Positions 1 to 35,250 of a stretch of 35,250 bases of DNA are shown piece after piece. Position 1 is the first letter of the stretch, and the number at the start of each line of letters is the position of its first letter. Source of the DNA: Candidatus Eisenbergiella merdipullorum (GTDB lineage Bacteria > Bacillota > Clostridia > Lachnospirales > Lachnospiraceae); the NCBI GenBank assembly GCA_019118445.1, contig DWYY01000025.1, forward strand, positions 1-35,250. The letters run 5' to 3'. The notes beneath the pieces are model-generated. The model was not told the DNA's origin. It saw only the letters and a list, made by a program, of their open reading frames with translations, and ran no database searches. Position numbers and translations under genes: made by a program.

Positions 1-112
1 CGGGACCTCTGCCCGGACCCCGTCCGCCTCCGAATCCTCCGCCGGAACGTCCTCCGAAAGATCTGCCGCCGGAATGACCTCCGCCGCCGTGTGAACCTCC
101 GCCTCTGCCCAT
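1..112 (-). CDS. Gly/Arg/Ser-rich protein, N-terminal fragment
   Basis: The first 37 codons of a minus-strand gene are visible, starting at ATG 110-112; the rest lies beyond the left edge. A GAAAGGGG ribosome binding site sits about 7 bases upstream. The visible residues are almost only Gly, Arg, Ser, His, Phe and Pro, in GGRS/GGGF-type low-complexity repeats starting MGRGGG. Lachnospiraceae-type genomes often carry small proteins with such N-termini ahead of a membrane or hypothetical domain (recalled, not searched). No function can be assigned. The gene is transcribed away from the polysaccharide operon and shares the divergent region 113-423 with it. Confidence 0.7.
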   Translation of the reverse strand, partial: MGRGGGSHGGGGHSGGRSFGGRSGGGFGGGRGPGRGP

Positions 113-217
113 ATTGTGATTCCCCTTTCTGCAATATCTGATCCAAGTATATCCTGCCTCCGCTCAATACGATCATGATAGCGGAAGACAAAGTTATTTC
201 TATCTTATTGAGGTCCC

Positions 218-266
218 AAGGTCTTTCACCCACTTATGAGCAAGCTCATGTGGGTTCAGACCTTTT
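218..266. repeat. Long imperfect hairpin in divergent intergenic region
   Basis: Three nested paired segments are visible: AGGTCT (219-224) with AGACCT (258-263), ACCCAC (228-233) with GTGGGT (250-255), and ATGAGC (236-241) with GCTCAT (244-249), separated by 2-3 base bulges. On the plus strand it is followed by TTTT, but no plus-strand gene precedes it. On the minus strand it would lie in the leader of the Gly-rich gene. A weaker pair, CTCAATA (163-169) with TATTGAG (206-212), lies further along the same leader. It may be a dispersed palindromic intergenic repeat or a leader regulatory element. Confidence 0.6.
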
Positions 267-278
267 GACCCTGGCATC

Positions 279-287
279 ATTATATCA
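279..287 (-). promoter_or_regulatory. Candidate extended -10 promoter for the Gly-rich gene
   Basis: On the minus strand a perfect TATAAT (279-284) is preceded by TGA (285-287), giving an extended -10 of the TGn type. No good -35 is found at 16-18 bases. Transcription would start near 270, leaving a leader of about 160 bases that contains the hairpin at 219-263. Confidence 0.4.
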
Positions 288-338
288 CAGAAAGCCGCGG
301 ACCGTACAGCCGTTGATCAGGGAATAATGGGAAGGAGG

Positions 339-367
339 TTGTTTCCGGACCGGAAAAGTGTTATACT
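339..367 (+). promoter_or_regulatory. Candidate sigma-A promoter of the polysaccharide operon
   Basis: TTGTTT (339-344) is followed after exactly 17 bases by TATACT (362-367), and TGT directly before the -10 makes it an extended -10. The start point would be near 374, about 50 bases ahead of the first gene. This is the best-formed promoter seen by eye at the head of the 25-gene plus-strand block, so it is the likely main operon promoter. Confidence 0.6.
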
Positions 368-423
368 TTCCTCAGTTTTTGAATTTTTGAAGGCTGTCTC
401 CGCCGGAGACGGCGCTCATCGGG

Positions 424-2148
424 ATGGAAGGAAAAACAGAGGCTGTGCGGAAGTGGAACGGAAAGGCCGTTTTGGCCTGGCTGATAAAAAATATGGTCTG
501 GATACTGGGAGCGATGGTCGGGATCGTGACGTTTCTGTGCATCTATGGAGGACATGTCCTCAACTTCACCTATACGGACTGGCTTCTGGGCGGCGGGGAT
601 CTGACGCAGCATTATCTGGGCTGGTGCTTCTTTCGGGCAGGCGACTGGACTTTTCCCATCGGCCTGATGGACAGGATGTCTTATCCCAATGAGGTTTCCG
701 TGATCTTCACGGATTCTGTGCCGCTGATGGCGGTGTTCTTCAAGCTTTTCCGGGGAATCCTTCCGGAGGAGTTCCAGTATTTCGGACTCTGGGGCTTCCT
801 GTGCTTTGCGCTGCAGGGAGCGTTCGGGGCGCTTCTGATCTATCACTACGTGGGGAAAAAAGCGGAGGCAGTTGTGGGAAGCCTGCTTTTTGTCATTGCG
901 CCCGTCATGCTTTCCCAGATGACGGTGAATATGGCGCTTGGCGCGCAGTGGCTGGTTCTTTTCTGCCTGTATCTGGGTCTGCAGCGGGGACGCATGAAAG
1001 CTGCGCGTACTGTGGCCTCTTGGGGAGCGGCGGGGCTTCTTGCCGCAGGGATCCAGCTTTATTTTATCCCAATCTGCGGAATTGTCCTCATCAGCTTCTT
1101 TCTGGCCGACCTGCTCAGGAAAACGAGGATCGCCAGAGGAGCTGCAGCGATCGGCGCCTATGCGGTCTGCTCTGTGGGGATGACAGCGCTTCTGGGCGGC
1201 TTTTCCCATAAACATATCCCGGACTTTACCGCTCTGGGGCAGGCGGGCTTCAACTTGAACGGCTTGTTCAATGCGCAGGGCTGGTCACAGGTGGTACAGG
1301 CGCTTCCGCTCCATGGCGATGACGCGGGAGAAGGGCTGGCGTTTCCCGGAACGGGGATCCTGCTGACACTGGCGGCGGGGCTGATCGCCTGGTCCTTCCG
1401 GCTTGTATACCGGATTTTCATCCGGCGGGAAAAGGTCTTTGCAGGACTGGGCCGGACGGGAAGAAGAGGCAGGAGATATCGGAGAACAAAAGAAAATGCG
1501 GCGGCGTTCCTATTTCTGATCCTTTTTTGCGTATTTATTGCTCTGTCCCCGCAGGTAGCATATGGCTCCCATGTGCTTGTGAGCTATACCCTGCCGGCCT
1601 GGGGCCTCAGGGTATGGGGAATGGTGGGAAATACGGGCCGTTTTATCTGGCCGGTGGTCTATCTGGTGATCCTGGGAAGCGTGGTCTGGATGGAAAAACA
1701 GATGCCATATCAGAGCATGGCTGCCGTGCTTCTCGTCATCTTTGCCGTCCTGCAGGTTTCTGACGGGAAGTGGCAGCTCATGCAGAGGCAGGTGCAGTTC
1801 GGTACGGATTACACCTATGAAAGCCCGCTGGACGATGAGCACTGGGAGGAATGGGCGGATGATCCCGAGATCGACCATATGGTCTTTGTATCCTATCTGC
1901 TGGAGGATGAGGATCTGGTCAGCGAGCTTTCCGTTTACGCGGCGGAAAGCGGGATGACGGTGAACGATTTCTGCAGCGCGTGCCTGACGATCCGGACGGA
2001 GGCCGCGGAGGATCTGCTGGACGCGCTTGCGGAAGTGCGGGATGATACCCTTTATATTTACCGCGCGTCGGATGAGGCCATGTGTGTCAGCCCGGATATG
2101 GACTACACTTATGCGGACGGCGTGATCGTGGGAACTGTGAAAGGATGA
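424..2148 (+). CDS. DUF6311-like polytopic membrane protein (putative GT-C-type transferase)
   Basis: This 574-residue protein is largely hydrophobic, with the first membrane segment near residues 20-41 and about ten more up to about residue 450. It then has a soluble acidic C-terminal part (about 465-574). Residues 56-68 (GGGDLTQHYLGW region), the TDS at 96-98 and FQYFGLWG near 117-124 match my recollection of the DUF6311 family, found in polysaccharide loci. The acidic first loop resembles GT-C glycosyltransferases that use polyprenyl-phosphate sugars, but the reaction is unproven. A basic RRTGRRGRR-like loop lies near residue 345. It is the first gene of the operon, about 50 bases after the candidate promoter. 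The ribosome binding site is weak, so the start is less certain than the frame. Confidence 0.75.
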   Translation: MEGKTEAVRKWNGKAVLAWLIKNMVWILGAMVGIVTFLCIYGGHVLNFTYTDWLLGGGDLTQHYLGWCFFRAGDWTFPIGLMDRMSYPNEVSVIFTDSVPLMAVFFKLFRGILPEEFQYFGLWGFLCFALQGAFGALLIYHYVGKKAEAVVGSLLFVIAPVMLSQMTVNMALGAQWLVLFCLYLGLQRGRMKAARTVASWGAAGLLAAGIQLYFIPICGIVLISFFLADLLRKTRIARGAAAIGAYAVCSVGMTALLGGFSHKHIPDFTALGQAGFNLNGLFNAQGWSQVVQALPLHGDDAGEGLAFPGTGILLTLAAGLIAWSFRLVYRIFIRREKVFAGLGRTGRRGRRYRRTKENAAAFLFLILFCVFIALSPQVAYGSHVLVSYTLPAWGLRVWGMVGNTGRFIWPVVYLVILGSVVWMEKQMPYQSMAAVLLVIFAVLQVSDGKWQLMQRQVQFGTDYTYESPLDDEHWEEWADDPEIDHMVFVSYLLEDEDLVSELSVYAAESGMTVNDFCSACLTIRTEAAEDLLDALAEVRDDTLYIYRASDEAMCVSPDMDYTYADGVIVGTVKG

Positions 2149-2162
2149 ATGAAAGGAGCCGC

Positions 2163-3776
2163 ATGACACAGAATACGGATATGATCAGGGAGTTTCTTGG
2201 GAAAATACCGGCCCGCATCCGCTGGTGCTTCTGTACGGGGTTTCTCTCCGGGCTCCTGATCCACGCTTATATGTTTGCCAACAAGCTGCCTAACTGGGAC
2301 GACATCAATAATGTGGGGACCTATGGCGTCGGCTCGGAGTTCGGCAGATGGTTCCTGAAATACGTCAATCCTCTGGACGGGATCTGGAGCGTCCCCTGGC
2401 TTGGAGGTCTTTTTGCGGTCACGTTCCTGGCGTTTGCCTCCTGCCTGGTGCTCTCTGCGCTGGACCTGAAAAGCCTGACAAGCGCGGTGCTCGTCCCGCT
2501 CATGATGCTGTCCTTTCCTTCCGTCTGCAGCATGTTTACCTTCATGTTCACGGCGGACTGCTATGCGGTGGGTATTTTTCTTGCCTGCGCGGCGGCATGG
2601 CTGATCCGCAGATACCGGTACGGTTTCCTTGCGGGGATCGCGCTCCTGGTCTTCAGCCTCGGGCTGTATCAGGCCTATCTCTGCTTGGCGATGGGTATTC
2701 TGGTCTGCGGTCTGTTCCTGGATATGCTGCGGGAAGAAAAAGCGGAAGGACAGGATCGTCCGGGGGAAAAAAGTTTCCCGGAAAAGAAGGTTTTCCTGGA
2801 TGGCGTGAAGTCTTTTCTGGTACTGCTGGTTTCCGTGGCTGTCTATAGCTTTGCGGCGAGGCAGATCTTTCCCGAGCTGGATTCCTATAACGGACTGAGC
2901 CAGATGGGCAGGATCGATCCTGTAAGGCTTCCCAGACTGATCCTCCGTGCATACCGCTGGGTAGCGGAATATTTCATTTTAAAGCCCTATACCTTCGTAA
3001 ACGGCTTTTCCCAGGTGTTAAATGTGATCACCTGTCTGCTGGCGGCGGCCTTTGTGATCGCCTGGTTTGTGAAAAAAAGGCTCTGGAGGCGGCCGGCGGC
3101 GGCCCTGCTCTACCTGTTTCTGGCCGCGGCGGTCCCGCTGGCGATGGGTTCCATCATCATCATGGCTCCGGACGCCAGCGTCAGCATGCTGATGCTTTAC
3201 CAGTATGTGCTCCTTTATATTTTCGTGGCCGCTCTGCTGGAAAGGAGCCTGCGAAAAGAGGACGGGCTGTTTGCGGCGGGGCGTTTTCCCGGGATCGTCG
3301 GCCTTTTCGTGACCATCGTGCTCCTTCTGGTGGGATACGAGAATTTCGTGGTGACGAACGAGGCTTATTTCCGGATGGACATCGCCTATGAGCGCGCTTA
3401 CGCCTATTATAACCGGATCATGGAACGGATCGAATCCACAGAAGGGTACCAGCCGGGCGACGCCTTCGCCCTGGTGGGAGAATACGGCCTGAGCGAAACG
3501 CCGGATCTGCTGGGAAGCTATTCCATGGACGGGGAGCGCTTTGACGATCTCTCCGGCGTGGCCAGGGAAACCGGGCTTCTGACCAGCGGCGTGCGCCATA
3601 ATTTCATGAAGATCTATATCGGGGTGAAAATGCCGGATGTGAGCGAGGAAACCCTGGAGGCCATCCGGCAGACGGAGGAATACCGGAATATGCCCAGCTA
3701 TCCGGCAGAAGGCTGTGTGCGCAAGATCCTGGATGTGTGGGTGGTGAAAACCTGTGAGGAGACGCCGGCAAAATAG
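2163..3776 (+). CDS. GtrII-like glucosyltransferase domain membrane protein
   Basis: This 537-residue polytopic protein resembles the GtrII family, which transfers a sugar from a polyprenyl-phosphate donor to a surface polysaccharide on the outer face of the membrane. Visible hallmarks are the acidic pair in PNWDDINN (D46, D47) after the first membrane helix, GRW at 61-63, and FTFMFTADCYA at 125-135 followed by further helices. The last 120 residues or so are soluble. The start at 2163 was chosen because AAGGAG lies 4 bases upstream; an in-frame ATG at 2145 overlaps the previous stop but has no usable site. It starts 14 bases after the previous gene. The ArnC/GtrB-like gene at 13390 is the likely donor synthase. 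Confidence 0.75.
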   Translation: MTQNTDMIREFLGKIPARIRWCFCTGFLSGLLIHAYMFANKLPNWDDINNVGTYGVGSEFGRWFLKYVNPLDGIWSVPWLGGLFAVTFLAFASCLVLSALDLKSLTSAVLVPLMMLSFPSVCSMFTFMFTADCYAVGIFLACAAAWLIRRYRYGFLAGIALLVFSLGLYQAYLCLAMGILVCGLFLDMLREEKAEGQDRPGEKSFPEKKVFLDGVKSFLVLLVSVAVYSFAARQIFPELDSYNGLSQMGRIDPVRLPRLILRAYRWVAEYFILKPYTFVNGFSQVLNVITCLLAAAFVIAWFVKKRLWRRPAAALLYLFLAAAVPLAMGSIIIMAPDASVSMLMLYQYVLLYIFVAALLERSLRKEDGLFAAGRFPGIVGLFVTIVLLLVGYENFVVTNEAYFRMDIAYERAYAYYNRIMERIESTEGYQPGDAFALVGEYGLSETPDLLGSYSMDGERFDDLSGVARETGLLTSGVRHNFMKIYIGVKMPDVSEETLEAIRQTEEYRNMPSYPAEGCVRKILDVWVVKTCEETPAK

Positions 3777-3788
3777 CAGGAGGTCAGG

Positions 3789-4874
3789 ATGAAAGAAAAG
3801 GACGGAATGCGGGAGCGGGTTTATGTATGCCATACCTTTTACCATGTCTATGTGGCGAGCCTGAAGGAGCTGAACCTTCCCCAAAAAGAGAGGGGAAAGG
3901 CGGACATGGTGTTGAGCACCATGTCCTGCAGGTTCGGAAATCTGTCGGAAAGACTTGCGGCCAGCGGCCTGTACGGCGAAGTCTTTCTCTTTGACGAGCA
4001 GGAGGAGAGCCGGGTTCCCGGACTTGCGAAATACCATAAAGACCGGGGAAACATCGTCCTGAACATGTTCGCGAGGATGGTTTTCTGCAAAAAGCTCGGG
4101 GCGGCGCAGGAGGCGTATGTGCCTGTGGATTTCAGGAAGTACCGGGATATCTATGTGTTCTGTGATTCCGATCCCATCGGCTACTATCTGAGCTGGAAGA
4201 AGATACACTATCACGCATTGGAGGACGGGCTGGACTGTATCCGTTATTATGATACGGCCAGATATGACAACCGGGGATATTTTAAGCTGAAGGCGCTCTT
4301 AGCTTCCTGGAACCTGATCTTCATCCAGAATGGCTGGGGAAAATACTGCATAGACATGGAAGTGAACGATATTTCCGTTCTGGAGTATCCATGTCCCAAG
4401 TACATCGAATGTCCCAGGGAAAAGCTGGTACAGGCGCTGACGGAAGAAGGAAAGGACTGCCTGCTCGGCATTTTCCTGGAAAACAGGGAAAAGCTGGTGG
4501 AACAGCTCACAAAGGGAGCGCATCATGAAAAAAAGATCCTGATCCTGACGGAGCCTTTGTGCGATCTTGAGACCAGAGAGCGGATCTTCCGGGATATCAT
4601 CGCACAATACGGTCAGGGCGCGCAGGTGATTTTAAAACCCCATCCAAGGGATATACTGGATTATGAGAAGCTGTTTCCGGACTGTGTTGTCCTTCCGGGG
4701 GATTTTCCCATGGAGATGATGAATTTCCTTCCGGATATCCAGGTGGAAAAGGTGATCTCCGTCTTCACGGTGACGGACGGCATCCACTACGCGAAGGAAA
4801 AGATCTGTCTGGGAGAAGATTTCATGGACAGATATGAGGCCCCGGAAATCCACAGACAGAATGAAATGCTGTAG
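3789..4874 (+). CDS. GT52-like (bacterial sialyltransferase-fold) glycosyltransferase
   Basis: This 361-residue soluble protein begins with a CHTFYHVYV strand near residues 14-22. It carries the motifs shared by bacterial sialyltransferase families GT38, GT52 and GT80: an acidic-acidic-Gly motif (E145 D146 G147 in HALEDG), an HP motif (H285 P286 in KPHPRD), and a Ser/Thr motif near 324-327 (SVFT). GT52 includes sialyltransferases and also glucosyltransferases. No CMP-sialic acid genes are in the window, so the donor is open. A strong AGGAGGT lies 6 bases before the ATG, and the gene starts 12 bases after the previous stop. It is probably a cytoplasmic enzyme that adds one sugar of the lipid-linked repeat unit. 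Confidence 0.75.
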   Translation: MKEKDGMRERVYVCHTFYHVYVASLKELNLPQKERGKADMVLSTMSCRFGNLSERLAASGLYGEVFLFDEQEESRVPGLAKYHKDRGNIVLNMFARMVFCKKLGAAQEAYVPVDFRKYRDIYVFCDSDPIGYYLSWKKIHYHALEDGLDCIRYYDTARYDNRGYFKLKALLASWNLIFIQNGWGKYCIDMEVNDISVLEYPCPKYIECPREKLVQALTEEGKDCLLGIFLENREKLVEQLTKGAHHEKKILILTEPLCDLETRERIFRDIIAQYGQGAQVILKPHPRDILDYEKLFPDCVVLPGDFPMEMMNFLPDIQVEKVISVFTVTDGIHYAKEKICLGEDFMDRYEAPEIHRQNEML

Positions 4875-4907
4875 AAACCTCGCTGCGGAAAGGAGCGGCA
4901 TTCGGAT

Positions 4908-6659
4908 ATGCGGAAGATACTGAAGAAAATGAACGTCCTGCTGGACGGAAGGCAGAAAGCGAAAATGTGCGGGATCATCGTGCTGATGTTCATCGGCGCC
5001 CTTCTGGAAGCGTGCAGCATCGGCCTGGTCATCCCTGTCCTGGATGTGCTGCTGGACCCGGCGGAGGTGACAGGTGACGGCTATCTGGGAAAGTTGTACC
5101 GTTTCCTTGGAATGAAGAGCACGTCCCAGTTTACGATCCTGATGCTGGCGGCGATCATCGCAGCCTTTGTGCTGAAAAATGTGTTCCTGTACTTCCAGAA
5201 TGTGGTACAGCTCCGCTTTGTCTATACGAACCAGTTCGCCACCTCCCGCAGGATGATGATCAATTTCATGCAGAGGCCCTATGAATATTATCTGAACGCG
5301 GATACCTCCGTGATCCAGAGAAGCATCACGTCGGACGTGAACAACATGTACGGGCTGATCTTGGCCAGTCTGCAGCTTGTCAGCGAAGTGATCATGTTCG
5401 TGATCCTGACCATCGTGCTGATGGTGCAGGACGCGCTGATGACAGTGATCATCGCCGCTCTTCTGGTGGCGGTGCTTCTCATCATCAAGAACATCCTCAA
5501 GCCCATCATGAAAAAAGCGGGCGAGGAGAACCAGGATTATTACAGCGGCCTGTACAAGTGGATCGATCAGTCGGTGATGGGGATCAAGGAGATCAAGATC
5601 GCCAACCGGGAAAGCTATTTCATCAACGAATATTCCAAATGCGGAGCAGGCTATGTGGGAGCGGTCCAGAAGTATAACATCTATAACTCTACGCCCAGGC
5701 TTCTGATCGAAACGGTCTGCATCGCCGGGCTGCTGTCGTATCTGATCGTCCGGATCCTCATGGGCGGGGACATGGCGCAGATGGTGGCGCAGATAGGCGT
5801 GTTCGCGGTGGCTGCCATGCGGCTTCTTCCCAGTGCCAACCGGATCAACAACTACCTGACCTCCATTTCCTATTTTGAGCCGTTCTTCATGGGCGTCAGC
5901 GACAACCTGCAGCAGGAGATCCACGACGGCAGTGTAAACTATGACGCGGATGCCTATCTGCAGAAAAAAGAGGTGAAGAAGCTCCCGGTCCATGAGAAGA
6001 TCGAGCTGAAGGATATCGTATACCACTATCCCAACAGCGATGTGCTCATCTTTGATCATGCGGATATGACCATCCCTGTGGGAAGCTCCGTGGGCGTGGT
6101 AGGCACCTCCGGCGCGGGAAAGACGACGATCATCGACATCATGCTTGGCCTTCTGCACATCCAGGAGGGAGAGATCCTGGCGGACGGCGTGGAGGTGAGG
6201 GACCATTATGAAGAATGGCTGAAAAATATCGGCTATATCCCGCAGACCATTTTTATGATCGATTCCTCCATCCGTAAGAACGTGGCATTCGGCGTCCCGG
6301 ATGAGGAAATCGACGATGAAAAGGTATGGCAGGCGCTGAAGGAGGCGCAGCTGGATGAGTTTGTGCGCGGCCTTCCGGAGGGACTGGATACCAGCATCGG
6401 AGAACGGGGCATCCGTATTTCTGGCGGACAGCGTCAGAGGATCGGCATCGCCAGGGCCCTGTTCGAGGATCCGGAGGTGCTGGTGCTGGATGAAGCGACT
6501 TCTGCGCTGGACAATGAGACGGAGGCGGCCATCATGGATTCCATCAATCATCTGCACGGCCGCAAGACGCTCATCATCATCGCCCACCGCCTGCAGACTA
6601 TCGAAAAATGCGATATGGTCTACCGGGTGGAGAATGGGCAGATCCGGAGAGAACGCTGA
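4908..6659 (+). CDS. PglK-like ABC transporter, lipid-linked oligosaccharide flippase candidate
   Basis: This 583-residue half-transporter has a six-helix membrane domain (about 20-320) followed by an ATPase domain. Visible are Walker A GTSGAGKTT (399-407), Q-loop YIPQ (443-446), signature ISGGQRQR (504-511), Walker B VLVLDEATSALD (524-535, catalytic E529) and the H-loop His560. The LLPSANRI stretch (306-313) and the CDMVYRVENG ending closely resemble Campylobacter PglK, which flips the undecaprenyl-PP-linked N-glycan. No Wzx-type flippase is visible, so this is the best candidate for moving the repeat unit across the membrane. AAGGAG lies about 12 bases before the ATG, which is long. The family assignment is strong; the substrate is inferred. 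Confidence 0.9.
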   Translation: MRKILKKMNVLLDGRQKAKMCGIIVLMFIGALLEACSIGLVIPVLDVLLDPAEVTGDGYLGKLYRFLGMKSTSQFTILMLAAIIAAFVLKNVFLYFQNVVQLRFVYTNQFATSRRMMINFMQRPYEYYLNADTSVIQRSITSDVNNMYGLILASLQLVSEVIMFVILTIVLMVQDALMTVIIAALLVAVLLIIKNILKPIMKKAGEENQDYYSGLYKWIDQSVMGIKEIKIANRESYFINEYSKCGAGYVGAVQKYNIYNSTPRLLIETVCIAGLLSYLIVRILMGGDMAQMVAQIGVFAVAAMRLLPSANRINNYLTSISYFEPFFMGVSDNLQQEIHDGSVNYDADAYLQKKEVKKLPVHEKIELKDIVYHYPNSDVLIFDHADMTIPVGSSVGVVGTSGAGKTTIIDIMLGLLHIQEGEILADGVEVRDHYEEWLKNIGYIPQTIFMIDSSIRKNVAFGVPDEEIDDEKVWQALKEAQLDEFVRGLPEGLDTSIGERGIRISGGQRQRIGIARALFEDPEVLVLDEATSALDNETEAAIMDSINHLHGRKTLIIIAHRLQTIEKCDMVYRVENGQIRRER

Positions 6660-6755
6660 GGGGGCACGGCTGAGCCGTGCTCAAAGGCAGACACGGCTCG
6701 AGGGAGAGCTGGGCTCAAGAGGGAGCCGGGCACGGGAAAGGAGAGGAAAAGGGGA
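6660..6755 (+). other. GC-rich intercistronic spacer with hairpins
   Basis: The 96-base gap contains a perfect 7-base-pair hairpin, GCACGGC (6664-6670), TGA loop, GCCGTGC (6674-6680). A second small stem pairs GGCTC (6712-6716) with GAGCC (6723-6727). No T-run follows, so neither is a convincing terminator. CACGGCT- and GGCTC-type words recur at irregular spacing, suggesting degraded short repeats. The ribosome binding site of the next gene is AAAGGAGAGG at the end of the gap. Confidence 0.5.
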
Positions 6756-7886
6756 ATGACGACAGGCAGAAAGAGACAGGCGAATTTTGAACTGCTCCGC
6801 ATTCTGGCCATGCTGATGGTGGTCGTAATGCATTTTCTTTCCCTCACGGGGGCGCTGCCTGAGGCACAGGAGGGGAACTTTCCCGATGAGCGGAAGATCT
6901 TTGGCGTCCTTTTGGAGTCCTTCTGCATCGTGGCGGTGAATGTGTATGTACTGCTGAGCGGATATTTCCTTTCGGAAAAAGCGTTTTCCTTCCGAAGGCT
7001 GAAAAATCTGTTGTTCCAGATCCTGTTCTATACCCTGCTCATTCCGCCTGTTCTCGCCGTTTTCGGGAAGCTTTCCTGGCAGGAGGTGTTTGACCCCTAT
7101 CATCTGTGGAACTGCCTGTTCCCGGTGGAGAGCGGCCATTACTGGTTCGTCACCGCATATGTAGTCATGCTCCTGTTTTCCCCGCTCCTCAATGCTGCGG
7201 TGAAGACGCTTCCCCGCAGACAGCTGAAGGCCGCCATCCTTGGGCTTCTGGTTTTCTTCTGCCTTGGAAAAAGCCTGAGCATCCTGCCCTTTGGGACGGA
7301 CAGGTATGGATATGATTTCGGCTGGTTCTGCTGTCTGTATCTGATTGCTGCCTATCTGAGAAAACACGGAAGTACGTTCCTTTACGGAAAAAAGAGAGGC
7401 GGGCTCCTTTATCTGGCTTCCTGCGCCAGTGTGGCGGCTCTTTCCCTGCTCTGCCTGTTCGTCTGCGCGCGGACGGGGCTGCTGGAGTATTACGCTTCGG
7501 TTCCCTTTCATTATAATTTTCTGCTCTGCCTGACCGGAGCGCTGGGGCTGTTCGCCGTCTTTGCGGGGATCAGGATCCCGGAGGGCGGCCTGTCGGAGGC
7601 GGTCCGCAGGATTTCCCCGGCGGTGTTCGGTGTGTACCTGATCCACGAGCATGTGGATGTGAGCTCCCGCTGGGCCATGTGGATCGTTAGGGATGTTTCG
7701 GAGCATTTCTGGGGATATCTGATCCAGATGACAGAGAGCGTCCTTCTGGTGTTCGCCCTGTGCGTCTGCATCGACCTGCTCCGTGCCAGACTGTTCGCGG
7801 CTGCAGGGAGGATCCTCTCACGCACCGGACCGGGGAGACGTTTCACGCGGCTGCTCGACGGACTGGATGAGATGATGAAGGATTGA
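6756..7886 (+). CDS. Acyltransferase family 3 membrane protein (O-acyltransferase)
   Basis: This 376-residue protein has about ten membrane helices and the family opening NFELLRILAMLMVVVMHF (residues 10-27), with the conserved Arg15 and His26 expected of acyltransferase-3 (OafA/NodX-type) proteins. Members O-acetylate or otherwise acylate surface polysaccharides, peptidoglycan or small molecules. Here it probably decorates the polymer made by this locus, acting at the membrane. It follows a hairpin-containing 96-base gap, the widest in the first third of the operon, and has a purine-rich ribosome binding site. The exact acyl group and target sugar cannot be read from sequence. Confidence 0.85.
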   Translation: MTTGRKRQANFELLRILAMLMVVVMHFLSLTGALPEAQEGNFPDERKIFGVLLESFCIVAVNVYVLLSGYFLSEKAFSFRRLKNLLFQILFYTLLIPPVLAVFGKLSWQEVFDPYHLWNCLFPVESGHYWFVTAYVVMLLFSPLLNAAVKTLPRRQLKAAILGLLVFFCLGKSLSILPFGTDRYGYDFGWFCCLYLIAAYLRKHGSTFLYGKKRGGLLYLASCASVAALSLLCLFVCARTGLLEYYASVPFHYNFLLCLTGALGLFAVFAGIRIPEGGLSEAVRRISPAVFGVYLIHEHVDVSSRWAMWIVRDVSEHFWGYLIQMTESVLLVFALCVCIDLLRARLFAAAGRILSRTGPGRRFTRLLDGLDEMMKD

Positions 7887-7921
7887 GAGACTTTTTGAGA
7901 AAGGCAGGTGGATCGCTGCAG

Positions 7922-9664
7922 ATGAAAAAAATCGGATTATCGGAAGCGGGAAAACAGAAGTGGCTCCGTTTTTCCTCGAAATGGCTGTTTCCACTTATTC
8001 TGATGGTCTATCCGCTTTTATGGGCCAACCAGGGCATCGATGTATCGGACCCTACCTACAGCCTGACCAATTTCCGCTTTTTTCCGGAGCTGTCCGGCAC
8101 TTGGGCCATTGCCACCTGGCTTGCGAATGTGGCGGGATTCCTTCTCATGAAGCTTCCTTTTGGGGACACGCTTCTGGGAATGAATCTGTATACCCGGCTG
8201 CTCATCAGCGCCACGGCCCTTCTCGCTTATTTTTTCCTGCGGGGAAAGATGCCGTCATGGATGGCATTCGCGGGGGAGATCATCGCCGTCAGCTTCTGCT
8301 GGTGTCCTTCCACGATCCTTTACAATTATCTTACCTATTTTCTGCTCCTTGCCTGCTGTATCTGTCTGTTCCGCGGGCTGATCTGGGACCGGAAGGGACT
8401 GCTGGCTTGCGCAGGGGTCTGCCTGGGACTGAATGTGGCCGTCCGGACGCCGAACATTCTGGAAGCCGTGCTCATTCTGGCTGTGTTCTGGTATGGGAAG
8501 CTCTGCGGGGAAACCTCCGCAAAAGTGTGGAAAAACGTCCTCTGGTGCGTCTGCGGCTTTCTGGCAGGTTTTCTGGCAGCCTTCCTCGCCATCTGCATCC
8601 AGTACGGACCGGCCGCCTATTTTGGCATGTTCACAAGTCTTTCCGGATATGCGGGTACGGATGAAAGCTATTCAGCATTGTCCATGGTGACCTCGGTGCT
8701 GTCCGCCTACGCCGGGACGCTTCAGTGGGTGATGACGCTGGTGGTCTGCTGGCTTGCGGGCTGGATCTTCTTCCGGTTCCTGCCTGTAAGACTAAAGCTG
8801 GCAGGCAGGGTGGTTTACTGCCTCTGCATCCCGGTGCTGATCAGACTGTTCTGGGGCAGGGGCATGTTCACTTTTACTTACTATAATTATCGGAGCATCT
8901 ATGAATGGGGCATGCTGCTTCTGTACCTGGCGCTGGCCGCCTGTGTGCTGGTGATGGCGGATTCCCGTGCGTTCCATAGGGATCGGCTGCTTGCGGCCAT
9001 CATCCTGCTCGTCATCCTGGTGACGCCCATCGGAAGCAATAACGGCACCATGCCCGCTCTGAATAATCTGTTCCTGGCAGCTCCTTTCGCGATCTGGACG
9101 TTTTCGGGCCTGCTTTCCCGCAGCCGAAAGCACACTTTTGCCTTCCCGGCCGCCGCGCTGGTGACGGCGGTGTTCGTGATGACGGCGGTGCAGGGGATCG
9201 GCTTTCGCGCCTCTTTTTCCTTCGGGGACGGGATTTATGGGGAAAAAAGGGATGCAAAAGTGGAAAACAGTGCTATACTGATAGGCATGAGGACCAGGGA
9301 AGAAAACGCGGAGAGTCTGTCGGGACTTACGGCCTTCGCGGAGGAAAAGTCCCTTTCCGGAACGTCTCTCATCACCTTAGGGAGCGCGCCGGGCCTTCAT
9401 TTTATCCTGGATATGCCGCCGGGCATTTCCCATTGTTGGCCGGACCTGGACACCTATCCCGCCGCCCTGATGAAGGAAGAGCTGGACGGGCTTCTTTCTT
9501 CCCCAAATGCGCTCCCCGCCGTGATCGTCTATAAGGAAAACGGGGAGCTTCCGGCGGAGACGGAGAAATGGGAATACCTGAAAGAATATATGGAGAAGGG
9601 CGGCTATACGCTCCTTTATGAAAACGGCGGGTACCGGGTATATATCAGCGCACAAAACGGCTGA
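7922..9664 (+). CDS. Large polytopic membrane protein, GT-C-like
   Basis: This 580-residue protein has its first helix near residues 21-35, then an acidic, aromatic first loop (NQGIDVSDPTYSLTNF, 36-51) and about ten more helices. A soluble C-terminal region of roughly 130 residues follows. The acidic first loop between helices 1 and 2 and the overall architecture are typical of GT-C transferases, but I cannot name a family. The ATG at 7922 was chosen, with AGGTGG about 10 bases upstream. An in-frame TTG at 7883 would overlap the previous stop and has no properly spaced site. In this locus it probably adds a sugar from a polyprenyl-phosphate donor on the outer face; it could also be an uncharacterised transporter-like protein. 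Confidence 0.65.
   Translation: MKKIGLSEAGKQKWLRFSSKWLFPLILMVYPLLWANQGIDVSDPTYSLTNFRFFPELSGTWAIATWLANVAGFLLMKLPFGDTLLGMNLYTRLLISATALLAYFFLRGKMPSWMAFAGEIIAVSFCWCPSTILYNYLTYFLLLACCICLFRGLIWDRKGLLACAGVCLGLNVAVRTPNILEAVLILAVFWYGKLCGETSAKVWKNVLWCVCGFLAGFLAAFLAICIQYGPAAYFGMFTSLSGYAGTDESYSALSMVTSVLSAYAGTLQWVMTLVVCWLAGWIFFRFLPVRLKLAGRVVYCLCIPVLIRLFWGRGMFTFTYYNYRSIYEWGMLLLYLALAACVLVMADSRAFHRDRLLAAIILLVILVTPIGSNNGTMPALNNLFLAAPFAIWTFSGLLSRSRKHTFAFPAAALVTAVFVMTAVQGIGFRASFSFGDGIYGEKRDAKVENSAILIGMRTREENAESLSGLTAFAEEKSLSGTSLITLGSAPGLHFILDMPPGISHCWPDLDTYPAALMKEELDGLLSSPNALPAVIVYKENGELPAETEKWEYLKEYMEKGGYTLLYENGGYRVYISAQNG
9271..9279 (+). promoter_or_regulatory. Possible internal extended -10 element
   Basis: TGC followed by TATACT (9274-9279) lies within the 3' part of the preceding membrane-protein gene, about 440 bases ahead of wecE. 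The nine bases are identical to the -10 of the better internal candidate at 16248-16276. The -35 region (GATGCA at 9251-9256) is poor. It may provide some extra transcription of wecE and later genes, or be chance. Confidence 0.2.
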
Positions 9665-9716
9665 AACAAAAAAGGGAAAAACAGGCCGGACAGGCCGAAA
9701 AAGGAAGGAAACGCTT

Positions 9717-10847
9717 ATGATCAGATTCAACGTACCTCCCTATACGGGGAAAGAAATGGACTATATCAGACAGGCCGTGGAGAACCAGAAGATCTGCGGG
9801 GACGGAGAGTTTACGAAAAAGTGCAGCGAGTGGATCGAGAAACGGACGGGGACGAAGAAATGTCTGCTCACCACCTCCTGCACCCATGCCACGGAGCTGG
9901 CGGCCCTGCTTACTGACGTGGGGCCGGGGGATGAGGTCATCATGCCTTCCTACACCTTTGTTTCCACGGCGGACGCCTTTGTGCTGCGAGGGGCAACCCC
10001 GGTGTTCGTGGATATCCGTCCGGATACCATGAACATAGACGAAACGCTGATCGAGGACGCCGTCACGGAAAAAACCCGCGGCATCGTCCCTGTCCATTAT
10101 GCCGGAGTGGGCTGCGAGATGGATACGATCATGGATATCGCGAAAAGACATCATCTGTTCGTGGTGGAGGATGCGGCGCAGGGGATCCTGGCGGAGTATA
10201 AGGGGAAAGCGCTTGGAGCCATCGGGGATTTCGGCTGTTTCAGCTTCCACGAGACCAAAAATGTGAGCTGCGGCGAAGGCGGCGCGCTTCTGATCGCCCA
10301 CAAAAAGGATATCGAGAACGCGGAGATCTTCCGGGAAAAGGGGACGGACCGGAGCAAGTATTTCAGGGGACAGGTGGATAAATACCGCTGGCAGAACTAC
10401 GGCTCCAGCTATCTTCCCAGCGAGCTGAACGCGGCCTATCTGTATGCTCAGCTTGAGAAGGCGGATGAGATCACGGCGGCGCGCCTCGCCATCTGGAACC
10501 AGTACCGGGAGGAGCTTTCCTGCCTGGAGCAGGCGGGACTGGTCAGCCTGCCCTATGTGCCGGAATACTGTAAGCAGAACGGCCACATGTTCTATATCAA
10601 GACGAAGGATATAGCGGAACGGACGGCGCTGATCGATTTCCTGAAAAAGAACGACATTCTGGCGGTGTTCCATTACGTTCCCCTGCATTCGGCTCCCGCC
10701 GGGCTGAAGTTCGGCCGATTCCACGGAGAGGACCGTTATACCACGAAGGAAAGCGAGCGGCTGCTGCGCCTGCCTCTTTACTACGGGCTGACGCAGGATC
10801 AGGTGAGCTATATTTCCGGTAAAGTAAAGGAATTCTATGGACATTAA
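9717..10847 (+). CDS. wecE: dTDP-4-amino-4,6-dideoxygalactose transaminase
   Basis: This 376-residue PLP enzyme matches E. coli WecE/RffA nearly end to end as recalled: GDEVIMPSYTFVSTA, VPVHYAG, VVEDAAQG, FHETKN with the PLP lysine at K181, FRGQVDKY and EDRYTTKESERLLRLPL are all visible. WecE transaminates dTDP-4-keto-6-deoxyglucose using glutamate to give dTDP-Fuc4N. The dTDP-glucose enzymes RmlA and RmlB are not in the window and must come from elsewhere. The ATG at 9717 was chosen because it gives the family length and the MIRFNVPPYTG opening; AAGGAAGG lies about 8 bases upstream. The gene overlaps the next by 11 bases. A GNAT gene at 12803 may acetylate the product, as WecD does. Confidence 0.93.
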   Translation: MIRFNVPPYTGKEMDYIRQAVENQKICGDGEFTKKCSEWIEKRTGTKKCLLTTSCTHATELAALLTDVGPGDEVIMPSYTFVSTADAFVLRGATPVFVDIRPDTMNIDETLIEDAVTEKTRGIVPVHYAGVGCEMDTIMDIAKRHHLFVVEDAAQGILAEYKGKALGAIGDFGCFSFHETKNVSCGEGGALLIAHKKDIENAEIFREKGTDRSKYFRGQVDKYRWQNYGSSYLPSELNAAYLYAQLEKADEITAARLAIWNQYREELSCLEQAGLVSLPYVPEYCKQNGHMFYIKTKDIAERTALIDFLKKNDILAVFHYVPLHSAPAGLKFGRFHGEDRYTTKESERLLRLPLYYGLTQDQVSYISGKVKEFYGH

Positions 10848-12747
10848 CGGCAGAGCGTTTGCGGCTTTTTTAAAAAAAAGAGAAAACTGGCTCATTCCGG
10901 GGGGATGCTGCTTCCTTTTGTTCCTCTGGACGGGAATGGCATATGATCACTACTTTGACCTGAACGATGATGTGCTGATCCGGGATATCCTTTCCGGCGT
11001 ATATACGGGGGAGCCGGAGGCGCTGACCGCTCAGCTTCTGGGGCCGCTCGCCTTCCCGCTCTCCTGTCTGTACCGTCTGTTTCCGGGCGTTCCGGTATTT
11101 GGCATATTCCTCTGGCTGTGCCAGGCGGGAAGCATTTTCCTGATCTTAAAGCGCAGCCTGTGCGTGCCCATCCTTGCCGGCGGATGCGGCATCCCGGGGC
11201 AGCGCGGGCAAAGCGGGGCTTATGTGACGGCTGCGAAGGCGCTTGTGGATCTTCTGGAAACGCTGCTCATCGCTGCCTGCCTCCTGTATCATCTGGTATT
11301 TGTCCAGTATACGGTGGCGGCCGGGCTTCTTGCGGCGGCAGCCTGCATTTACTTCCTGACGGGAAAAAGCGGGAAGGAGAGGAGCGCTGCCGCTTTCTGG
11401 CTGGAGAATCTCCCCGCCGCAGCGCTGTTCTGGCTTTCCTTCTGTCTGCGCAGCGAGATGGCACTCCTGCTTTTGCCCCTGGCAGCGGTGGCGGGCGTCT
11501 GGAAATGGGCCGGCTGCCGTCCCGCCTTTACAAAGGAAAACGCGGTTTCCTATCTGGGACTGTTCGGCCTGATCCTGGCAGGGCTGCTTGTCCTGGCAGG
11601 GGCGGACAGACTGGCCTGTTCCGGCCGCGCGTGGCGGGAATTTGAGGGCCTGTTTGACGCCAGGACGGAGATCTATGATTTTTACAGCCCTTCCCTGCGT
11701 TCCTGGGAAGAAAACCGGGATTTTTATGAGGGGCTGGGACTGACGGAGGCACAGTGCGCCCTCCTTCAGAATTATGACTATGGGGCGGACGACGCCATTG
11801 ACGCGCAGGTGATGGAAGCGATCGCCTCCTATGGGAAAGAAACGCAGGGGACGTTCGCACACAGCCTCTGGGAGGGCGTCTGGCTGTATGGGCAGCGGCT
11901 GAAAAACAACCGAGCCATTGTACCGGACGATCAGCTTCCCTTCCTGCTCCCGGAGGCGGGGCTGATCCTCCTTCTTCTGGCGGCGGACCTTTTGGGACGC
12001 AAAAGGAAGCCGGGCATTCTCTGGAAGCTTCTGCTCTTTGGCGCGGCAAGAAGCGGTCTCTGGATGTTTCTCATCCTGCGGGAGCGGGTGCCGGAGCGGA
12101 TCAGCCATCCGCTCTATTTCTGCGAACTGGTGATGCTGGCCTGGCTGCTTCTGGATGCGGCCGGCACGCTCCGGGAAGCCGGCACGCTCCGGGAAGCCGG
12201 CGCGGCCCGCGGGACCGGTTTATTTCGGGAAGCCGGTCCATTCCGGAAAAACGGCGCACTTCGTGGGTTCAGCCTTGCGGCAGCCGCCTTTTTCCTCGCG
12301 GCCGGAATTTTCCTCCTGCCGCGGGAGATCGGGCGCACGGAGCAGGAATATGCCCGCAGGGAACAGGTCAATGCGGTAAATCTCACCCTTCTGTCCCGTT
12401 ATGAGGAACAAAGCGAAAACCTGTATCTGGCGGATGTGATGTCCACAGTGGAATTTTCGGAAAAGCTGTTTTCCCCCAAAACCGGAATGGGGAATTATGA
12501 TCTGCTGGGCGGATGGCTGTGCAAAAGCCCGCACAGCAAAAAGAAGCTTTCCGCGTTTGGATATGAAACTATGGGGCAGGCCGTCCGGGAAGGGGAAAAC
12601 GTCCGCTTCGTGGGAGAGCCGGATGCGGACTGGTCCTGGCTTCCCGCCCTTCTTGAGCAGGAGGGGATCTCCGTGCGGCTGGTGCCGGAGGAAGAGATCA
12701 CCGCGGAAGGAAGGAGCATGTACATCTGGCGTCTGGAGAGGAGCTGA
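10837..12747 (+). CDS. Large polytopic membrane protein with in-frame hexapeptide repeats, GT-C-like
   Basis: This 636-residue protein has its first helix near 20-36, then a loop with YFDLNDDVLIRD (39-50, acidic D44 D45) that is typical of GT-C-like proteins in clostridial polysaccharide loci. About ten further helices follow. Residues 442-477 are six degenerate hexapeptides (AGTLRE, AGTLRE, AGAARG, TGLFRE, AGPFRK, NGALRG) placed in a loop between two hydrophobic segments. The last 140 residues or so are soluble. The gene overlaps wecE by 11 bases, with AAAGGA about 6 bases before the ATG, so the two are probably translationally coupled. The specific family is not recognised, and the transferase role is inferred. 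Confidence 0.65.
   Translation: MDINGRAFAAFLKKRENWLIPGGCCFLLFLWTGMAYDHYFDLNDDVLIRDILSGVYTGEPEALTAQLLGPLAFPLSCLYRLFPGVPVFGIFLWLCQAGSIFLILKRSLCVPILAGGCGIPGQRGQSGAYVTAAKALVDLLETLLIAACLLYHLVFVQYTVAAGLLAAAACIYFLTGKSGKERSAAAFWLENLPAAALFWLSFCLRSEMALLLLPLAAVAGVWKWAGCRPAFTKENAVSYLGLFGLILAGLLVLAGADRLACSGRAWREFEGLFDARTEIYDFYSPSLRSWEENRDFYEGLGLTEAQCALLQNYDYGADDAIDAQVMEAIASYGKETQGTFAHSLWEGVWLYGQRLKNNRAIVPDDQLPFLLPEAGLILLLLAADLLGRKRKPGILWKLLLFGAARSGLWMFLILRERVPERISHPLYFCELVMLAWLLLDAAGTLREAGTLREAGAARGTGLFREAGPFRKNGALRGFSLAAAAFFLAAGIFLLPREIGRTEQEYARREQVNAVNLTLLSRYEEQSENLYLADVMSTVEFSEKLFSPKTGMGNYDLLGGWLCKSPHSKKKLSAFGYETMGQAVREGENVRFVGEPDADWSWLPALLEQEGISVRLVPEEEITAEGRSMYIWRLERS
12160..12267 (+). repeat. Six tandem 18-base repeats encoding degenerate hexapeptides
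   Basis: Six consecutive 18-base units start at 12160, 12178, 12196, 12214, 12232 and 12250. The first two are identical and the others diverge progressively. All stay in frame and encode AGTLRE, AGTLRE, AGAARG, TGLFRE, AGPFRK and NGALRG. The identical first pair suggests recent slippage or duplication. The repeat sits in a hydrophilic loop of the membrane protein. Confidence 0.9.
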
Positions 12748-12802
12748 GATTGAAAAACAGGAAGCCGGACGCGGCGTAGAACATAAAAAGGAGCGGATGT
12801 TT

Positions 12803-13345
12803 ATGACTGTGGGACAGGAAAACAGGATAGAGCTGGGGCCGGTCTATTTCCGGCCGATCACGCTGGAAGATACAGACCGGATCATAAGATGGCGCAATTC
12901 CGACCGGGTCCGGAAGAATTTCATCTATCAGGAGCCTTTTACCAGACAGGGGCATCTGAACTGGATGGAGACGAAGGTCGCTTCGGGAGAGGTGGTCCAG
13001 TTCATCCTCTGTGAAACGAAAGGGGACAGGGCCGTGGGAAGCGTCTATATTCGGGATATCGACCGGAAAAACCGGAAAGGGGAATACGGGATCTTCATCG
13101 GAGAGGCAGACGCGGCAGGAAAGGGCTACGGAACGCTGGCGGCAAAGGGAGCCATCGCCTATGCCGGAGATATCCTGCATCTGCACAAGCTGTTTTTACG
13201 GGTGTTCGCGGACAATGCCGCCGCCCTCAGAAGCTATGAAAAGGCGGGATTTGTGCGGGAGGCCATTTTAAAGGATGAAATCAGAAACGGGGACGGAAGC
13301 TGGAGGGATCTGATCCTGATGGCGGTCCTGTTCCCGGAAAATTAA
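12803..13345 (+). CDS. GNAT family N-acetyltransferase (RimJ/PseH/WecD-like role)
   Basis: This 180-residue protein shows a complete GNAT fold signature: PVYFRPIT (13-20), RWRNSDRVRKNF (29-40), the acetyl-CoA loop AAGKGYGT (105-112), and LHLHKLFLRVFADN followed by SYEKAGF (125-150). It resembles RimJ/RimL- and PseH-type enzymes. In PseH-like proteins the substrate is a nucleotide-activated 4-amino sugar, so acetylation of dTDP-Fuc4N from the nearby wecE, or of the product of the aminotransferase at 21316, is plausible but not proven. The start at 12803 gives 9 bases from AGGAG; ATG 12797, two codons earlier, has only 3. It lies 55 bases after the previous gene. Confidence 0.85.
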   Translation: MTVGQENRIELGPVYFRPITLEDTDRIIRWRNSDRVRKNFIYQEPFTRQGHLNWMETKVASGEVVQFILCETKGDRAVGSVYIRDIDRKNRKGEYGIFIGEADAAGKGYGTLAAKGAIAYAGDILHLHKLFLRVFADNAAALRSYEKAGFVREAILKDEIRNGDGSWRDLILMAVLFPEN

Positions 13346-13379
13346 GCGGGAAGGAAGCGCGTTCCCGCAGGAACAGGAC
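13325..13379 (+). other. Intercistronic stem-loop around the GNAT stop codon
   Basis: GTCCTGTTCC (13325-13334) pairs perfectly with GGAACAGGAC (13370-13379). Inside it GCGGGAA (13346-13352) pairs perfectly with TTCCCGC (13362-13368). The result is a 17-base-pair bulged hairpin whose 5' arm is the last codons of the GNAT gene and whose 3' arm ends 4 bases before the GGAG site of the next gene. No T-run follows, so it looks like an RNA processing, stability or translation-control structure rather than a terminator. Confidence 0.6.
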
Positions 13380-13389
13380 AGATGGAGTT

Positions 13390-14358
13390 ATGGAAGAAAC
13401 GAGAAAGAAACTGATCAGCATTGTGATTCCCTGTTACCGATCGGAAACGATGATCGCGGGTGTGGTGGCAGATATCGACAGGGAGATGGAAAAACTGAAG
13501 GACGCATACCGTTATGAGGTCATTCTGGTGAACGACAGCTCGCCGGACGGAACGTTTGAGGCGATCCGTTCTCTCTGCCGCGAGAAGCCCTATGTCACAG
13601 GCGTGAACCTGGCGCGGAACTTCGGACAGCATGCGGCACTGATGGCGGGATTCAGGCAGATGAAGGGAGATTACCTGGTGTGTATGGACGACGACGGGCA
13701 GACGCCCGCTTCCGCCATCGGAGACCTGATCGGGGGGCTGGAGGAAGGAAGCGATGTGGTCTATGCGAAATATGAGCACAAGCACCACAATGCCTTCCGC
13801 AATTTCGGGAGCCGTGTCAACGACTGGATGCTCTGCTTCATGCTGGGAAAGCCTAAGGACCTGTATATCTCCAGTTTTTTCGCGGCCAGGCGGTTTATCG
13901 TGGATGAAATGCTGCGTTACCAGAACGCCTATCCCTATGTGATCGGGCTGGTCCTGCGGGCGACGAAAAACATCAGAAACGTGACGGTACAACACCATGA
14001 CCGGATGGCTGGCGAATCGGGCTATACCTTTGGAAAGCTGCTTTCTTTGTGGTTCAACGGCTTCACCTCCTTCAGCGAAAAGCCGCTGCGCATCGCTACC
14101 ATGATCGGCACGGGCTGTGCGGCACTGGGCTTTTTGTACGGGATCTATACCATCATCAAGAAGCTGGTGAATCCGCTGGTGCCCATCGGTTTCAGCTCCC
14201 TTATGGCGGCGATCATGTTCATCGGCGGGATGCTGATGCTGATGCTGGGCCTTGTGGGAGAATACGTGGGAAGGATGTATATCTGCATGAATAATGCGCC
14301 GCAGTATGTTGTACGGGAGATCGTGAAGAATGAAAATGACGGAGAAAAACAGGAATAG
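13390..14358 (+). CDS. ArnC/GtrB-like polyprenyl-phosphate glycosyltransferase (GT2)
   Basis: This 322-residue protein has a GT2 domain: SIVIPCYRSE (10-19), VNDSSPDGT (48-56), LARNFGQHAALMAG (74-87), and the metal-binding MDDDGQTP (99-106). RMAGESGYTFGKL (205-217) comes next, then two membrane helices at about 233-256 and 268-292. This is the layout of ArnC, GtrB and DPM-type enzymes, which move a sugar from a nucleotide to undecaprenyl phosphate for later use by GT-C transferases. It is the only such enzyme in the window and so the likely donor source for the GtrII-like and other GT-C proteins. The sugar (glucose, 4-amino or 4-formamido sugar) is not determined. It overlaps the next gene by 29 bases. 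Confidence 0.9.
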   Translation: MEETRKKLISIVIPCYRSETMIAGVVADIDREMEKLKDAYRYEVILVNDSSPDGTFEAIRSLCREKPYVTGVNLARNFGQHAALMAGFRQMKGDYLVCMDDDGQTPASAIGDLIGGLEEGSDVVYAKYEHKHHNAFRNFGSRVNDWMLCFMLGKPKDLYISSFFAARRFIVDEMLRYQNAYPYVIGLVLRATKNIRNVTVQHHDRMAGESGYTFGKLLSLWFNGFTSFSEKPLRIATMIGTGCAALGFLYGIYTIIKKLVNPLVPIGFSSLMAAIMFIGGMLMLMLGLVGEYVGRMYICMNNAPQYVVREIVKNENDGEKQE

Positions 14359-16312
14359 ATCAGAGGCGGCAGAAAAGAACCGGATGGATACTGCCTGCTT
14401 CTGGCTCTCCCTTGCCGTGACGTCGGGCGGGGTGCTGTTCCTGCCGCAGATGCTCCTTGTGGAAGGCAGAGGCCTTAGCTTTTCCAACAGTTTTCTGTCC
14501 GTTCTCGTCTTCCTGCTCGCTTTCCCGGCTGTGAGGTATTCGGTGAAAAAGGCGGCCTCCGGCCGACGGACAGCGAAAGAGGGCAGGAAAAGAGAAAAAA
14601 GGATGAGATATGCCATCGTGCCGGCGCTTTCCTTAGGCTTCGTCCTTGCCTGCGCGTTGGGAAGCCGCCTGGAGGCGCAGGGCTACGTGCTTCTGACCGA
14701 CTGGCGGCTGTGGCTGTCTCTGCCCTTTCTGACCCTGTTTTTTTCCGCGCTGCTGGAACGGCTGTATGGGTTTCTGGAAGCGAAGCCGGCTATGCCTGTT
14801 TCGGCTTCAGGCGCAGAGCCGGCTGCTCCCGCTCCGGCTGTGGAAAGGGGACCTGCTTCAGAAGGAAAAAGCGGCCTCCTTTCCTGGTGGGATAGACTGA
14901 CGCCAGGCAGGAGAAGACGGATCGTGTTCCTCTTTTTCCTTCTCGTCTGGGGGATCGTCCTTCTGGCGGTCTGGCCGGGCTTTTTCGTCTATGACGCGCA
15001 GGAGGAGTTCAACCAGGTGGCACAGAGGCAGTTTACCACCCATCATCCGCTCGTCCATGTGCTGCTTCTGGGAGGGATCATCTGCGCGGGAAACAAGCTG
15101 TTCGGAAGCTATAACGCGGGGATCGCCTGTTATATGATCTTTCAGATGGTCATCCTTTCGGGGTGTTTTACCTGGGTAATGGATCTTTTGAGGAAAAAGG
15201 GGGCTCCCCGGTGGCTGCGGGCGGCGGGAACGCTCTATTTCGCCTTTTTTCCGGTCATCCAGATGTATGTGCTCTGTTCCGCCAAGGATACGCTCTATTC
15301 AGCGGCGATGCTCATGAGCATCGCGCTGCTTTGCCAGGCTGCCAAGGAGAGGGAGACGTTTTTTTCGGAAAAGAAAAAGCTTCTGGCCCTGGGCGGCAGC
15401 CTGTGCCTCATGGCGCTGATGCGCCACAACGGCCTCTATATCCTGCTTCTCATGATCCCAGCCCTGGCGGCATTTTCCGGTAAGGGAAGGCGGCTTAGGG
15501 CCGCCTTTGTGGGGCTGGCGGCCCTGCTTCTGGCATGCGGGATCAACACAGGGCTGAAAGCGGTGTTTTTTGCGCAGGATACGGAAAATCAGGAGATGCT
15601 CACCGTGCCGATCCAGCAGCTCGCCCGTACCTGGACGCTCAGTCCGGAATCCTTTACCGAAAAAGAGGCCGAAACGCTGCTTTCCTTTCTGCCGGAGGAC
15701 GCGCTGGCCCGTTATACGCCAAAGCTGAGCGATCCCGTAAAGATTTCCTTCCAGAATGAGACGTATGCGGAGGACCCGTCCGCTTTCTGGAAGCTGTGGC
15801 TGTCCATCGGGAGAAAAGCGCCGGCCTCCTATCTGAACGCCTGGCTGCTCACCTGCTATGGATTCTGGTACCCGGATGCGGTGATCGATGGGTACCGGGG
15901 GAATACGGTGTTTACTTTTACCTATGGGGAAAGCTCCTATTTCGGCTATGAAACGGAGCTGCCCGGGGAGCGGAGAAGCTTTTTCCCCTGGCTGGACCGC
16001 CTTTTTGAGAAAATGAGCCTGGAACTGTTCCAGCAGAGGCTCCCGGCAGTGTCCATGCTGTTTTCGCCGGGCTTCCTTTTCTGGATGTATGCGGCGGGGA
16101 TCGGATTCCTGTTTCGGAAAAAGCGCTTTCTTCAGTCCGCGGCCTTTCTCCCCGCCGGCCTGAACTGGCTGACCGTGCTGCTGGGGCCCGCCTGTCTGGT
16201 GCGCTATGTGCTGGTCTTCTGGTTTGCCCTTCCGGTGCTGGCGCTTGTTGTAAGCGAAGGAAAATTATGCTATACTAATACAACCCGTGATACGGGAATG
16301 GAGAAGAGATAA
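14330..16312 (+). CDS. DUF6020-like polytopic membrane protein, GT-C-like
   Basis: This 660-residue protein has three or four N-terminal helices (about 22-145), then a low-complexity Ala/Pro/Glu linker (about 150-180). The main domain opens with WPGFFVYDAQEEFNQ (215-229), THHPLVHVLLLGG (237-249) and LFGSYNAGI (257-265). The YDAQEEF and HHP motifs match my recollection of DUF6020, a GT-C-like family of clostridial surface polymer loci. A soluble region with KISFQNETYAEDPSAFW lies before the last helices. The start overlaps the ArnC-like gene by 29 bases, with GGGAG 10 bases upstream. A transferase role using a polyprenyl-P-sugar is inferred. Confidence 0.75.
   Translation: MKMTEKNRNRSEAAEKNRMDTACFWLSLAVTSGGVLFLPQMLLVEGRGLSFSNSFLSVLVFLLAFPAVRYSVKKAASGRRTAKEGRKREKRMRYAIVPALSLGFVLACALGSRLEAQGYVLLTDWRLWLSLPFLTLFFSALLERLYGFLEAKPAMPVSASGAEPAAPAPAVERGPASEGKSGLLSWWDRLTPGRRRRIVFLFFLLVWGIVLLAVWPGFFVYDAQEEFNQVAQRQFTTHHPLVHVLLLGGIICAGNKLFGSYNAGIACYMIFQMVILSGCFTWVMDLLRKKGAPRWLRAAGTLYFAFFPVIQMYVLCSAKDTLYSAAMLMSIALLCQAAKERETFFSEKKKLLALGGSLCLMALMRHNGLYILLLMIPALAAFSGKGRRLRAAFVGLAALLLACGINTGLKAVFFAQDTENQEMLTVPIQQLARTWTLSPESFTEKEAETLLSFLPEDALARYTPKLSDPVKISFQNETYAEDPSAFWKLWLSIGRKAPASYLNAWLLTCYGFWYPDAVIDGYRGNTVFTFTYGESSYFGYETELPGERRSFFPWLDRLFEKMSLELFQQRLPAVSMLFSPGFLFWMYAAGIGFLFRKKRFLQSAAFLPAGLNWLTVLLGPACLVRYVLVFWFALPVLALVVSEGKLCYTNTTRDTGMEKR
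16248..16276 (+). promoter_or_regulatory. Candidate internal promoter before the Wzy-like gene
   Basis: TTGTAA (16248-16253), a 17-base spacer and TATACT (16271-16276), preceded by TGC, form an extended -10 promoter inside the last codons of the DUF6020-like gene. The start point would be near 16283, about 40 bases before the polymerase-like gene. Its design closely copies the operon promoter at 339-367. Confidence 0.5.
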
Positions 16313-16323
16313 AAGAAGGTGCC

Positions 16324-18954
16324 ATGAACAGAAAGCTGAAAAGAAGCCGTGCAATCGAATATGCGATCCTGTGCTATGCGGTGGTGCTGATGCTGCTCGT
16401 CGGGCCTGCCGGTATCCTGGATACCGTGCGTGTGGTCAGAGGGAATGAGACGGCGGCAGGACAGACCGCGGAGGTGGGGAAAAACGACCGGATCCAGCAG
16501 GTCTTCATCGCCGACGGAGGGTATCTGGAGGGCATCAGCATTTACGCGGAAAACGATCTGTCGCGCAAGCTGGTCAATGTGTCCGTTTCCAACGACCTGG
16601 GGGAGACGGTCTTTTCCAGGAATGTGGCACTGGATACCTATGAGGCTCCGGGCTTTTTTACGGTGCCGGTGGAATTTCAGACGGAAGCCGGAAGGGCTTA
16701 TGTCTGGCAGATCAGCCATCCGGAACAGGACCTGGTTTTGGGATGGCAGAACACGGCCGAATCGGGACTTACGGTTTACGGAAATTATTATTACGTGGAT
16801 GAGGACGGGCATACCGAAGAACAGATCGGACAGAATATCCTTATGCGCTTTACCTATGCAGCGCCCCTCGGCCCATGGAAAAAAGCCGCGCTGATGGCGG
16901 GGATCGCCCTGGCCGCGGGCTTTCTTGTGCTGCTTACAGAAAACGGGGCAAGAAAAGGGAGAAAGAAGCGGGAGGTCAAAGTGCAGTGGCTGTTCCGTGT
17001 GGTCTGCAACCCGCTGATCGCGGCCGGGACCGCTGCGTGGCTTGCTGCGGTGCTGTTATTTGACTATTACGGCGGAGTCCGTGCGGATAAAATGGTCTAC
17101 TGCGCAGGGATCCTGATCTTTGCCGGGATCCTGCTCTATGCGGTCAATGCGAAACGGAATGACATCCGCCCGCTGACGCTCACGGTGCGGGAAAACCTCC
17201 TGGAGAGGGGAATGGATACCCTGCAGACGGTTTTCTGGGCCGGAGCGCTGTGGGGCTGCATCGATTATATGAACGCGATGTATAATATCTATCAGGCCTA
17301 TGCCTATCGGAAGGTGCTGATCTTTTTAGGGCTGGCGCTCCTTACCATGTGCGGGAAGAAGGCCCTTTTCAATATCGCGGATCTGATATGGGTCGTGGTT
17401 TCGTCTGCGGCAGGCTTTTTTTACTGGAAGCAGTTTGAGGGGGCGGCAGAGCAGGACAGACTGGCCAGGCTGAACGCCATTCTCTTCGTCGTAGCCGGAC
17501 TGGTCCTCATCCAGCTCGTCCTGATCCTGGTGAAAAAAAAGGCGGACTGGCGGAAGTTTTCTCCTATTTATACCGGTCTGCTCCTGGTGTTTCTGGCGCT
17601 TCTGATCGTGTTCCGCAATACCAGAGGATGGCCCATTTATCTGGCTGTGGCGTTTGGTCTTTTGTATCTGTTCTATCTGGCCTGGGAGAGACGGGAACGG
17701 TTCCTGGCAGTCTTCTGCAACGGGATCATCTTGAATTTCGTCTGCGCCCTGCTTTTTGCTGTGGCGAGAAGGCCGTTCCGGGCCTGGTATTTCTACCGGT
17801 ATAACTTTGTGTTCCATACGGTGACTGTGACGGCGACCTATCTGACGCTGGTGCTCGCCGCCCTGTTCGTGCGGCTTCTGATGCGTTATCATCGTTCCCA
17901 CAGGCTGTACGCCTGGTGGGGGACGGGGCTTTTGTTCGGCATGGCGGCCTCTCTCCTGGTCCTCACTCTGTCCAGGACCGGATATCTGGCTGCGGGCGTG
18001 ATGGGGCTTTTCCTCCTGCTCTTCGTGTCGCTAGTCTGCTACCGGGAGAGGCCGGGTGCTTTTTTCAAAAAGACAGGTATCCTGATCCTGGTGATCCTGG
18101 CCTGCTTTCCCGTGACCTATTCGGCGATCCGGCTGATCCCTCCGCTCTATGACGATCCGTACATCTTTGAGCTGGAAGCGGATCCGGAGGAATGGGCGAT
18201 CCACAAGGGGGACCCGGCGGATTCCGAAAACTATATTACCTTCCCGCGGTTCGCCTACTGCTTTGACGGAAAGATCTTCGGGGATGAGCACATGGTGCTG
18301 CGGAAATTTGTGGATACCTTTATGGCGGAGGCGGAAATCAAGGATTCGCTGGAAAACGGAAATCTCCTGGCGGCTGAAGAACTGCCGGAAACGGACGCGC
18401 CGGCGGCAGCCCATATATATGCCATGACCGCTTCCGCCTCAGAAGGCGCAGGGGACGCGCTGGCAGAGGAGGAAACGCAGGATGCGCAGGCAGAGGATGC
18501 CGCGCAGAATGGACAGCCCGGCGAGGGAGAGGAGGAAGAAGGCGGCGATATCTCCAACGGACGGATGGACCTGTTTAGGAGATACATTGCCCAGTGGAAC
18601 CTGACGGGACATGACCTGATGGGGGTCCCGCTGGAGGACGGGACGCTTTCCGTCCACGCCCATAACACTTACCTGCAGGTGATCCACGATCACGGCCTGA
18701 TCACCGGAGCTGTATATGTGCTTCTAGGCGCTGTCTCCTTGGTGCAGATGCTCCGCTATGCGTACTGCCATCTGTACCGGAGGCGCAGAAGACAGGAAAG
18801 ACGGGATGAATATGCGGCGCTGCCGCTGGCGGTATTTCTGGCATTCGCCGTGGCGGGGCTGGTGGAGTGGCTGTTCCATCCCTGCAATCCGCTGGGATTT
18901 TCCACCATGGCAGTGCTCGCTCCGCTTTTGACTTTTCATGGAAAAGAGAAGTAA
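16324..18954 (+). CDS. O-antigen ligase/polymerase-like (Wzy-type) membrane protein with ectodomain
   Basis: This 876-residue protein starts with a membrane anchor (about 11-33) and an extracytoplasmic, probably beta-rich domain (about 50-180). About a dozen helices follow. SRTGYLA (550-556) and HAHNTYLQVIHDHG (778-791), lying in a large external loop before the last helices, are the typical Wzy_C/WaaL-type signature. These enzymes polymerise or transfer undecaprenyl-PP-linked glycans outside the membrane. An acidic Ala/Glu/Gln-rich linker (683-742) interrupts the loop before this motif. The size is about twice that of a plain Wzy. It starts 11 bases after the previous stop, below an internal promoter candidate. 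It is the only polymerase or ligase candidate in the window. Confidence 0.85.
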   Translation: MNRKLKRSRAIEYAILCYAVVLMLLVGPAGILDTVRVVRGNETAAGQTAEVGKNDRIQQVFIADGGYLEGISIYAENDLSRKLVNVSVSNDLGETVFSRNVALDTYEAPGFFTVPVEFQTEAGRAYVWQISHPEQDLVLGWQNTAESGLTVYGNYYYVDEDGHTEEQIGQNILMRFTYAAPLGPWKKAALMAGIALAAGFLVLLTENGARKGRKKREVKVQWLFRVVCNPLIAAGTAAWLAAVLLFDYYGGVRADKMVYCAGILIFAGILLYAVNAKRNDIRPLTLTVRENLLERGMDTLQTVFWAGALWGCIDYMNAMYNIYQAYAYRKVLIFLGLALLTMCGKKALFNIADLIWVVVSSAAGFFYWKQFEGAAEQDRLARLNAILFVVAGLVLIQLVLILVKKKADWRKFSPIYTGLLLVFLALLIVFRNTRGWPIYLAVAFGLLYLFYLAWERRERFLAVFCNGIILNFVCALLFAVARRPFRAWYFYRYNFVFHTVTVTATYLTLVLAALFVRLLMRYHRSHRLYAWWGTGLLFGMAASLLVLTLSRTGYLAAGVMGLFLLLFVSLVCYRERPGAFFKKTGILILVILACFPVTYSAIRLIPPLYDDPYIFELEADPEEWAIHKGDPADSENYITFPRFAYCFDGKIFGDEHMVLRKFVDTFMAEAEIKDSLENGNLLAAEELPETDAPAAAHIYAMTASASEGAGDALAEEETQDAQAEDAAQNGQPGEGEEEEGGDISNGRMDLFRRYIAQWNLTGHDLMGVPLEDGTLSVHAHNTYLQVIHDHGLITGAVYVLLGAVSLVQMLRYAYCHLYRRRRRQERRDEYAALPLAVFLAFAVAGLVEWLFHPCNPLGFSTMAVLAPLLTFHGKEK

Positions 18955-18960
18955 ACGTAG

Positions 18961-20895
18961 ATGAAGGAAAAAGATAAACCGAAAAAACACCATTTTAATT
19001 ATCAGCTTTTTTACCGGAGAACGGCGCTGATCATATATGATGTCCTGAGCATTACCGCCGCCAGCTTTTTGGCGCTGCTTCTGCGCTATGACATGCATGT
19101 GGATGCCATTCCGGACGAATTCCTGCTGCCTGTCCGGAATTTCCTGCCGTTCAACATCGTGCTGACGCTTGCCATTTTCTATTTCTTCCGCCTGTACCAC
19201 AGCCTGTGGGCCTTCGCTGGGGAAAACGAGATGCAGAATCTGGTGATCGCTTGTTTCCTGTCCGCCATCGTGTCAGGGGTGGGGCTGAATCTGTTCAAGA
19301 TATCCGGTCAGCCCGTGCCGGACAGCTACTACTTTATGTATTTGTTCCTGCTTGTCACCTTCATGTTCATCAGCCGGTTTTCCTATCGGTTCCTGCGGAG
19401 CCGCAAACACCGGATGCAGAATAAGAAAAACAATATCTCTGTCATGATCATCGGGGCAGGAGAGGCGGGAAACGCGCTGATCAAGGAGATCGTCACCAGC
19501 AATTACAGCACCATGGTCATCCGATGCATCATCGACGACGATAAGCAGAAATGGGGTCAGTTCATCCAGGGCATAAAGGTGGTGGGCGGACGGGATAAGA
19601 TCATTGAGGCCGCTGACCTGTACGATATCGACGAGATCTTCATCGCGATCCCTTCTGCGCCCAGGTCGGTCATCCGCGATATCCTGGATATCTGCAAGGA
19701 GACGAACTGCAAGCTGCGTTCCCTGCCCGGCATGTACCAGCTGGTCAACGGCGAGGTGAGCGTCAGCAAGCTGCGGGATGTGGAAGTGGAGGACCTGCTT
19801 GGGAGGGAGCCGATCCGGGTGGATCTGGATTCCATCCTGGGCTATGTGCAGAACAAGGTGGTCCTGGTCACGGGCGGAGGCGGTTCCATCGGCAGTGAGT
19901 TATGCCGTCAGATCGCAACCCATAAGCCTGCACAGCTCATCATCGTGGATATTTATGAAAATAATGCCTATGATATCCAGCAGGAGCTTCTGCAGCATCA
20001 TCCCGAACTCTCGCTGGAGGTGCTGATCGCCTCCGTGCGGAACACGAGACGCATGAATGCAATCTTTGCGAAATATCGGCCGGACATTGTTTATCACGCG
20101 GCCGCGCACAAGCATGTGCCGCTGATGGAGGCAAGCCCTAACGAAGCCATCAAGAACAACGTGTTCGGCACCTGGAAGACGGCGTCGGCCGCGGCGATGA
20201 ACGGCTGCCGCAAATTCGTGATGATCTCCACGGACAAGGCGGTGAACCCTACTAACATCATGGGGGCGAGCAAGCGGATCTGTGAGATGATCATTCAAAC
20301 CTTCAACAAGCATTACGATACGGAGTTCGTGGCTGTGCGTTTCGGAAACGTGCTGGGAAGCAACGGGAGCGTGATCCCGCTGTTCAAAAAGCAGATCGCG
20401 GAGGGCGGGCCCGTGACCGTCACCCATCCGGACATCATCCGCTATTTCATGACGATCCCGGAGGCGGTTTCCCTGGTCCTTCAGGCGGGCGCCTATGCGA
20501 AGGGCGGAGAGATCTTCGTCCTGGATATGGGAGAGCCTGTGAAGATCCTGGACCTGGCAAAGAACCTGATCCGCCTGTCCGGTTACAAGGTTGGGGAGGA
20601 CATCCAGATCGAGTTCACGGGCTTACGCCCCGGCGAGAAACTCTACGAGGAGCTCCTGATGGATGAGGAAGGCATGCAGGATACCGCCAACAAGCTCATC
20701 CACATTGGAAAGCCCATCGAGATCGACGAGGACAAGTTCTTCATCCAGTTAAAGAAGCTGGAGGATGCTTCCCTTGCCGAGGCGGAGGATATCCGTCCCC
20801 TGGTGCAGCAGATCGTTCCCACCTATGTATACAAAAAGGACGGGAAGACCGTTACGGCGGAGCAGAAGGACGAAAAAAAGGAAAACGCATCCTAG
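18961..20895 (+). CDS. Membrane-bound UDP-GlcNAc 4,6-dehydratase (PglF/CapD/WbpM-like)
   Basis: This 644-residue protein has four N-terminal membrane helices (about 18-135), a nucleotide-binding middle domain (about 155-270) and an SDR domain with TGGGGSIG (304-311), HAAAHKHVPLME and STDKAVNPTN (423-432). The usual YxxxK is MxxxK (M434, K438), as established for the WbpM/PglF group. These enzymes convert UDP-GlcNAc to UDP-2-acetamido-2,6-dideoxy-4-hexulose with bound NAD. It heads the amino-sugar module: VOC protein, aminotransferase, initiating transferase and ATP-grasp protein follow within 60 bases of one another. The product would feed the aminotransferase at 21316 to give a bacillosamine-type or AATGal-type sugar. 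Confidence 0.92.
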   Translation: MKEKDKPKKHHFNYQLFYRRTALIIYDVLSITAASFLALLLRYDMHVDAIPDEFLLPVRNFLPFNIVLTLAIFYFFRLYHSLWAFAGENEMQNLVIACFLSAIVSGVGLNLFKISGQPVPDSYYFMYLFLLVTFMFISRFSYRFLRSRKHRMQNKKNNISVMIIGAGEAGNALIKEIVTSNYSTMVIRCIIDDDKQKWGQFIQGIKVVGGRDKIIEAADLYDIDEIFIAIPSAPRSVIRDILDICKETNCKLRSLPGMYQLVNGEVSVSKLRDVEVEDLLGREPIRVDLDSILGYVQNKVVLVTGGGGSIGSELCRQIATHKPAQLIIVDIYENNAYDIQQELLQHHPELSLEVLIASVRNTRRMNAIFAKYRPDIVYHAAAHKHVPLMEASPNEAIKNNVFGTWKTASAAAMNGCRKFVMISTDKAVNPTNIMGASKRICEMIIQTFNKHYDTEFVAVRFGNVLGSNGSVIPLFKKQIAEGGPVTVTHPDIIRYFMTIPEAVSLVLQAGAYAKGGEIFVLDMGEPVKILDLAKNLIRLSGYKVGEDIQIEFTGLRPGEKLYEELLMDEEGMQDTANKLIHIGKPIEIDEDKFFIQLKKLEDASLAEAEDIRPLVQQIVPTYVYKKDGKTVTAEQKDEKKENAS

Positions 20896-20908
20896 GAAAA
20901 GAGGCAGC

Positions 20909-21298
20909 ATGAAAGTACATCATATCGGCTATCTTGTGAAAAAACTGGAGAAGGCCGCCGCGGAATTTGAAAAGCTGGGCTACTCGCGGATGGGGGAGGT
21001 TACGGATGATGCTTACCGAAAGGTGGACATCCTGTTTCTGCAGAAGGACGGCTATGTGATCGAACTGGTCAGCCCTAACGCTCCTGACAGCGTGGTGAGC
21101 GGCCTGATCAAAACCTATAAGAATGCGCCCTATCATATCTGCTATGTCTGCGGGGATCTGGATAAAGAGATCGCAGAGCTTTCCTCCAAAGGGTATGTGC
21201 AGATCGATCTGCCCGCGCCCGCTCCGGCGATCGGAGGGAAGCGGGTGTGCTTCCTGATGAACCGCTTCATCGGGATGGTAGAGCTTCTGGAACAATAA
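20909..21298 (+). CDS. VOC family (glyoxalase-fold) metalloprotein
   Basis: This 129-residue protein has two beta-alpha-beta-beta-beta halves typical of the vicinal oxygen chelate superfamily. MKVHHIGYLV (1-10), VIELVSP (50-56), PYHICYVCGDL (74-84) and GMVELLEQ (122-129) give probable metal ligands His5, Glu52, His76 and Glu125, one per expected position. VOC members include epimerases, lyases, dioxygenases and resistance proteins, so the reaction cannot be inferred from fold alone. The gene sits between the dehydratase (13 bases upstream) and the aminotransferase (17 bases downstream), where a role on a keto or amino sugar nucleotide is plausible. The start was chosen for the canonical HHIGY opening; GAGGCAGC precedes it. 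Confidence 0.85.
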   Translation: MKVHHIGYLVKKLEKAAAEFEKLGYSRMGEVTDDAYRKVDILFLQKDGYVIELVSPNAPDSVVSGLIKTYKNAPYHICYVCGDLDKEIAELSSKGYVQIDLPAPAPAIGGKRVCFLMNRFIGMVELLEQ

Positions 21299-21315
21299 AG
21301 AAAAGGAGAATCGTC

Positions 21316-22503
21316 ATGGAAAAGAAGAGAATTTATCTGTCTTCCCCGACCATGCATGGGGATGAGCAGCGGTTTGTGAACGAGGCCTTCGAGACCAACT
21401 GGATCGCCCCTCTGGGACCGAATGTGAATGCCTTTGAAAAAGAGATGGCGCAGTATACGGGCTGTGGCTATGCGGCGGCGCTGAGCGCTGGGACGGCGGC
21501 GATCCATCTGGCGCTGCGGCTCATCGGGATCCGGCCGGGAGATGTGGTGTTTTCTTCTGATCTGACCTTTTCGGCCACCTGCAATCCCATCTGCTATGAA
21601 AAGGGGACGCCGGTTTTCATCGACGCGGAGGAGAAGACCTGGAACATGGACCCGGACGCACTGGAGCTGGCTTTTGAAAAATATCCGGACGCGAAGGCAG
21701 TGATCTGCGCCCACCTGTACGGCACGCCCGCCCAGATCGACCGGATCCGGCAAATCTGCGACAGAAGAAAAGTGCCGCTCATCGAGGACGCGGCCGAATC
21801 CCTGGGCTCTTCCTTCCGGGGTAAGATGACGGGATGTTTCGGAGACATCGGTATTTATTCCTTCAACGGCAACAAGATCATCACCACCTCAGGCGGCGGC
21901 ATGCTGGTCTCCGCAAACGAGGAATATGTGGACCGGGCCAGATTTCTTGCCACCCAGGCGAGGGATCCTGCCAGATATTACCAGCACTCCCAGCTCGGTT
22001 TCAACTACCGCATGTCCAATGTGGTGGCGGGGATCGGAAGGGGGCAGCTTCTGCATATTGAAGAACACAAGAAGAAAAAGCAGGAGATCTACAGACAGTA
22101 TAAAGAAGCCTTCGCGGATATCCCGGCCATTACCATGAACCCGATGAATCCGGACGGGGATGCGAACAATTGGCTTTCCTGCATCAGCCTGGCTCCCACA
22201 TGCGGGGTCACGCCGGACATGGTGATGGACGCGCTGGCGGAGGAGAACATTGAGACCAGGCCTATCTGGAAGCCCATGCACATGCAGCCCATCTTTGCAA
22301 ACGCGGATTTCTTCACGAAGGACGGTTCCCGCAAAGGGGCGGACGCATGCAGCGTTCAGATGCTTGATTCGAATGCGGAGCCGGAAAGCGTGGGCGCAAA
22401 GGTCTTCTACCATGGCGTGTGCCTGCCCAGCGACATCAAGAACACGCCGGAGGACATGGAACGGATCATCGGCCTGATCAGGGGCCTGTTTGAGAAAAGA
22501 TAG
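21316..22503 (+). CDS. DegT/DnrJ/EryC1 family sugar aminotransferase (PglE/WcfR-like)
   Basis: This 395-residue PLP enzyme opens with RIYLSSPTMHGDEQRFV (5-21) and TNWIAPLGPNV (27-37). It has SAGTAAIHLALRL (57-69), a VPLIEDAAESLGS segment, and FNGNKIITTSGGG with the PLP lysine at K187. TRPIWKPMHMQP follows in the C-terminal part. The family transfers an amino group from glutamate to a 4-keto sugar nucleotide. Next to a PglF-like dehydratase it should make UDP-4-amino-4,6-dideoxy-GlcNAc (PglE) or the galacto epimer AATGal (WcfR); sequence reading alone does not settle the stereochemistry. AAAAGGAG lies 7 bases before ATG 21316. An upstream in-frame extension overlaps the VOC gene and is unlikely. 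Confidence 0.9.
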   Translation: MEKKRIYLSSPTMHGDEQRFVNEAFETNWIAPLGPNVNAFEKEMAQYTGCGYAAALSAGTAAIHLALRLIGIRPGDVVFSSDLTFSATCNPICYEKGTPVFIDAEEKTWNMDPDALELAFEKYPDAKAVICAHLYGTPAQIDRIRQICDRRKVPLIEDAAESLGSSFRGKMTGCFGDIGIYSFNGNKIITTSGGGMLVSANEEYVDRARFLATQARDPARYYQHSQLGFNYRMSNVVAGIGRGQLLHIEEHKKKKQEIYRQYKEAFADIPAITMNPMNPDGDANNWLSCISLAPTCGVTPDMVMDALAEENIETRPIWKPMHMQPIFANADFFTKDGSRKGADACSVQMLDSNAEPESVGAKVFYHGVCLPSDIKNTPEDMERIIGLIRGLFEKR

Positions 22504-22533
22504 ATCATATCGGACGGAAGGAGGCGGAGAGAA

Positions 22534-23166
22534 GTGTTATACAGGAAATTCGGGAAAAGGGCGCTGGACGTGATGCTGTCCGGCTGCGCCATTGTGGTGC
22601 TTTCGCCCGTGCTTCTGGTCACAGCTGCCCTGGTGCGCATCAAGCTGGGAAGCCCGGTCCTGTTTTGCCAGGAGCGCCCCGGTCTGCATGAAAAGATTTT
22701 CACCCTGTGCAAATTCCGTACTATGACGGACGAGCGGGATGAAAACGGACAGCTTCTTCCGGATTCGGTCCGTCTCACCCCGTTTGGAAAGTTTCTGCGC
22801 TCCACCAGCCTGGACGAGCTGCCGGAGCTGTTCAACATCTTTAAGGGCGATATGAGCATCATTGGACCCAGACCCCTTCTGGTTTCCTATCTGCCCTGGT
22901 ATACCCAAGAAGAGCGCCTGCGCCATACGGTGCGTCCGGGTCTGACCGGACTGGCTCAGGTGTCGGGGCGGAATTTCCTGGACTGGGACAGACGGCTTGC
23001 CAAGGATGTGGAATATGTGAAAAACCTATCCTTTGCCATGGATCTGAAGGTGCTGTTTCTGACGGTCAAAGCGGTGTTTGACCGGTCCGGCGTGGCGGAG
23101 GATACGGCGGCTTCGGAAGGAAACCTGGCACAGATCAGAAAGGAAAGGGCGGAATCATGGAAATAA
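22534..23166 (+). CDS. Initiating phosphoglycosyl transferase (PglC/WcfS-like)
   Basis: This 210-residue monotopic protein has one N-terminal re-entrant helix (about 11-34, with Ser24-Pro25). FRTM (61-64), the catalytic Asp94-Glu95 in STSLDELPELFN, MSIIGPRP (107-114), and VRPGLTGLAQVSGR (133-146) follow. Such enzymes move a sugar 1-phosphate from UDP-sugar to undecaprenyl phosphate and start a lipid-linked oligosaccharide. The compact size matches PglC rather than WbaP. Its substrate is probably the 4-amino sugar from the two enzymes upstream. The start is GTG at 22534, supported by AAGGAGG 9 bases upstream. The last 10 bases overlap the ATP-grasp gene, suggesting coupled translation. Confidence 0.92.
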   Translation: MLYRKFGKRALDVMLSGCAIVVLSPVLLVTAALVRIKLGSPVLFCQERPGLHEKIFTLCKFRTMTDERDENGQLLPDSVRLTPFGKFLRSTSLDELPELFNIFKGDMSIIGPRPLLVSYLPWYTQEERLRHTVRPGLTGLAQVSGRNFLDWDRRLAKDVEYVKNLSFAMDLKVLFLTVKAVFDRSGVAEDTAASEGNLAQIRKERAESWK

Positions 23167-24134
23167 ATATTCTGATTTTAAGCGCGGGCACCAGAAACAA
23201 GGTGGTGCAGTATTTTAAGAAAGAGCTTGCGGGAAAAGGAAAGGTGTATGCGACGGACTGCAGCAGCCTTGCCCCCGCCATCTACGAGGCGGACGAGGCC
23301 ATTCTGGTACCGCGGATCACGGAAGCGGGCTATCTTGACAGGATCCTTTCCATCTGCCGGGAAAAGAAGATCAACGGCGTATTTTCCCTGATCGACCCGG
23401 AGCTGACGCTCCTTGCCCGTCACCGTGAGAAATTCCTCGCGGTGGGGACCACGCCTGTCATTTCGCCCTTGGATGCGGTGGAGACCTCCTTCGACAAATA
23501 CCGGATGTATCAGAAGCTGTGCGAGCTTCAGATCCCCACGGGACGCTGTTTCATGGATGTGGCCGCCTTTGAGGAAGAACTCCGGGCCGGACGGATGAAG
23601 CTCCCCGTTTTCGTAAAGCCCGCAAAGGGCAGCGCCAGCATCGGCATCAACCGGGCGGACACTCTGGAGGCGGTGCGTTTCCTCTGCGGCTGTAAAGAGG
23701 ATATGATGATCCAGGAATATATGGACGGCACGGAGTACGGCGCGGATGTTTATGCGGATATGATCACGAAAAAGGTGACCTCCATTTTTGTGAAGAAAAA
23801 GCTGAAAATGCGTGCCGGGGAGACGGATAAATCCGTTTCGGTAAAGGATGAGAGACTGTTTTCATTGATAAAAAAATTCGTTGAAACTGTCGGGTTTTGT
23901 GGTATCATTGACATAGATATTTTCAGACGCGGAGACGAATATTGCATTTCAGAGGTCAATCCCCGTTTCGGCGGCGGCTATCCCCATGCCTATGAATGCG
24001 GGGTGAACGTGCCCGCACAGATCATCCGAAACCTGGAAGGAAAGCCGAATGAGGAGCGTATCGGCGATTATGAGGAAGGGATCTGTATGATGAAATACAA
24101 CGAGATCATGATCCGCAGGCAGGAGGAATTGTAA
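23157..24134 (+). CDS. ATP-grasp carboxylate ligase-like protein
   Basis: This 325-residue protein has an N-terminal Rossmann-like pre-domain (about 1-105). The ATP-grasp fold follows with FDKYRMYQ (112-119), VFVKPAKGSASIGI (151-164), MIQEYMDGTEYGADVYAD (184-201), and the metal-binding SEVNPRFGGGYP (265-276). ATP-grasp enzymes of the CarB/PylC type join a carboxylate to an amine or another nucleophile through an acyl phosphate. The gene overlaps the initiating transferase by 10 bases, in the amino-sugar module that lacks a PglD-type acetyltransferase. Coupling an amino acid or other acid to the 4-amino group is therefore an attractive but unproven role. Confidence 0.85.
   Translation: MEINILILSAGTRNKVVQYFKKELAGKGKVYATDCSSLAPAIYEADEAILVPRITEAGYLDRILSICREKKINGVFSLIDPELTLLARHREKFLAVGTTPVISPLDAVETSFDKYRMYQKLCELQIPTGRCFMDVAAFEEELRAGRMKLPVFVKPAKGSASIGINRADTLEAVRFLCGCKEDMMIQEYMDGTEYGADVYADMITKKVTSIFVKKKLKMRAGETDKSVSVKDERLFSLIKKFVETVGFCGIIDIDIFRRGDEYCISEVNPRFGGGYPHAYECGVNVPAQIIRNLEGKPNEERIGDYEEGICMMKYNEIMIRRQEEL
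23881..23908 (+). promoter_or_regulatory. Possible internal promoter within the ATP-grasp gene
   Basis: TTGAAA (23881-23886), a 16-base spacer and TATCAT (23903-23908) preceded by TGG form an extended -10 pattern. It lies in a locally AT-rich part of the ATP-grasp gene, about 230 bases before the GT4 gene at 24141. Coding constraint could also explain the match. Confidence 0.3.
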
Positions 24135-24140
24135 AAAGCC

Positions 24141-25256
24141 ATGGCATCCTGTATACTGATCTTATCCAACAGCGATTCCGGGCTGTATGATTTCCGCAAA
24201 GAGGTGCTGCAGGCGCTTCTTGCGAAGGGGAAAAAGGTGCTCGTATCCGTTCCGGATACCGGATATGCGGACCGGATACGGGCGCTTGGCTGTGAGTATC
24301 TTCCCACCTCCTTTGAGCGGCGGGGGATGAATCCCTTCAAGGATCTGAAGCTTCTGCTGTTTTACCGGGGGCTGATGAAGCGGTATCGTCCGGAAGCGGT
24401 GCTGACCTATACGATAAAGCCCAACATCTACGGCGGCCTGGCGGCAAGGATGACAAAGACGGAATATCTTGCCAATATCACTGGGCTGGGCACCACCCTG
24501 GAGCATGACGGCCCGCTGCAGAAAATGATCATCCTCATGTACCGGACGGCGTTAAAGAAAGCATCCTGCGTATTTTTTCAGAACCAGGGCAATCAGGACT
24601 TCATGCGGCAAAAAGGGTGCGTATCGGGAAAATGCCGTATCATACCTGGCTCCGGCGTGAATCTTTCCGAGCATCATGCGGAGGCGTATCCGCCGGAAAC
24701 GGATCCTGCGGCGGAAAAGCGGGTGGTATTCCTTTCCATCATGCGCCTGATGAAGGACAAGGGGATCGACGAACTCCTTGCGGCGGCGGAGCGGGTCCAT
24801 GGAAAGCATCCGGAAACGGTGTTCCGACTTTTGGGCGCTTATGAGGAGGAAACAAAAGCATATTATGAGCCGATGGTGGAGAGATTGCAGGAATCCGGGG
24901 CACTGGAATATTACGGTTATCGGGATGATGTGCCGCGCTTCCTCGCGGAATGCCACGCGCTGATCCATCCCTCCTATCATGAGGGAATGAGCAATGTGCT
25001 TCTCGAAGCGGCAGCTACGGCGCGGCCTGTCCTCGCCAGCGCGGTGGAGGGCTGTCTGGATACCTTTGAGGACGGAGTCAGCGGCATGTCTTTCGCGCCT
25101 AAGGACGCGCGGGATCTGGAGCGCGCGGCAGAGGCTTTCCTTGCCCTTCCCTGGGAGAAAAAACGGGAAATGGGACAAAAGGGACGTGAATATGTGGAAA
25201 AGCGGTTTGACAGAAGGCTGGTCATTGACGCCTATCTGGAGGAGCTGAAACTTTAG
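24141..25256 (+). CDS. GT4 family glycosyltransferase (PglA-like position)
   Basis: This 371-residue GT-B fold enzyme opens with SNSDSGLYDFRKEVL (9-23) and has RRGMNPFKDLK and LTYTIKPNIYGGLA in its acceptor domain. YYGYRDDVPRF and the EX7E motif with Glu281 and Glu289 (HEGMSNVLLEA) lie in the donor domain. It probably adds the second sugar to the undecaprenyl-PP-linked primer made by the enzyme at 22534, as PglA does, because it follows that module at once. It starts 6 bases after the ATP-grasp stop; AGGAGG is 15 bases upstream, which is long, so the start is likely but not certain. Donor and linkage are unknown. Confidence 0.88.
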   Translation: MASCILILSNSDSGLYDFRKEVLQALLAKGKKVLVSVPDTGYADRIRALGCEYLPTSFERRGMNPFKDLKLLLFYRGLMKRYRPEAVLTYTIKPNIYGGLAARMTKTEYLANITGLGTTLEHDGPLQKMIILMYRTALKKASCVFFQNQGNQDFMRQKGCVSGKCRIIPGSGVNLSEHHAEAYPPETDPAAEKRVVFLSIMRLMKDKGIDELLAAAERVHGKHPETVFRLLGAYEEETKAYYEPMVERLQESGALEYYGYRDDVPRFLAECHALIHPSYHEGMSNVLLEAAATARPVLASAVEGCLDTFEDGVSGMSFAPKDARDLERAAEAFLALPWEKKREMGQKGREYVEKRFDRRLVIDAYLEELKL

Positions 25257-25291
25257 TAAAATGTGCATTTGGCACAGGAATCGAGGTTGAT

Positions 25292-26608
25292 ATGGGATTA
25301 TATGAGAAGCTTGTAAACGGTGAAGAAAAGCTTTCCCTGGTGGGCTTGGGCTATGTGGGCATGCCCATCGCGGTGGCCTTTTCCAGGAAGATCAAGGTGA
25401 TCGGCTACGACCTGAATGAAAAAAAGATCGAGCTGTACAGATCGGGCGCAGATCCCACCAGAGAGGTGGGAGACGACGTGATCAAAACCGCGAAGGTGGA
25501 TTTCACGGCAGATGAGAGAAGGCTGAAGGAAGCGAAGTTCCACATCGTGGCGGTTCCTACGCCGGTGAATGCCGACCATACGCCGGACCTGACCCCGGTG
25601 GAGGGCGCCAGCCGCACTGTGGGAAGGAATCTGACGAAGGGCAGCATCGTGGTCTTTGAGTCCACCGTTTATCCGGGCGTGACGGAGGAAATCTGCGTGC
25701 CGATCATGGAGAAGGAATCCGGCCTGAAATGCGGCGTGGATTTCAAGGTGGGCTATTCTCCGGAACGCATCAACCCCGGCGACAAGGTGCACCGTCTGGA
25801 AACCATCGTGAAGATCGTCTCCGGTATGGATGAGGAAACGCTGGATACCATTGCAAAGGTATATGAGCTGGTGGTGGAGGCGGGCGTTTACCGCGCAGAA
25901 TCCATTAAAGTGGCCGAGGCCGCGAAGGTCATTGAGAACAGCCAGAGGGATATCAACATCGCCTTCATGAACGAGCTTTCCATCATTTTCAATAAAATGG
26001 GCATCGACACCAAATCCGTCCTGCAGGCGGCGGGCACGAAATGGAATTTCCTGAAATTCTTCCCCGGCCTGGTGGGCGGCCACTGCATCGGCGTGGATCC
26101 TTATTATCTGACCTACCGCGCCGAGATGATGGGCTATCACAGCCAGATCATCCTGGCAGGCCGCAGGATCAACGACGATATGGGAAAATACGTGGCGGAG
26201 AACGTGGTGAAGAACCTGATCAAAGCCGATATCCCGGTCAAGACTGCCAGGGTGGCTATCCTGGGATTCACCTTCAAAGAGAACTGTCCGGATACCAGAA
26301 ATACCAAGGTCATCGACATCGTGAAGGAGCTCGGGGAATACGGTATCCATCCTGTGATCGTGGATGAGACCGCGGATGCGGACGAAGCAAACCGCCTGTA
26401 TGGCGTCACCCTTGCGGACAGAGGCGTGATCAAGGAGCTGGACGCCCTTGTCATCGCGGTTGCGCATGAGGAATTCTGCCATCTTGACAGGGAGAAGATA
26501 TCTTCTTTCTTCCGCCCTGAAAACCAGAAGAAGGTCCTTGTTGACATCAAGGGGATCCTGGACCGGAAGGATTATCAGACAGAGGATTATATCTACTGGA
26601 GACTGTAG
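25292..26608 (+). CDS. tviB: UDP-N-acetyl-D-glucosamine 6-dehydrogenase (TviB/WbpO-type)
   Basis: This 438-residue protein follows Salmonella TviB closely as recalled. It has VGLGYVGMP (17-25) for NAD, a VPTPVNAD segment, VVFESTVYPG, GYSPERINPGDK and KVAEAAKVIENSQRDINIA. KWNFLKFFPGLVGGHCIG follows, with the catalytic Cys265, then GFTFKENCPDTRNTK. TviB oxidises UDP-GlcNAc to UDP-GlcNAcA, which TviC epimerises to UDP-GalNAcA. The matching tviC gene lies at 27355, separated only by the AT-rich methyltransferase-like gene. A GAGGT site lies 6 bases before the ATG. The related UDP-mannosamine dehydrogenase WecC is the main alternative, but the QRDINIA and KENCPD stretches favour TviB. Confidence 0.9.
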   Translation: MGLYEKLVNGEEKLSLVGLGYVGMPIAVAFSRKIKVIGYDLNEKKIELYRSGADPTREVGDDVIKTAKVDFTADERRLKEAKFHIVAVPTPVNADHTPDLTPVEGASRTVGRNLTKGSIVVFESTVYPGVTEEICVPIMEKESGLKCGVDFKVGYSPERINPGDKVHRLETIVKIVSGMDEETLDTIAKVYELVVEAGVYRAESIKVAEAAKVIENSQRDINIAFMNELSIIFNKMGIDTKSVLQAAGTKWNFLKFFPGLVGGHCIGVDPYYLTYRAEMMGYHSQIILAGRRINDDMGKYVAENVVKNLIKADIPVKTARVAILGFTFKENCPDTRNTKVIDIVKELGEYGIHPVIVDETADADEANRLYGVTLADRGVIKELDALVIAVAHEEFCHLDREKISSFFRPENQKKVLVDIKGILDRKDYQTEDYIYWRL

Positions 26609-26714
26609 ATGGCAGAACGGAATAGCAGATAAAAGAATGTTTTGTATGATACTGTTTTGACTTTTTAAAGAAGGCATGAAACGTATTATTAGTAAATAAT
26701 GTGGGGGGAGAAAT
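26609..26714 (+). other. AT-rich spacer at the edge of a low-GC island
   Basis: This 106-base gap is clearly AT-rich compared with other gaps in the operon. TTGACT (26657-26662) and TATTAT (26684-26689) look promoter-like but are 21 bases apart, too far for a normal sigma-A promoter. A very strong GGGGGGAG site ends 5 bases before the next ATG. No hairpin or insertion-sequence end was seen. Confidence 0.45.
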
Positions 26715-27323
26715 ATGTTGCAGCGCCTTTTTGAGCGAACAAGAGAGGTCGGTTTCATTTTTTGTATCATTGGTATATCCAAACGGGAACGATACAAAAA
26801 GTTACAGAGAAAATATGGATTTCCTATGTGGCATATCAGCCCATATGAGCTTCGTGAATATTTACAACAGGTATCTGTTTATATCCGGAATGCAAATGCG
26901 CAGGTAGTGGTAGATATCGGATGTGGGCTGGGAGAACTTCTGAGAAGCCTGAAAGGAGTTCAAAACAGGATTGGATATGATGTAAATCGAAATGTGATCG
27001 AAGCAGCAAGATCGTTGGGCGGAGGTATCTGTTTTAAAGAGGGAAGTTTTTCTGATGTTTCCCTTCAGCAGCCGATTGACTTTCTTGTTACGTTGAACTT
27101 CATGCATGGGAGCCCGGAGAAAGTATGGAGACAGACATACCATGAAATCGCCGAAAAAAATGATATCAGACATTTTGTGGTGGATACGCTTATCGGAAGA
27201 GAGAACTGCTATTCATTAGATTTTAGTAAGATCCTGCCAGAGAGTTATGAGCGGATCAGCCGGATGGGTCCCTTTCGAAATGGAAGATATGTAGAAATAT
27301 ATGCAAAAAGGGACAACCTTTAA
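26715..27323 (+). CDS. SAM-dependent methyltransferase-like protein, low GC
   Basis: This 202-residue protein has a class I methyltransferase motif I, VVDIGCGLGELL (about 70-81). A motif II-like acidic turn in GYDVNRNVIEAAR and a motif IV-like FLVTLNFMHG follow. The N-terminal 60 residues are Arg/Lys/aromatic-rich and not recognised. Methylation of a sugar or of an acceptor in this polysaccharide is a reasonable guess, but the substrate is unknown. The gene is about 40% GC by eye, against 55-60% for its neighbours, and uses AT-ending codons freely, so it was probably acquired separately. It lies between tviB and tviC, normally adjacent partners. A GGGGGGAG ribosome binding site supports ATG 26715. 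Confidence 0.75.
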   Translation: MLQRLFERTREVGFIFCIIGISKRERYKKLQRKYGFPMWHISPYELREYLQQVSVYIRNANAQVVVDIGCGLGELLRSLKGVQNRIGYDVNRNVIEAARSLGGGICFKEGSFSDVSLQQPIDFLVTLNFMHGSPEKVWRQTYHEIAEKNDIRHFVVDTLIGRENCYSLDFSKILPESYERISRMGPFRNGRYVEIYAKRDNL

Positions 27324-27354
27324 AGGGTAAATTATAACAGAACAGGAGACAGCA

Positions 27355-28332
27355 ATGGGATACAAAAATCTGAAATTTGACAAAGATTCCGTATTTCTCG
27401 TGACAGGCGGGGCGGGTTTCATCGGCTCCAACCTTTGCGAGGCGATTCTGGATATGGGTTATCAGGTAAGATGCCTGGATGATCTGTCCACCGGGAAACA
27501 GGAAAATGTGGACATGTTCCTGGACCGGGAAGGTTATACCTTCATCAAAGGAGACATCAAGGATCTGGAAACCTGCCGCCGTGCCTGTGACGGGGTGGAT
27601 TATGTGCTGAACCAGGCAGCTTGGGGCAGCGTTCCCAGGAGCATTGAGATGCCGATCTTCTACGAGAAGAATAACATCGGAGGAACGCTGAATATGATGG
27701 AGGCTGCCAGGGAGAGCGGCGTAAAAAAATTTGTATACGCCTCCAGCTCCTCCGTTTATGGCGATCATCCTGCCCTTCCCAAAAAAGAAGGGATCGAGGG
27801 CGAGGTGCTTTCTCCCTATGCGCTGACCAAGCGCACCAACGAGGAATACGGAAGGCTGTACAAAAAGCTGTACGGCCTGGATACTTATGGGCTCCGCTAT
27901 TTCAACGTGTTCGGACGCAGACAGAATCCGGACGGCATGTATGCGGCGGTGATCCCCAAGTTCTTAAAGCAGCTTCTGCATGACGAGGTCTGCACCATCA
28001 ACGGCGATGGAAAGCAGTCCCGCGACTTTACCTATATTGACAACGTGATAGAGGCAAACCTGAAGGCGTGCCTCGCTTCCAGCGATGCTGCCGGCGAAGC
28101 CTATAACATTGGCTCCGGCGGCCGGGAATTTCTGATCGATATTTATTACGACCTGTGCAAGGCCCTTGGCAAGAACATCGAGCCCAAATTTGGACCGCCG
28201 AGAAAGGGCGACGTGCGCGATTCCAACGCGGACATCACCAAGGCCAGGGAAAAGCTGGGCTATGATCCGGATTATGATTTCGAGGCTGGAATCAGGCTGG
28301 CAATCGACTGGTATAAGGAAAATCTGAAATAA
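27355..28332 (+). CDS. tviC: UDP-GlcNAc(A) 4-epimerase (TviC/WbpP-type)
   Basis: This 325-residue extended SDR has TGGAGFIGS (17-25), DDLSTG, LNQAAWGSVPRS, SSSSVYGDHPALPK and the catalytic Tyr155 and Lys159 in SPYALTK. RYFNVFGRRQNPDG and INGDGKQSRDFTYIDNVI follow. These stretches track TviC/WbpP, which interconvert UDP-GlcNAc and UDP-GalNAc or the corresponding uronic acids. With TviB upstream it would complete UDP-GalNAcA synthesis, giving the polymer a negative charge. AGGAGA lies 6 bases before the ATG, and a terminator-like hairpin follows the gene. Composition returns to the cluster average here, unlike the preceding methyltransferase-like gene. Confidence 0.92.
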   Translation: MGYKNLKFDKDSVFLVTGGAGFIGSNLCEAILDMGYQVRCLDDLSTGKQENVDMFLDREGYTFIKGDIKDLETCRRACDGVDYVLNQAAWGSVPRSIEMPIFYEKNNIGGTLNMMEAARESGVKKFVYASSSSVYGDHPALPKKEGIEGEVLSPYALTKRTNEEYGRLYKKLYGLDTYGLRYFNVFGRRQNPDGMYAAVIPKFLKQLLHDEVCTINGDGKQSRDFTYIDNVIEANLKACLASSDAAGEAYNIGSGGREFLIDIYYDLCKALGKNIEPKFGPPRKGDVRDSNADITKAREKLGYDPDYDFEAGIRLAIDWYKENLK

Positions 28333-28344
28333 AGCGGCAGAGAA

Positions 28345-28421
28345 ACCGGAACCGGCGTCCCGCAAAACGCATGTTTCTCCCATGCGTTTTCCCAAAAAGG
28401 ACGTCCGGCCCCGGTTTTTTT
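28345..28421 (+). terminator. Terminator-like hairpin inside the operon
   Basis: An inner 10-base-pair stem pairs AAAACGCATG (28364-28373) with CATGCGTTTT (28381-28390). Outside it GTCC (28357-28360) pairs with GGAC (28399-28402), then ACCGG/CCGG blocks at 28345-28355 pair with CCGG blocks at 28405-28415. Seven T residues follow at 28415-28421. This has the form of an intrinsic terminator or attenuator between tviC and the formyltransferase-like gene, whose ribosome binding site starts only 4 bases later. Confidence 0.6.
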
Positions 28422-28439
28422 GACAGGAGGAGAGGAAAA

Positions 28440-29360
28440 ATGAAGTACAGAGTTGTTGTATTCGGCGTGAAGGATACGACGGCGGAGATCGTATCCTATA
28501 TACAGGAAAAGCTGCATCCGGTGGATCTGGTGGTGACGATCCACAGCGATGTGCTCTCCGGCAATCAGGTGTCCGGCTATAAGGGACTTTCCTATCTGAC
28601 GGATCAGTACGGGATTCCTGTGTTTGAGACCCACTCCTATGGACTGAAAGATGAGGAAACAACCCGCTTTTTTGCGGAGAACGAATTTGAGATCGGCATT
28701 TCCATGGGCTGGCAGAGGCTTATCCCTCAGGCGGTGCTGGACCGCTTCCAGTACGGAATCTTTGGATTCCACGGAAGCTGCGGCTATCTGCCTTACGGCA
28801 GAGGACGCTCTCCCCTGAACTGGTCGGTGATCAACGGGGATACCCGGTTTGTGCTGAACCTGTTCCAGTATGATGCAAAGGCGGACAGCCCAAATGTGTT
28901 CGCTAACGAGATGTTTTCCATCAATCCCCACGACACCATCCGCACGCTGCAGTATAAAAATATCCTGGTGTCCAAACGGCTGATCGGAAAGCTTCTGCAG
29001 ACATGGCAGGAAGGGACGGTTAAGATCAGACGGCGGTCGAAGGACTTCGACGGCTGGTATGAAAAGCGCACTGCTGCCGACGGAAAACTGGACTTCCACA
29101 GAAAAACAAGGGAGCTTTATGATCTCATCCGCGGGGTAACCCGTCCCTTCCCGGGAGCATTCGCTTTCTGCGGGGAAACAAAAGTCACGGTCTGGAGCGC
29201 GCATCCGTTTGATGAAATGCTGGACTTTTCTGCATATGCGCCGGGAGAGGTCATTGACGTCTTTGACGGAAAGCCCATCGTGCGGACGGTGGATGGATCG
29301 CTTTTGATCGATGAATACGAATGTGAAAGGGCTCTGATGAGCGGAGATATTCTGGTCTGA
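28440..29360 (+). CDS. Formyltransferase-fold protein, candidate sugar N-formyltransferase
   Basis: This 306-residue protein has the formyltransferase N-domain ending in FGFHGSCGYLPYGRGRSP (108-125) and DAKADSPNV (145-153), then a C-terminal domain (about 205-306). In Fmt, ArnA and sugar N-formyltransferases the catalytic triad is Asn-x-His and Asp. Here His111 and Asp149 are present but the Asn position holds Gly109. The family uses N10-formyltetrahydrofolate to formylate an amino group. In this locus the likely acceptor would be a 4-amino sugar nucleotide from the aminotransferase at 9717 or 21316. The missing Asn leaves activity open. ATG 28440 has AGGAGGAGAGG just upstream. A longer start at 28371 would run through the terminator-like hairpin and is rejected. 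Confidence 0.78.
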   Translation: MKYRVVVFGVKDTTAEIVSYIQEKLHPVDLVVTIHSDVLSGNQVSGYKGLSYLTDQYGIPVFETHSYGLKDEETTRFFAENEFEIGISMGWQRLIPQAVLDRFQYGIFGFHGSCGYLPYGRGRSPLNWSVINGDTRFVLNLFQYDAKADSPNVFANEMFSINPHDTIRTLQYKNILVSKRLIGKLLQTWQEGTVKIRRRSKDFDGWYEKRTAADGKLDFHRKTRELYDLIRGVTRPFPGAFAFCGETKVTVWSAHPFDEMLDFSAYAPGEVIDVFDGKPIVRTVDGSLLIDEYECERALMSGDILV

Positions 29361-29401
29361 CGGAATGCCGCGTCTGCTGACGCTCTGGAATGGAGATTGA
29401 G

Positions 29402-30154
29402 ATGAAAATCGCGCTTCGTATGGATGATATTACGGCTGATATGAACTGGGATAATTTTTTCCGGCTGAAGGAGCTTTTTGATAAGGCGGGCATCCGGCCG
29501 CTCCTCGGCGTGGTGCCGGACAACCGGGACACATCCCTTTCCTGCATGCAGGAAAGGGCGGATTTCTGGGAGCTTTTGCTGGAGCTGCAGGAGGACGGCT
29601 GGTCCATCGCACAGCATGGCTGCCGTCATGTATACACTACGAAAAAGGGAGGGCTGTTTCCGCTGAACCATTTTTCGGAGTTCGCCGGACTTCCCTTTGA
29701 GCGTCAGAAGAAGCTGATCGCTTATGGAAAGCGCATTCTGGAAGATCGGGGTGTGGAGACGGATATTTTCATGGCGCCCGGGCATTCTTATGATAAAAAT
29801 ACGCTGCGCGCGCTGAAGGAATGCGGCTTCGCCTATGTGACCGACGGCTTTGGCAGCGCGCCTTACCGGAGGGATGGCCTGACTTTCCTTCCCATCGCCA
29901 GAAAGAGATCGGCCTGCTTTTCCGGAGGGGAGGGCTATACGACGCTGGTGATCCATGCCAACGGAATGAATGATGCCGAGATTGACTGGTATGCAGGAAT
30001 GCTTGCAGAACACGCCGGAGATTTTGTCTCCTATGGGCGGCTTCTGGAGCTTCCTGCAGAAGAACGCGATTTTGCAGGAAATCTTTCAGAATATGTGCAG
30101 GCCAGCGGAAAATGCCTGGCGGTGCGGGCGCTTTCCGTGCTTCGAATGAAGTAA
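29402..30154 (+). CDS. DUF2334/polysaccharide deacetylase-like protein
   Basis: This 250-residue protein shows an NodB-like barrel pattern. RMDDI with Asp8-Asp9 lies at the N-terminus, QHGCRH with His72 and His76 in the middle, and FMAPGHSYD (124-132) after it. The Asp-His-His metal set of carbohydrate esterase family 4 deacetylases is therefore present. The sequence lacks a signal peptide or membrane anchor, so it would act in the cytoplasm, perhaps removing acetyl groups from a sugar nucleotide or lipid-linked intermediate. It follows the formyltransferase-like gene by 41 bases. ATG 29402 was preferred over 29390 because GGAG lies about 6 bases ahead of it. DUF2334 members are poorly characterised. 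Confidence 0.8.
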   Translation: MKIALRMDDITADMNWDNFFRLKELFDKAGIRPLLGVVPDNRDTSLSCMQERADFWELLLELQEDGWSIAQHGCRHVYTTKKGGLFPLNHFSEFAGLPFERQKKLIAYGKRILEDRGVETDIFMAPGHSYDKNTLRALKECGFAYVTDGFGSAPYRRDGLTFLPIARKRSACFSGGEGYTTLVIHANGMNDAEIDWYAGMLAEHAGDFVSYGRLLELPAEERDFAGNLSEYVQASGKCLAVRALSVLRMK

Positions 30155-30220
30155 AGCCGGGCTGCAGCATGCCGATAAGGAGAGGCCGGCCTGAGGAGAA
30201 AAGGAAGGGAGTGAAGGAGG

Positions 30221-31348
30221 ATGAACAGATGCAGCGGACAGGCGGAGCCGGCCCGGGTGCTGCAGGTGCTCGGCGGGACCGGCCTTGGCGGCGCGGAGAG
30301 CCGTGTCATGGACAGCTACCGGCATCTGGACAGGAGCCGTATCCAGTTCGATTTCTGCGTACATTCGCAGGAAGAGGGATTTTTTGATAAAGAGATTGAA
30401 AGCCTGGGCGGTCATATATACCGGGTTCCCCGTTTTCGGGTGATCAACTGGATGGCATATCGGAAAGCCTGGAAAGCGTTTTTTGCGGCGCATCCGGGAT
30501 ATCGGGCGGTGCACGGACACATGACCAGTACCGCTTCCATTTACCTGCCCATCGCAAAGGCGTCCGGCGTTCCCCTCACTATTGCCCATGCCAGGAGCGC
30601 CGGTGTGGACCCGGGACTGAAGGGAATGATGACCCGTTTCCTTCGCAGAAATCTTGGGAGAAAGGCAGATGTATGCCTGACCTGCTCACGGCTTGCGGGG
30701 GAAGCCGTGTTCGGGAAGAAGATGGTGGAGCAGGGAAAGGTGATCACCGTCCCCAACGCCATTGACGCGCAGGAATTTGCCTTTTCTCCAGACATGAGAA
30801 TGCGCAGGCGGGCAGAACTTGGCATCGGGGAGCAGGAATTTGTGATCGGCCATGTAGGACGCTTCGGCCATATGAAAAACCACAGCTTCCTTCTGGATGT
30901 GTTCGCGGAGGTTTGTAAAATGCTGCCAGATTCCCGGCTGCTTCTGGTGGGGGAGGGCAGCCTGATGGGAGCCGTGCGGGAAAAAGCCGTTTCCCTGGGC
31001 CTTGCTGGCCGGGTGATCTTTGCGGGAAACCAGGCGCAGGTGGCGGATTATTATATGGCTATGGATTTCTTCGTTTTCCCGTCCATCTTTGAAGGGCTCC
31101 CCGGCTCTGTGATCGAGGCACAGGCGGCGGGCCTGCGCTGTCTGGTGTCGGACAGCGTGACGGACGAGGTGCTGATCACGCCGTTGGCGTCCGCCAGGTC
31201 TCTGGGGGACGGGGCCGCGGCCTGGGCGCGGGATGTTCTGGAGCGCCGGGAGTATGAGAGAAAACAGATGGCGCAGGCCATTAAGGACGCCGGATTTGAT
31301 GTTTCGGATCAGGTGAAATTTCTGGAAAAGCTTTATCTGGGAAGCTGA
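30221..31348 (+). CDS. GT4 family glycosyltransferase (EpsF-like)
   Basis: This 375-residue GT-B enzyme opens with VLQVLGGTGLGGAESRVM (13-30), the glycine-rich loop of EpsF-type GT4 enzymes. It has VHGHMTSTASIYLPIAK in the acceptor domain and IGHVGRFGHMKNH at the start of the donor domain. FEGLPGSVIEAQAAG carries Glu291 and Glu299 (EX7E). It should act in the cytoplasm, adding one sugar to the lipid-linked repeat unit. AAGGAGG sits directly against ATG 30221, while GGAAGGGAG lies about 9 bases upstream, so the latter is probably the functional site. Donor and acceptor are unknown. It is the first of two adjacent GT4 genes closing the operon. Confidence 0.88.
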   Translation: MNRCSGQAEPARVLQVLGGTGLGGAESRVMDSYRHLDRSRIQFDFCVHSQEEGFFDKEIESLGGHIYRVPRFRVINWMAYRKAWKAFFAAHPGYRAVHGHMTSTASIYLPIAKASGVPLTIAHARSAGVDPGLKGMMTRFLRRNLGRKADVCLTCSRLAGEAVFGKKMVEQGKVITVPNAIDAQEFAFSPDMRMRRRAELGIGEQEFVIGHVGRFGHMKNHSFLLDVFAEVCKMLPDSRLLLVGEGSLMGAVREKAVSLGLAGRVIFAGNQAQVADYYMAMDFFVFPSIFEGLPGSVIEAQAAGLRCLVSDSVTDEVLITPLASARSLGDGAAAWARDVLERREYERKQMAQAIKDAGFDVSDQVKFLEKLYLGS

Positions 31349-31395
31349 AAGCGGCCAGAAGGGGAAAGCAACAAGAAAAACGGGAGAACTTTTTT

Positions 31396-32589
31396 ATGAA
31401 GAAAAAAATCATGCTCATTGTTCCCATGCTTCATCAGGGCGGTTTTGAACGGGTATGTGTCGCCACGGCCCGGCTTCTGGAGCCGTATTATGAAGTTTAT
31501 ACCGTAATTTTCAGCGCGATGGACATCGCCTATGACATCCGGGGGCTTCATGTAGTCGATATCCACATGAAAAGCGTGGAGGGAAAGGCGGGAAAGGTAC
31601 TCAATGTGTTCCGGCGGGCGAAAAAGGTGGCTGCCCTGAAAAAGGAATACGGAATCGACATTGCCTACAGCTTCGGCCCTACGGCCAATCTGGTGAATGT
31701 TTTTTCCAGAGGGGGTATATTCGGAACCGGAAAAGACGGCGGAAGACGGGTAAAGGTCTGGTGCGGCGTGCGCAGCTACATGGATATGGGAAATCCAGGC
31801 CTCCTGCACCTGTTCTGCCGCCGTTCGGACCGCGTGGTCTCCTGTTCAAAGCTGATCCAGCGGGAGCTGGAAGAGAGGTTTTCCTGTCAGAAGATCTGCA
31901 CGCTTTACAATCCTTTTGATCTAGCAGCTATCCAGGAGCAGTCCAGGGAAGTGGGGGAGAAGGAGCGGATCCCTTTTGCAGGCTGCGGCCAGGTGATCGT
32001 GTCCATGGGACGACAGGATGATGTGAAGGGCTTCTGGCATCTGCTCAAAAGCTTTGCCCTGCTCCACCGGAAATACGACGGCGCCAGGCTTGTGATCGTG
32101 GGCGAGGGCGATTTTAAGGAATACTGGAAACTGGCGGAGGACCTTGGCGTCCAGGACGCGGTGAGTTTTCCCGGCGTGAAGAAAAATCCTTTTCCTTATC
32201 TGGCGCTGGGCCGCATGTATGTGATGACCTCCATCAACGAAGGCTTTCCCAACGTGCTGGTGGAAGCCATGGCTCTTGGCATCCCCGTGATATCCACCAA
32301 CTGCATGACCGGCCCTGCGGAAATCCTGGCGCAGGATTTTGATGCGGTATCCGGCCGCCAGGAATATCTGGATGCGGATTACGGGATCCTGATCCCTGTG
32401 ATGGACGCAAAGAAGGACCTGGATGCCGGCCGGATCACGGAAGAAGAGCGGAAACTGGCGGAGCAGATGGAGCGGCTTCTTTCCGATGATGCACTGCATG
32501 AGCAATACAGTCAGGCGGCGGTGAAGCGGGCCGCACATTTTTCCGGAGAGGCTTATGTGGAGCAGATCCGGGGAATGGCGGAGGGATAA
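31396..32589 (+). CDS. GT4 family glycosyltransferase
   Basis: This 397-residue GT-B enzyme has MLIVPMLHQGGFERV (6-20), the loop typical of GT4 enzymes in capsule loci, and SFGPTANLVN in the acceptor domain. VSMGRQDDVKGF and NEGFPNVLVEAMALG with Glu282 and Glu290 (EX7E) form the donor site. GGGAGAA lies about 6 bases before the ATG. It is the last plus-strand gene. No clear intrinsic terminator follows in the 78 bases before the end of the convergent ATPase gene, so transcription may run into that gene's antisense strand. Its likely job is one linkage of the repeat unit; donor and acceptor cannot be told. Confidence 0.9.
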   Translation: MKKKIMLIVPMLHQGGFERVCVATARLLEPYYEVYTVIFSAMDIAYDIRGLHVVDIHMKSVEGKAGKVLNVFRRAKKVAALKKEYGIDIAYSFGPTANLVNVFSRGGIFGTGKDGGRRVKVWCGVRSYMDMGNPGLLHLFCRRSDRVVSCSKLIQRELEERFSCQKICTLYNPFDLAAIQEQSREVGEKERIPFAGCGQVIVSMGRQDDVKGFWHLLKSFALLHRKYDGARLVIVGEGDFKEYWKLAEDLGVQDAVSFPGVKKNPFPYLALGRMYVMTSINEGFPNVLVEAMALGIPVISTNCMTGPAEILAQDFDAVSGRQEYLDADYGILIPVMDAKKDLDAGRITEEERKLAEQMERLLSDDALHEQYSQAAVKRAAHFSGEAYVEQIRGMAEG

Positions 32590-32667
32590 TAATTTTCAGA
32601 TTTTTCATAATATTCTGATTATTCTGACAAGAACCCGTCCTTCTACAGAAAGCCCCGGAAGCCAGTT
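32590..32667. other. AT-rich gap between convergent genes
   Basis: This 78-base gap separates the last polysaccharide gene from the ends of the ATPase gene. It contains a direct repeat TATTCTGAT/TATTCTGAC (32611-32628) and a TTCAGAT word (32595-32601). Both resemble words in the promoter region of the ATPase gene at 34482-34555. No GC-rich hairpin with a T-run was found. Confidence 0.5.
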
Positions 32668-34449
32668 TTACAGCTTCAGCCCCCGGTAACGGTTAAAGCA
32701 GGCGAAGATCTCCTGCCGCCTTGGCATAGCCAGATCAGTGGGAAGATAGCTGCCTGAGGAAAGCGCGGCCAGGCCCTTTTCTTCCATCAGCGCGCAGATA
32801 GCGTCCACAAGCTGAGTCATGGTCTTCCGGCCGTCCAGCAGGTTCTTTTCCGCCATGGCGAGAATGTAGGAGAGCGCGGCAGTCTGCTCATGGTCCGCAA
32901 GCTGTTCCAGATAGCGCAGGTCGATATTTTCATGGCCGAGCTGCACATCGTCTGTGCCGCGGGTCCTGGTTTTCAGGCGGTCGTCCCGGCGCAGGGCCAT
33001 GTTGCAGGAGGGAACGCGCCGGAAAGAGGGGAGGGCGGGATCGGGCAGCTTCTGCACGGCGGGACGGTTTTGCGCATGGGAACGGCTTTGTGCATCGGGA
33101 CAGCCTTGTACAGGGGACTTCTCCAGGGCGGCGGAAACGGCGGCGTATTCTGCCGCTTCTTTTTTGGCAAATTCCGTGATGTCTTTCGGTACGTAGCGGT
33201 CCATCTGGAGGATGGAGTCTGCAATGTAAAAATAAGCGCCGGAGCTCCCGGCAACCAGGACGGAGGAGATACCGCATTTCTCATAGAGGAAGCGGGCGCG
33301 CTCGATGAAGGGGGTGATGGGCTCTTCATCCCGGCAGACCACCCGCTGCATCAGTTCGTCGCGGATCATGAAATTGGTGGCGCAGGTGTCCTCGTCGATG
33401 AGAAAGACCTTTGCACCGCTTTCCATGCCCTCGATCACGTTGGCGGCCTGAGAGGTGCTGCCGCTGGCGTCCTCAGAGTAGAAGGCTTTCGTATCCTTTT
33501 TGTTGGGCAGGTTGTTGATGAACATGGAAATGTCCGTTTTCTTGATGCTCCGGCCGTCCTCGGCACGGATCTTCAGCGCGGTGTCATCGGTGATCACATA
33601 CTCCCTGCCATCTCCCGCGATATGGTTGTAGACGCCCAGCTCCAACGCCTCCAGCAGGGTGGATTTTCCATGATAGCCGCCGCCCACGATCAGGGTAATG
33701 CCTTTGCGGATCCCCATTCCAGAAAGGGGACCGTGGTGGGGCAGGTTGAGAGTGACCTCCATGGATTTGGGAGAAACGAAGGGAATGCCATCTTTCATGG
33801 GCAGGGCCGACACGCCGGACTGCCGGGGAAGGACGGAGCCGTTTGCAACGAAGGCGCACAGCCCCATCGGTTCCAATTGGGAACGGATGAACTGCTGGTC
33901 TTCGGCCAGATGGATGACAGCCTGCACCTTTGCAGCGGGCAGTCTGCGGTAAAACAGAACCGACTGTACGCAGGCGGGCAGGAATTCAAAGAGGATGCGC
34001 TCCAGTTGGGAGGCGTTGATAGTCCGCCCGTTTGCGGGAAAGCCCACGGAAAAACGCACCAGGAGCTGACCGTCCGCAGGGCGGATGGTGACGGCGGAGC
34101 GCTCCAGGATTTCCTGCCCGCAGCGGCTTACTGAGATCAGGCCGCTTTTTCCGGAGCCTTTGGCCTTGAAGGTGTATTTTTCGATTTCCTTATAAAAAAG
34201 TCGGTTCAGGTAATCCTGCAGGGCGATGCGGCAGTGCTTCTCCCGATAATAAGCGGGCGGAAACGCTGCCTTCGCGCCGTCAATCTGGACGCTGAGCCGG
34301 GAAGGAGAGGCAAAGGGATCTCCCTGCACATGATCGATGCCAAGAACGAAGCTCCCTAAGGAGTAAGCCCCTCTCAGATCCTTGTAGGCAGGGTAGCTTT
34401 TATGGTCCACCGCGCGCAGTATGCGTCTTAAATCTTCTGAACTTTTCAT
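32668..34449 (-). CDS. ABC-class ATPase domain protein (PF09818/COG3044-type)
   Basis: This 593-residue protein has an unusual P-loop, GGGYHGKST (256-264, Lys262). A signature-like ASGSTSQAAN follows near 328-337, then a Walker B FLIDED (349-354). This arrangement matches the predicted ATPases of the ABC class, whose trypanosome relative MRB1590 is an RNA-editing factor (recalled). The preceding 240 residues carry the family N-terminal domain. Residues about 440-470 are a Gln/Arg/Pro-rich, repeat-bearing insertion before the conserved C-terminal helical part. ATG 34449 has AAAGGA 8 bases upstream; TTG 34455 is a weaker alternative. It is convergent to the polysaccharide operon and probably unrelated to it. 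Its cellular role is unknown. Confidence 0.88.
   Translation of the reverse strand: MKSSEDLRRILRAVDHKSYPAYKDLRGAYSLGSFVLGIDHVQGDPFASPSRLSVQIDGAKAAFPPAYYREKHCRIALQDYLNRLFYKEIEKYTFKAKGSGKSGLISVSRCGQEILERSAVTIRPADGQLLVRFSVGFPANGRTINASQLERILFEFLPACVQSVLFYRRLPAAKVQAVIHLAEDQQFIRSQLEPMGLCAFVANGSVLPRQSGVSALPMKDGIPFVSPKSMEVTLNLPHHGPLSGMGIRKGITLIVGGGYHGKSTLLEALELGVYNHIAGDGREYVITDDTALKIRAEDGRSIKKTDISMFINNLPNKKDTKAFYSEDASGSTSQAANVIEGMESGAKVFLIDEDTCATNFMIRDELMQRVVCRDEEPITPFIERARFLYEKCGISSVLVAGSSGAYFYIADSILQMDRYVPKDITEFAKKEAAEYAAVSAALEKSPVQGCPDAQSRSHAQNRPAVQKLPDPALPSFRRVPSCNMALRRDDRLKTRTRGTDDVQLGHENIDLRYLEQLADHEQTAALSYILAMAEKNLLDGRKTMTQLVDAICALMEEKGLAALSSGSYLPTDLAMPRRQEIFACFNRYRGLKL
33045..33118 (-). repeat. 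Degenerate 18-base repeats encoding an xxAQxR-type hexapeptide
   Basis: Within the ATPase gene, four adjacent degenerate units of about 18 bases encode SPVQGC, PDAQSR, SHAQNR and PAVQKL, sharing a central Val/Ala-Gln. They lie in the low-complexity insertion between the ATPase core and the C-terminal part. Boundaries are approximate. The period equals that of the repeat at 12160-12267 in an unrelated gene. Confidence 0.65.
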
Positions 34450-34481
34450 AATCAAATCCTTTCTTTCAGTAAAAATAAAGA

Positions 34482-34555
34482 TTTATCTGAAAATTATAAT
34501 TATTCTGTATATTCAGATAAAAAGAAAGATATGAAACTTATATCTGAATTTTCAG
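34482..34555. promoter_or_regulatory. Inverted-repeat operator-like sites at the ATPase promoter
   Basis: TTTATCTGAA (34482-34491) and TTCAGATAAA (34512-34521) are a perfect 10-base inverted repeat with a 20-base spacer that contains the -10 box. A third copy, TATCTGAA (34541-34548), with a nearby TTCAG (34551-34555), lies upstream. The arrangement suggests a transcription factor binding on both sides of the -10, but the regulator is unknown. Confidence 0.45.
34493..34498 (-). promoter_or_regulatory. Candidate -10 box of the ATPase gene
   Basis: On the minus strand TATAAT (34493-34498) is a consensus -10. The -35 at 17 bases, TTTATC (34516-34521), is weak and coincides with one arm of the inverted repeat, as expected for a regulated promoter. 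The start point would be near 34486, about 37 bases before the ATG. Confidence 0.4.
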
Positions 34556-34685
34556 GCAATTTCGTCCAACTAAGCTGCTTCTTGTGCCGCTGCGTGTCGG
34601 AACAGTTTCAATTTATCACAGAAAAGGATTTTTTACAATTGTTCCTGAGAGAAGATGCGGATCTGAAACGGGTAAAATGCGAAAG

Positions 34686-34714
34686 GGACAGAGGGACCAT
34701 AAGCCCCTCTGTCC
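34686..34714 (-). terminator. Hairpin downstream of the right-edge gene
   Basis: GGACAGAGGG (34686-34695) pairs perfectly with CCCTCTGTCC (34705-34714) around a 9-base loop. On the minus strand it lies about 62 bases after the stop of the gene at 34777 and is followed by CTTTCGCATTTT, a weak T-rich tail. It is a plausible terminator for that gene. Confidence 0.5.
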
Positions 34715-34776
34715 GGAAGTCTTCTTAATCTAATCAAGATTTTATCTAATAAAGATGGCCCTGCCTGGATTGCCGG

Positions 34777-35250
34777 TCATGGCATGACAAAGAGCCGGGT
34801 TTTGATCACTTCATAGCTGTGCCGTCCCTCCAGGGAGATGTCGATGAGCAGTTCGATCTGACCTTCCGGCAGCTGTTCGGCGTAGAGCTCCAGCGGGATT
34901 TTCGCCGGGGAGCCCAGAGTGCACTGAAGCGGCAGGCTCAGCCGGCGTCCCGGACGGACTTCCACTCCTTCCGCGCCGTAAATATGGATGTTCAGCCACT
35001 GCTGCAGGCTGAAAGCGGATGCCTCCACGGTCAGCATGAGATTTTTAACTTCTCCCGGGCGGATGGTCATACCATCAAGGTGGTCAAGATAGGCCAGGAA
35101 CATATGGTTTTCCCGTTTTATGACGAGCGGCCCGAAGCGCTCGTGGAAGACCGGATCCGTTTCCTGGGAGAAACCCACGGTCCCGATACCAGGAACGAAA
35201 TTATCCGCCCTGGCCGTACAGGTCAGGCAGGGCTGTACGGAGACGGTATA
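34777..35250 (-). CDS. Hypothetical protein, C-terminal 157 codons
   Basis: The reading frame is open from the right edge (35250) to the TGA at 34777-34779, so this is the C-terminal part of a longer gene and not a small protein starting at the internal GTG 35176-35178. The 157 visible residues alternate hydrophobic and polar residues, suggesting beta strands, with VQPCLTCTARADNFVPG near the left of the fragment and a closing SYEVIKTRLFVMP. The composition and style recall large clostridial proteins of the DUF5717 type, but I cannot confirm this. No catalytic motif, signal or membrane segment is visible in the fragment. Confidence 0.65.
   Translation of the reverse strand, partial: YTVSVQPCLTCTARADNFVPGIGTVGFSQETDPVFHERFGPLVIKRENHMFLAYLDHLDGMTIRPGEVKNLMLTVEASAFSLQQWLNIHIYGAEGVEVRPGRRLSLPLQCTLGSPAKIPLELYAEQLPEGQIELLIDISLEGRHSYEVIKTRLFVMP

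Follow-up and report, generated by a model that had tools for sequence, protein, structure and literature searches.

Which enzyme acts on the free 4-amino group of the sugar, when genes for PglF-, PglE- and PglC-type proteins stand together with genes for a VOC protein and an ATP-grasp protein and no PglD acetyltransferase gene is among them? The question is raised by five consecutive genes of the gut bacterium Candidatus Eisenbergiella merdipullorum, part of a surface-sugar gene cluster on a 35,250-nucleotide stretch of DNA that was analysed as a whole and is called the window here. The initial annotation had described these genes in this order and with tight spacing, and the open reading frames and family matches, all on the plus strand, agree with it. 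The five genes, and the other genes of the window that enter the argument, are as follows.

18961..20895, plus strand: PglF-like UDP-GlcNAc 4,6-dehydratase (PF02719, Polysacc_synt_2, 411 bits; closest solved chain WlaL, 5bju, E 2e-97)
20909..21298, plus strand: VOC protein with a methylmalonyl-CoA-epimerase-like fold (PF13669, Glyoxalase_4, 65 bits; H5-E52-H76-E125 kept)
21316..22503, plus strand: PglE-like DegT aminotransferase, AT (PF01041, 302 bits; best PDB chains 1o61, E 3e-87, and 4ztc, E 2e-86)
22534..23166, plus strand: PglC-like phosphoglycosyl transferase (PF02397, Bac_transf, 205 bits; 8g1n, E 6e-69)
23157..24134, plus strand: ATP-grasp ligase (NF009406/PRK12767.1-5, 480.4 bits), proposed acyl or aminoacyl ligase for a 4-amino sugar
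24141..25256, plus strand: GT4 glycosyltransferase by family match, next gene after the ATP-grasp gene (near in 54 of the 80 best named loci)
25292..26608, plus strand: TviB-like UDP-sugar dehydrogenase (PRK15182, 490.8 bits, below the cut-off of 592; NDP-sugDHase above cut-off)
27355..28332, plus strand: TviC-like epimerase (PRK15181, 297 bits, below the cut-off of 760)
28371..29360, plus strand: ArnA-like formyltransferase homologue, a possible rival N-acylating or capping enzyme
9618..10847, plus strand: WecE/RffA-like dTDP-4-amino-4,6-dideoxygalactose transaminase of a second amino-sugar branch (NF008687, 630 bits, above the cut-off of 375)
12497..13345, plus strand: PseH-like GNAT acetyltransferase, possibly of the second amino-sugar branch (TIGR03585, 88.1 bits, slightly below the cut-off of 93.1)

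Within the block, 13 bases separate the PglF-like and VOC genes, 17 the VOC and AT genes and 30 the AT and PglC-like genes, and the last two genes overlap by 10 bases; the AT gene starts with ATG at 21316 and the PglC-like gene with GTG. We take WlaL to be PglF of C. jejuni, and 1o61 and 4ztc to be PglE structures; 8g1n, the solved relative of the PglC-like protein, is an N,N'-diacetylbacillosaminyl-1-phosphate transferase. With the LegC family model the AT scores 360.8 bits, below the cut-off of 420. Conservation of the order across genomes, which the initial annotation had put forward for checking, was found as well: L095-L100 and L122, seven of the 80 best named loci, have the genes as PglF-VOC-AT-PglC-ATP-grasp, and so do the genomes G107, whose locus is the same as L100, and G003, where an additional PLP gene sits between PglC and ATP-grasp.

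The view that the ATP-grasp protein belongs to the amino-sugar module and occupies the place of PglD is supported at the level of both genomes and loci. A PglE homologue is present in 24 of the 26 family genomes with the ATP-grasp protein and in 70 of the 273 others (p 1.7e-11), and among the PglE-bearing genomes PglD (TIGR03570, E<=1e-30) is found in 3/24 with ATP-grasp and 39/70 without it (p 2.6e-4), where both Fisher p values are too small because the genomes are related. Taken over all 299 genomes, exclusion of PglD by ATP-grasp is non-significant (3/26 vs 68/273, p 0.15). In the window's genome, which is 78% complete, no NeuD/PglD match (TIGR03570) lies above the cut-off, the best of eight weak matches having 60 bits vs 160.8, so that the PglD homologue elsewhere in the genome, which the annotation had named as evidence against its reading, was not found there; nor is there PglD at E<=1e-30 in G107 or G003, both with the same operon. 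PglD and ATP-grasp do occur in the same genome in G007, G213 and G251, and together in one locus in L168, and G156 and G217 have ATP-grasp without a PglE match.

Around the gene itself, 78 of the 80 best named loci have PglC nearby and 1 has PglD, and PglC is the commonest direct neighbour of ATP-grasp (37/80). Among the 57 of these loci with 8.5 kb or more on either side, PglC is found in all 57, AT in 51, PglF in 50, TviB in 38 and PglD in 1. These counts leave out blast matches with less than 35% query coverage and resolve overlaps by score, with identity thresholds for neighbours of 40% for AT, 42% for PglF, 55% for TviB and 60% for TviC; the 80 loci are the best of at least that many. The missing AT at some loci was considered as an argument against an amine acceptor and rejected: the fetched ATP-grasp stretches of G037, G208, G080, G267, G128, G290 and G100 carry no AT, but AT lies elsewhere in each of these genomes, and it was found in 11 of the 11 genomes searched for it. 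The statement that the ATP-grasp gene is embedded in an amino-sugar module lacking PglD is thus borne out by PglE co-occurrence, PglC neighbours and PglD scarcity, and an ATP-grasp enzyme in place of the acetyltransferase seems to be common to many Firmicutes.

As to what this enzyme may join, its score with NF009406 exceeds the curated cut-off of 271 bits, and other family matches are PylC-like_N (133 bits) and ATP-grasp models. The predicted model (pLDDT 93.7) is closest by fold to 2pn1 (TM 0.90, 44% identity), and many chains of biotin-carboxylase and PurK type come ahead of PylC and of RizA, an L-amino acid ligase; among the matches of a profile search are D-Ala-D-Ala ligases and L-amino acid ligases as well as carbamoyl-phosphate synthase and biotin carboxylase. 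The neighbourhood supports the conclusion that PLP enzymes of amino-acid-acting families accompany ATP-grasp in part of the loci: such a gene lies directly upstream in 32 of the 80 best named loci, 27 being D-cysteine-desulfhydrase-like and 5 DAP-decarboxylase-like. In some loci a protein of about 500 residues stands between the PLP gene and ATP-grasp; no model of Pfam or NCBIfam matched its representative. Genes of capping type within 3.5 kb, in the best 80 named loci, are GNAT (12), FemAB-type (3) and short formyltransferase (1). On a tree of 92 of the 96 ATP-grasp stretches, identical or short ones excluded, both PLP genes and VOC are missing from the neighbourhood in 45 of the 92 rows, and ATP-grasps that are nearly identical differ in whether they have the desulfhydrase-like gene, the tree requiring at least 15 changes. 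The idea that VOC and the PLP enzymes replace each other in one slot was accordingly rejected, many loci having neither and L037 both. The window has neither PLP gene, so no such neighbour points to the acid that its own ATP-grasp would use.

A precedent for such a ligase is PglB2 of Neisseria, described as an ATP grasp/phosphoglycosyltransferase for a 4-glyceramido sugar (PMC11130364, PMC6959607) and also treated in PMC7643975, as far as these accounts go. We consider it rather probable, from homology, gene order, co-occurrence, PglD scarcity and conserved residues, that the module is a split version of this arrangement, in which ATP-grasp N-acylates the 4-amino group in place of PglD and VOC is accessory. 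PglF and PglE would convert UDP-GlcNAc to UDP-2-acetamido-4-amino-2,4,6-trideoxyglucose; ATP-grasp would use ATP to activate a small carboxylic acid, which it would join to the free 4-amino group instead of PglD acetylation, the acid most likely being an amino acid and next most likely glycerate; and PglC would transfer the acylated sugar phosphate to undecaprenyl phosphate, starting a surface glycan. The annotation's suggestion that an amino acid or other acid is attached to this group is favoured by module membership and the PLP partners, and its claim of a new modification is weakened by PglB2. A wider scheme is more tentative and has somewhat less than even chances: a widespread Gram-positive cassette might build N-acyl-aminoacyl amino sugars stepwise, with the PLP enzyme preparing a (perhaps D-) amino acid, ATP-grasp ligating it to the 4-amino group before PglC acts, interchangeable enzymes (GNAT, formyltransferase or FemAB-type) capping it, and the Eisenbergiella VOC epimerase setting acyl stereochemistry.

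Two other assignments of the acylation step were weighed, both of which we regard as quite improbable. The target of ATP-grasp might be not the 4-amino group but the carboxylate of a hexosaminuronic acid made by TviB and TviC, to which it would join an amino acid or an amine; of the 80 best named loci, 47 do have a TviB-like gene (>=55% identity) within 9 kb, such genes are near in 38/57 of those with full flanks, and decarboxylase-like and EctB-like genes by some ATP-grasps could supply amines. But 17 of the 57 have AT without such a TviB and 4 have TviB without AT, of which L121, L124 and L171 (G037, G208 and G080) have AT elsewhere in the genome, and the most frequent neighbour, PglC, once even fused to ATP-grasp, is of a type that acts on the first sugar. 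Alternatively, the 4-amino group could be acetylated by the window's GNAT or formylated by its formyltransferase homologue, leaving a later step to ATP-grasp. The near-cut-off score of the GNAT with the PseH model would suit this, as would homologues of the formyltransferase, which 32 of the 80 best named loci carry no more than 9 kb away; yet the GNAT gene is two genes from that of the WecE-like transaminase, which would make a separate amino sugar, and in the formyltransferase Gly replaces the Asn of ArnA before the conserved His (GFHGS vs NLHGS), an Asn that presumably has a role in the enzyme.

The VOC protein calls for a different account. Its score with the methylmalonyl-CoA epimerase model TIGR03081 is 43.9 bits, below the curated cut-off of 114.95; in an alignment of 28 rows H5, E52 and H76 are invariant and E125 is kept in at least 90%, which we take to be the four metal-ligand positions of that epimerase. 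The predicted model (pLDDT 96.7) has 2qh0, 3hdp and 3oa4 as top Foldseek matches, followed by methylmalonyl-CoA epimerases. The annotation had placed VOC in the module; as a general member of it, VOC did not survive the annotation's own test on homologues without amino-sugar genes: VOC lies inside a pgl operon in 3 of 26 family genomes, the window's among them, and, confined to one ATP-grasp clade, it was rejected as a conserved component. VOC appears to have entered the module a single time, in Eisenbergiella and its near relatives, and an acyl-group epimerase is more likely, judging by its relatives, than a sugar enzyme. Seemingly recruited from FkbH/ACP loci, this accessory protein probably epimerises an acyl group, either within the pgl operon or in trans for an FkbH-ACP cassette. 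That it serves, in trans, only the FkbH-ACP cassette elsewhere in the genome, its operon place being incidental, is somewhat unlikely: VOC follows FkbH across genomes (24/26 VOC genomes vs 33/273 others), no VOC match is found on the 20-kb FkbH-ACP stretches fetched from 5 of the 7 FkbH genomes, the window's and those of four relatives, and the window's genome has a single VOC at E<=1e-10, but all 9 tree rows of the one ATP-grasp clade have VOC at this place in the operon, and G303 (L122), a genome of unstated completeness, has VOC without an FkbH match. Less likely still, though within what the annotation's wording permits, is a role on the sugar, with VOC epimerising C3 or C5 of the 4-keto compound that passes from PglF to PglE; in favour are the gene's position exactly between those of the 4-keto producer and consumer and fold relatives that epimerise a carbon adjoining a carbonyl; against it, FkbH or ACP is on the stretch in 17 of 24 other fetched VOC loci, the pgl-type VOCs form one clade within these FkbH/ACP-linked VOCs, and VOC is absent from 51 of the 58 ATP-grasp loci with PglF among the best 80 named loci.

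Aminoacyl, formyl and hydroxyacyl 4-amino sugars have been reported from bacterial polysaccharides, in the literature portions covered. In the same portions of the open-licence PMC literature, no ligase for aminoacylating 4-amino sugars appears besides Neisseria PglB2, with its glycerate-derived group; the PglB2 papers aside, titles and abstract openings of the papers listed, PMC4431377, PMC2824669, PMC8074265 and PMC3210612 among them, mention no ATP-grasp in a Pgl-type module. Should ATP-grasp carry out the acylation or aminoacylation, this step could be put to the test in many Firmicutes, whose gene order might then predict which sugar comes first in their surface glycans.

Among known systems, the ATP-grasp protein shares family and fold with the 'carbamoyl phosphate synthase-like' ATP-grasp of NF009406/PRK12767.1-5 and PDB 2pn1. 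The FkbH-ACP-VOC cassettes of Lachnospiraceae are the likely source of the window's VOC clade, although the window has VOC and no FkbH or ACP match. By homology, the PglF, PglE and PglC types are closest among solved structures to Campylobacter PglF-PglE-PglD-PglC (bacillosamine), from which the window's genome, as far as its 78% completeness allows, differs by the presence of ATP-grasp and PglD not being found. In stating that an acetyltransferase belongs here in known pathways, the annotation overlooks PglB2, by which the principle of the supposedly new modification is already known, and which is mutually exclusive in Neisseria with the acetyltransferase form PglB, on the published accounts (PMC11130364, PMC6959607); PglD and ATP-grasp are likewise scarce together here. 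PglB2 is one polypeptide, whereas the window has two overlapping open reading frames, and a fusion is seen only in L085, a 541-aa PglC-ATP-grasp protein within a divergent ATP-grasp branch. The setting differs too, with GT4-TviB-TviC polysaccharide genes here and PLP enzymes or VOC beside the relatives. By gene content and published description the module resembles the PglB2 pathway to GATDH, in that an ATP-grasp tied to a PglC-type transferase stands with PglF and PglE types and replaces the acetyltransferase.

Open-reading-frame reading of the window, which is an entire contig, confirmed the positions, common direction and spacing (gaps of 13, 17 and 30 bases, then a 10-base overlap) of five genes:

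18961-20895, + strand, PglF-like dehydratase
20909-21298, + strand, VOC protein
21316-22503, + strand, DegT aminotransferase, PglE-like
22534-23166, + strand, PglC-like initiating transferase
23157-24134, + strand, ATP-grasp protein

In a PDB sequence search, the closest solved structures to the PglF-, PglE- and PglC-type proteins are each bacillosamine-pathway enzymes, namely WlaL for the first, which we take to be PglF, and 1o61 and 4ztc for the aminotransferase, presumably PglE. The ATP-grasp protein matches NF009406 at 480 bits, above the cut-off of 271, and keeps the 50 columns that are invariant in an alignment of 20 sequences.

Gene neighbourhoods were surveyed in one scan of genome contigs for the best 80 of 552 confirmed ATP-grasp relatives, which by record and tree labels belong to Lachnospiraceae, other Clostridia, Bacillaceae and Caryophanaceae, plus single MAGs of Saccharibacteria and Collinsella; the nearest kin among these matches are Candidatus Eisenbergiella MAGs with 92% identity. 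Within 9 kb of the ATP-grasp gene in these 80 loci, PglC is found in 78, the aminotransferase in 66, PglF in 58, the UDP-sugar dehydrogenase TviB in 47 and PglD in one; among the 57 whose stretch reaches at least 8.5 kb to either side of the gene, the numbers are 57, 51, 50, 38 and one. The directly upstream gene is PglC in 37/80, a D-cysteine-desulfhydrase-like pyridoxal-phosphate (PLP) gene in 27, a DAP-decarboxylase-like PLP gene in five and another or none in 11, and the two PLP representatives scanned, from loci L139 and L083, match their NCBIfam models with scores below cut-off. GNAT (12/80), FemAB-type (3/80) and short formyltransferase (1/80) genes also occur nearby. At locus L085 PglC and ATP-grasp are fused in a single 541-residue frame, whose ATP-grasp part sits in a divergent five-row tree branch; at L080 (10457-12541) one frame reads as PglC continuing into DAP-decarboxylase-like sequence, followed by ATP-grasp. 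Of the best 80 of 552 loci, L168 (11027-11641) alone has both PglD and ATP-grasp, and its genes are arranged differently. At L138 (7073-8602), L167 (8497-9996) and L158, a protein of some 500 residues lies between the PLP gene and ATP-grasp; for the L138 copy, neither Pfam nor NCBIfam gave a match.

The family set comprises 299 genomes of 298 genera and overlaps with the 80 loci (L100 is the locus of genome G107); its p values ignore kinship among genomes. ATP-grasp (E<=1e-40) is present in 26 genomes and PglE-like transaminase (E<=1e-60) in 94, the two together in 24, with G156 and G217 having ATP-grasp without a PglE match. NeuD/PglD models (E<=1e-30) match in 71 genomes, 50 of them above the curated cut-off. 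Over all 299 genomes the exclusion of ATP-grasp and PglD is not significant (3/26 vs 68/273, p 0.15, kinship ignored), but within the 94 PglE genomes it is (3/24 vs 39/70, p 2.6e-4, kinship ignored).

The initial annotation suggested that the VOC protein could process a keto or amino sugar nucleotide, which is probably wrong in detail: among 26 family genomes with VOC (E<=1e-10) it lies in a pgl operon in three (G000, the window's genome, G107 and G003), and FkbH or ACP is on the fetched stretch in 17 of the other 24 loci (23 genomes), about 8 kb off in one of them (L061), and neither in seven. FkbH, which makes glyceryl-ACP, is found (E<=1e-60) in 24/26 genomes with VOC vs 33/273 without, and is also commoner than expected with ATP-grasp (13/26 vs 44/273, p 1.8e-4, kinship ignored). 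The associations of VOC with PglE (14/26 vs 80/273, p 0.014) and with ATP-grasp (6/26 vs 20/273, p 0.017), both ignoring kinship, are weak. The protein keeps the H-E-H-E positions in alignment, its predicted fold is that of methylmalonyl-CoA epimerase, and in the tree the seven pgl-type VOCs group as a single clade, with support 97/87, among those linked to FkbH/ACP. On another contig of the window's genome, FkbH, ACP and a gene reading as MBOAT-like stand in a row (L183, 8417-12145) with no VOC on that stretch, while such sets elsewhere carry one. In G082 (L047), FkbH-VOC-ACP follows aminotransferase-PglC, together with a gene of PglD type at C49:209131; this links VOC in another way to donors of acyl groups in the vicinity of an amino sugar. 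At L052 (9873-10253) a VOC relative lies directly 3' of genes reading as GAPDH, PGK and TIM, a pathway whose 1,3-bisphosphoglycerate presumably feeds FkbH.

Three further genes of the window were noted:

9618-10847, WecE/RffA-like transaminase (630 bits), second amino-sugar branch
12497-13345, PseH-like GNAT, possibly second amino-sugar branch
28371-29360, ArnA-like formyltransferase homologue, GFHGS vs NLHGS in ArnA

From the first two, the window glycan may also contain acylated 4-amino-4,6-dideoxygalactose; the motif difference suggests that the activity of the third is perhaps changed, and its homologues lie near ATP-grasp in 32 of the best 80 of 552 loci.

As for the acid that ATP-grasp would join to the sugar, profile and fold searches reach D-Ala-D-Ala ligases, L-amino acid ligases and PylC, and likewise carboxylases, PurK-type and carbamoyl-phosphate-type enzymes, which by fold stand above the ligases. 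The PLP neighbours and the ligases reached speak for an amino acid as the putative substrate, and at L076 (6332-7600) a diaminobutyrate transaminase of EctB type, above its cut-off with 570 bits, lies close to the decarboxylase-like and ATP-grasp genes, which hints at diaminobutyrate or a product made from it. Both PLP genes are absent from the window. On 4-amino-4,6-dideoxyglucose, N-acetyl-D-alanyl, N-acetylglycyl, formyl and hydroxybutyryl-alanyl groups are reported (PMC3210612). Glycerate could by analogy also be the acid, since the Neisseria PglB2 pathway yields 4-glyceramido-2-acetamido-2,4,6-trideoxyhexose (PMC6959607). The suggestion of the initial annotation that ATP-grasp could acylate an amino sugar is right in outline and now better supported than from sequence alone, but the principle is already known from Neisseria: a review (PMC11130364) describes PglB2 as an "ATP grasp/phosphorglycosyl-transferase" that serves GATDH synthesis, and says that PglB2 and PglB exclude each other. 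Compared with this enzyme, the window module looks like PglB2 split over two genes.
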